DNA of 43,846 nucleotides, taken from assembly GCA_035686305.1 (NCBI GenBank), contig DASRZP010000094.1, positions 1-43,846 of the forward strand, read 5' to 3'. Shown here piece by piece: positions 1-43,846 of the stretch. The notes under the pieces were generated by a model. It made no database searches and had not been told where the DNA came from. It saw nothing but the letters and a program-made list of their open reading frames with translations. How positions within the stretch are numbered: position 1 is the stretch's first letter; each line of letters begins with the position of its first letter. Source of the stretch: Thermodesulfovibrionales bacterium (GTDB lineage: Bacteria; Nitrospirota; Thermodesulfovibrionia; Thermodesulfovibrionales; UBA9159). The translations under genes were made by a program, and so were the position numbers.

Positions 1-672
1 GTTGTTGTCCCAGTCTTCAATGAAAAGAAAACTATTAAGGATGTCTATGAACGCATAAGGGCCGTAGATATCACTAAGGAAATTATTTTAGTCGATGATT
101 GTTCAACCGATGGTACGAGGGAAATTGTCAAGGGGCTGGCAGCCGATGATACAAGACTTTTTTTCCATGAACAGAACATGGGAAAGGGTGCCGCTTTGCG
201 GACGGGCTTCCGAGAAGCAAAAGGCGATATATTGATCATCCAGGACGCCGATTTAGAATATGATCCCCAAGAATATCCGAAGCTGATCCAGCCTATTCTT
301 GAAGGTAAGGCAGATGTTGTCTACGGTTCACGTTTTGCCGGAGGGGGGCCGCATAGAGTTTTATTTTTCTGGCATATGGTAGGCAACAAGCTTCTGACGC
401 TTCTTTCCAATGTGTTCACGAATCTCAACCTGACTGATATGGAGACATGTTATAAGGTATTCACGCGTGACGTATATACAAAGATCACTATTGAGGAAAA
501 TCGGTTCGGTTTTGAGCCAGAGATTACGGCGAAACTTGCTAAATTAAATGTGAGAATCTACGAAGTGGGGATTTCATATTCAGGAAGAACCTATAGTGAA
601 GGAAAAAAGATTGGTTGGCGAGACGGAATATCCGCTCTCCGATGTATCTTCAAATACAATTTATTTCGTTAA
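1..672 (+). CDS. Glycosyltransferase family 2, polyprenyl-phosphate sugar synthase-like (5' partial)
   Basis: The reading frame is open from the first base, so the N-terminus is cut by the window edge, probably by only a few residues because the strand-1 motif VVVPVFNE is present. It continues as a GT-A glycosyltransferase: the nucleotide-binding VDDCSTDGT, then [11 protein letters not shown], then the metal-binding DADLEYDP, then GSRFAGG. This is the pattern of the DPM1-like branch of GT2, which moves a sugar from a nucleotide donor to polyprenyl phosphate at the cytoplasmic membrane face. There is no C-terminal membrane segment, as in the soluble short DPM1 type. It converges on the gene at 755-2848 with no obvious terminator between them. 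The family call is firm; the donor sugar and lipid are unknown. Confidence 0.85.
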
Positions 673-754
673 TACAAATTGCCCATCAGGCGGTAGACGA
701 CGTGAAGGCGCATCTCCTGCAATCCTGCTACAAGGTATTTTCCACTGTCTCTCT

Positions 755-2848
755 TTATTGCTTACCCGTCGCGGATTGAATATGCCTAAGCATTTCTCGA
801 GCCTGTCCTGCCTCGGGACCTTCAGGAACGAGAGCGAGGAAATGATTCAAGTCCTGGACAGCCAGATCAACTTTTCCTAGATTCAGGTGAGCGACTGCTA
901 ATCCGTATACCGCATCGGGATAATTTTTTTCGACCCTCAGCACATTTTTCAGACAGGTTTCAGCTTGGCTGTATCTCCCTTGAGAAAAAGCGATCTTTGA
1001 AAGAGTAAGCCAAGAGGTAGCAAAGGTTGGGTCTATAGATACCGATTGGGTCAGAAGTTTTTCTGCCTTTCGGTAATCCGCTTTATCGAAGTGAAACAAA
1101 CCATCAGCACTCCAGAGGTACGCGCTCGCAAAGTTGTGCTCCAACGCCTCCTCAACCAAGGGAATCCCTTCATTAGGAGTGAACATGTTTAGGTGCTTTA
1201 TAATCAAGAAGCCCAGATAGTCAGCCAGAATGTCGTTACTATAGAAAGCGAGGCATCTCGAGACCTCCTTTATAAAAACAGGCAAGATCGCGGGATCTGA
1301 TTCATATGCTTTTATTGTCTGTTCAGAAATATCTGGCAGGAAAAATCGAAGACGATATTCTTCGATAAAAGAATAATTTTCAGGAATATTCTTGACAACG
1401 ATTATCGAAGAGTTATCCCAAAATACGGGGACCCAGAGTTTGGGAGTAAAGATAGCTCCGTACGACTGACTATTGCCCCAATATCGCTCCAATATTGCAT
1501 ATTGTATATTGTAATCTTCAAGCAAATTCTTGTTTTCGATAATGGACGGAAAATTACCAAAAACAACATGGTGGTTATACATGAAAATTCTCCGTCCGGG
1601 ATAAAGGAAATAGGCCAAGTAACCACCAAAATGTCCTGGATTGTACATATTGCCCTTAAGGCCAGTCTGCTCGGTAAAACGCGTCGCGCCTACGGGAAGC
1701 AAGAGATCATTGACTTTGTATCCAAAGGTAAAAGGGCCGACAGGAAATACAAATTTTAGCAATAATATATAAACAAGGGCAATTGATAAGGCTGAATAAC
1801 ATAATATTCTTCCATATGCAGCGAGGATTTTGTTCTTCACGCGCTCTTTCATCAAAGATGCATAGTAAGCCAACGAAGGGATCGCAAGCAAAGCGAAAAC
1901 TACAGTGACGCGGTTGTATTTGAGCGAAAGCGCTGTAAAGGGAATCAGAATTAACATTTGGGTTAAGTCGACTTTCTTTATAAGGAACAGGCTCAGTCCA
2001 GTGATTAGAGCGAAAAAAAGCCAAAATATGGGGAAATTAATGAAATCAGGGGGAGCAAATTCATTTGTGCTCAAAACCATCCTATTGGCCCTGAGAAACT
2101 CGACGAAAATGCCATAGGTCCTTAGTCCGTATGGGTTTATAACCATCGCCGTCAGGCTGACCAGATAAACTATCAGCAAGGTTTTAATGTATCCGGTCTC
2201 ACTTCTGACACTTATCCTACCAGTATAGCTCTCCGCAAAAATGGGGAACATACTCTTTGCCGTCTCACCGATCACAAAAGCAGAGAGAAGGATAACTCCG
2301 TAAAGAGCTCCGTGCAGGAAATCCCATAACACCATAATAATGGGGATGATGGATAAATACTTTCTCTTGAGTCTTCCGGTCTTAAAACCATAAAGAATAA
2401 ATCCCAATAAGCTCACAAAAAGGAGAGAGAATATCTCAGGACGTTCTCTATATCGTGGCAATCCTGCAAGAATTGCAGCCATCATTAATAAGGCAGAAAG
2501 CGGGATACCTGCCCCGGCAAAGCGAGCCGTTTTGAAAATAAAAAAGGCTATCAATACGGTCACCGCACTTTTGAAGATAACCACTGCCAATGCGCCACCA
2601 TTCTTAAAAAGCAGATAAAATAGTATTTGTGAAAGCCATTCATGATTAGAGAAGATTATTCCTGGACGGGTATAGGAAAATATCTCCTCATTTATTATGC
2701 GGCCTTGCTCTATCATTACCTTTCCGTTTGCAATATGCCAGAAGAAATCCGCATCCTGAATACGGTAAAAAACTACGATAGCAATAAAGAGAAAAGAGAC
2801 GACTAGCAATGTTTTTTCGGTTGTAATATTTTTGGGATAGTTTTTCAT
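755..2848 (-). CDS. Polytopic GT-C-like membrane protein with C-terminal TPRs
   Basis: 697 residues. The N-terminal 450 or so residues hold about ten hydrophobic segments. The first loop carries DADFFWHIANG (about residues 32-42), followed by an HEWLSQ motif. That signature belongs to a widespread bacterial family of integral membrane proteins, usually left as hypothetical, with the layout of lipid-linked-sugar-dependent GT-C transferases. The C-terminus (about 570-690) has TPR units such as KAEKLLTQSVSIDPTFATSW and KNYPDAVYGLAVAHLNLGKV, placed after a soluble extracytoplasmic domain. It is only distantly related to the WDD/FDD TMTC-like paralogues elsewhere in the window. Start: ATG at 2848, with no good ribosome-binding site nearby. 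A repeat shared with the leader of the 6662 gene lies just upstream. Catalysis is inferred, not shown. Confidence 0.8.
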   Translation of the reverse strand: MKNYPKNITTEKTLLVVSFLFIAIVVFYRIQDADFFWHIANGKVMIEQGRIINEEIFSYTRPGIIFSNHEWLSQILFYLLFKNGGALAVVIFKSAVTVLIAFFIFKTARFAGAGIPLSALLMMAAILAGLPRYRERPEIFSLLFVSLLGFILYGFKTGRLKRKYLSIIPIIMVLWDFLHGALYGVILLSAFVIGETAKSMFPIFAESYTGRISVRSETGYIKTLLIVYLVSLTAMVINPYGLRTYGIFVEFLRANRMVLSTNEFAPPDFINFPIFWLFFALITGLSLFLIKKVDLTQMLILIPFTALSLKYNRVTVVFALLAIPSLAYYASLMKERVKNKILAAYGRILCYSALSIALVYILLLKFVFPVGPFTFGYKVNDLLLPVGATRFTEQTGLKGNMYNPGHFGGYLAYFLYPGRRIFMYNHHVVFGNFPSIIENKNLLEDYNIQYAILERYWGNSQSYGAIFTPKLWVPVFWDNSSIIVVKNIPENYSFIEEYRLRFFLPDISEQTIKAYESDPAILPVFIKEVSRCLAFYSNDILADYLGFLIIKHLNMFTPNEGIPLVEEALEHNFASAYLWSADGLFHFDKADYRKAEKLLTQSVSIDPTFATSWLTLSKIAFSQGRYSQAETCLKNVLRVEKNYPDAVYGLAVAHLNLGKVDLAVQDLNHFLALVPEGPEAGQAREMLRHIQSATGKQ

Positions 2849-2885
2849 GCCGTCAGCTCAATACTTAAGGAATCTCCAGCGGAGA

Positions 2886-2938
2886 GTAGATGCCTACGGT
2901 CAAGCCCGTGGCGTTTTCCCTTACAAATTCGCCGAATC
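2886..2938 (-). repeat. Leader repeat, copy A
   Basis: Read on the minus strand, this 53-bp segment aligns with 6550-6604 on the plus strand. The shared blocks are GATTCGGC, AATTTGTAA, GCCACGGGCTTG, CCGT and ATCTAC, with one small indel. It ends 37 bases before the ATG of the 755-2848 gene, in the same orientation relative to that gene as copy B is to its own. The central CACGGGCTTGACCGT is an imperfect hairpin; copy B has the perfect form. It is either an interspersed repeat or a shared 5' leader element. Confidence 0.6.
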
Positions 2939-3039
2939 AAAGATCCGAGAGAATTTGGCGTCCTTCGGGCGAAGAAGAGCATTCACCCACGAGTTAACCC
3001 TTAGAAATAAGAGGAACCCTATATTTCACTTCTAAGCTG

Positions 3040-3579
3040 TTACCTGATAAATTTATCATCGGCCAACTTTTTAAGCACATTACTTACGAAAGAGCTATTC
3101 AGGCGACTGTCCATGCCTACAATCCACGTCTCTGATAAGGCCGACCAAATCTTTTTTTGGGTTTTCACATCATACAGACTGGTCTCAATAACAGCATACG
3201 GTTGCGCGCCAGCCGCACTATAAGGGTCATTCGGGTTACCAGTGCTCTTGTACTCCCTCTTAATAAATTTCGCTATCAGTACTGCATCCATTTTTCTCCT
3301 GTCGAGAAGTGACATGACTTCATCCTCGCTGGGCCGTTTCCCGGGGAACTCTACATAACTCTGAACAGTATTCACCCCACGCGATCGTAATTGTCTCGCC
3401 ATTTCATCTTCAACCATTATTGCTCTTTCTGGAGACGGAAAAATTGCCATTACGAGAATGTCATTGATGGGACCCTTCTGATAGGTCTCATCAACCCAAA
3501 CATCGGAAAAACGTGTCGCCATACAGCCTACAATTACCATGAGCATGCCTAGAAGAAATATTCTGCCTTTGCTCTTCAT
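3040..3579 (-). CDS. Outer-envelope lipoprotein, unknown function
   Basis: 179 residues. The N-terminus is a type II signal peptide: a lysine pair, a hydrophobic run and a lipobox ending IVGC at about residue 19. The mature part begins with a short linker (SDVWVDETY), then an alpha/beta domain containing NDILVMAIFPSPERAIMVED, a segment DRRKMDAVLIAKFI and YAVIETSLYDVKTQKKIW. That shape resembles small lipoproteins that form a compact domain in the periplasm (DUF4136-like or LpoB-like). I cannot assign it to one family. The start ATG is preceded by GGTGGAGATGAGCTT, an acceptable Shine-Dalgarno, and a TATAAT hexamer lies 31 bases upstream. It is transcribed in the same direction as the 755-2848 gene, about 190 bases away. 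Confidence 0.75.
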   Translation of the reverse strand: MKSKGRIFLLGMLMVIVGCMATRFSDVWVDETYQKGPINDILVMAIFPSPERAIMVEDEMARQLRSRGVNTVQSYVEFPGKRPSEDEVMSLLDRRKMDAVLIAKFIKREYKSTGNPNDPYSAAGAQPYAVIETSLYDVKTQKKIWSALSETWIVGMDSRLNSSFVSNVLKKLADDKFIR

Positions 3580-3609
3580 AAGCTCATCTCCACCGTTGTT
3601 TTCACTGTC

Positions 3610-3638
3610 ATTATATATTATTCAAATTCAATTGACCA
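3610..3638 (-). promoter_or_regulatory. Candidate promoter of the lipoprotein gene
   Basis: On the minus strand a TATAAT (3615-3610) lies about 30 bases upstream of the ATG at 3579, inside an AT-rich stretch. The -35 region is poor (TGGTCA-like) and overlaps the end of the IS3-type remnant. This suggests the promoter now used sits at the junction with the decayed insertion sequence. Confidence 0.3.
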
Positions 3639-3719
3639 GTGTCTGCCCGTCCTTCAGTGCCTCCACTGCTACCTTGCCTTAAACGCTGGGCTATCGTTCC
3701 TCCCGGGTCTTTTACTTAT
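3632..3719 (-). pseudogene. IS3-family transposase OrfA remnant, frameshifted
   Basis: On the minus strand the bases encode ISKRPGRNDSPAFKAR in one frame. After a one-base shift they continue as VAVEALKDGQTLVN before a stop. The combined string matches the N-terminus of IS3-group OrfA proteins, whose typical start is M(S/G)KR-RRNHSPAFKAKVAL-A-KG-KT. The initiator ATG has become ATA, there is a frameshift, and nothing follows the helix-turn-helix start, so this is a dead fragment. A CTGGACAGCTACTTAAG block upstream (about 3843-3859) may be part of the element's terminal region. Confidence 0.55.
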
Positions 3720-4136
3720 TCCGCAGCTCCTTTCCGTCTTTTTGGGGGCTACCAGCCATTTTCGGCTTCACTAGAAGCCCGACACGGGACGATCTCGACA
3801 CGACTCGATGACTGCCCCTGATTCTTAGTTTAGGGCTTTATCACTTAAGTAGCTGTCCAGTTATTCCCAGCCAGCTCTCTTTACTTCTTCAACGAACTTC
3901 GGGACAAGGTCGAGTTTTTAGAAGAGGTGAAGTGTACCAGCGGAAAACAATTGTGTGCTCAAAGGAAAAGTGATGTTGCTTTCGTATAATTATCCCGTAT
4001 ACAGGCGAGAATAGAGAGGCCCAGCATATTCGCTTCTTTTCTTAAAGCTTTTGGATTTTGCTATAATAGTCAAATCAGGATAATCAAAAACCTTTGCAAA
4101 ATGACCAGGATTGATAGGTCGAGTAGTTAAGAATCA
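3720..4136. other. Intergenic stretch with degraded coding traces
   Basis: No intact gene is visible between the IS remnant and the GTG at 4137. On the minus strand, 3917-3861 encodes KLDLVPKFVEEVKRAGWE followed by a stop. It reads like the C-terminus of a lost protein, but a stop codon precedes it directly. With the IS3 remnant beside it, this segment looks like a decayed insertion site. Confidence 0.35.
4039..4067 (+). promoter_or_regulatory. Candidate promoter for the GxDxY-repeat protein
   Basis: A perfect TATAAT at 4062-4067 lies in an AT-rich stretch 70 bases before the GTG start. A weak TTCTTA occupies the -35 position at 17-base spacing. The -10 is persuasive; the -35 is not. Confidence 0.35.
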
Positions 4137-6356
4137 GTGAAAAAATGTTGTTTTTTTATTTTCTTGGTTGTTTCTGCTCTTTCATGCAATAGACAGTTCC
4201 TATTGCCCTCAGAATCCATTTCATCAATAGAGCCAATTTCGTATTGCAATCTTCTCTATATGCCTTCAAAACCCTTTCCACCTGCGGAGACGAAACCTTA
4301 CCTTGGAATCTATTTAGCTTTCAAAAAAATAGAACAATCTGTTCAAGGGTGTAAGGAAAACATCTTTATACAGGTCGCGGGGGTCATTAATGGCACGCCA
4401 GCTTCAAAGGCGGACCTTAGAAATGAGGATATTATACAGTCGTTTAACGGTGTTCCCACCTGTAACGATGCTGAGCATGTCCTAATGTCCTTTAAGAAAA
4501 TGATTGAACAGCAAAAAATAGGGGATCCAATCAAACTGGATATTTTGCGGGACGGCCAAAGACTTTCCCTAACCGTTACACTGGAAGAGACGCCAACCCA
4601 TGCACAACAGGAAGCTAGACACCCTGATATCGAAAAATGCTCTGGCCAAGTCTCGATGCTTGAAAATACCTTACGTACTCAAAGCGCTCTACCCATATTT
4701 AACCATATTCGTGATGAATTATATGTGAGATCCAACACCATACATAACCCGGGCTTGTCGTATGAAAAAGAGTCTCATCCGCTCCAGTTGAAAGAGGTGA
4801 CCTATATGATGCGACATCCTTTGTTATCCGGAGAGGTTGCAAAGGAATTATCGGAACAAGTCGTCTCACCTCTTCATACTCATGACGGCAATTGGCATAT
4901 AGGTGATATCATGCAAAAGATTGCCTCTCTCCTTGATATCGATATGCCTCCGCCAGAAAAACCGGCAGAGGTCAGTTTCCCTGCACTACTTCAGATCATG
5001 GAGGAAACTAAGAACCGAATCCAAGAGGCATTGAACAACCTATCTCCAGAAGAAAAGGTTCTATTGCAGAATAAGGCTATAAATTCATGGGACGACTCCC
5101 AGTGGAATACGATATTAGAGATTTCGATGAAGGTGGATCGTACAAAACTCTTTAATGCGTTCTCTTCCTTCCTCTCCTTCTTGACTCGGGACAATCTCAT
5201 GCTTTTAAGAGAAGATATTATTAAGCGGTTTGGAAACAAGCCAGGCACTATACTTTATGAGGCCATGACGCCCATAGGGAAGGTGATAGTTGGTGGCTCG
5301 GGGCCTAATGTGTACGCCGAGGACGCAGCTTTAATCCTTGACCTTGGCGGCGATGATCTCTACCTCAATAACGCTGGCGGAACCAGACCAGGGATGCCCC
5401 TAGCGTTAGTAATTGATTGGGGAGGGAACAATCGTTACTTAAGCAAGGAGAATTTTTCTCAGGGAGCTGGTGTTTTGGGTGGTGGCTTTCTGATCGATCT
5501 CGGTGGTAATGCGACTTTTAGTTCATTGGATGGAAGTCAGGGAGCAGGTTTTTGGGGCATCGGATTCTTATACCATGGCGAGGGAAACGGAGTTTATACC
5601 GCAAGGAAGTTTTGCCAGGGTACGGGACAGATGGGTATTGGCCTCATTGTGAACAGGAAGGGAAATGATCGTTATCTGTGCTCACGTGGGGGGCAGGGGT
5701 TGGGCCTCTTTGGCGGAGTCGGTATCTTGATAGATGAAGCCGGCAATGATTTTTACCACGTAGGGGGCTTAGAACCGGATTTCCGAGATCCTTTAAAATC
5801 GACCATTAGCATGGGCCAAGGGTTCGGGCAGGGAGCAAGGCCTGAGAAAGACAAAGATGGCGTTCCGGGAGGAATAGGAATGCTCATTGATGAAGAAGGT
5901 GACGATACCTATATTGCCGATTACTTTGCCCAGGGCGCATCCTATTATTACGGATTGGGCATCTTGAACGATATGGCCGGAGACGACCAGTATATCTCAG
6001 GGCGTTATTCGCAGGGTGCAGGGATTCATTCCTCCGTTGGCGTTCTGATAGACCAGAAGGGCAATGATTTTTATTATTCATCGGTCGGTGTAGCACAGGG
6101 CATGGGGCATGATTTCGGAGTTGGTTTTTTCGAGGATGATGGAGGACATGACCATTATTCGGGAGGGACCTTAGTACAAGGTGCGGCAACCAATGGGAGT
6201 CTCGGTATATTTATAGGCCAACAAGAGAGTGATCAACACACGTATATCAGCAAAGGACAGGGATATGCTCAAGATGAAAACAGTATGGGAATAATGATCG
6301 TTAAAGAACGTGAAACCAATGCAGTGTCAATGAAGATTGGGATTAAGAAAGAATAA
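4137..6356 (+). CDS. Secreted PDZ-domain protein with about 11 GxDxY solenoid repeats
   Basis: 739 residues from a GTG start. The N-terminus is an export signal ending VSALSC, a possible but imperfect lipobox. Residues about 55-155 form a PDZ domain: YLGIYLAF, then GVINGTPASKADLRNEDIIQ and GDPIKLDILRDGQ. A helical linker runs from about 160 to 380. From about 398 to 725 come eleven repeats of roughly 26 residues with the consensus D-x-G-(G/N)-(D/N)-D-x-Y followed by QG-G and (V/I)G(I/F)L(I/N)D, for example DLGGDDLYLNNAGG, DEEGDDTYIADYFAQG and DMAGDDQYISGRYSQG. The repeat predicts a right-handed beta-solenoid with stacked acidic and aromatic ladders. It is not the RTX nonapeptide. The call of an exported PDZ/solenoid protein is well supported; binding partner and role are unknown. 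Confidence 0.8.
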   Translation: MKKCCFFIFLVVSALSCNRQFLLPSESISSIEPISYCNLLYMPSKPFPPAETKPYLGIYLAFKKIEQSVQGCKENIFIQVAGVINGTPASKADLRNEDIIQSFNGVPTCNDAEHVLMSFKKMIEQQKIGDPIKLDILRDGQRLSLTVTLEETPTHAQQEARHPDIEKCSGQVSMLENTLRTQSALPIFNHIRDELYVRSNTIHNPGLSYEKESHPLQLKEVTYMMRHPLLSGEVAKELSEQVVSPLHTHDGNWHIGDIMQKIASLLDIDMPPPEKPAEVSFPALLQIMEETKNRIQEALNNLSPEEKVLLQNKAINSWDDSQWNTILEISMKVDRTKLFNAFSSFLSFLTRDNLMLLREDIIKRFGNKPGTILYEAMTPIGKVIVGGSGPNVYAEDAALILDLGGDDLYLNNAGGTRPGMPLALVIDWGGNNRYLSKENFSQGAGVLGGGFLIDLGGNATFSSLDGSQGAGFWGIGFLYHGEGNGVYTARKFCQGTGQMGIGLIVNRKGNDRYLCSRGGQGLGLFGGVGILIDEAGNDFYHVGGLEPDFRDPLKSTISMGQGFGQGARPEKDKDGVPGGIGMLIDEEGDDTYIADYFAQGASYYYGLGILNDMAGDDQYISGRYSQGAGIHSSVGVLIDQKGNDFYYSSVGVAQGMGHDFGVGFFEDDGGHDHYSGGTLVQGAATNGSLGIFIGQQESDQHTYISKGQGYAQDENSMGIMIVKERETNAVSMKIGIKKE

Positions 6357-6398
6357 TGTTTATACTTTCTGCGGATAACGAGTAGGCGTCATGTTGCG

Positions 6399-6414
6399 GC
6401 GGCATCAATGCCGC
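6399..6414. repeat. Perfect hairpin GCGGCATCAATGCCGC
   Basis: A 7-bp stem with a 2-base centre lies 43 bases after the stop of the solenoid gene. It has no T-run, so it is not a typical intrinsic terminator. It may stabilise the transcript end or be a short palindromic repeat. Confidence 0.4.
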
Positions 6415-6549
6415 AGATCCTGAGCAATTGTTCTTGCCATGTTTCCTGTCTCTCTTTTTCCCTGGTGACAGTGTTGTCGCTGTTCAACAAGTTACGGAGA
6501 GATCGATTTCATTTTTCCGGTTTCTGTTGGACAGAAGCCGCTAGAGTCT

Positions 6550-6604
6550 GATTCGGCCAATTTGTAAAGAAATAAGTGCCACGGGCTTGCCCGTGAGTAT
6601 CTAC
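6550..6604 (+). repeat. Leader repeat, copy B, with perfect CACGGGC hairpin
   Basis: Plus-strand partner of copy A at 2886-2938. The hairpin CACGGGCTTGCCCGTG is perfect here. It ends 57 bases before the ATG of the 6662 gene. Both copies therefore sit directly 5' of a GT-C/TPR gene in the sense orientation. The rest of 6415-6661 shows no gene. Confidence 0.6.
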
Positions 6605-6661
6605 GGTGTAGACCCTGGCAGTCTTTGAACAGACATTGCTTGAATGTGTTAAAATTTTGCG

Positions 6662-8647
6662 ATGAAAAGAAGACGCCATGTCGAATACTATCTTGCAGCC
6701 TCGGCTTCTCTTGTGACATTCATTGTGTATTTGTCCTCTCTTCGCCACGAGTTCGTTGAGTGGGACGACCCACAGTATGTTATCGAGAATCCCCACATAC
6801 GCGCACTTGACATGTCTTTTCTCAAGTGGGCGTTCGGCCATTTTTACGCGAGTAACTGGCACCCGTTAACCTGGGTATCTCATGCCGTGGACTACGCAAT
6901 CTCGGGGCTAAATCCGGTCGGTCATCATCTCACGAGTGTTGTCCTGCACGCAGCAAACACCTGGGCAGTTATATTTCTGGTCGTAGCGTTAATGAATGCG
7001 GCACAAAGAGGGAAACGCGCGGACGGGTCATGGCCTGATGAGAGGGCACCGCTCATTGTCGCCGGGGTGACAGGCCTTTTGTTTGGATTGCATCCCTTGC
7101 ATGTGGAATCAGTGGCATGGGTCGCTGAGAGGAAGGACCTCCTCTGCGCTCTTTTTTATATCCTGAGTCTTATGGCTTATACGAGATTTGCGCATTCCGA
7201 AAACGGCAAGACCTCCCGGAAAAGAGCCTCGTTGTGCTTTTGGGATAAGCGGTACCTGTTTTCACTCGGATTGTTCATGCTTGCCCTGCTGAGCAAGCCG
7301 ATGGCGGTGAGCCTTCCTGCCATTTTGGTACTACTGGACTGGTACCCCTTTGGCAAGATTCGATCACTTGAATCTTTCCTGAAGTCGGTAGTCGGCAAGC
7401 TGCCGTTCTTTGTGCTAAGCCTCGGTTCCTCGGTCTTGACGATTTTGGCGCAAAGGCAAGGAGGGGCAATAGTCCCGATGGAATCGGTGCCTCTCTCTAC
7501 GCGGCTGCTTGTGGCTGTCAAATCTCTTGCAGTCTATCTGTGGAAATTGGTCTGGCCCCTTAACCTGAGCCCCTTTTATCCATATCCGATTTCCGTATCG
7601 CTGTTATCATGGTCATATCTGCTGGCCGTAGCGGTTGTGATAGGGATATCGGCGCTTTGCGCGATCGCGGTGCGGAAGCAGAGGGTCTGGATGGCCCTGT
7701 GGGGTTATTACATGATCACCCTTGTCCCTGTCATCGGTATCGTGCAGGTGGGCAGGCAGGCAATGGCAGACCGCTATACGTATCTGCCAAGCCTTGGGCC
7801 ATTTCTGGTCATAGGACTTGTTTCCGCGTGGTTTTTTCGTAAAGTAGTCTCTGAGTCGCAACAGCATCCTTTGGTGAGGCCGGCAGGCGCTGTTCTGGCC
7901 CTGTTCATCATTTTCTCTATGGCCTTCATAACCATCAGGCAGTTGGGCATCTGGCAGAACAGCATCAGGTTATGGAGCTATGTCATCGAACAGCATCCGG
8001 AGCGGATTCAGCTCGCCTATTATTATCGCGGACTGGCCTTTGAGAATACAGGACAGCCTGACAGGGCAATAGAGGACTATAACACTGCAATTGCCCTTGA
8101 TCCGAATTTTCGCGACGCCTATATGAGTCGGGGCACCGCCCTTGAAAAAACGGGTAGGCTCAATAGTGCCCTTGAGGACTTGGACAGGGCCATTGCGCTG
8201 GGCCCGAGGTACGAGGCCTATTACAATCGCGGCGTAATTCTCGAGAAGACGGGCCGGATAAATGAAGCCATCACGGACTATCTGGTCGCGATAGACCTGG
8301 ATCCTTCCCGTTATGATTCGTATCTCGCTGCGGCTAGGGCATACGGAAAAGCCCGTTTGTTTGACAAGGCCATAGAATATTTTACCCGGTGCATTGCAAT
8401 GAGGCCGAACAGTGCCGATCTGTACAATAATCGCGGCCTTTCCTTTCTCTTTATCGGGCAGGACGATCGGGCGCTCGAAGATTTCAATATGGCAATCGCA
8501 TTGGATCGGACCCTTGCTATTGCCTATCGCAATCGCGGCAGCCTGTACCTCAGGAGAGGCGATAAGATGTCGGCTATCGCGGATTACCAAAAGGCGTGCG
8601 AATTCGGTGACGAAAAAGCTTGTGGAGCATTGAAAACAACCCAGTAG
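6662..8647 (+). CDS. TMTC-like GT-C glycosyltransferase with C-terminal TPRs (class I)
   Basis: 661 residues. A TM segment is followed by the first-loop motif EWDDPQYVIENPHIR (W34-D35-D36), then SNWHPLTWVSHAVDY, GLHPLHVESVAWVAERKDLL and SKPMAVSLPA. These are the ordered motifs of the TMTC-type GT-C fold, where the acidic pair of loop 1 serves catalysis or metal binding. About ten TM helices end near residue 435. Five to six TPRs (about 449-640) follow, presumably extracytoplasmic and acceptor-binding. The protein ends YQKACEFGDEKACGAL, a two-cysteine motif shared with three other paralogues here. There is no Shine-Dalgarno, and a weak TTGAAC/TTAAAA pair would start transcription near the ATG, so leaderless translation is possible. 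Expected role: transfer of a polyprenyl-phosphate-linked sugar to an exported substrate; the substrate is unknown. Confidence 0.82.
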   Translation: MKRRRHVEYYLAASASLVTFIVYLSSLRHEFVEWDDPQYVIENPHIRALDMSFLKWAFGHFYASNWHPLTWVSHAVDYAISGLNPVGHHLTSVVLHAANTWAVIFLVVALMNAAQRGKRADGSWPDERAPLIVAGVTGLLFGLHPLHVESVAWVAERKDLLCALFYILSLMAYTRFAHSENGKTSRKRASLCFWDKRYLFSLGLFMLALLSKPMAVSLPAILVLLDWYPFGKIRSLESFLKSVVGKLPFFVLSLGSSVLTILAQRQGGAIVPMESVPLSTRLLVAVKSLAVYLWKLVWPLNLSPFYPYPISVSLLSWSYLLAVAVVIGISALCAIAVRKQRVWMALWGYYMITLVPVIGIVQVGRQAMADRYTYLPSLGPFLVIGLVSAWFFRKVVSESQQHPLVRPAGAVLALFIIFSMAFITIRQLGIWQNSIRLWSYVIEQHPERIQLAYYYRGLAFENTGQPDRAIEDYNTAIALDPNFRDAYMSRGTALEKTGRLNSALEDLDRAIALGPRYEAYYNRGVILEKTGRINEAITDYLVAIDLDPSRYDSYLAAARAYGKARLFDKAIEYFTRCIAMRPNSADLYNNRGLSFLFIGQDDRALEDFNMAIALDRTLAIAYRNRGSLYLRRGDKMSAIADYQKACEFGDEKACGALKTTQ

Positions 8648-8720
8648 CGTTGGACTCGCTACACGAGAGCCATCTTCAGATAATTAAGAAATTTAGCAGG
8701 ATGGCTTCCCTTATCAGGAA

Positions 8721-9371
8721 TCACTGCAGAAACTCGTGACAATGTTTGCAGAGGCCGTCTGTATTCTGAGCTTCATAGCGAAATAATTTTCCCCACTCAG
8801 AGGAGTGAGGCACATGGCAGCTCAAACAATTAAATGGTTTCCCTTTCCTTTGACGGTCTTTGAGCCCTGTCAGGGGATGCGCATGGGGAGGAGAACCCAC
8901 CATCAAATGGGGCTTCGTAAAGATGTCCTCATGGCATTGCCTGCAAAGTTGAGACGGCTCTTTCGTAAGGAGAGAATTATTTGGTCCTGAGTGAGGGACA
9001 TGACAGCTAAGGCACATCCCGCCCGCAACGGGAGCATGCTGGCTCTTTTTTGTAAACTCATCTTTCGAGTGACACTGGTAACAGAGCTTCGGGGCTTCTT
9101 CTTTAAGTCCCTTTTTCCCGGTAAACTTATGGGGAATTGCGGATGCATCGACTCCAGCATGACAGCTTTCACATCCCATCTGAACTGCTGCATGCACTAC
9201 TCGACCTTCTGTCAGGTCTTTATGGCAATCAAGGCAATTGATCGCCTGAGAAGATGCTGAATTAGCCAAGAGGAGAACTAATACAGGAATGGAAGACACC
9301 CGGAAGATCCTTTTCATAGTCACAGTTACAGCATTACTTATATCCATGATTATTTTATAACACAATTTCAT
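8721..9371 (-). CDS. Seven-haem periplasmic c-type cytochrome, doubled-CXXCH family
   Basis: 216 residues if translated from the first ATG. The better start is probably the internal ATG at 9317, giving MKRIFRVSSIPVLVLLLANSAS and a clean Sec signal cleaved near SSQA. The mature protein has seven CXXCH haem-c motifs: CLDCH, CESCH, CYQCH, CLSCH, CRQCH, CLSCH and CKHCH. Several are followed by the VPH(S)G or VPHSS spacing typical of the doubled-CXXCH domain of dissimilatory electron-transfer cytochromes. Extra histidines could be distal haem ligands. It is a lone redox gene between membrane glycosyltransferases and on the opposite strand, so it is probably an independent unit. Partners cannot be deduced from the neighbourhood. 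Confidence 0.88.
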   Translation of the reverse strand: MKLCYKIIMDISNAVTVTMKRIFRVSSIPVLVLLLANSASSQAINCLDCHKDLTEGRVVHAAVQMGCESCHAGVDASAIPHKFTGKKGLKEEAPKLCYQCHSKDEFTKKSQHAPVAGGMCLSCHVPHSGPNNSLLTKEPSQLCRQCHEDIFTKPHLMVGSPPHAHPLTGLKDRQRKGKPFNCLSCHVPHSSEWGKLFRYEAQNTDGLCKHCHEFLQ

Positions 9372-9389
9372 ATCAGCTTCAACAGGTCA

Positions 9390-9497
9390 TTAGACTACAG
9401 AGAGTGTGTTCACACGGAAGACAGCACTTCTCTTCTCCCTGAACCTTTCATAGGGTGTTTGTTCATTCAGAGCTGAATGGGGGTCTTCCATAGTCAT
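9390..9497 (-). pseudogene. Possible transposase C-terminal remnant or short ORF
   Basis: A 35-codon minus-strand frame (ATG 9497, stop 9392-9390) has a strong AGGAGG 6 bases before its ATG. It contains DPHSALNEQTPYERFREKR, closely resembling the (R)PHSALGYLTPYE tail of IS3/IS481-type transposases after the last catalytic residue. Either it is a decayed 3' end whose ATG and Shine-Dalgarno are coincidental, or it is a short expressed remnant. The rest of 9372-9704 shows no gene. Confidence 0.35.
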
Positions 9498-9704
9498 AGA
9501 AATCCTCCTATTCTGTCAGTATTCACTGGACAGGTGGTATGGCGTCGGTTAATTGGCGACCTTTGTCAACCCTGCTGTGGGGTTTAGCAAAACAATCGCA
9601 TATGCTATAGTGATAATAGATATGAAACTACCGGTTGTCGCCCCACATCAGGCCTGTACTCAAGCATAATCTCTTGCCGTGACCCCGGGAGCCACGAGAT
9701 TAGT

Positions 9705-11567
9705 ATGAAAGAACCGGAACAGCCCACCAATCTGGATTATAAGAACTATCTCATCCCAGTGATGATTGCTCTAGTTGGCCTGCTTTCCTACTCCAACAGT
9801 TTTACCGTTCCATTCCAGTTCGACGACGATGGCTATATCGTTAATAACCCAGCCATCAAGACATTTCACTACATCTTAGCCCCTGCCGACGTTGCGACGC
9901 TCACCCAGGGCTCACCCGAGGCATTCCCGGTTAGCCTCCGGTATGCGTTCATGACACGTATAATAGCATATGCCTCATTTGCCATGAACTACAGGCTTAA
10001 TGGTCTCAACGTGGTTGGTTATCATCTTGTTAACCTATTAATCCACATCGTCAGCGCAATGCTGGTTTTCTGGATCGTCAAAGCTACCTCAAAGACCGAT
10101 TATTTCGGTGCCGTGGCCGGATGGAATAGCACGCGGCTCTGCGGTGCCATCGCCGCGGCTTCCGCGTTGCTGTTCGTCAGCCATCCTGTCCAGACACAGG
10201 CTGTGACCTACCTAACTCAGCGCTTCGCTTCACTGGCCGCCTGTTTAGGCCTTCTTGCCCTGTTTCTGTACATTGCCAGTAGGCTTTCCTCCTCCGGTCA
10301 TAAACGTTCTGTGCTTTATACTACTTCCTTGCTCTCCACTGTCGCAGCTATGTTGACCAAGGAGTTCACCGTCACGTTGCCGTTCGTCATCGCATTATAC
10401 GAGATTACTTTTTTTACGGGAAGGATAAGGAATAGACTTAAGATACTGGCACCGTTTGCTGTCACCCTCGCGATTATCCCCTCGCTGGTTTTCATCCAGC
10501 AGGGCTCTATGACCACGCTTGAAAGCACCATGAGGACCATCACCGCTGCCAATGTGTCCAACATTACGAGAACCGACTATCTCTTGACTCAGTTCCGGGT
10601 GATCATATTTTACTTGCGGCTGCTCTTCTTCCCCATCAACCAGAATGTGGACCACGACGTCATGATCTACCATTCTCTCTTCACACCGCCGGTATTTGTC
10701 TCGTTCGTTGCCCTGTTGACGTTATTCTTCCTGGGGGTCTTTCTCTATAGGGCGTCCAATAGGGAAAAGGCATATCCCGAATTAAGACTTGCGTCGTTCG
10801 GCATCATCTGGTTTTTTATTACGATGTCTGTTGAATCAAGCATCGTCCCTATGGGTGAACTGGCAGCCGAGTATCGACTCTATCTTCCTTCGGTCGGCGT
10901 TATTTTAGCCACTGTCTCTATAGGGGGGGTCGCAGCACGGAGAATATCTCGACCCCAAACTCTACGTTCATTATTGCTATATGGTCTGTGTGGAGTTATT
11001 GTCCTTATGTTCTCGTTGGCAACTCATGCGAGGAACAAGGTATGGGCGAGCGAAATATCCCTCTGGGAAGATGCGGCCCGCAAGAGTCCCTTAAGAGTTC
11101 GGCCGCATCAGAATTTAGGGATGTATTATGCGTTTGAGGGGTATCTGGAGGATGCCAAACGCGAGCTAATGACTGCTCTCGCGCTGGAACCCAATGACCC
11201 CAAGCTACACAACAATTTGGGCATGTTATACAAAAAGATGAAAGCCTACGACCAGGCAGTCGAGGAGTACAGCACTGTGCTCAGGCTCGCGCCCGGAGAC
11301 GCCATAGTCCACTACAACCTGGGGAACGTTTACCTGGAGCAGGGCAGGGTCCCGGAGGCTGTCCAAGAATACCAAGTCACCGTGAGACTGATTCCTGACT
11401 ACGATGAGGCTCATAACAACCTGGGAATTGCTTATTGTCAGAGCGGACAGTTCGATGCGGCGATTCGCGAATATAACCTAGCGTTGCGGCTTAACCCCCA
11501 AAATGTGAAGGCCCGAAACAACCTGACGAACTGCGTCAAGAAAGCGGCCGCATCGACCAATAATTAG
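9705..11567 (+). CDS. TMTC-like GT-C glycosyltransferase with C-terminal TPRs (class II)
   Basis: 620 residues. Loop 1 has PFQFDDDGYIVNNPAIK (acidic residues 40-42), which differs from the WDD class. It is followed by a long loop, then MNYRLNGLNVVGYHLVNLLIHI, SHPVQTQAVTYLTQRFASLA, TKEFTVTLPFVIALYE and MGELAAEYRLYLPSVG. About ten TM helices lead into four to five TPRs (about 455-612), for example PNDPKLHNNLGMLYKKMKAY. There is no cysteine tail. It belongs with 31440-33593 and 37180-39342, which share the HPVQT(E)AVT and RF(T/A)SLA signatures. Predicted function: sugar transfer from a lipid-linked donor to exported proteins or glycans. Only a weak GGGAG precedes the ATG at a long distance. Confidence 0.82.
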   Translation: MKEPEQPTNLDYKNYLIPVMIALVGLLSYSNSFTVPFQFDDDGYIVNNPAIKTFHYILAPADVATLTQGSPEAFPVSLRYAFMTRIIAYASFAMNYRLNGLNVVGYHLVNLLIHIVSAMLVFWIVKATSKTDYFGAVAGWNSTRLCGAIAAASALLFVSHPVQTQAVTYLTQRFASLAACLGLLALFLYIASRLSSSGHKRSVLYTTSLLSTVAAMLTKEFTVTLPFVIALYEITFFTGRIRNRLKILAPFAVTLAIIPSLVFIQQGSMTTLESTMRTITAANVSNITRTDYLLTQFRVIIFYLRLLFFPINQNVDHDVMIYHSLFTPPVFVSFVALLTLFFLGVFLYRASNREKAYPELRLASFGIIWFFITMSVESSIVPMGELAAEYRLYLPSVGVILATVSIGGVAARRISRPQTLRSLLLYGLCGVIVLMFSLATHARNKVWASEISLWEDAARKSPLRVRPHQNLGMYYAFEGYLEDAKRELMTALALEPNDPKLHNNLGMLYKKMKAYDQAVEEYSTVLRLAPGDAIVHYNLGNVYLEQGRVPEAVQEYQVTVRLIPDYDEAHNNLGIAYCQSGQFDAAIREYNLALRLNPQNVKARNNLTNCVKKAAASTNN

Positions 11568-11670
11568 GACAGGAGCGGACATCGGATCTCCTGGATTGAC
11601 GACGGCAGGAGATATACGTTGGTAGAGCAGGCTGAAGCACTGGAAAGAGTAAGGATCAGGTAAACTGACG

Positions 11671-11691
11671 ACACTTTTCTTGAAGTGTTTC
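11671..11691 (+). terminator. Weak stem-loop between convergent genes
   Basis: ACACTT and AAGTGT form a 6-bp stem with a 6-base loop, followed by a short TTTCCC. It lies between the convergent genes ending at 11567 and 11759. It is weak and could serve at most the plus-strand transcript. Confidence 0.25.
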
Positions 11692-11758
11692 CCTTCATGT
11701 CTCATGATTCGCTCTATGCTAAACTTATTCAGACAAGAACAATCAAAATATATTCGAT

Positions 11759-13636
11759 CTATTGGGCGAAATATCTGCGCACAAGGATATTGAATTCGCG
11801 GAGTCCCCGGAGGCTGTCGAGGGCCGGATTTTCCCTGATGTTCCGAAGGTCATTGTATCCCATCTGAAGCGCGCTCTCCAGGTGGACCAGAGCCTCCTGT
11901 GGATGACCGCCTCGTGCATCTACACCAGCAAGCGCATATTCGAGGTATGCAGCGTCTCCGCCTGCGAGTATGGCCATTCCATAATATCTCTTTGCCATAT
12001 CGAGCTTGTTCATCTCGCTGTAGACGTCTCCCAGTCCGGACAACGCCTGAGGCGACTGGGGATTCAGCGCCAATGCTTTTTGAAATGTTTGTTCTGCCTT
12101 TTCGAACTCGTGGGAAAGGTAATAGTTAATTCCCAGGTTCAGAAGAGCATTCATTTTATAGGGAAACAACTCCACTGCCTTCAGCAGAAAGGGCCTCGCT
12201 TCGGCTATTTTACCCGTGCTGTTGTAAAGGGCGCCCAAATTGTTCAGGGCAAGTTCGTAATCAGGGTCAATCGACAACGCCTTCAGAAGGGCGTCCGCTG
12301 CTTCTATCGGCCGCCCAGCGTCGATATATGCCATGCCAAGACCGTTCCAGGCGAGCGGGGAGGTCGGTGTCTTGGTCGTCACGTCCTTCCACAGCGACAG
12401 GTCATTGCTCCAAACCGATGTCCTCTGCCATGAAAGATAGGGCAGAGGCAGTACGATGAGGCAAAGTGCTGCCGCAACGACCCTCATGCGAAGATCCAGC
12501 GCGGTAAGATCCCTGGGAAATGCCAGCAGTCCGTAACATGCAGCCGCCCCGAGCATTGGGAAATACAGATAACGATCATTTATCAGCGTTACCAGAGAGA
12601 CAATTTGAGAGACCGGCAGGAGGGCCGTAAAAAAAAGTGCGTACCAGAAACAGAACTGTGTTCTTTTCCTATAGAGGAAGCACCCTACGGCACAAAGAAC
12701 AGCAGCAAAGAGGGCAGAAAACCCGACGGAGGCGTCCATGTGCACCTTCATAGGGGGCATATACACAGCACTCAGCCCCCTGGGCCAAAAAATCAGCTTG
12801 AAGTACCGCGTGAGGACCGTGAGCATGGTATAGAAGATGCCGAGGGGACCTTCGATGGAATAGGAGATTCTCCCCCCCTCATGTTCCGGCAGTTGGCTTT
12901 TGAGGGCAATGAGGACCGTGGCACTCGCTACAAGCAGAAAGGGAATCTTGTCGGTCAGCCATCGGACTTGGCGCGACCCCTTAAGATAGCAGAGGTCGTA
13001 GAGTATGAAAACCAGCGGCAGAATGACAGATACCGATTTTGAGAGCACAGCGAGCACAAAGGCAACAACCGAGCACACATAAAAGCGCATGCGCCGCGGC
13101 TCAGGCATCGTCCGGTAGGAGATATGACAATGAAATGACGCCAGGCAAAAAAACATGGCGAGTAGATTTTTTCGTTCCGATATCCAAGCGACGGATTCCA
13201 CCTGGACGGGGTGAAAGAGGAAGATAAAGGCTGCAAGGAACGCTAGGGCCTTGTTCCGATGTAGCCGCATAAGCAGCGCATAGAATAGCAGGCCATTGGC
13301 AGCATGCATGACCACATTGGAAAGAATAAAACCGCGGGGATTCAATCCCCACGCCTCGTAGTCAAGCATATAGGAGATGATATGAATGGGTGCGTAATTG
13401 CCTATGTAAAACCGCGTAAATGCATCTTTTAAGTTACCCCAGGTTATTCCTCGTATTGCTTCATTTTCGACAACATAGAGGCTGTCGTCCCAATTCGAAA
13501 GGAAACTATGGCCGAGCGTGTCGGCATACACAGCGAAGGTGGCACCGACCAGGACAATGCAGAGCGCCATATGCACAGCTATGTTCTTATGGGCGATACT
13601 AATCACGCCCGACCGCTTCGGCGGAAATGAAAGCAT
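11759..13636 (-). CDS. TMTC-like GT-C glycosyltransferase with C-terminal TPRs (class I-related)
   Basis: 625 residues. Loop 1 carries SNWDDSLYVVENEAIRGI (W49-D50-D51). Later motifs are GNYAPIHIISYMLDYEAWGLNP, HPVQVESVAWISERKNLLA, SKSVSVILPLVFILYD and NDRYLYFPMLGA. Around ten TM helices precede five TPRs (about 425-570), then an unusual tail, EALVHLESALQMGYNDLRNIRENPALDSLRGLREF, the familiar TPR-end form that follows an unstructured repeat. It lacks the AC-x-GD-x2-AC tail of the 6662/13867/28732 group. It converges with 9705-11567 and diverges from 13867-15924, so it must have its own promoter. A later ATG (M23) is possible, but the basic N-terminus looks natural. Confidence 0.82.
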   Translation of the reverse strand: MLSFPPKRSGVISIAHKNIAVHMALCIVLVGATFAVYADTLGHSFLSNWDDSLYVVENEAIRGITWGNLKDAFTRFYIGNYAPIHIISYMLDYEAWGLNPRGFILSNVVMHAANGLLFYALLMRLHRNKALAFLAAFIFLFHPVQVESVAWISERKNLLAMFFCLASFHCHISYRTMPEPRRMRFYVCSVVAFVLAVLSKSVSVILPLVFILYDLCYLKGSRQVRWLTDKIPFLLVASATVLIALKSQLPEHEGGRISYSIEGPLGIFYTMLTVLTRYFKLIFWPRGLSAVYMPPMKVHMDASVGFSALFAAVLCAVGCFLYRKRTQFCFWYALFFTALLPVSQIVSLVTLINDRYLYFPMLGAAACYGLLAFPRDLTALDLRMRVVAAALCLIVLPLPYLSWQRTSVWSNDLSLWKDVTTKTPTSPLAWNGLGMAYIDAGRPIEAADALLKALSIDPDYELALNNLGALYNSTGKIAEARPFLLKAVELFPYKMNALLNLGINYYLSHEFEKAEQTFQKALALNPQSPQALSGLGDVYSEMNKLDMAKRYYGMAILAGGDAAYLEYALAGVDARGGHPQEALVHLESALQMGYNDLRNIRENPALDSLRGLREFNILVRRYFAQ

Positions 13637-13866
13637 AATCCAATGATATCAAAGTGCGTATGGAGCATCAAACTATTTCTGTAACCATTTATTGTTTTCT
13701 CATGGAATATGCCTATATTGACAGCACTTTGACCGGGCACAGCAAGACATGCATGTCGCCAAACTCATGGTCAAAGCCGGTCTCACCTTCACTTGACAGT
13801 CCTGCCATCATGGTGATAGCCTTTCACCTGGTGTGTCGATCTCCTGGAACTCCTTTTCGGGGTACG

Positions 13867-15924
13867 ATGAGACAAACAAATAAGCGCACATATTCTCTGG
13901 CGGGACTTGTTGGCGTCATCACGTTCCTAGTATATCTGGGGTCTCTACACAATGATTTCATTGCGGAATGGGATGATGGTGAATATGTTTTAGATAATCC
14001 GTTCATTCGCTCCATCAGTCCAGCATTTTTTAAGTGGGCTTTTTTTGACTTTTACTCCAGCAACTGGCATCCCCTCACTTGGATATCCCATGCTTTAGAC
14101 TACGCTATCTGGGGATTGAATCCTCTGGGACATCACGTCAGCAATAATATCCTCCATGCAGTCAATGTCTTTCTAGTGGTCGTGCTCATCATGAGACTAC
14201 AGGAATTTGCAAAGGGAACGGTCCCGAGCGGGCAGAAGGGGGCGACGCTGAATGAGGCTGGAATGCTGATAACCGCTGGAGTGACAGGCTTATTATTTGG
14301 TCTTCATCCCATACACGTAGAGTCAGTGGCGTGGATTGCCGAACGGAAGGACCTCCTCTGCGCCTTGTTTTTTTTGCTCAGCATACTGGCGCATTTGAGG
14401 TATGTGTCTCCTTCACCACTATCGCCTCACCTGAAGTGCGGGGAGGCAGGTTTCTTCCCCTTTTGGAGGGAGGATGGCTGGGTGGGGAGAAAATGGTATT
14501 TCCTTTCCCTATCTATTTTTGTCCTTGCACTGATGAGCAAACCGATGGCAGTGAGCCTGCCCATAGTTCTGCTCATTCTCGACTGGTATCCGTTAAGCAG
14601 ACTGCACCCCGGCAAGGCAGCGCTAGCGGCATTTGTGGAGAAAATTCCCTTTTTCGCATTCAGCCTGATATCTTCGGCCCTTACTATCCTGGCACAGAGG
14701 GCAGGGGGGGCAATTATAGAGATTCGTGTTGTTCCCTTGTCGTCGCGGTTGCTGATTGCGGTCCAGTCGTTAGTCGCCTATATTGAGAAGATGATCGTGC
14801 CGATAGAGTTGATTCCCTACTATCCCTATCCGAAGGGCGTTGCACTCTTCTCTGTGAAAAGTCTGCTCGCCATTGCCTTGGTTGTCGGGATAACGTTCGC
14901 TTGTGCCATGATCTCCAGCAAGCAAAAAGTATGGCTAGCTGCTTTGGGTTATTATGCCATCACCCTGCTTCCTGTGATTGGCATCGTCCAGGTGGGAAGT
15001 CAATCGATGGCGGACAGGTATACTTATCTGCCCAGCCTCGCGCCTTTCCTGATCGTCGGCCTGGGAGCCTCATGGGTTTACAATAGGATGATGATCAACC
15101 GACAACGGCCCGCATTAATAGTGGGGATTTTCTTTCTTTGTACGGGAGTTGTGATATTCGGTTGCCTGTCATTCTTGACAATTCGGCAGATACATATTTG
15201 GGAAAACGGCCTCTCGGTGTGGAGTTATGTTGTCGAAAAGGAACCTGGGAGGGCTTCGATTGCGTATACCAATCTTGGTTTAGTTTATCAAAAAATGGGT
15301 CGGCTTAGTGGTGCACTGGAAAACTATGAGAAGGCAATCGCACTGGATAAATATGACTATCTGGCCTATAACAACCGGGGTACGATATTTTATAAGTTGG
15401 GTCAATTCGACAAGGCTGTCCAGAGCTATGACAAAGCGGTCACGCTGAAGCCAGATGATTACAGGGCCTATTACAATCGCGCTTTGACATATGATAAAGT
15501 CGGCAGGCTGAATGAAGCTATTGAGGACTTGCAAAGGGCGGTGAGATTGAAGGGAGGGGATCCCCTGATACTCAATAACCTGGGGTTGCTCTATGGGAAA
15601 GCAGGTATGTATGAAAGGTCCATTGCAGCCTTAACTGAAGCCATTGCACTTGAGCCTAACAATCCGGCTACATATAACAACCGTGGGATATCCTATGCGT
15701 CCATCAATCAATATACGATGGCTATAGAGGACTTTAGCAAGACGATCCTCTTGAATGAGAATTATGCTATCGTTTATTTCTCACGGGGAGACGCCTATTT
15801 CAAAACAGGTGCGATAGCGCTTGCCCTTGCCGATTTTGCAAAGGGTTGCAGTCTTGGTGACGCAGATGCATGCAACGCCTTGCAGAAGGCAAGAATGATG
15901 ATGACGAAGCCTCAGGAAAAATGA
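13867..15924 (+). CDS. TMTC-like GT-C glycosyltransferase with C-terminal TPRs (class I)
   Basis: 685 residues. The frame is open from an ATG at 13654, but the first 71 residues are not membrane-like. The ATG at 13867 (MRQTNKRTYSLAG) aligns with the starts of the 6662 and 28732 paralogues, so I chose it. Motifs: AEWDDGEYVLDNPFIRSI (W35-D36-D37), SNWHPLTWISHALDYAIWG, LHPIHVESVAWIAERKDLL, SKPMAVSLPIVLLILDWYPL and SMADRYTYLPSL. Seven or so TPRs run from about residue 455 to 675. The protein ends FAKGCSLGDADACNAL, the two-cysteine tail. It is the closest relative of 28732-30762, which lies inverted 13 kb away. Confidence 0.84.
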   Translation: MRQTNKRTYSLAGLVGVITFLVYLGSLHNDFIAEWDDGEYVLDNPFIRSISPAFFKWAFFDFYSSNWHPLTWISHALDYAIWGLNPLGHHVSNNILHAVNVFLVVVLIMRLQEFAKGTVPSGQKGATLNEAGMLITAGVTGLLFGLHPIHVESVAWIAERKDLLCALFFLLSILAHLRYVSPSPLSPHLKCGEAGFFPFWREDGWVGRKWYFLSLSIFVLALMSKPMAVSLPIVLLILDWYPLSRLHPGKAALAAFVEKIPFFAFSLISSALTILAQRAGGAIIEIRVVPLSSRLLIAVQSLVAYIEKMIVPIELIPYYPYPKGVALFSVKSLLAIALVVGITFACAMISSKQKVWLAALGYYAITLLPVIGIVQVGSQSMADRYTYLPSLAPFLIVGLGASWVYNRMMINRQRPALIVGIFFLCTGVVIFGCLSFLTIRQIHIWENGLSVWSYVVEKEPGRASIAYTNLGLVYQKMGRLSGALENYEKAIALDKYDYLAYNNRGTIFYKLGQFDKAVQSYDKAVTLKPDDYRAYYNRALTYDKVGRLNEAIEDLQRAVRLKGGDPLILNNLGLLYGKAGMYERSIAALTEAIALEPNNPATYNNRGISYASINQYTMAIEDFSKTILLNENYAIVYFSRGDAYFKTGAIALALADFAKGCSLGDADACNALQKARMMMTKPQEK

Positions 15925-16346
15925 CAGATGTTTGCCACTATAGACGGCGTCTACCGCAAGAGCCATGGGATTTGTTTGGTTGCTGTCCTTGTTCCGTGAG
16001 CTATTGAATCAAAGATCAAGGTCTACCTCGGGAATGACGTGTAAAGAACTTTGCGACCTTTCTCATGTAAAGGGATTTCTGACTCACTACACTCAAAATA
16101 GTATGTATTGCTGTAATGGGCTGAAGCAATCTGATGAGGTTTTTTTGTCGCTGATAATTGTTTCACTCTGAGCAGACCGTACGCGAGATAATGCGCACTG
16201 TTGTTGACAAAGAGTTGACGAAATATTCTATAATTTAAAGAGAGTTTGAACTGCGGGACACTCATAGGCGATCCTGGAGCTATTGCCTAAGAAATAAGAC
16301 TTTGAGCCCCTGAGGCGTTAAGCACCCAAGAGGTTTCCCAGGAAAT
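15925..16346 (+). other. Intergenic stretch upstream of the MFS/spermidine-synthase-like gene
   Basis: No convincing gene: short frames on both strands lack known motifs and good start signals. It holds the candidate promoter at 16204-16234 near its right end and nothing else recognisable. Confidence 0.4.
16204..16234 (+). promoter_or_regulatory. Candidate sigma-70-type promoter
   Basis: A perfect TTGACA (16204-16209) and a perfect TATAAT (16229-16234) are separated by 19 bases, slightly long. Transcription would start about 100 bases before the ATG at 16347. Confidence 0.5.
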
Positions 16347-17825
16347 ATGGCGGCGCGTAAAAATTTTCTCTACATTTATATCCTCGCATTCTTCTCTGGC
16401 ATGTGCATTATGGCCATCGAGTTGTCGGCTTCCAGGCTCATGGCGCCTTTTTTCGGTACCTCCACCTTTGTCTGGACCAATGTCATAGGGATCATTATGG
16501 TGGCACTCTCGATAGGGTACCTGGTTGGCGGGAAACTGGCTGACAGAAGGCCGAATCTTGAAATTCTCCTCAAAATACTCCTCGCCGCCTGTGCGTTCCT
16601 CATTACGATACCTTTTGCTGCTCCATCTGTGGTCGGGGGTATCATGTCGGTATTGAGGCATTCCAAATCCTCCTTTACGTTCATATTTTTCGGATCGCTT
16701 GCCTCAATAACCCTACTTTTTTCCTTGCCGATCCTCCTTATGGGCATGACCAGTCCGTTCCTCATAAGAATCGTCGCCAGCCGCGAAGATGTGGGTAACT
16801 CTGCAGGACATATTTTCGGCATCTCAACGATTGGAAGCATCGTCGGCACTTTTCTTCCAATACTGGTGTTCATTCCAACTTTCGGCACCGGAAGAACTAT
16901 TCTTTTTTTTGCCGTGCTGCTTCTTGGTGTTACCGCGGCCGGTTTTGCGAGGAAGCGTTATGTAATCCTCCCTCTTTTGTGCATAGTGTTTTTGTTAGTC
17001 CCGCTTCCGGCAGCACGGAAGAAATCTGGGCTCATTTACGCGACTGAGTCTGCGTACGAGTATATTGAGGTGCTGGACAATGGACGGTATCGCTTTTTGG
17101 CTTATAACAATATCGCCGGGTTCCAGACCATCGCGAGGAAGGACTCGCCGGTTACGGGGTACTATTTTGATTATTATTCACTTCTCCCTTACCTTACCGG
17201 GAAGAAAGCTGAGACCGTCTGCCTTATCGGTCTCGGCGGGGGGATCATTGCAAACCAGATCCAGTATTTCCATAAAGGAGTGAATGTTGACGGGATTGAA
17301 ATCGATCCGAAGGTCATTACCATAGCAAGGGAATACTTTGCCCTCACCGACAGGACACGAGTTTATAACCAGGACGGACGCATCTTCCTCAACCTCATAA
17401 GCAAGAAGTATGACATCATAATAGTTGACGCGTTCACCCAGCAGATCTATATCCCTTTTCATCTCACGACCGAGAATTTTTTCCGCGAGGCCAAGCAAAA
17501 GATGAATGCTCATGGTATCCTCGCTATCAACCTGGCATGCTTTAGAGACACTTCGCCACTCCTCAAAAGTGTCACCAATACTCTCCTCGCAAGTTTTAGG
17601 AATGTTTACAGGGTAAAGATCCCTGCCACGAACAACAGCCTCATTCTCGCCTCGGATGGTGAGATAGACTTCGGGAAGCTTTCCTCCGCCTCAGGCACCG
17701 AACTCGACGCGATAGCCTTGTACAGCATGAGGTCATTTCAAAAGGTCGAGTTCGACCCAGGCGTCGCTGTTCTTACAGACGACAGAGCTCCTATAGAGCA
17801 TATGGTGGACTGGGAGCTGTTGTAA
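16347..17825 (+). CDS. Fused MFS/spermidine synthase-like membrane protein
   Basis: 492 residues. The N-terminal half has seven to eight TM segments, beginning with the family motif FFSGMCIMAIELSASRLMAPFFG and a DR-rich loop (GGKLADRRP). From about residue 290 comes a Rossmann methyltransferase-like polyamine-synthase domain: VCLIGLGGGIIANQ (glycine-rich loop), GIEIDPKVI (acidic ribose-binding strand), NQDGRIFL and IIIVDAF. In true spermidine synthases the corresponding catalytic motif binds putrescine; here the Asp-x-x-Asp site is not clearly kept, so actual aminopropyl transfer is doubtful. ATG is preceded by AGGA. It has a good promoter upstream and stands alone. A larger relative lies at 39912-42935. 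Confidence 0.8.
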   Translation: MAARKNFLYIYILAFFSGMCIMAIELSASRLMAPFFGTSTFVWTNVIGIIMVALSIGYLVGGKLADRRPNLEILLKILLAACAFLITIPFAAPSVVGGIMSVLRHSKSSFTFIFFGSLASITLLFSLPILLMGMTSPFLIRIVASREDVGNSAGHIFGISTIGSIVGTFLPILVFIPTFGTGRTILFFAVLLLGVTAAGFARKRYVILPLLCIVFLLVPLPAARKKSGLIYATESAYEYIEVLDNGRYRFLAYNNIAGFQTIARKDSPVTGYYFDYYSLLPYLTGKKAETVCLIGLGGGIIANQIQYFHKGVNVDGIEIDPKVITIAREYFALTDRTRVYNQDGRIFLNLISKKYDIIIVDAFTQQIYIPFHLTTENFFREAKQKMNAHGILAINLACFRDTSPLLKSVTNTLLASFRNVYRVKIPATNNSLILASDGEIDFGKLSSASGTELDAIALYSMRSFQKVEFDPGVAVLTDDRAPIEHMVDWELL

Positions 17826-17923
17826 CGATTAAGGGAAAGGGGTGCTTCTCTAGTTCAAGAACGAATTTAGGAAGAACCCCTCCTGTCCGTTACTGTTCCC
17901 GACCTTAGACAAGCCCTTTATCT

Positions 17924-18136
17924 TCAATTCTTTCCAGGAGGCCTCCATATCCACCAATCAAGGATGGACTGTATGTTGAATATTTCAGCTAAGGTACCGA
18001 TTGCGAGGAGAAGGACGTATGCGACAAGGCCAATTATGATCATATAAGCGCCGTACTTGTCAAAGAAGCTCTTTCCCTCGATAACGTTACGCCGCTGTGC
18101 TTCTGGGCTGATGGGTTCCTTTTCGCTTTTTCTCAC
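17924..18136 (-). CDS. Small single-span membrane protein, unknown
   Basis: 70 residues from a GTG start. A charged N-terminus (RKSEKEPISPEAQRRN) precedes one clear membrane helix, YMIIIGLVAYVLLLAIGTLAEIF, then a tryptophan-rich end, DWWIWRPPGKN. That amphipathic design and the absence of low-complexity junk suggest a real gene, but there is no strong Shine-Dalgarno. It is convergent with 16347-17825 and divergent from the signalling operon. Function not recognised. Confidence 0.5.
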   Translation of the reverse strand: MRKSEKEPISPEAQRRNVIEGKSFFDKYGAYMIIIGLVAYVLLLAIGTLAEIFNIQSILDWWIWRPPGKN

Positions 18137-18363
18137 GTGATAAGTGTCTCGTTTAATATTCTACTATCAAGGCCGCTTGTTTGCAACGGGCGGGGGCGCA
18201 TGCCCGCTCAGGAGGCCATTACAGAAAAGGCATTATGGAGCAATGCAGCCGGTGTAGAATGAATAGAATAGACCGAAGCACTTTGTGCATTAAGATGCTG
18301 CCTGAATCGGGCATCAGGTCAAACACATAGGAAAATAACTTAGGAAATGAGTTACAATCACAA

Positions 18364-19410
18364 ATGAATTTTGATTTAAAACGTTCCCTCAATACTCTTA
18401 AACGCATTGTCATGCTTCTGATTACAATCGTAATTTGGATAATAGTGGGCATGATGTACTTCAACCATTTCGTGAGACCCTTTGACCGCCTCGTGCCCCT
18501 TCTCATGCCCTGGAAAGGGTACGAAATGATCCCGGAGGAGGCCACCGCGGAGATGCGCCTTGCATTGCTGGAAGGAGAGCTTAAGACATCCAATAGGACC
18601 GCGCTCTACTCCTTCGCCACAATGGCAGGCTCGTTCACCATACTCTGCATATATTTTACGCTCGTGTATCAGCAAAAACAGAGAAAGGCCCGTGAAAGCG
18701 AACTGCTCTTACTGAAGAACCGAGAGATCGAACGACGGAATGAATTCATCCGTTACATATCAGCAACCATTGGGCATGAATTCAAAAACAATCTCGGCAG
18801 GATTAAGCGCCGCATCGCTCTGCTTCACGACCTCCCCGAAGATGCGAAAAAGCGTATTGACGACAACATGGATAAGCTCTTTGCGGATATCGAAATTTTC
18901 AAGAAAATCTCCGATGCCCGCGAAACCGCACTGACGAAATTTGAGCGGGTTGACCTTCACGCGCTGATCACCCATCTGGCTGACCAGTATAGCGACCTGG
19001 CGGAGTTCACCTTTGAAGGTGCGATGCGGCCTTCTCCGATTGTGGCTTCGCCTACCCTCCTGAAGACGGTATTCGAAAATCTCACGGACAATGCAATAAA
19101 ATATAAGAAGCCGAACCAGAAGCGTGCGCAAATCTCGCTGTCATACGCCTTCGATGTCGACCAGAAGAGGAAATATCTGTCTCTTTCCTTCAGGGATGAG
19201 GGAATAGGCATGCATGAACAGGAAGCGGACCAATGCTTTTACAAGGGCCATGCCAGTCGAGAAGGTTGGGGTCAGGGGCTTTATTTCGTAAAATATGTAA
19301 TCGGGCTCCATGCGGGGAAAATCAGGGTAGGCAAGGAATACACTGCGCCCGGGGTCGGAACAGAGATAATCATCAAGCTTCCCTTCATGGAAGAGGCGCT
19401 CCATGTTTAG
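18364..19410 (+). CDS. Membrane sensor histidine kinase
   Basis: 348 residues. Two TM helices (about 14-33 and 83-102) flank a short extracytoplasmic segment of about 48 residues, too small for a classical ligand domain. A coiled linker leads to the phosphoacceptor box YISATIGHEFKNNLGR, with His138 as the predicted phosphorylation site. The catalytic domain shows the N box ENLTDNAIKY (about 238-247), the G1 box FRDEGIGM (277-283) and the G2 box GWGQGLYFVKYVIGLHAG (301-318). HEFKNN resembles the H-E-x-x-N class of dimerisation boxes. The gene overlaps the receiver gene by 8 bases, so the two are translationally coupled. Confidence 0.9.
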   Translation: MNFDLKRSLNTLKRIVMLLITIVIWIIVGMMYFNHFVRPFDRLVPLLMPWKGYEMIPEEATAEMRLALLEGELKTSNRTALYSFATMAGSFTILCIYFTLVYQQKQRKARESELLLLKNREIERRNEFIRYISATIGHEFKNNLGRIKRRIALLHDLPEDAKKRIDDNMDKLFADIEIFKKISDARETALTKFERVDLHALITHLADQYSDLAEFTFEGAMRPSPIVASPTLLKTVFENLTDNAIKYKKPNQKRAQISLSYAFDVDQKRKYLSLSFRDEGIGMHEQEADQCFYKGHASREGWGQGLYFVKYVIGLHAGKIRVGKEYTAPGVGTEIIIKLPFMEEALHV

Positions 19411-20296
19411 GGTCCTCATCGCCGACGACGACTACGAGGACCGGGAACTTCTCAAACTCGAGATCAAACGGGCCCTCAAAGATGAGGAACCGGACATCAG
19501 ATTTCAGGAGGCGGCCAGCGTTAAGCAGGCTTTGCAGCGTCTCGCTACCCAGTACTTCGACCTTATGACGCTCGACATTGAGTTCGACGGCCTGACAGAG
19601 GGCATAAACGCCCTTCCTGAAATATTCGAGAGCCATCCCTCACTGAATATCATCATCATCAGCGGGAAGCTGAGCAAAGCAGAGGTTTCAGGGCAGTTAT
19701 TCCGTTTTACGAAAGATAATGTCTTAAAAGGAAAGCGATGGGCAAGACACTTCGATGTCCTTGATAAGAAGGACACCAAGACTGAGGCGCTGAGGCGGGC
19801 CTATTCCTTCAGTTCCAGGCAGCGAGGAGGCATCGAGAAGTTGCGTGATCTCTTCCTTCTTGCAGAATCTTACATCGAGAAGGGCATGATCGATAAATGC
19901 CTTGAGGTCTATCAAAAGATTCAGAGTTTGGTACCCAACGAGCCCGAGTCCAGGGAAAATATTACTCTCTTCCAGCACGGCCTGTCAGCTGACCTCGCAC
20001 ATGAGTATTATCAGAAGGGGGAAAAGGTCATCGCATCCCTCCTGTTGGGGCATCACATCGAAAACCAGCTCAAGGCTTACACCGCCGCGGTGTTGGGGGC
20101 GTCCTTCCCCGCACTGTCCGATTGCTTCAAGGCACTTGATCGGACCCGTCCCTTCACTCATTACAAGAAGGGACTCTTCCAGAGCTTATTGCGGCTGAGA
20201 AACAAGGCGATCCATCAGCCTGCAGAAATCGAAGAGAATGACTTCTCGCTTGCTCAAAAGAGCCTGAAATTATTAGAGGAGACCTTACTGTCGTGA
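19403..20296 (+). CDS. Response regulator with C-terminal HEPN-like domain
   Basis: 297 residues. Residues 1-130 are a receiver: acidic cluster D8-D9-D10, phosphoacceptor D58 in LMTLDIEFDG, switch Ser87 in IIISGK, and Lys122/123 in VLDKKD. No DNA-binding domain follows. Instead a helical segment (about 143-185, TPR-like) leads to a C-terminal helical bundle (about 195-295) with HHIENQLKAYTAAV and RLRNKAIHQP. The latter is an R-x4-H (Arg266-His271) motif as in HEPN domains, many of which are RNases or nucleic-acid-linked; DUF4145-type HEPN domains are the closest in style. It overlaps the kinase gene upstream and the next gene by 4 bases. RNase activity is an inference. Confidence 0.8.
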   Translation: MFRVLIADDDYEDRELLKLEIKRALKDEEPDIRFQEAASVKQALQRLATQYFDLMTLDIEFDGLTEGINALPEIFESHPSLNIIIISGKLSKAEVSGQLFRFTKDNVLKGKRWARHFDVLDKKDTKTEALRRAYSFSSRQRGGIEKLRDLFLLAESYIEKGMIDKCLEVYQKIQSLVPNEPESRENITLFQHGLSADLAHEYYQKGEKVIASLLLGHHIENQLKAYTAAVLGASFPALSDCFKALDRTRPFTHYKKGLFQSLLRLRNKAIHQPAEIEENDFSLAQKSLKLLEETLLS

Positions 20297-20940
20297 AGCT
20301 TTCCCCTTCCATAAGAGTCGTCTTACAGACAGGTCCCTTATTCGCTCTGACACTTATTGCGATACTTCTGTTGAGCGCTATAATTTATTACCGGGCCACG
20401 AATGTCCAGAGGTTTCTTGAGCCGGCCCTGGCCATTTCGAAACCCCGTCTCAAGTTCAGTCAAAACATCAAGAAGATTCTCTCCGACGAGTTCGGAGCAG
20501 CAGATATTAAGGGCATCAGATTCAAGGCAGGATCGATACTTGTAGATCAATCTCTGCTCTTTGATGCCAGCCATCCCGCAAGAGGGAAGGAACCACTGGT
20601 CCTGAGGAGGCTGGGCCACGTTTTCCTATCTGCCCTTAAAGATCCTGAAATCAGACGCAATATCAGCCTCATCCTGGTATGTGTGAGATATCCCGTAGGT
20701 CTGGATGCCGCCTTAGAAAAGGAATTGCGCTTCCATGTCCAGGAGAGGGCCGCGGTCATACTGAACTCCCTATTCGCCTCGGAGCCGGAGCTTGAAAGGG
20801 ATTACGTGCTTTACTTTTTGGCGACCGCCTTGCCGGTAGACAGAGCTCAGAAGGAGCCTTCCGTGCTGGAATTCCGCCTTGTGCCCGCCGAGCGGCTCCA
20901 TATCGAGATACTGGAGAGCTTGGAAAAATACGCTTATTAA
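20293..20940 (+). CDS. Membrane-anchored protein with possible OmpA/MotB-like domain
   Basis: 215 residues. A GTG start overlaps the receiver-gene stop (GTGA). One N-terminal TM helix (about 14-34) is followed by a soluble domain. Residues 72-135 (GIRFKAGSILVDQSLLFDASHPARGKE in part, then LRRLGHVFLSAL and RRNISLILVCVRYP) have the beta-strand, helix, strand order of OmpA/MotB peptidoglycan-binding domains, but the usual peptidoglycan-binding Asp/Arg pair is not evident. The rest is mixed alpha/beta. Coupled translation with a kinase and a receiver implies it belongs to that circuit, as output or as sensor partner. Family assignment is weak. Confidence 0.65.
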   Translation: MKLSPSIRVVLQTGPLFALTLIAILLLSAIIYYRATNVQRFLEPALAISKPRLKFSQNIKKILSDEFGAADIKGIRFKAGSILVDQSLLFDASHPARGKEPLVLRRLGHVFLSALKDPEIRRNISLILVCVRYPVGLDAALEKELRFHVQERAAVILNSLFASEPELERDYVLYFLATALPVDRAQKEPSVLEFRLVPAERLHIEILESLEKYAY

Positions 20941-21088
20941 GCGGTGCATTGCACGTCACCCGTCAGATTCAGATCGGACAAGAGACGCAGCGACACCCTC
21001 TCATTGGCTGGCCGATTGCCTTCACGTCCCTCTTGAACACCCTTCCCCTGCGATTATAAGAATGCGATCCACCCATTCATGAGCTACT

Positions 21089-21607
21089 CTATCCCGTCTT
21101 TATTTTCTTCATCTCCTGCTTTATATTTTCGACGTCAGGTGCATTCGGGGCCAGCCGGAGATAAATCTCAAATTCCTTGAGAGCCTGTTTATGGTCCTTA
21201 AGGTCGTACGCCAGCACAACGGCCATGTTCCTGTGTGCATTTGGATGATTGGGGTTTATATTGATGGCCTTCTTATATTCTGCGACGGCGAGATCAGGCC
21301 TGCCTATCCCTCTATAGCATGTACCCAGGTCAACTATCACATCGACATTCTTAGGACCAAGGCTGAGCGCCTTTTGATACGCCTCGATAGCCTCGTTGAA
21401 GCGAGAGGCGTCCATGTTGGCATTGCCTAGGTCCACCCACGCCCGGTAGTTTGCCGGATCTTTCTTTACCTGAGCCTCAAGAAGCCTCACTTCATCCAGT
21501 GTGCGCATCTGGCCGACAGGAGGTTGATTCTGGGGCTTCGGCTCTTCTTTTCGGCACCCTACAGTTATAAGCACAAAAAATACAAAGAGCAGAATGGTCT
21601 TCTTCAT
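21089..21607 (-). CDS. TPR lipoprotein
   Basis: 172 residues from the ATG at 21607, chosen because it follows GGAGGAGGAG directly and begins a good signal peptide, KKTILLFVFFVLITVGC. Longer in-frame starts at 21619 and 21625 lie inside or before that purine run. After the lipid-attachment Cys comes a charged Pro/Gln linker, then three to four TPRs (about 50-155): YRAWVDLGNANMDASRFNEA, VDVIVDLGTCYRGIGRPDLA and PNAHRNMAVVLAYDLKDHKQ. Such proteins act as envelope scaffolds. It is convergent with the signalling operon and has no clear partner. Confidence 0.85.
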   Translation of the reverse strand: MKKTILLFVFFVLITVGCRKEEPKPQNQPPVGQMRTLDEVRLLEAQVKKDPANYRAWVDLGNANMDASRFNEAIEAYQKALSLGPKNVDVIVDLGTCYRGIGRPDLAVAEYKKAININPNHPNAHRNMAVVLAYDLKDHKQALKEFEIYLRLAPNAPDVENIKQEMKKIKTG

Positions 21608-22128
21608 CTCCTCCTCCATATCCATTTTTTAAAATAAATTTTAACAGGAAACGGGGCTTAAACTCAAACAAAATGACAACAAGACGTATTCACTCAGCGA
21701 TGAGCAGGGTAGGGGCTTATGTTCTTAAGGCCTTTTTCTTTTGTAGTAGCGCATGCTTGGATATGGCGCCCCGAGATAATCGATCCTGGCCCAGAATCGG
21801 TACTTTTTTACATGACCATTGACACCAGTCGTCGAAGGACTAACTTGTCCCTAAGTGGTAAAAAAACACAGAAGTCCCGGTATTTAACCATATAGCAAAT
21901 GTGGAATTATAAATAGTCTGATAAGAGAAGTTTTAGAGTCAACACTTCTTTTTCTCGATGAATTGTTGATGCAAGCAATTTAGATAGTGAAGCATTTATA
22001 ATTGCAAGCGTCGTTATCCTCAGTGAGCATAATAATTGCTGGAAATTTCTTACTTCTTATATTGACGCAGATAGTTAAGGGGGGAGCACTCAAGGCAGCC
22101 TGGTGCACGAAGATAGAGGGGAAATAAG
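21608..22128. other. AT-rich intergenic stretch between divergent genes
   Basis: No gene-like frame. The 21.9-22.1 kb part is strongly AT-rich and includes a weak hairpin AGAAGT/ACTTCT followed by TTTTT (about 21930-21955) and the candidate promoter below. It lacks a recognisable riboswitch core, though its length would allow a regulated leader. Confidence 0.4.
22036..22063 (+). promoter_or_regulatory. Candidate promoter of the giant repeat protein
   Basis: TTGCTG (22036-22041), a 16-base spacer and TATATT (22058-22063) lie 65 bases before the ATG. A TATAAT at 21997-22002 is an alternative -10 without a good -35. Confidence 0.35.
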
Positions 22129-25100
22129 ATGATAAGCCGGTTCAAGAAACAGCTGAGCAGAAGATCATGGCTTCTGGTCACAACGCTGGTCGTATTGTTT
22201 TTGCTAATTGGCAAACCAGTATGGGCTGACATTACGATGTCGTTCACACAGCCCGCAATAGCAATAGGTTTTTATCATACCGTGGCCTTGAAGAGCGACG
22301 GGACAGTTGCGGCTTGGGGTTATGATTATTATGGTCAGATCGATGTTCCAAATAGTCTAACCGATTTCACCGCGGTAGCTGCAGGGGGGTATCATACCGT
22401 TGCCCTGCAGAGCGATGGAACGGTCGTGGCCTGGGGCTGGAACAATTACGGTCAGACTACAGTTCCTGCGTTCCTTTCCGGCGTCGTCGCAATAGCAGCG
22501 GGCGCATATCATACCGTTGCCCTACAGAACGACGGGACAGTGCTTGCCTGGGGTTATGATGACGAAGGTCAGAGCACGGTGCCCGACGGTCTGTCCGGCG
22601 TCGTCGCAATATCAGCAGCCGGGTATCATACATTGGCCCTGAAGAATGACGGGACCGTCGTGGCCTGGGGCCATAATGACCACGGGCAGAGCACCGTTCC
22701 TGCAGGTCTCACCGGTGTTGTGGCTATCGCCGCGGGGGGATATCATTCTGTTGCCCTGAAGACGGATGGAACTATTGTAGCCTGGGGCAGGAACGTGGAG
22801 GGTCAGTGCAACGTGCCGGCAAATCTTACAGGTGTTGTAGCTATAGCGGCGGGAACGAATCACACGTTAGCTCTGAAAAGCGACGGTACCGTCGTGGTAT
22901 GGGGTGACAATACTTACGGTGAGACCATAGTGCCTGTTGATCTTAACAATGTGATCGCTATTTCGGCGGGAAAAGAACATTCGGTGGCTCTGAAGAGCGA
23001 CGGGACCGTGGAGGTCTGGGGAAGAAACTCTTACGGTGAGGGCACTACGCCTGCCGGCCTTAACCTTATAACCAGGTACCGCGTAACAACAAACTCACCG
23101 GCCTTGGCAGCAGGAGCGTATCATACCGTGGCCCTGAAGAGCGATGGGACGGTGGTGGCCTGGGGTGATAACACGTACGGTGAGAGTACGGTACCTGCTG
23201 GCCTCTCGGGTGTCATTGCCATATCCGCAGGAGGGTCTTATGCCGTGGCCCTAAAGAGCGATGAGACGGTGGTGGCCTGGGGTGATAACACGTACGGTGA
23301 GAGCGCCGTGCCGGTAGGCCTAAGCGATGTTATGGCAGTAGCGACAGGAGCATATCATACTATAGCCCTGATGAGCGACGGGACCGTGGTGGCCTGGGGC
23401 AACAATGATCAAGGTCAGACCACAGTACCCATGGGTCTTAACCTTGGCCAAGGTCGCGTCTCATGCATCCCGACATCTGTGGGTTACAACTCGAGCTCAA
23501 TATGCACCATAACGCCGGGTATAGGATATCAGGTTTTGGACGTGCAAGTTGGACCGACAGCAGGGCTCATGAGCTCGGTGGGCTCGTGCACCTCATACAC
23601 GATAGCCAATATCACTGCTGACATGTCCATAGCAGCAACTTTCGGAGCCGATACGGTATCAGACACCACTCCGCCGATAACAACAGCATCGCCCGCAGGA
23701 GGAGCATATAGCATTGCCCAGACTATTACTTTGACCTGCGGTGACGGCGGTGGAAGCGGCTGTAACGCTGCCTACTATTGCCTGGGCACCGGTTGTACCC
23801 CTGCAACTTTATACCGTAGCCCTTTCATTATACGAAACTCAACTGATCTGAGGTTCTTCTCGATAGACAATGCCGGGAACACCGAAACCATAAGAACTCT
23901 TACATTCACTATCACCTTGGTCGATCCCAAGCTGACGGCCACAGCTGGACCAAACGGCAACATTGCGCCGTCGGGCACCATGACCGTTCCCCCTGGGTGG
24001 ACTGGAAAATTCACCACCACGCCGAATGGGGGGTACCGCGTGGCCGACGTTCAGGTAGACGGGGCATCAGTAGGCGCGGTTACCTCGTACACGTTCACCA
24101 ACGTCCAGGCGGACCACACGATCAATGCGACCTTTACCCTGGATGTCTATACCATCACGGCTACGGCCGATGTCAACGGAAGCATCACGCCAGCGGGCAC
24201 GACCACGGTGAACGACGGCGCCAGCCAGACCTATACGATCGCGCCAAATCAGGGATATCAGGTCAAGAGCGTGATTGTCGACGGCATAAGCAAGGGCGCG
24301 ATAACCAGCTACACCTTTGCGAACGTTACTTCCAACCACACCATCAACGCGTACTTCACGGTGCAGACTTTTACCATCACGGTCGGCGCAGGAGCGGGTG
24401 GGAGCATAACATGGCCTGCGGGCACTACAACTTTCAACATTGGTTCGAGCCAGACCTACACCGTCACGCCCACGGCGGGGTACCATATCGTGGATGTCCA
24501 GGTTGATGGGACATCAGTCGGTGCGGTGACCACATATGCCTTCACGAACATCACGGCCAATCATACGATTTCGGCGACCTTTGGACCGAATCCATCATAC
24601 ACCATAACGGCAAGCGCGGGAGCGAACGGCGCCATATCCCCCGGGACGGTGTCAGTCCTGGGCGGCACCAACCAGACCTTCACGATCACGCCGAAGGGGG
24701 GGTACCGCGTGGCCGACGTGCAGGTTGACGGGACATCAGTGGGTGCACTGACCGCGTACACGTTCTCCAACGTCCAGGCGGACCACACGATCAACGCGAC
24801 CTTTACCCTGGATGTCTATACCATCACGGCTACGGCCGACGTCAACGGAAGCATTACGCCGTCGGGCACGACAACGGTGAACAAGGGAGCCAGCCAGACC
24901 TATACGATCGCGCCGAATCAGGGATATCAGGTGCAGAACGTGGTTGTTGACGGGACAGGCAAGGGTGCGATAACCAGCTACACCTTTGCGAACATCACGG
25001 CCAACCACACCATCAACGCGTACTTCACGGTGCAGACTTTTACCATCACGGTCAGCGCGGGAGCGGGTGGGAGCATAACATGGCCTGCTGGCACTACAAC

Positions 25101-26592
25101 TTTCAACATTGGTTCGAGCCAGACCTACACCATCACGCCCACGGCAGGGTACCATATCGTGGATGTCCAGGTTGATGGGACATCAGTCGGTGCGGTGACC
25201 ACATATGCCTTCACGAACATCACGGCCAACCACACGATTTCTGCGATCTTTGGACCAAACCCGTCATACATCATAACGGCAAGCGCGGGAGCGAACGGCG
25301 CCATATCCCCTGGGACGGTGTCAGTGCTGGGCGGCACCAACCAGACGTTCACCATCACGCCGAATGGGGGGTGCCGCATAGTCGATGTTCAAGTTGATGG
25401 TGCGTCTGTTGGTCCGGTAACGACATATACATTTGCTAATATAGCTGGGAACCACTCCATTTCGGCAACCTTTACCCTGATACTATACTACGGCATTACT
25501 GCCAGTGCGGGACCGAATGGCAACATTTCACCGACAGGCACGATGTCCGTGCAACAGTTCACCAACCAGAAATTTACGATGACGCCGAATGCGGGGTACC
25601 GGGTAGCCGACGTGCAGGTTGATGGGGCATCAGTGGGTGCGCCAACCTCGTTCACGTTCACCAATGTCCAGACAACCCACACAATCAGCGTAACCTTTAC
25701 CCTGGATGTCTATACTATCACGGCTTCTGCCGACGTGAACGGCAGCATCACGCCAACGGGTACGATAACGGTGAACAAAGGCGCCAGCCAGACCTATACG
25801 ATCGCACCGAATCAGGGATATCAGGTGCTGAACGTGATCGTTGACGGCGTAAACATAGGTGCAATAAACACGTATACTTTTACAAATGTCACAACCAACC
25901 ACACGATTAATGCCTACTTCAAGATGACTACCTATACGATCACGGCCAGCGCGGGAACGGGGGGGAGCATATCGCCGTTGGGCACTGCCACTTTGAACAT
26001 TGGCGCCAGCCAGACTTACACCATCACGCCTACAGCAGGATACAGCATCACGGATGTCCAGGTTGACGGGGGGTCAGTGGGCGCAGTGACCATATATACC
26101 TTCGCTAACATCACGGCCAACCACACGATTGCGGCGACCTTTGCAGCGAACCCCTCATACACGATCACAGCCAGTGCCGGAGCCAACGGCGCCATATCCC
26201 CGGGCACCGTGTCAGTGCTGGGCGGCGCGAGCCAGAAGTTCACGATCACCGCGGCCACCGGGTATCGTGTAGCCGACCTTCAGGTAGACGGGTCGTCCGT
26301 GGGGGCGCTGACCTCGTACACCTTCTCTAATGTTCAGGGGAACCACACGATCAGCGCCTCCTTCACGCTGAACGTCTATACCATAACGGCTGTGGCCGAC
26401 GTCAACGGAAGCATCACGCCCGCGGGCACGATAACGGTGAACAAAGGCGGCAGCCAGACCTTCACGATCACGCCGGATGCAGGCCATACGGTACGGAGCG
26501 TGATCGTCGATGGGGCAAATTGGGGTTCAAAAACCAGCTTTACCTTTTCGAACGTAACGGCGAATCACACCATCAACGCGTATTTCAAATGA
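22129..26592 (+). CDS. Giant secreted RCC1-like and InlB-type repeat protein
   Basis: 1487 residues with an AGGGG Shine-Dalgarno. A Sec signal ends near residue 34 (VWAD). Residues about 43-440 hold ten 39-residue RCC1-like repeats of the form HTVALKSDGTVVAWG-x5-GQ-TVP-GL-GVVAIAAG, a predicted beta-propeller; a short insertion separates repeats 7 and 8. Next comes a degenerate unit, then a CHB_HEX_C-like module (about 515-600, with SIAQTITLTCGDGGGSGC and FFSIDNAGNTE). From residue 602 to the end lie twelve tandem units of about 74 residues of the divergent InlB B-repeat type: YTITA-ADVNGSITP-G-T-VN-GASQTYTI-PN-GY-V-VVDG-----G--TSYTF-N-T-NHTI-A-F. There is no C-terminal anchor. It is very rich in Thr and Ser, so it is a plausible substrate for the TMTC-like enzymes around it. 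Adhesin or matrix function is inferred. Confidence 0.85.
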   Translation: MISRFKKQLSRRSWLLVTTLVVLFLLIGKPVWADITMSFTQPAIAIGFYHTVALKSDGTVAAWGYDYYGQIDVPNSLTDFTAVAAGGYHTVALQSDGTVVAWGWNNYGQTTVPAFLSGVVAIAAGAYHTVALQNDGTVLAWGYDDEGQSTVPDGLSGVVAISAAGYHTLALKNDGTVVAWGHNDHGQSTVPAGLTGVVAIAAGGYHSVALKTDGTIVAWGRNVEGQCNVPANLTGVVAIAAGTNHTLALKSDGTVVVWGDNTYGETIVPVDLNNVIAISAGKEHSVALKSDGTVEVWGRNSYGEGTTPAGLNLITRYRVTTNSPALAAGAYHTVALKSDGTVVAWGDNTYGESTVPAGLSGVIAISAGGSYAVALKSDETVVAWGDNTYGESAVPVGLSDVMAVATGAYHTIALMSDGTVVAWGNNDQGQTTVPMGLNLGQGRVSCIPTSVGYNSSSICTITPGIGYQVLDVQVGPTAGLMSSVGSCTSYTIANITADMSIAATFGADTVSDTTPPITTASPAGGAYSIAQTITLTCGDGGGSGCNAAYYCLGTGCTPATLYRSPFIIRNSTDLRFFSIDNAGNTETIRTLTFTITLVDPKLTATAGPNGNIAPSGTMTVPPGWTGKFTTTPNGGYRVADVQVDGASVGAVTSYTFTNVQADHTINATFTLDVYTITATADVNGSITPAGTTTVNDGASQTYTIAPNQGYQVKSVIVDGISKGAITSYTFANVTSNHTINAYFTVQTFTITVGAGAGGSITWPAGTTTFNIGSSQTYTVTPTAGYHIVDVQVDGTSVGAVTTYAFTNITANHTISATFGPNPSYTITASAGANGAISPGTVSVLGGTNQTFTITPKGGYRVADVQVDGTSVGALTAYTFSNVQADHTINATFTLDVYTITATADVNGSITPSGTTTVNKGASQTYTIAPNQGYQVQNVVVDGTGKGAITSYTFANITANHTINAYFTVQTFTITVSAGAGGSITWPAGTTTFNIGSSQTYTITPTAGYHIVDVQVDGTSVGAVTTYAFTNITANHTISAIFGPNPSYIITASAGANGAISPGTVSVLGGTNQTFTITPNGGCRIVDVQVDGASVGPVTTYTFANIAGNHSISATFTLILYYGITASAGPNGNISPTGTMSVQQFTNQKFTMTPNAGYRVADVQVDGASVGAPTSFTFTNVQTTHTISVTFTLDVYTITASADVNGSITPTGTITVNKGASQTYTIAPNQGYQVLNVIVDGVNIGAINTYTFTNVTTNHTINAYFKMTTYTITASAGTGGSISPLGTATLNIGASQTYTITPTAGYSITDVQVDGGSVGAVTIYTFANITANHTIAATFAANPSYTITASAGANGAISPGTVSVLGGASQKFTITAATGYRVADLQVDGSSVGALTSYTFSNVQGNHTISASFTLNVYTITAVADVNGSITPAGTITVNKGGSQTFTITPDAGHTVRSVIVDGANWGSKTSFTFSNVTANHTINAYFK
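22255..23445 (+). repeat. Ten RCC1-like coding repeats of 117 bp
   Basis: Ten tandem 39-codon units encode a VALKSDGTVVAWG core. Seven units are followed by a spacer of about 9 codons and then three more. DNA identity between neighbours is moderate, implying older duplication than in the InlB-type region. Confidence 0.75.
23932..26589 (+). repeat. Twelve InlB-type coding repeats with a three-unit super-repeat
   Basis: Twelve units of about 220 bp. Three unit types alternate: A (GANGAISPG or GPNGNISP, with YRVADVQVDG), B (ADVNGSITP, with APNQGYQV) and C (GAGGSITWPAG, with PTAGYHIVDVQVDG). The order is A B C A B C A A B C A B. Units 1-3 and 4-6 are nearly the same at the DNA level across about 660 bp. 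Confidence 0.8.
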
Positions 26593-26618
26593 CGTCCTGC
26601 TTGGCTTGGAATCTCAGT

Positions 26619-26650
26619 AGGCCAGACATTTCTGTCTGGCCTTATTTTTC
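26619..26650 (+). terminator. Strong intrinsic terminator of the giant repeat gene
   Basis: AGGCCAGACA and TGTCTGGCCT form a perfect 10-bp stem with a TTTC loop, followed by TATTTTTC. It begins 27 bases after the stop codon at 26592. Confidence 0.9.
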
Positions 26651-26723
26651 CATCAATCTCATGAAGAAACAGGCAGCTTAGCAAGCCTCAGGGAAGGCCA
26701 CAAAAGCAGAGCCTTGGATTGGA

Positions 26724-26737
26724 CAGACGTCTGTCAG
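26724..26737. repeat. Perfect 14-bp palindrome GACAGACGTCTGTC
   Basis: An isolated dyad without a loop in the non-coding stretch between the terminator and the DUF2155 gene. It could be a protein-binding site or the relic of an inserted element. Confidence 0.3.
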
Positions 26738-26792
26738 TGAAGATAAAAAACAGCGGGTAGCCAAAGAGCGTGATGAGAAAGAGATCACAGGC

Positions 26793-26849
26793 CGGACTAA
26801 AAAAGGAGTCGTCCGACGCTCTTTCCAACTGAGCTAAGGGTAAGGGCGC
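26793..26849 (-). pseudogene. tRNA 5'-half remnant
   Basis: On the minus strand, GCGCCCTTA is followed by the D-arm TTAGCTCAGTTGGAAAGAGC and an anticodon-stem-like CGGAC paired with GTCCG. A six-base CCCTTA is duplicated at the acceptor/D-arm junction, the anticodon loop is 13 bases instead of 7, and no T-arm or acceptor 3' strand follows. It is therefore a dead fragment, of the kind left by integration at a tRNA gene or by recombination. Confidence 0.45.
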
Positions 26850-26856
26850 TGATTCC

Positions 26857-27507
26857 CTATCCCTTCCTCACCCCCTCCTTCAGGAAAATACCATATTTCG
26901 GGTGTTCAAAGGGATGAATATTCGGAAACTTTGCATAGAGCCATCCCTTGAATATCTCTTTGCCACCCTCAAAAACTTTTACGCCGACTGCGGGATTGTT
27001 GGGGTCGTTCGTGGCAGAAGTTGCCGTCCCTGGTTTCCCGGGTTGCATCCTGAAGTCAGGAAGGAATTCTCCAACGGATATCTTCAGGTCTGAATTGGGG
27101 ATCTGGAAATCGCTGTTGAGCTTCACTGTATATTCCTTTAACGTTTTGGCGGCCTTATCCTCAAAGACTATCTTCACCGAAGACCATTTCCCTTTCACTG
27201 CATCGGGGACAACAACCTTCATTTCACCCTTCGGAGCCCCATGCCCTGGCGGCATCTGACCTGCTGGTGGCATCTGACCTGCTGGCGGCATCTGACCTGC
27301 TGGTGGCATCTGACCTGCCGGCGGCATCTGACCTGCCGGCGGCATCTGACCTGCTGGTGGCATCTGACCTGCCGGTGGCATCTGCATGCCGGGCTCCATT
27401 GTCTGTGGGGCTTGAGGAAGTGGTTGCTCCTCCTTCTTTTTGCAGGCTCCAAGGCCGAAACTGACAGCCAGAACAATTCCGATGCTTATGATTAAAAACC
27501 TTCTCAT
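26857..27507 (-). CDS. DUF2155-family lipoprotein with MPPAGQ repeat linker
   Basis: 216 residues from the ATG at 27507, preceded by AGGAGG 7 bases away; an upstream extension to 27630 has no such signal. The signal peptide ends in a lipobox, GLGAC. After a short acidic stretch come seven exact MPPAGQ hexapeptides, then the folded domain: GKWSSVKIVFEDKAAKTLKE, then QIPNSDLKISVGEFLP, ending FKGWLYAKFPNIHPFEHPKY, which is the signature end of DUF2155. In that family the mature part sits in the periplasm; its role is not established. The Pro-rich linker would lift the domain away from the membrane. Confidence 0.8.
   Translation of the reverse strand: MRRFLIISIGIVLAVSFGLGACKKKEEQPLPQAPQTMEPGMQMPPAGQMPPAGQMPPAGQMPPAGQMPPAGQMPPAGQMPPAGQMPPGHGAPKGEMKVVVPDAVKGKWSSVKIVFEDKAAKTLKEYTVKLNSDFQIPNSDLKISVGEFLPDFRMQPGKPGTATSATNDPNNPAVGVKVFEGGKEIFKGWLYAKFPNIHPFEHPKYGIFLKEGVRKG
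27253..27378 (-). repeat. 18-bp minisatellite, seven in-frame units
   Basis: Seven tandem 18-bp units (plus strand CATCTGACCTGCYGGYGG) encode MPPAGQ. Units differ only at two pyrimidine wobble positions. The copy number can probably change by slippage without breaking the frame. Confidence 0.85.
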
Positions 27508-27876
27508 CGTGAAACCTCCTAAATATGTTATTATCGCTCGATTCCGAAACAACTCGCAACCAGTCCAAAAATGGTTTACTACGAGTCTTGCCTTAGGACA
27601 ATTCGCCCTCTTGCTGCGGCCCCCAGCCATAGGACCCTCTGTATTTCTGCAATGTCTGACAATGCTCTTTTCACGCTATAAATCCATGAAATCCAAAAAT
27701 TATAATTGCAAACTACAGTACCATATTTGAAAATTTTTGGCAAGAAAGCGTTTTGCCCATCTGATCAACAGGGGTAGTGAGGGATTGCCATGACTTGAGA
27801 CTTGTTGTGTTTGATGTGAGTCCGCTGAGATTGAAGTGAATGCGGGTAGGAGGACGTCACTATAGGAATCAACAGG

Positions 27877-27905
27877 TTGAAATTTCATCGTCAACTATCT
27901 AGAAT
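27877..27905 (+). promoter_or_regulatory. Candidate promoter of the periplasmic coiled-coil gene
   Basis: TTGAAA (27877-27882), a 17-base spacer and TAGAAT (27900-27905). A start of transcription near 27912 favours the ATG at 27947 over the one at 27920. The remainder of 27508-27876 shows no gene. Confidence 0.5.
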
Positions 27906-27946
27906 ATAAACCACCTGATATGAACTCAAGAACTAAAGTGGATGTA

Positions 27947-28540
27947 ATGAGAGAGTTCTTCTTGTCTATAATCATTTCTAGCATGGGGCTCATGGTGATT
28001 GGGAACGCTCATGCTGCGGATCAGGACGCGGCGGAGACTCCACGCGTAGGTGAACAGCAAATAGGAGACGTACAGAAAACAGATGGACCCGATAAAACTC
28101 AAGAAGAATATCTTTCCCGATTAAAGAAGATTAATGCGGTCCTGCGGAATAAACATTCTGCATTTGGAAAGAACTACCGCCTTACGAGAGCGAATCGGGA
28201 AAGGATGAACTCTGATTTGGAGTGGGGGTATGGAGAGCTGTCCAGCGCGATGATCAAGAGCCTTCAGGATCTCGAAGACGAAAAAGTAAGGTTAGAGGCT
28301 GCGATAAATGGGTTGAACAAGGAGAAAGCCGACCTGAGAGCGGATGTGCTTTCCTTTTATGAGGGAAAGGTCCCTAAGTGGTTGACCGAGCGATGGGATA
28401 AAGAGGAAAAGGCATATCGAGATTACGTCGAGAGAATTTATTTAAAAGTTCAGTGGTCTTGGGAAAGTAAGAGCTGGGTAGGAGACAAAAGGGTGTTTAG
28501 AGATTATATGGAGGAATATTACCGGTTGCACCCGCAATAA
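27947..28540 (+). CDS. Exported coiled-coil protein, unknown function
   Basis: 197 residues from the ATG at 27947; an earlier in-frame ATG at 27920 is only 8 bases beyond the predicted transcription start, so I prefer the later one. The signal peptide REFFLSIIISSMGLMVIGNAHA is cleaved after AHA. The mature protein is charged and helical, with heptad-like stretches in YLSRLKKINAVLRNKH and LQDLEDEKVRLEAAINGLNK. A tryptophan-rich end follows (VQWSWESKSWVGDKR, YMEEYYRLHP). No family recognised; the shape suggests a periplasmic scaffold or chaperone. It stands alone between a promoter and a weak terminator. Confidence 0.7.
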   Translation: MREFFLSIIISSMGLMVIGNAHAADQDAAETPRVGEQQIGDVQKTDGPDKTQEEYLSRLKKINAVLRNKHSAFGKNYRLTRANRERMNSDLEWGYGELSSAMIKSLQDLEDEKVRLEAAINGLNKEKADLRADVLSFYEGKVPKWLTERWDKEEKAYRDYVERIYLKVQWSWESKSWVGDKRVFRDYMEEYYRLHPQ

Positions 28541-28650
28541 CCGAGAAAGATAATCGTGACTGCCTCCTGCAGCTTTCTTATGGATCGAATTCATTACCCG
28601 TCAATTCCACTCTTATCAGGACAATCCATGCAATGACTGACGTCTCGACC

Positions 28651-28676
28651 TGCCGGTGATTGCCTTCGGCATTTTT
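28651..28676 (+). terminator. Weak stem-loop and T-run after the coiled-coil gene
   Basis: TGCCG and CGGCA form a short stem followed by TTTTT, 110 bases after the stop and between convergent genes. Confidence 0.35.
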
Positions 28677-28731
28677 GTCTAATGAGATAAAATTTTGAGG
28701 AAGTAAGTTCGTAGTGCTGTTGAGGGCACTT

Positions 28732-30762
28732 CTATCGAAGAGGAGAGGTCGATAACACCATTGGCAATGTATTACAACTATCACTGTTTCCCAGTTCGCA
28801 CGCCCTCCGGTAATCCGCTTCAGCCTGCACCCTCCTGCCGGTTCTGAGGTACATATTGGCACGGTTAAAATATGCGCTATCATTATTAGGATCCAGGCGG
28901 ATTGCTGCAGTAAAATCTTCAATAGCCCTGTCGTACCGGTCAATGAAGGAATAGTTTAACCCTCGGTTATTGTAAGCTATTGCGTAATCCGGGTTTATTT
29001 CAACGCAGCGACTGAAGGACTCTATCGCCTTATCATACATTCCTCCATCGCTGTAAAGGACGCCTATATTATTATAGGCCCTGTATTCATTCGGATTTAA
29101 TGCTATCGCTTTCTGAAAATCTTCGATTGCCCTAGGAAGGTTGCCAATTTTGCTGTATGTCAGACCGCGGTTAAAATAAGCCTCATAAGCGTTTGGATGC
29201 AACATGATCGCTTTGTTATAGCTTTCAATTGCACTATCTAATCGGCCCAATTTGTCAAATATCGAGCCACGGTTTAGGTATGCCAAATAATCGCCCTGAT
29301 CTAAGGAAAGCGCCTTGTCGAAGTTCTCCATTGCCTTGTCGTACTGACCCATTTTCTGATAAACCGAGCCAAGGTTCGTGTAAGCGATGGAAACCTGCCC
29401 GGGTTCCTTCTCGATAACATAGCTCCACAGGGAAAGGCCGTTTTTCCAGATCTTTATTTGGCTAATCGTTGTGTACGACAAGCCTACGCATGTCGCCATC
29501 GCCCCAGCGAGAAAGAGAGCCGAAGCGATGAACCTCCACCGTTTTTGGCTTATGATTTTCTCCCAGAGCCATGATGTTCCCAAGGCGATGATAAGAAAGG
29601 GCGCAAGACCGGGTAAGTAGGTATATCTGTCTGCCATTGATTGACTTCCCACCTGCACAATGCCGATCACGGGGAGCAAGGTAGCAACATAATAGCCCCA
29701 GGCCGTCAACCACAACCTGTTTCTCCCCGCAACTAAAACACAACATACTGTTATTCCGATCACGAGAGCCACAGCAAGAACAAATTCCGGAGATGCAAGT
29801 GATATGTTTTTCGGATAGGGATAATAGGGAATAAAATTCCGAGGCGCCACCATCTTCCACAGATAAGTGATGAGAGATCGTGCGACTACAAGCAACCTTT
29901 CTGATAAGGGTACGTACTCCACCGAAACTATAGCACCTCCGCTTTTTTGTGCAAGAATAGTCAGTACCGATGAGATGAGGCTTAACGCAATAAAGGGAAG
30001 TTTTTCTACAAGCGCTGCGTAGAGTGCTTTAAGTGACAGGATTCTTCTTAAAGGATACCAGTCCAGGATTAACAGAACAACAGGAAGGCTGACCGCCATC
30101 GGTTTACTTAATAACGAGAGGACAAAAAAACCAAGAGTAAGCTGATATTCCTTGAAGAAGAACCGCATCCACTTTTTTTGAGCTATGTCTTCGCCGACAC
30201 GGTTTACATATCGTGTATACATTGTGATGCTGAGGAGGAAGAACAGCGCACACAGAAGGTCTTTTCTCTCCGCGATCCATGCCACCGATTCCACATGCGC
30301 GGGATGAAGACCGAACAACAAACCCGTAACTCCCCCCGTTACGAGAATCGCACGGCCACTTAGCAGTGATGTTACTCGACTCCCTTGGTCTGTCTCCTTC
30401 AGGATGCGTTGAAGCCTCACTACGAGACACACCACGATAAAGGTGTTGGCAGCATGAAGAATATTGTTCGTGAGATGATAGCCCAAAGGATTCAATCCCC
30501 AAAGGGAATAATCAAGGGCATAGGATATCCATGTAAGGGGAAACCAGTTGCTTGCATAGAAATCAAGGGATGCCCACTTGAGAAAAGCCATAGTGAATGA
30601 ATGAATATGAAAATTATTCAGGACATATTCACCGTCGTCCCATTCTGCTATGAAACTATTCTGAAGGGAAGCGAGATAGGCTCCAAACGTGATAAGGGCA
30701 GCCAAACCAGCGAGGCAGTATTCAGAGGTATGTGGTTTTCTCATAAAAAATCTGAAACTCAT
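28732..30762 (-). CDS. TMTC-like GT-C glycosyltransferase with C-terminal TPRs (class I)
   Basis: 676 residues, or 670 from the second ATG (MRKPHTSEYC), which aligns with the 13867 paralogue; neither has a clear Shine-Dalgarno. Motifs match the 13867 protein closely: AEWDDGEYVLNNFHIHSF, SNWFPLTWISYALDYSLWG, LHPAHVESVAWIAERKDLL, SKPMAVSLPVVLLILDWYPL and QSMADRYTYLPGL. About ten TM helices, then six to seven TPRs from about residue 450. It ends YRRACELGNSDSCNTL, the two-cysteine tail. It converges with the periplasmic gene at 27947 and stands alone, inverted relative to 13867-15924. Confidence 0.84.
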   Translation of the reverse strand: MSFRFFMRKPHTSEYCLAGLAALITFGAYLASLQNSFIAEWDDGEYVLNNFHIHSFTMAFLKWASLDFYASNWFPLTWISYALDYSLWGLNPLGYHLTNNILHAANTFIVVCLVVRLQRILKETDQGSRVTSLLSGRAILVTGGVTGLLFGLHPAHVESVAWIAERKDLLCALFFLLSITMYTRYVNRVGEDIAQKKWMRFFFKEYQLTLGFFVLSLLSKPMAVSLPVVLLILDWYPLRRILSLKALYAALVEKLPFIALSLISSVLTILAQKSGGAIVSVEYVPLSERLLVVARSLITYLWKMVAPRNFIPYYPYPKNISLASPEFVLAVALVIGITVCCVLVAGRNRLWLTAWGYYVATLLPVIGIVQVGSQSMADRYTYLPGLAPFLIIALGTSWLWEKIISQKRWRFIASALFLAGAMATCVGLSYTTISQIKIWKNGLSLWSYVIEKEPGQVSIAYTNLGSVYQKMGQYDKAMENFDKALSLDQGDYLAYLNRGSIFDKLGRLDSAIESYNKAIMLHPNAYEAYFNRGLTYSKIGNLPRAIEDFQKAIALNPNEYRAYNNIGVLYSDGGMYDKAIESFSRCVEINPDYAIAYNNRGLNYSFIDRYDRAIEDFTAAIRLDPNNDSAYFNRANMYLRTGRRVQAEADYRRACELGNSDSCNTLPMVLSTSPLR

Positions 30763-31439
30763 TCATGGTTCACATGGAATGAATAAGAACCCTTAACACT
30801 TGAAATGCCCTTACCTTCAACAGGCTCAGGCAGCTCAGCGCAAGCCAAGACTCGAACCGAAGCCGGAACTAAAGGCCAACAATGTCCTCTTTTTTTCGGA
30901 TACAATATCCGTCTTCATCAATCACAAGATAAAAAAACCAAATCCGTGCACCCAGTCATTTTATCATGGCAGGGAACTTTGTGACACAAGCAACCAAAAT
31001 AGGAGTGCCGGAAATCTGCTTCCTGCGCATGAGAATGCCCTTTAACTTGCCGAGATCCATCTTCGCTGAGCTTGTCATTGAGCAGGTACCAGTGGCATAA
31101 TAGACGAAAAGCATAGACAATGCGGTGGAGATACGTCCAATGCGTTACAAGGTGTGCGGCGTGCATTCCTTGTCCTGATTGATCCCATTTTTTTTCAGGC
31201 GCTGCAGCATTGATGTTCGAAAGAATTGATGAAACAGTCTGATCGGGACTATGCATGGGTTGCCGCCGAAAGGTCCTTGAGGCATATATTAATGACTCCG
31301 GAGTCGATCAATCCAGCTTCTCTTAAGAATGAAGCCTTAGCCCTTCTAAACGGTAAGGTACAAGGGGCTGCAGGGAGGTTCTCGGCGATAGAGGCGCCCG
31401 CAGAAGAGGGAATCCTGTGATCAACACGGGGCCGGGAGC
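30763..31439. other. Intergenic stretch between divergent TMTC-like genes
   Basis: About 0.7 kb without a convincing conserved gene. Two places (near 30828-30850 and 31063-31080) contain CTGAGC/GCTCAG-type strings such as TTCGCTGAGCTTGTC, like small dispersed palindromic repeats. A 112-codon minus-strand frame (31256-30918) has atypical composition and no motif. Only the 64-codon frame at 31226 is a possible gene. Confidence 0.4.
31226..31420 (+). CDS. Possible small protein upstream of the TMTC operon
   Basis: 64 codons (MMKQSDRDYAWVAAERSLRH onward). The second half, SLKNEALALLNGKVQGAAGR, has a helical, alanine/leucine-rich look and reasonable codon use. It ends 19 bases before the GTG of the 31440 gene. 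There is no recognised family and no clear Shine-Dalgarno. It may be a real small leader-type gene or chance. Confidence 0.25.
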   Translation: MMKQSDRDYAWVAAERSLRHILMTPESINPASLKNEALALLNGKVQGAAGRFSAIEAPAEEGIL

Positions 31440-33593
31440 GTGAAAGTGCATTTCGAATCGAATGGAGCTGGGGCCCGCTTTCTTGGATGGAAGACTGCTC
31501 ATCTTTTTCTTATCGTCATCCTTGGCTTCATTGCATATTCAAACAGCCTGCATTCGCCCTTCGTCTTTGACGACGAACCAAGCATACTAGAGAACCCTGT
31601 CATAAAAGACATGAACAATTTTTTTCTCAACACGACCGGATACGAGTATAACCCAAGGAGATTTATCGGCTACCTGACAATAGCCATGAATTATGCGTTT
31701 GGGGGTCTCGACGTAACAGGCTATCATGTCTTCAACCTCGCGGTCCACATCGCCAATGCCCTATTGGTCTATGCGCTTATTGTACTGACCTTTAGAACCC
31801 CATACATGAGGAACTCTTCCCTCTCCCAGTCATGGCGGCCGATCGCTTTTTTCTCCGCAGCCCTCTTCGCGGTCCATCCCGTCCAGACCGAAGCGGTAAC
31901 CTTCATAGTACAGAGGTTCACTTCCCTCGCGACGATGTTTTACCTCATGTCGCTCTGTCTATACGTGAAGTGGAGGCTTATGGGGAATTCTGAGAAGCCA
32001 TCGGGTGGGAAGGCCCTCTTTTGGTATTTTCTCTCGTTGGCTGCAGTCGTCTTTGCAATGAAGACAAAAGAGAATGCCTTTACCCTTCCGGTCATGGTAG
32101 TACTCTATGAAGTCTTCTTCTTCAGATTGCCGATGCGCGAGAGGCTGCCTTTTCTTGCGCCGATTGTCGCAACGCTCCTCATCATCCCCCAAAGCATGTT
32201 AAACGTTGGTAAACCTCTGGGGGAAGTCCTCTCCGATGTGAGTGAGGCCACAAAAATCCAGACGGATGTGACGAGATGGGATTACCTGATGACCCAATTC
32301 CGTGTCATTGTCACCTATGTAAGGCTGCTCTTCTTCCCGGTCAACCAAAACCTTGATTACGACTATCCGATTTACCGTTCCCTTTTCACCCCTCCCGTCC
32401 TACTCTCTTTTTTGTTCCTGCTTTCGTTATTTGCCCTTGGCGTATATTTCTTCCGCCGTTCGGCACGGGATGTGTCGGAAGGCGGATTCGGATTGCGGTT
32501 GGTCTCGCTTGGGATCATATGGTTCTTCATTACGCTGTCTGTAGAGTCAAGTATTATCCCCATTGCTGACGTAATATTTGAACATAGGGTATATCTGCCC
32601 TCTGTCGGCCTATTAAGTGCCTGTGTTACAGCGGTGGTGGCCTTTGGGGACGGACTGAAGAGCAGGAGTGCATTTATCATCAAGACGATTACCCCATTGC
32701 TTGCCATCGTAGTGTTCCTTTTTGGACTGGCAACATTTTCGAGGAATATGGTGTGGAATGATGCCCGGACTCTCTGGATGGACGCTGTGAAAAAAAGCCC
32801 TGCAAAGGCTCGAGCCGTCTATAACCTTGGTCAGGTTTACGATGTCAGGGGGGCTCTCGAAGAAGCGGCTGGTCTCTACCGGACTGCAATCAGACTTGAC
32901 CCTAATCTCTCCCACCCATACAATAATTTGGGGACCATATACGAGAAATGGGGACGTATTGACGAGGCGATCCGGTTGTACAAAGAAGCTATTGTGCTTT
33001 ATCCCGAAGATGAAGATGTCGTTGCGCGCGCAAACCTCGGTGCGGCATACGCTAAGCAGGGCCGGTTTGCAGAGGCCGTTTCGGTGTTGATGAGAGCTAT
33101 TCAAATCAAGCCTGATTATGCCATAGCCCATAACAATCTCGGTAATGTTTACTCTGAACGCGGTTATCTTGATAACGCAGTGCATGAGTACCGGGCAGCC
33201 ATTGCAGCCAAGGGTGATTTTGCCGCGGCACATATCAATCTGGGGCTGGTGTACGCAAAGCAGGGCTTCCTGGATAAAGCTGCCGAGGAATTCAGGTTGG
33301 CGATACGCTTTGAGCCGAGGAGTTTTGAGGCCTTCAATAACCTGGGAATGGTGTATATGAAGCAGAGCAATCCCGATGGGGCTTTGCGAGAATTCCGACG
33401 GGCCTTAGAGCTTCAGCCCGGCAACCCTGAGATACATGCGAACATCGGCAGGGTTTACATGAACACGGGGAATTTTGAGGAAGCCCTCAGAGAGTTCCAG
33501 ATAGCACTGAACATCGCTCCTGATCTTCACGAGGCCCGTTATTATCTTGAGCTTACCCAAAAGAGACTTCTGGAGAGCGCCCATCGAAAATAA
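31440..33593 (+). CDS. TMTC-like GT-C glycosyltransferase with C-terminal TPRs (class II)
   Basis: 717 residues from a GTG preceded by GGGAG. Loop 1 has FVFDDEPSILENPVIKDM (D44-D45), then RRFIGYLTIAMNYAFGGLDV, VHPVQTEAVTFIVQRFTSLA, TKENAFTLPVMVVLYE and IADVIFEHRVYLPSVG. About ten TM helices end near residue 440. Seven TPRs follow (about 455-705), including YAIAHNNLGNVYSERGYLDN, FAAAHINLGLVYAKQGFLDK and PEIHANIGRVYMNTGNFEEA. It heads the tight operon to 39342, which also contains a GT2 and a second GT-C transferase. That is the strongest context here for a lipid-linked sugar transfer pathway. Confidence 0.85.
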   Translation: MKVHFESNGAGARFLGWKTAHLFLIVILGFIAYSNSLHSPFVFDDEPSILENPVIKDMNNFFLNTTGYEYNPRRFIGYLTIAMNYAFGGLDVTGYHVFNLAVHIANALLVYALIVLTFRTPYMRNSSLSQSWRPIAFFSAALFAVHPVQTEAVTFIVQRFTSLATMFYLMSLCLYVKWRLMGNSEKPSGGKALFWYFLSLAAVVFAMKTKENAFTLPVMVVLYEVFFFRLPMRERLPFLAPIVATLLIIPQSMLNVGKPLGEVLSDVSEATKIQTDVTRWDYLMTQFRVIVTYVRLLFFPVNQNLDYDYPIYRSLFTPPVLLSFLFLLSLFALGVYFFRRSARDVSEGGFGLRLVSLGIIWFFITLSVESSIIPIADVIFEHRVYLPSVGLLSACVTAVVAFGDGLKSRSAFIIKTITPLLAIVVFLFGLATFSRNMVWNDARTLWMDAVKKSPAKARAVYNLGQVYDVRGALEEAAGLYRTAIRLDPNLSHPYNNLGTIYEKWGRIDEAIRLYKEAIVLYPEDEDVVARANLGAAYAKQGRFAEAVSVLMRAIQIKPDYAIAHNNLGNVYSERGYLDNAVHEYRAAIAAKGDFAAAHINLGLVYAKQGFLDKAAEEFRLAIRFEPRSFEAFNNLGMVYMKQSNPDGALREFRRALELQPGNPEIHANIGRVYMNTGNFEEALREFQIALNIAPDLHEARYYLELTQKRLLESAHRK

Positions 33594-33603
33594 GGAACAT
33601 GTA

Positions 33604-34704
33604 ATGCCGTTATGGGTGAGAGTCCTCATCGCATTATGCCTGCCGTTGTTGTTCTGTGACACCGGGCATGCCCAGGAATATAGGTGGAACTTCAATGAGG
33701 CCGGGAGTTCGCTTCACTGGAAGGCAATTCACGCCTCTGTGGAGCAAGGGAGTTCCGGAGTCGTTATTACGCGTGGCGATGATACCTTCTGGTTTGTATC
33801 TCCACCGAATCTCAATATCCCTCCGAGGGTCACATACGTGGAGTTCAGGCTCAAGGCTCCCGCAACATATCTTTTGGGGTACCTCGTCATGAAGACCGTT
33901 AATAACCAGACATGGCAGGAGGAATTTCAGCTTGGGCTCCCCGATAGGTTTAATGTCTACCGCGTCAATATGCGGGAGGGAGATGTCGGGAATTCTCCCA
34001 TAGATTCCTTCGCCTTTGCCTTTGGCGGTCTTGGTCTTGACAAGGTTGAACTGGACTATGTGAGGTGTTATGAGCCTTCATTCCTCCAGTTAGCACGCAT
34101 ACGCTGGATGGAATTCTGGAGCGCAGGCTATGCAAGGGCCGCGACAGTGAACTTTATCGATATGCCCTTTGTCGGCGAGGTATCGTTGCTTGCATTGCTT
34201 TATATATTTATCCTGAGCTCCATAGTCTGCGCGATTGCTGCCCTCAGAGCAGTGAACATGGCCGCGCTGAGGAAGGCGCTCATCATCTCCTTCGTCCTGG
34301 CAGGAATTCTCTTTGCCCTGAGAATGGACTATGGATGGTACTGGATGTGGCGTTTAGATAGGTCGACTCTGTCCCAGAGGACCTATGAAGAGAGAGTTGC
34401 GCTCGTGGATGCTACAGGATCATACGAGTTTGCCGGCATGGTCAGGAAACTGATCCCTCCCGATGCATCAGTGAGGATTGAGTGCGGGACCCTTGCCGAA
34501 AAAATCAAATATTACCTCCTGCCGCTGAAAGCGTCCGAACACGGGAGATATGTCATCGTCTGCAGTGATAGCGGTATAACCTATGATCCCGATGAGAAAG
34601 TGCTGAAGAGAGGCGAAGCCGTCGTCGCAGACCGCGCATTCTTCATGCAATCCCTGAGGAAAGATTTTTTTCTTTACCGGCTCGATGGGATGATGCCGCA
34701 ATGA
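33604..34704 (+). CDS. Exported N-domain plus membrane-spanning protein, unknown
   Basis: 366 residues from the ATG at 33604, with AGGA 8 bases upstream and 10 bases after the previous stop. An earlier in-frame ATG lies inside the upstream gene. The signal peptide ends TGHAQ. Residues about 25-155 form a beta-rich domain (YRWNFNEAGSSLHWKAIHAS, YVEFRLKAPATYLLGYLVMK, DKVELDYVRCYEP) with the look of a carbohydrate-binding jelly roll. Two TM helices (about 195-218 and 222-245) separate it from a C-terminal domain with a conserved-looking ERVALVDATGSYEF and GRYVIVCSDSGITYDP. Its stop overlaps the next start by four bases, so translation is coupled to the GT-C transferase. Confidence 0.75.
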   Translation: MPLWVRVLIALCLPLLFCDTGHAQEYRWNFNEAGSSLHWKAIHASVEQGSSGVVITRGDDTFWFVSPPNLNIPPRVTYVEFRLKAPATYLLGYLVMKTVNNQTWQEEFQLGLPDRFNVYRVNMREGDVGNSPIDSFAFAFGGLGLDKVELDYVRCYEPSFLQLARIRWMEFWSAGYARAATVNFIDMPFVGEVSLLALLYIFILSSIVCAIAALRAVNMAALRKALIISFVLAGILFALRMDYGWYWMWRLDRSTLSQRTYEERVALVDATGSYEFAGMVRKLIPPDASVRIECGTLAEKIKYYLLPLKASEHGRYVIVCSDSGITYDPDEKVLKRGEAVVADRAFFMQSLRKDFFLYRLDGMMPQ

Positions 34705-36113
34705 TGCTCCTCATGCTTACCTATGCTATCCTCTTACCTGTTCTGGCAGGGTTTCTGTTTGTGACATATGTCCTCCGCTCTAATCCCGAAATTGGTTTTT
34801 TTGAAAGACTCTTCTTTGGCTTTGGCTTAGGTACGGGTCTGATGACCTTCGAGATGTTCCTGATCGCCTGGGCCGGCATCCCGTTCAGCACCCTCATTGT
34901 TTCATTGATTCAGGCCGTAACGGTGATCGCCTTCGGCTATCCGGCCTACAGATCGGGAGCATTATTTCAGAGGAATTCCTTACCTTCGTTTACTATTCAG
35001 TGGAACAGGTCCATGGCCGGGCGCCTGAGAAGCGCCTTCCTCGTGTTTTTGTTCTGCTGGATCATCTTAAAAGTATTGATTGTCTCATACGAGAGCTATA
35101 TCCTTCCGGTGAATTCCTTTGACAGCTGGGCGCACTGGAGTTCCGGTGCAAAGTTCATCTTCTTTGAAAAGGGGTTAGCCCTCGATCCGTCCAATGAACA
35201 TTATTTCGGTGCGGGGTATCTCAAGATTCAGAGGTATCCCCTGCATATTCCGCTGCTCCAGGTCTGGGCGTCTCTCTGCATGAACGAGGTGCATGAATCA
35301 TATATGAAGGTATGGAGCCTTTATTATTATATTTCGATTATCGGCCTTACGTACTTCTCCGTGAGGCGGGAGGCATCACAGCTCGTTGCCCTTCTGGCAG
35401 CCTTTTTCGTGTCAAGTGCTCCCTTGCTCACCTATCATGCCATTATCGCCTATGCAGATCTGCCTTTAGGTTATTATGCGCTTGGCTGTGCGATTTGTTT
35501 TTGGACATACATCAAAAGCACCTCAAACGGTAATGGTCATGGCAGCGGCGGTCCGCTTGTATTGATGGGCATCTTTGCAGCCTTTGGCCTCTGGACAAAA
35601 ATGGAGGGACTGTTGTTTGCTGCTGCATGGGCTTTGGGACTGATGCTCCTTCGCATAAAAAAAATGTCCTGGTCGAACCTTTTCCGTTATCTCACTCCTG
35701 TTTTTTTTGTTGCGGTTCCATGGTATGTATTTTTACTCACCACGGGCGCCACCGTAAGCTACGGGGAGGAAAAAGAGGTTGGAGCGGCCGTCGCGCGGGG
35801 GCTCCATGTTGAGGTCCTGCCAGTGATCTTGAAAGAGCTTGTGATGTCAGCCAATTTCAACATGATATTTCCTTTTCTGTTCGCGCTCTGTTTGTTTGGG
35901 GCAAGAATCATTCTCCGTTCCGATCTGAAGTATCTTCTCGTCCCCCTCATTACGGGCCTCACGTTGTTCCTTTTCCTGTATGTGGCAACGAGCAGTTATA
36001 TGTGGGTAACTACGCTGACTGCGATCGACCGCAACATCCTGACATTCCTTCCAATGGTGTATTATATAACAGTGCTGATCGCTATAAAATTGCAGAACCG
36101 CGAGGGTTTATGA
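34701..36113 (+). CDS. Polytopic GT-C/PMT-like glycosyltransferase without TPRs
   Basis: 470 residues. The start overlaps the previous gene (ATGA). About eleven TM segments. After TM helices 1-4 comes a loop with ILPVNSFDSWAHWSSGAKFI, whose Asp sits where GT-C enzymes keep their first-loop acidic residue. It is followed by GYLKIQRYPLHIPLLQVWAS, YADLPLGYYALGCA and GLWTKMEGLLFAAAWALG. That layout is typical of ArnT/PMT-like family members of uncertain substrate. There is no TPR tail. The position between a periplasmic protein and a GT2 plus DUF2304 pair suggests it uses the polyprenyl-linked sugar that the GT2 makes. Confidence 0.75.
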   Translation: MMLLMLTYAILLPVLAGFLFVTYVLRSNPEIGFFERLFFGFGLGTGLMTFEMFLIAWAGIPFSTLIVSLIQAVTVIAFGYPAYRSGALFQRNSLPSFTIQWNRSMAGRLRSAFLVFLFCWIILKVLIVSYESYILPVNSFDSWAHWSSGAKFIFFEKGLALDPSNEHYFGAGYLKIQRYPLHIPLLQVWASLCMNEVHESYMKVWSLYYYISIIGLTYFSVRREASQLVALLAAFFVSSAPLLTYHAIIAYADLPLGYYALGCAICFWTYIKSTSNGNGHGSGGPLVLMGIFAAFGLWTKMEGLLFAAAWALGLMLLRIKKMSWSNLFRYLTPVFFVAVPWYVFLLTTGATVSYGEEKEVGAAVARGLHVEVLPVILKELVMSANFNMIFPFLFALCLFGARIILRSDLKYLLVPLITGLTLFLFLYVATSSYMWVTTLTAIDRNILTFLPMVYYITVLIAIKLQNREGL

Positions 36114-36114
36114 G

Positions 36115-36822
36115 ATGTCAGTAGAAGGTCTCATCATTATACCTGCCTTTAATGAAGCATTGAACATCGGGAGGGTGCTGAATGATATCAAGACCCATGC
36201 CCCGGATCTCGATGTCATTGTGGTGGATGACGGCTCGACAGACTCTACAGCGGATGTTGCAGCGCAGTGTAACACAGATGTTCTTCGCCTGCCTCATAAC
36301 CTCGGCATTGGCGGAGCGATGCAGGCGGGTTACAAGTACGCGGAAAGAAAAGGCTATGAGATGGCAGTGCAGTTCGATGGAGACGGCCAGCATAGGGCTG
36401 ATCAACTCGAGGCGCTTATCACGCCCATTATACATGGAGCAGCAGATTTTGCGATAGGGTCGAGATTTCTTGGTGAAAAGGCGTACCAAGGGCAATTCGC
36501 CAGACTCTTCGGCATAAAGATTCTGTCCCGGGTGGTTTCTCTTCTCGTCGGCCGGCGGATTACTGATCCGACTTCCGGTTTTAGGGCTGCCAATCGGAAG
36601 GTTATGGCTTTTTTTACCAGGAATTACCCCGATGACTATCCGGAGCCTGAAGCTGTTGTGCTCCTTCACCGGGCGGGCTTCAGGACGATAGAGGTCCCGG
36701 TGCTTATGCGAGAACGGCTTTCCGGCAGTTCGTCCATAACATCTGTGAACGCTTTCTACTACATGGTAAAGGTGCTCTTGGCGATAATGATCGATATGGT
36801 GAAGAGAGTGCCGATGGGGTAA
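36115..36822 (+). CDS. Glycosyltransferase family 2, DPM1-like polyprenyl-phosphate sugar synthase
   Basis: 235 residues, beginning one base after the previous stop. GT-A motifs in order: IIIPAFNEALNIGRVL, VIVVDDGSTDSTADV, HNLGIGGAMQAGYKYA, the metal-binding QFDGDGQH (DxD), then IGSRFLGEKAYQGQFAR, DPTSGFRAANR and YPEPEAVVLLHRAGFR. It lacks a C-terminal TM pair, as in soluble DPM1-like enzymes that work at the membrane face. Predicted reaction: nucleotide-sugar plus polyprenyl phosphate to polyprenyl-phosphate sugar. Its partner is the DUF2304 protein immediately downstream, a pairing seen in many polysaccharide loci. Confidence 0.9.
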   Translation: MSVEGLIIIPAFNEALNIGRVLNDIKTHAPDLDVIVVDDGSTDSTADVAAQCNTDVLRLPHNLGIGGAMQAGYKYAERKGYEMAVQFDGDGQHRADQLEALITPIIHGAADFAIGSRFLGEKAYQGQFARLFGIKILSRVVSLLVGRRITDPTSGFRAANRKVMAFFTRNYPDDYPEPEAVVLLHRAGFRTIEVPVLMRERLSGSSSITSVNAFYYMVKVLLAIMIDMVKRVPMG

Positions 36823-36824
36823 GA

Positions 36825-37178
36825 ATGGATATCATACCTTTTCTGACTTCCTGCGTCACGGCGCTGATCCTCATGTCTGTGGTCGAACTCATCAGGAGAA
36901 ACAGACTTAAGGAGAAATATTCGCTTCTGTGGCTTGTCGCCGCTTTTGTCATGCTTTTTTTCTCAATATCACGAAGCTCTTTGGAATGGCTATCCCTGCT
37001 CGTAGGCATTCAGTATCCACCTTCTTTTATCTTTATTCTCGCCTTTCTGTTCCTCATTGTAATCAACGTGCACTTTTCTACTGTCATTTCCGAACTCTTT
37101 GAAAAGAATAAGGACCTGACTCAGGAGGTAGCCCTGCTCAGGAAGTCACTTGAGGAGAAGAGGGAAGCAGACAACTGA
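36825..37178 (+). CDS. DUF2304 small membrane protein
   Basis: 117 residues, starting 2 bases after the GT2 gene. Three TM helices (about 5-20, 33-52 and 65-86) with the family string RRNRLKEKYSLLWL between the first two, and a C-terminal coiled-coil (KNKDLTQEVALLRKSLEEKR). DUF2304 proteins are usually encoded next to GT2 genes and are thought to help anchor or assist the transferase. That role is inferred from context. Confidence 0.85.
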   Translation: MDIIPFLTSCVTALILMSVVELIRRNRLKEKYSLLWLVAAFVMLFFSISRSSLEWLSLLVGIQYPPSFIFILAFLFLIVINVHFSTVISELFEKNKDLTQEVALLRKSLEEKREADN

Positions 37179-37179
37179 A

Positions 37180-39342
37180 ATGAAGCGAGAACAGCACCTC
37201 GTGCAGACAACAGCCCCTTTTGGAGAGGCGATTCCCTCCGGCATATCTGCGATTCATTATATCCTCCTGATTGTCGTCTGCCTTCTTGCTTATGTGAATA
37301 CCTTTCGTGCGCCTTTTCAGTATGACGACGTAGACCGGATGTTAAAAAGGCCCTTCGTGCAGGACATACGGCTCTTCTTCGATCCGGCAGGGCGAGAAAG
37401 ATTTGCTCATGAACACGACTTTAGCAGAAGGTCCGTAGGCTATTTCACCTTTGCCCTTAACTATGCGACGCAGAATGGGAAGACGGCTGGCTATCACGCG
37501 GTCAACCTTGCGATTCATACGCTGAATGCATTCTTAGTTTACGCCCTTGTTGTCCTCACCTTCCGGACACCGAATATGCGAGGATCATCCTTAGGGGGCC
37601 GCGCTCGAACTGTAGCTTTTTTTTCTGCCCTTCTTTTCGCCGGTCATCCTATTCAGACCGAGGCTGTTACCTATATTGTCCAGAGGCTCACCTCTCTGGC
37701 AACCTTTTTTTACCTGCTTTCCCTTGTTCTGTATATCACGTGGCGTCTGGAGGGTCATGAGAAGCCTGGAAGGTGGTTTTTCTATGGCTCGTCACTGCTG
37801 TCCGCAGTCTTTGCCATGAAGACCAAAGAGATATCCTTTACGCTTCCCGCAATTGTCACATTGTATGAGATGATGTTTTTCAGAGGAAAGGTCGGCAGCC
37901 GGTTGCTCGGTTTAATACCGCTGCTGATGACCATGCTCATCATTCCCATGAGTATGGCGGGAACAACGGGCAAGCCCCTTGGAGAACTCATGGGCGATGC
38001 GGGCGGGATGTTTCGGGCTCACAGCGCGCTTTCTCGCTGGGAGTATCTGGCGACCGAGATGCGGGTCATCATCACCTATATCAGGCTACTATTCTGGCCC
38101 ATGGGACAGAGCCTTGATCACGACTATCCCCTGTACGATTCCTTCTTTGTGCCGGCGGTGTTTCTGTCTTTTCTCATCCTGTCGGCAATCGTCGCAATCG
38201 GCGCATATTCCCTTTATCATTCCCGTGTCGTGCCGCAGGATTCACGGAGTTCCTCCTCACCCGGCACGCGCCACTCGTTGCGTCTCGTCGCCTTCGGTAT
38301 CTTCTGGTTCTTCATAACCCTTGCGGTCGAATCAAGCATTATACCGATTGCCGATGTCATCTCTGAGCACAGGCTTTACCTGCCCTCAATCGGGTTTATC
38401 CTTGCATGCACGAGCGCTCTTTTTGGGGGTGCAGAGAAACTCACATCCCGACGTAAAGGGTCTGTGAAGGTGCTCATCACGCTCCTTGCGATAACGTCGC
38501 TTTTTCTTGCCGGTCTTACATTTGCACGTAATATTGTGTGGAGCTCCGAGGTGAGCTTGTGGGAGGATGTCATACAAAAAAGCCCGATGAAGGCACGGGG
38601 ATACAACGGTCTTGGCCTTGCCTATTACAACATGCGCCAATACGATCGGGCGATTGCACAGTTCGAGAGGGCGGTTGCCCTGTATCCCTCCTATGGGGCG
38701 GCATTCAACAACTTGGGGAATGCCCTTTACCAAAAGGGTCTCTACGACAGGGCAATTGAGGCAGAGACCAGGGCAATTGCCCTGGGGTCGGACAACCCTG
38801 TCTTTTATTTCGGCCGTGGAATGTCCCTTGCCAAAAAGGGCGATTACGACAGCGCAATAAAGGATTACACCAGAGCGATTGCCATCGACCCCGGCTATGC
38901 GGACGCCTACAACAACCTTGGATTCGTCTATCATCTTAGGGGGGCCTTCTCCCTTGCCATAGAGCAGTACTCTCAAGCGATTGCCCTGGATGCCCGAAAT
39001 GCCCTTTTCTTTGAGAACAGGGGATTGGCCTATGCAGGAAATGGCGAACTCGACAAGGCTATCGAGGACTATTCGCAGGCGATTGCATTCGACCCAAGTC
39101 TTGTGAGCGCTTACAGCGGTCGAGGAATTGCTTACAGTCTTGAGGGCAGGCATGTTCAGGCAATGAGCGATTTTGACCATGCCATATTCCTGGAGCCCGG
39201 CAATGCTGAATCGTACGTCAGTCGCGGAGTAGCGAAAATGCGGGCAGGTCATCGCGGCGAAGCGCTCGCAGATTTTCAGCATGCATGCGATAAAGGCAGT
39301 GAAGCAGGATGCAGGGCCTTGCAGAAGGTGGGGCAGAAATAG
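37180..39342 (+). CDS. TMTC-like GT-C glycosyltransferase with C-terminal TPRs (class II with cysteine tail)
   Basis: 720 residues from the ATG at 37180, one base after the DUF2304 stop; an upstream ATG at 37150 lies inside that gene and is less likely. Motifs: APFQYDDVDRMLKRPFV (D49-D50), RSVGYFTFALNYATQNGK, GHPIQTEAVTYIVQRLTSLA, MKTKEISFTLPAIVTLYE and IADVISEHRLYLPSIG. About ten TM helices, then eight TPRs from about residue 465 to 700. It ends FQHACDKGSEAGCRAL. It therefore combines the class II membrane core with the two-cysteine tail otherwise seen in class I, which suggests domain exchange. Confidence 0.86.
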   Translation: MKREQHLVQTTAPFGEAIPSGISAIHYILLIVVCLLAYVNTFRAPFQYDDVDRMLKRPFVQDIRLFFDPAGRERFAHEHDFSRRSVGYFTFALNYATQNGKTAGYHAVNLAIHTLNAFLVYALVVLTFRTPNMRGSSLGGRARTVAFFSALLFAGHPIQTEAVTYIVQRLTSLATFFYLLSLVLYITWRLEGHEKPGRWFFYGSSLLSAVFAMKTKEISFTLPAIVTLYEMMFFRGKVGSRLLGLIPLLMTMLIIPMSMAGTTGKPLGELMGDAGGMFRAHSALSRWEYLATEMRVIITYIRLLFWPMGQSLDHDYPLYDSFFVPAVFLSFLILSAIVAIGAYSLYHSRVVPQDSRSSSSPGTRHSLRLVAFGIFWFFITLAVESSIIPIADVISEHRLYLPSIGFILACTSALFGGAEKLTSRRKGSVKVLITLLAITSLFLAGLTFARNIVWSSEVSLWEDVIQKSPMKARGYNGLGLAYYNMRQYDRAIAQFERAVALYPSYGAAFNNLGNALYQKGLYDRAIEAETRAIALGSDNPVFYFGRGMSLAKKGDYDSAIKDYTRAIAIDPGYADAYNNLGFVYHLRGAFSLAIEQYSQAIALDARNALFFENRGLAYAGNGELDKAIEDYSQAIAFDPSLVSAYSGRGIAYSLEGRHVQAMSDFDHAIFLEPGNAESYVSRGVAKMRAGHRGEALADFQHACDKGSEAGCRALQKVGQK

Positions 39343-39418
39343 ATATGGAATGGTTTGTGTACTCCCTGAGGCCGCTGAAAGACAACGGCGTGAAGGGGAA
39401 AAGCATAAGGAGGATTAT

Positions 39419-39826
39419 GTGGCTATGAACACGGGAATCAAGGTATTTTTCATCCTCGCCCTCTTGGTGGCTGATTTGGCCTCTGTTGGGGCGGCAGAAG
39501 ATACATCCTGGAAATTTGTCACCGCCGACAGCAAGAGCGGCGAGCGCTACTTCTACCGCCCCGACAGCGTGACGCGGACCGCGAAGGACGGCATCGGCTT
39601 TAAAATGATGACCATCCACAGTGATGCTTCCAAGTCTTGGTCCGATTCAGAAATCGATTGTCACTTTAAGCTCATACGCGACCTCAGGACAAGAACCGAG
39701 AGGGGCACCAAGCCCCCTCTTTTCAATAACTTCCCTTCCGGCTGGCGCGCTTTTGATCTCGAGTCTTATGATGGCGCCAAGCTCAATTCTCCCGAGGCTG
39801 AGCTTTATAGGGTGTTGTGTAGATAG
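39419..39826 (+). CDS. Exported Adhesin_E-like protein
   Basis: 135 residues from a GTG at 39419, chosen because AAGGAGG lies 5 bases upstream; the next in-frame ATG at 39425 is 11 bases away. The signal peptide ends VGAAED. The mature part, WKFVTADSKSGERYFYRPDSV, then GIGFKMMTIHSDASKSWSDS, EIDCHFKLIRDL and YRVLCR, follows the W-x-Y-(D/P)-x-SV and S-x-x-x-DC spacing of surface-adhesin E-type proteins; the two cysteines could form a disulfide. It is the last gene of the 31440 operon, 76 bases after the TMTC-like gene, or has its own start. Confidence 0.7.
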   Translation: MAMNTGIKVFFILALLVADLASVGAAEDTSWKFVTADSKSGERYFYRPDSVTRTAKDGIGFKMMTIHSDASKSWSDSEIDCHFKLIRDLRTRTERGTKPPLFNNFPSGWRAFDLESYDGAKLNSPEAELYRVLCR

Positions 39827-39911
39827 CCACGCCGGACTGCTTTGAAATCCGGCAGTCTATCCGGAATACGGTCAAACAATTGAATAGGCATAAGCAGAGG
39901 TAAGCGTCCAT

Positions 39912-42900
39912 TTGCACTTCTTTATATTGGTCACTATTTATCTGTTTTTTTTCTTCTCAGGAGCATCGGCACTCATCTATGAGGTAGTGTGGGTCCGTTC
40001 TTTGAGTCTTGTTTTTGGAGGCTCGCACCTTGCAGTTACCACCGTGCTCTCTGTTTTTATGGGAGGGCTGGCCCTTGGCAGTTACCTCATCGGCAAGAGA
40101 GTCAGCACTTATAAGAAGCTGTTAAGGCTCTACGGAATGCTTGAACTTGGAATCGCGGCCTTTGCTTTACTATTTGTGCTGCTGCTCAAGCTCTACCCCT
40201 CAATTTACGTCCCCCTGGCACAGATTGCCGTAACATCCCCGTTGTATCTTTCTTTCTTGCGTGTCACATTCTCGTTTATTGTCTTGATTGGACCGACGAC
40301 GCTTATGGGTGGAACGCTGCCGGTACTGTCGTCTCTGATCTCGACGCGGGCAAGAACGCTCGGGTCTCGTCTGTCTTTCCTGTACGGCTTCAATACCCTC
40401 GGCGCCGTTGCTGGTGGCACGACTGCAAGTTTTGTGTTACTGCCCAACTATTCGGTCGGAACGACCTTGGCGATAGCTGTGCTCATCAATGCCATGGTCG
40501 GTGCTCTCGCGATCTCTTTAGAAAATAGGGCAGAGGAAGTTTTTCAGGATAATCAACGCGAGGCAGAATTACCGGCTGACGCAGGGACCTTTCATGCCGG
40601 CTCAGCAGAAGGGCCGGGGTATCTTTTTTCGCTCAAGCTGGTGCTCTGGGGGATCGGGGTAAGCGGCTTCTGTGCACTGGGGTATGAGGTACTCTGGACC
40701 CGGATTCTCAGCATTGTAATAGGCGCAAGTGTATACGGGTTTGCCATTATACTGATGGCCTTTCTTGCGGGAATCGGTCTTGGAAGCGCTGCATACGGAT
40801 TGATTCTCCGGGTGTTTGCATCATTTCGCAGAGATGCCAGGGGTTATCCCATCAGATCAATAGTCGCCTTTGGCTTGGTCCAGGTGATGATAGGGCTTTC
40901 TGCGTTGGCTGTGACACTGAACATCCGGGACTTACCGTCGCACAGCGTGTCTTTGCATGATTTCTTCCGCAGTATACATTTCGGGATTGGGCAGTTTGGG
41001 ACGGGACAGTTGTCCAACTTCGTCCTTGCGTTCTCTTCTGTTTTTGTGCCTGCTTTTTTTATGGGGGTAGCCTTTCCCTTGGCAGGAAATATCCATGCCC
41101 AGCATAAAAGGATAGTGGGAAGCGCGGTGGGTGAGATACTGGCGTATAACACAATCGGCGCCATACTCGGGTCAGCAGTCAGTGGCTTTGTCCTCATCTA
41201 TCTGTTTGGGATACAGCAGTCCTTGCAGTTTCTGATCCTGATCAATATCGGTTTCGGGCTGTTCGTAATCGTGAGTGTTTGGGGCAGGAAGATGCTGAAT
41301 CGGGCAATAGTCGGTGCAGCGGCAACGGCCATATTGGTATTGGCGTTCAATCCCGGAGTCTGGCAAATATGGGATACCAAGTTTTACGCCATCTATCAAT
41401 CCCATATCCCGGAGTTATACAGCACGCCGGAGAAGATTCGTGAGACCATGGAAAACAACGACGTCCTCTATTCTGCCGAGGGTGTCCAGGCAATCGTGAG
41501 CTCTATACGCTCAGGGGAACGCCAGTATTTTATAACGAATGGCAGGGTTGAGGCTTCTAACAGCAATGAAGACAGGCAACTCCAATACGCATTGGGACAC
41601 GTGCCGATGCTGCTCAATAAGAACCCGAAGAAAGTCTTCGTCCTTGGCACGGGAAGCGGGATGACCCTTGGCGCTACTGCTGTGCATCCAAGTGTGGAGC
41701 AGGTCACCCTTGCGGAAATTGAACCAAAGGTCCTTGGTGTAGCGAGGACTTTCGGGATATACAACCACTATGTCATGGATAATCCGAAGGTGAAGGTTGT
41801 CTTTAATGACGGTAGGAATTTCCTGCTGACCACCAGGGAGAAGTTCGATGTCATCACCGCCGACCCGATTCATCCGTGGTTCGGCGGGGCAGGGTATCTT
41901 TATACCACCGAATATTTCAGGTTGGCTGCTCAACATCTCAATCCGGGCGGCATAGTCAGCCAATGGCTGCCTATCTATGAACTCACTGAGGAAAACCTCA
42001 AGTCTGTTGTGAAGACCTTCAGGGAGAACTTTAGGTACGTATCTGTATGGCTTACGTATAATGACGCAATACTCATCGGCAGTAACTCCCCCATTCTCAT
42101 TGACGAGGAGGAGTTGCAGCGGCGGATCAGGGCGCCGGAAGTCCTTCAGGATTTACAGACAGTCCAGATGGGATCTGCAGAGGATCTTCTGAGCTATTTC
42201 GTCATGGGAAATGAGGGCTCAAGGGCTTATAGCAGTGGGGGGATAATCAATACTGATGATAACGTGTACCTTGAATTCTCCGCGCCCCGCAGCATAGGAA
42301 AGTCTCACCTCATGGGGACGAATTTATCTGACATCGTCAAATACCGGGAAAGCATTCTGCCTTATCTGAGTATCCCTTCGGATGAAGCCGGCCGAGCGAG
42401 ACAGAAAGAAAGATGGTCGAAAAATTTGGACGCGGGGGTTCTCTATGACAAGGCCCATGTCCTAAGCCTTGCGGGACGCTCTGATACCCCCGGGTTTGAA
42501 CAGCTGGCGCATGAACTGGAGACTCGATACCCGGCGTATTCCCCATGGAGAATTCTTAAGGAGGAGGTGCGCGGTGAGGAAGGAGGGGAACCACGTCTCC
42601 TGAAACAGGTGGAATTATCTATTGTCAATGAAAAGGGCGAGATTACTAAACTTCAGTTTTCCGCGGTCATAATGAGAAGCAGCAAGGAAAGGGCGCGGGT
42701 GTTTTTTGTCGATAATACTTCTCGTGTCGTTTTTGGAAAGTTAAGGGTCCGAGGTGCAAACAGGGACGAATATATCAGAGGCTTCGTCGATGATGTGATG
42801 AAAAGTGTTTTGGAAGTCTATGACCAGGAGAGGAAGACGGCTGTCGCTCACGGAGCGGAATATCCGGTGGTGGCATCTGTTCTCCCCAAGATCAAGAGTA

Positions 42901-42935
42901 TGGTCGAATTAAAAGTCGAAAAGAGTGAATACTAG
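39912..42935 (+). CDS. Large fused MFS/spermidine synthase-like membrane protein
   Basis: 1007 residues from a TTG start. The membrane part (about 1-500) contains an internal duplication: the motif SGASALIYEVVWVRSLSLVF near residue 16 recurs as SGFCALGYEVLWTRILSIVI near residue 250, giving about 14 TM helices. Residues about 570-760 are a polyamine-synthase/methyltransferase domain: VFVLGTGSGMTLG, LAEIEPKVLG, VFNDGRNFL and ITADPIHPWFGG, where DPIHP replaces the usual catalytic D-x-x-D-P. The C-terminal 240 residues are soluble and not recognised, with a predicted beta-rich end. The smaller relative is 16347-17825. The stop codon TAG is shared with the insertion site of a MITE. Confidence 0.8.
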   Translation: MHFFILVTIYLFFFFSGASALIYEVVWVRSLSLVFGGSHLAVTTVLSVFMGGLALGSYLIGKRVSTYKKLLRLYGMLELGIAAFALLFVLLLKLYPSIYVPLAQIAVTSPLYLSFLRVTFSFIVLIGPTTLMGGTLPVLSSLISTRARTLGSRLSFLYGFNTLGAVAGGTTASFVLLPNYSVGTTLAIAVLINAMVGALAISLENRAEEVFQDNQREAELPADAGTFHAGSAEGPGYLFSLKLVLWGIGVSGFCALGYEVLWTRILSIVIGASVYGFAIILMAFLAGIGLGSAAYGLILRVFASFRRDARGYPIRSIVAFGLVQVMIGLSALAVTLNIRDLPSHSVSLHDFFRSIHFGIGQFGTGQLSNFVLAFSSVFVPAFFMGVAFPLAGNIHAQHKRIVGSAVGEILAYNTIGAILGSAVSGFVLIYLFGIQQSLQFLILINIGFGLFVIVSVWGRKMLNRAIVGAAATAILVLAFNPGVWQIWDTKFYAIYQSHIPELYSTPEKIRETMENNDVLYSAEGVQAIVSSIRSGERQYFITNGRVEASNSNEDRQLQYALGHVPMLLNKNPKKVFVLGTGSGMTLGATAVHPSVEQVTLAEIEPKVLGVARTFGIYNHYVMDNPKVKVVFNDGRNFLLTTREKFDVITADPIHPWFGGAGYLYTTEYFRLAAQHLNPGGIVSQWLPIYELTEENLKSVVKTFRENFRYVSVWLTYNDAILIGSNSPILIDEEELQRRIRAPEVLQDLQTVQMGSAEDLLSYFVMGNEGSRAYSSGGIINTDDNVYLEFSAPRSIGKSHLMGTNLSDIVKYRESILPYLSIPSDEAGRARQKERWSKNLDAGVLYDKAHVLSLAGRSDTPGFEQLAHELETRYPAYSPWRILKEEVRGEEGGEPRLLKQVELSIVNEKGEITKLQFSAVIMRSSKERARVFFVDNTSRVVFGKLRVRGANRDEYIRGFVDDVMKSVLEVYDQERKTAVAHGAEYPVVASVLPKIKSMVELKVEKSEY

Positions 42936-43084
42936 AACCTATCTCAAAATTGCAATTTTATGATATTCTCTGCTTGTGTCATTCCGGCTTGTCCGGAATC
43001 TTTCTTTGTTTTCAGAAGGATTCCCGGCGCGCTCCGCTTGCGCGAATGACAACCTTGAACCGAGAACCGATTTTGAGATAGGTT
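42936..43084. mobile_element. 149-bp MITE with CTAG target duplication
   Basis: Perfect 15-bp terminal inverted repeats, AACCTATCTCAAAAT, are flanked by CTAG on both sides (42932-42935 and 43085-43088). It encodes no transposase. CTAG or YTAR targets and this size suit a non-autonomous relative of IS5-family (IS427-group-like) elements; the autonomous partner is not in the window. A nested palindromic repeat lies inside. Confidence 0.75.
42977..43051. repeat. Nested TGTCATTC/GAATGACA palindromic repeat
   Basis: The ends TGTCATTC and GAATGACA, with internal CCGGCTTGTCCGG and GCGCGCTCCGCTTGCGCG hairpins, form a compact 75-bp unit of the type dispersed in many bacterial genomes. It sits inside the MITE. 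Confidence 0.65.
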
Positions 43085-43162
43085 CTAGTGTGGTGAGTCA
43101 TAAAACATATGTAAAGAAGCGTTGGCCTCGATAGAAGCGTGGAACATAAGACAGGCACGCCA

Positions 43163-43846
43163 TTGAAGAAATCGCCTCACAGCCTCTGGCTGTTCATTAT
43201 CCCTCTTTTTGCAATCGCTCTTTACCTGGATACCCTCCGGAACGGTTTTGTCTATGACGATATCCCCCAAGTCGTCCAGAATCCCTGGATCAGAAACTTT
43301 CACAGCATCACCGTTATATTCACTTCAGGCGCCTGGGGATTTGCCGGCGAGGGGAGCAATTATTACAGACCATTAATGCACATCATCTACATGCTTACTT
43401 ATGCCCTCTTCGGTCTTAACCCTCTGGGATTTCATGTTATCAACATTGTTATCCATGCCGGGGTTTCCCTCCTTGTCTTTGTCCTGGCGTCGAGGTTCCT
43501 CGCCGGCGTCCAGCTAACGCACAGGCTACCGGCCCTGAGCGCCCCTGTTTCGGCAGGGCTGTTGTTCGCCGCCCATCCCATCCATACCGAGGCAGTCAGC
43601 TGGGTCAGCGGCATACCGGATCTCTCCTTCACTTTTTTTTGCCTCGCCTCGCTTCTGCTCTATATGAAGCTGCCTGCAAATAGGATTCCCTCTCTCCATC
43701 CTCACTACCCTCTGTCAGTCTTTCTTTTTTTTCTCGCGACATTATGCAAGGAAACGGCGCTTGTCTTTCCCTTTCTGGTCATCGCTTATGACCATTTTGT
43801 GAGAAGGGACCGTAGGACACTATGGAATCAGGCAGCTCGATACCTG
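43163..43846 (+). CDS. TMTC-like GT-C glycosyltransferase, N-terminal part (3' partial, class III)
   Basis: 228 codons, open at the right edge. Probable start TTG at 43163 with a weak AGG 8 bases upstream; an in-frame GTG at 43139 is the alternative. Loop 1 has NGFVYDDIPQVVQNPWIRNF (D32-D33), then YYRPLMHIIYMLTYALFGLN, FHVINIVIHAGVSLLVFVLA, AAHPIHTEAVSWVSGIPDLS and LCKETALVFPFLVIAYDHF. Among the nine, these motifs come closest to the eukaryotic TMTC order (DDI-AI-N, RPL---, HPIHTEAV--V-G-ADLL, -KE). TPRs would lie beyond the edge. It follows a MITE. Confidence 0.75.
   Translation, partial: MKKSPHSLWLFIIPLFAIALYLDTLRNGFVYDDIPQVVQNPWIRNFHSITVIFTSGAWGFAGEGSNYYRPLMHIIYMLTYALFGLNPLGFHVINIVIHAGVSLLVFVLASRFLAGVQLTHRLPALSAPVSAGLLFAAHPIHTEAVSWVSGIPDLSFTFFCLASLLLYMKLPANRIPSLHPHYPLSVFLFFLATLCKETALVFPFLVIAYDHFVRRDRRTLWNQAARYL

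Follow-up and report, generated by a model that had tools for sequence, protein, structure and literature searches.

Do the six genes at positions 31440-39342 of the window form a single pathway, in which one enzyme makes a lipid-carried sugar and others transfer it, and what would be the acceptor? The window is the whole stretch of DNA that we analyzed, 43,846 nucleotides, and corresponds to the complete contig C94 in a 3.23 Mb genome. In this region, six co-oriented ORFs lie on the + strand in the order TMTC-like, exported two-TM protein, GT-C, GT2, DUF2304, TMTC-like. They encode proteins of 717, 366, 470, 235, 117 and 720 aa and are separated by +10, -4, +1, +2 and +1 bases. An earlier note on this DNA had proposed this strand, order and spacing of -4 to +10 bases, and the ORF coordinates and junction sequences bear it out. 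The six genes are probably co-transcribed. Scans around the operon were uninformative: promoter-like sites were near chance level, and terminator-like matches were above chance but had weak stems. We put at about two in three the probability that the genes encode a maker of a lipid-carried sugar that feeds three GT-C transferases.

The candidate transferases and their partners

Genes 1 (31440-33593, + strand, GTG start) and 6 (37180-39342, +) encode TMTC-like GT-C transferases in which a membrane domain is followed by a C-terminal TPR array, the architecture of the TMTC/GT105 family; both have many TPR matches in Pfam. The AF2 model of residues 1-457 of gene 1, made with 52 homologues, has a pLDDT of 89 and a pTM of 0.91. 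Its best Foldseek matches, headed by Pmt4 and including ArnT, STT3/OST and AglB, all have the GT-C fold (probability 1.00). Gene 6 is 51% identical to gene 1 over the TMTC domain. A GT-C fold is well supported for both, by the model for gene 1 and by identity for gene 6. A PDB profile search with the TMTC alignment returned nothing useful.

The conserved residues of gene 1 are the acidic pair D44-D45, K210-E211...T215 and E381-x-R383-x-Y385. We compared them with the TMTC motifs and their human spacing as defined in PMC7801869. Motif M1 (DD, first outer loop) is intact among the 53 homologues (D44 in 53, D45 in 51), as is M4 (KE(T/Q)xxT; K210 in 53, E211 in 51, T215 at K+5 in 50), and both have the same spacing as in human TMTCs. 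The other two are altered: M3 (RxD) keeps its Arg in 51/53 and its Asp in 2/53, with Ala or Thr instead in 49/53, and M7 (ERxxY) reads E-H-R-L-Y, with the Arg shifted by one. The Pfam family TMTC_DUF1736 (PF08409) matched nothing in the genome at E<=1, and genes 1 and 6 gave nothing at E<=10. Because M3 and M7 are altered and PF08409 finds nothing, we call genes 1 and 6 TMTC-like and place them in a divergent subfamily. Paralogues at 28732-30762 and 13654-15924 read ERKD and DRYTY, closer to the animal motifs.

The genome holds 12 TMTC-like matches, eight of them on this contig, where they crowd positions 6662-15924, 28732-30762 and 43139-43846 in addition to the operon. In the TMTC tree, the copies starting at 6662, 13654 and 28732 group apart, together with a copy on contig C83, while the clade of gene 6 contains one TMTC of the syntenic relative L066 (L066_7018) and two of locus L012, all GT2-linked. 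Among named relatives, those nearest to gene 1 and its kin are mostly MAGs of Nitrospirota.

Gene 3 (34701-36113, +) encodes a putative transferase of the same fold that lacks TPRs. It carries the expected GT-C signature of DSWxxW, a later Asp, TKxE and an Arg in the last loop; the invariant residues in its alignment (A4) are D141 (of DSWxxW), D253, K300-x-E302 and R444. AF2 gave a model of middling quality (pLDDT 64, pTM 0.75), and the Foldseek matches AftA, AglB, Pmt4 and OST reach probabilities of up to 1.00 with E >= 0.039, short of the usual E-value threshold. No Pfam or NCBIfam family matched gene 3, and a PDB profile search with its alignment gave nothing useful. The GT-C fold of gene 3 is moderately supported by this model and signature. 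The earlier note's count of three GT-C enzymes is thus well supported for genes 1 and 6 and moderately for gene 3.

Gene 2 (33604-34704, +) begins at an ATG preceded by AAGGA, with a TTG at 33547 as a possible alternative start. It was described before as an exported N-domain protein. Export and the N-domain hold, but the description was incomplete: a signal peptide and an outer N-domain of ~175 aa are followed by a hairpin of two TM helices and a second, C-terminal domain of ~127 aa with a 'YYLLP' motif. The protein had no Pfam, NCBIfam or PDB profile match, and its orthologue in L066 is 49% identical. On contig C83, a gene-2 paralogue without the N-domain adjoins a gene-3 paralogue, and a TMTC and a GT2 lie in the same cluster. 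The C-terminal part of gene 2 is thus kept beside the gene-3 paralogue there, which suggests that the products of genes 2 and 3 function together. According to a proposal in a review, small GT-C enzymes may require a recognition protein of this separate kind (PMC8035078), and gene 2 is possibly the acceptor-recognition partner of gene 3. At this C83 locus (L089, same genome), both paralogues lie on the other strand from the TMTC, and an exported six-haem protein is related to one that follows the L066 operon.

The GT2 and DUF2304 genes

Gene 4 (36115-36822, +), a predicted GT2 polyprenyl-phosphate sugar synthase, matches PF00535 with 80 bits and has a DGD metal motif. Its best library matches are PpgS and AglJ; PpgS is the best in NCBIfam, with 99 bits, under the cut-off of 370. 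The best solved structure (PDB) is the P. furiosus DPM synthase (52 bits). Gene 5 (36825-37178, +) matches PF10066 (DUF2304) with 85.5 bits. Its hydropathy profile shows three hydrophobic segments (2-20, 31-49 and 69-87), predicted TM helices, and a charged C-terminal tail with six K/R, as in GacJ and WpsB. A GT2 with a DxD-type motif (DGD) and a DUF2304 gene lying 2 bases apart recall GacI/GacJ.

In characterized systems, GacI, which handles GlcNAc, is helped by GacJ (PMC8327497, PMC8035078, PMC10821137), WpsA is helped by WpsB in making GlcNAc-P-C55 (PMC10821137), and PpgS is helped by Rv3632 in making polyprenyl-P-GalNAc (PMC9671496). By analogy with these pairs, genes 4 and 5 would make a monosaccharide-phosphate-polyprenol, with gene 5 as a putative activator of the gene 4 enzyme of the GacJ/WpsB/Rv3632 type. 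Judged by sequence, family likeness fixes the kind of product and leaves the identity of the sugar unfixed.

Linkage with TMTC genes in two phyla

If the synthase serves the TMTC-like enzymes, their genes may be expected to lie together elsewhere. We searched GTDB contigs for this TMTC subfamily and obtained 79 loci, mostly from Nitrospirota and Desulfobacterota. A DPM1-like GT2 (at least 100 bits) lies near a TMTC gene (within 2.5 kb) in 22 of the 79 loci; this and the other linkage counts are lower bounds, because loci are cut at contig ends, and the enrichment and E-values derive from draft genomes. We counted 25 DPM1-like GT2 genes near TMTC genes (66/Mb); the remainder of these loci contained 7 (10/Mb), and 293 kb of randomly chosen contigs of the window's own genome contained none. 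The Poisson P of this enrichment, 8e-13, overstates the certainty, since some genomes contribute several of the 79 loci and homologous loci of one genome are not independent. On the other hand, the far regions of these clusters are often rich in glycosyltransferases, so the control is conservative.

A second approach was blind to the hypothesis. In an all-against-all clustering of neighboring genes, the GT2/DUF2304 family ranked first, occurring in 27 of the 79 loci at a median distance of 316 bp. Of the 13 DUF2304 genes in the 79 loci, 12 have a TMTC gene no more than 1.2 kb away; ten of the assignments were confirmed by Pfam. Starting from DUF2304 instead, all 29 Nitrospirota loci examined adjoin a GT2, and 11 of the 29 also have a TMTC-family GT-C. 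The earlier note had named, as grounds for giving up its reading, that homologues of the two TMTC-like genes never occur with the GT2/DUF2304 pair in other genomes; they do so repeatedly.

The gene order varies among linked loci. For instance, it is GT2-DUF2304-TMTC in L006, L012 and L017, TMTC-GT2-DUF2304 in L020, L045 and L080, and GT2-TMTC alone in L023, L029 and L040, and in L060 a DUF2304-GT2 fusion directly follows the TMTC. When mapped on a quickly built TMTC tree, the linked state requires 23 changes, at least 12 of them forced by well-supported branches. Because these changes are spread over the tree, the linkage is not one inherited block. Conversely, 57 of the 79 loci, some cut by contig ends, have no DPM1-like GT2 within 2.5 kb, and thus a TMTC needs no GT2 next door.

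The full operon is another matter. Outside this genome, the six-gene order turned up only in Nitrospirae DBS2-1.bin90 (locus L066), which reads TMTC-gene 2-[TMTC]-gene 3-GT2-DUF2304-TMTC-gene 7 and differs by a single additional TMTC that separates gene 2 from gene 3. Gene 7 (39419-39826, +), which begins 76 bases downstream of gene 6, encodes a small exported protein of 135 aa with a GTG start. It matches L066:9066-9587 (phmmer, 5e-51) and is otherwise absent from 118 genomes of the phylum; full-length gene 2 was likewise found in L066 alone among the other genomes searched. Because full-length genes 2 and 7 are confined to L066, the full form of the operon is rare, while the GT2-DUF2304-TMTC core is common.

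Two variants of the core were seen in passing. DUF2304-GT2 fusions, reported in Geobacter in PMC10821137, occur here as ORFs with DUF2304 at the N-terminus (L060:11828-12952 and L031:1261-2394). In eight Nitrospirota loci (family f18; L106, L108, L109, L110, L114, L115, L122 and L124), GT2-DUF2304 comes with a TMTC-family ORF of only ~400 aa, which seems to lack TPRs.

Donor, acceptor and competing explanations

The recurrent GT2/DUF2304-TMTC linkage supports the earlier proposal that the genes serve one pathway, in which the GT2 makes the donor lipid and the GT-C enzymes use it, and we regard this donor-user reading as well supported. We infer the following course. The gene 4 enzyme, anchored and activated by the gene 5 protein, would transfer one sugar from a nucleotide sugar to polyprenyl phosphate at the cytoplasmic face. 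The sugar-lipid would be turned over by a flippase encoded outside the operon; the operon has no flippase gene and the genome has no GtrA family member. On the periplasmic side, the GT-C enzymes of genes 1, 3 and 6 would use the flipped sugar-lipid. In genes 1 and 6, acceptor binding most likely falls to the TPR arms; for gene 3, recognition is probably supplied by gene 2 as a separate subunit. As acceptor we favor an exported protein, though a surface glycan is almost as likely.

We read the operon, with its GT-C genes encoded beside a putative donor synthase, as a new form of multi-component transmembrane glycosylation. The four-component GacI-GacJ-GacK-GacL system of Streptococcus pyogenes similarly combines in one cluster a GT2 (GT-A) and its DUF2304 activator, monosaccharide-P-undecaprenol as donor and a GT-C user (PMC8327497, PMC8035078, PMC10821137), whereas here the GT-C users number three, of which two bear large TPR arms, and the flippase gene is missing from the operon. 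PpgS-Rv3632-Rv3779, which modifies arabinogalactan with GalN in mycobacteria and corynebacteria, resembles it in that PpgS is the best NCBIfam match of gene 4 and is aided by Rv3632 as gene 4 would be by DUF2304 (PMC9671496); however, its GT-C belongs to another family without TPRs and it works in another envelope. In lactococci, the WpsA-WpsB complex of GT2 and DUF2304 has been demonstrated to synthesize GlcNAc-P-C55 (PMC10821137), but its product primes a polysaccharide repeat unit. Finally, TMTC1-4 (CAZy GT105) with DPM1 share with this operon a GT-C domain followed by TPRs, the DD of loop 1 and KE..xxT at the same spacing. Prokaryotic full-length homologues of TMTCs were already noted in PMC7801869. 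In contrast to TMTC1-4/DPM1, the bacterial genes are linked, lack a PF08409 match and have altered M3 and M7.

The strongest competing explanation keeps the donor-user logic but makes the acceptor a polysaccharide at the surface or a glycan carried on a lipid, by analogy with GacL, ArnT or Gtr; the TPRs would then be assembly platforms instead of readers of a protein acceptor. A glycan acceptor is favored by the characterized GT2 and DUF2304 systems compared here, which all decorate or build glycans, and by the polysaccharide genes around many TMTC loci (rhamnosyl-type GT2s, a Wzt-type ABC ATPase, DegT aminotransferases and epimerases). The window itself, however, has no polysaccharide gene cluster, and a protein acceptor is favored by the TPR arms and by the animal TMTCs, which bear TPRs and act on proteins (PMC7801869, PMC6801728). 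We consider a glycan acceptor a real prospect, at somewhat under even odds. In a different scheme, the lipid-linked sugar would prime a cytoplasmic oligosaccharide, as in lactococci where the WpsA/WpsB product is the acceptor for WpsC, and the GT-C enzymes would transfer or extend a larger glycan. Neither the operon nor L066 has a further cytoplasmic glycosyltransferase, and several linked loci hold the GT2(-DUF2304)-TMTC set with no other glycosyltransferase alongside, which makes this scheme quite unlikely.

A literal animal pathway, with gene 4 as a polyprenyl-phosphate-mannose synthase and genes 1 and 6 as protein O-mannosyltransferases, would fit the solved relative of gene 4 from P. furiosus, the intact M1 and M4 and the Pmt4 fold match. 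It fits less well with the altered M3 and M7 and the lack of PF08409, with PpgS, a GalNAc enzyme, as best library match of gene 4, and with DUF2304 partners elsewhere serving GlcNAc or GalNAc enzymes. We think it unlikely, and the view that the DPM1-like and TMTC-like genes are the direct bacterial parallel of the eukaryotic pair was overstated: genes 4 and 5 match PpgS-Rv3632 and GacI-GacJ. Still more improbable is that an expanded TMTC array, with eight of the 12 genome copies on this contig, merely trapped GT2, DUF2304 and GT-C genes without functional coupling. The density of TMTC genes along the contig and the rarity of the exact operon would allow it, but the linkage clearly exceeds local background and reappears in two phyla, on TMTC branches far from each other, and genes 1-7 hold their order in L066.

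The donor-user reading bears on proteins for which, in the literature that we found, nothing is reported on function in bacteria (TMTC/GT105) beyond the homology remark in PMC7801869. Bacterial TMTC-like proteins appear there only as sequence homologues, and their reproducible linkage to a polyprenyl-phosphate sugar synthase gives a likely donor and shows which pair to co-express. It would also make the role of the TMTC TPR arms open to study in a simple bacterial setting, and it extends the GT2/DUF2304/GT-C scheme, known from the walls of Gram-positive bacteria, to Gram-negative phyla whose user enzyme bears TPR arms. More speculatively, Nitrospirota and Desulfobacterota may have a widespread, dedicated protein O-glycosylation, in which GT2(-DUF2304) feeds TPR-armed TMTC-type transferases in the periplasm and TMTC paralogues have diversified for different exported targets. 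We hold this extension only tentatively and would not bet on it; if true, it would mean that bacteria operate an equivalent of the animal TMTC pathway.

Multihaem cytochromes were considered as a common acceptor on account of related cytochromes beside L066 and on contig C83. We rejected this candidate: their density is 25/Mb near TMTC genes and 26/Mb far from them, with eight in 293 kb of random contigs of the window's own genome. In four loci, including L033, members of a 13-haem family nevertheless lie ~80 bp away from a TMTC gene, although cytochromes in general are not enriched. In the window, a seven-CXXCH cytochrome (Paired_CXXCH_1; 8721-9371, - strand) lies between two TMTC-like genes.

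Other genes of the window include two membrane proteins with a spermidine-synthase domain (39912-42935, just downstream of the operon, and 16347-17825), the larger being a fused MFS/spermidine synthase; no homologue of either was found in L066. An ORF at 26857-27630 (- strand), exported or lipoprotein-like, contains an in-frame tandem QMPPAG repeat that is open in several frames. At 22129-26592, an exported protein of 1487 aa has RCC1 repeats followed by many Thr/Ser-rich repeats of ~70 aa, and it is conceivable as a glycosylation target.
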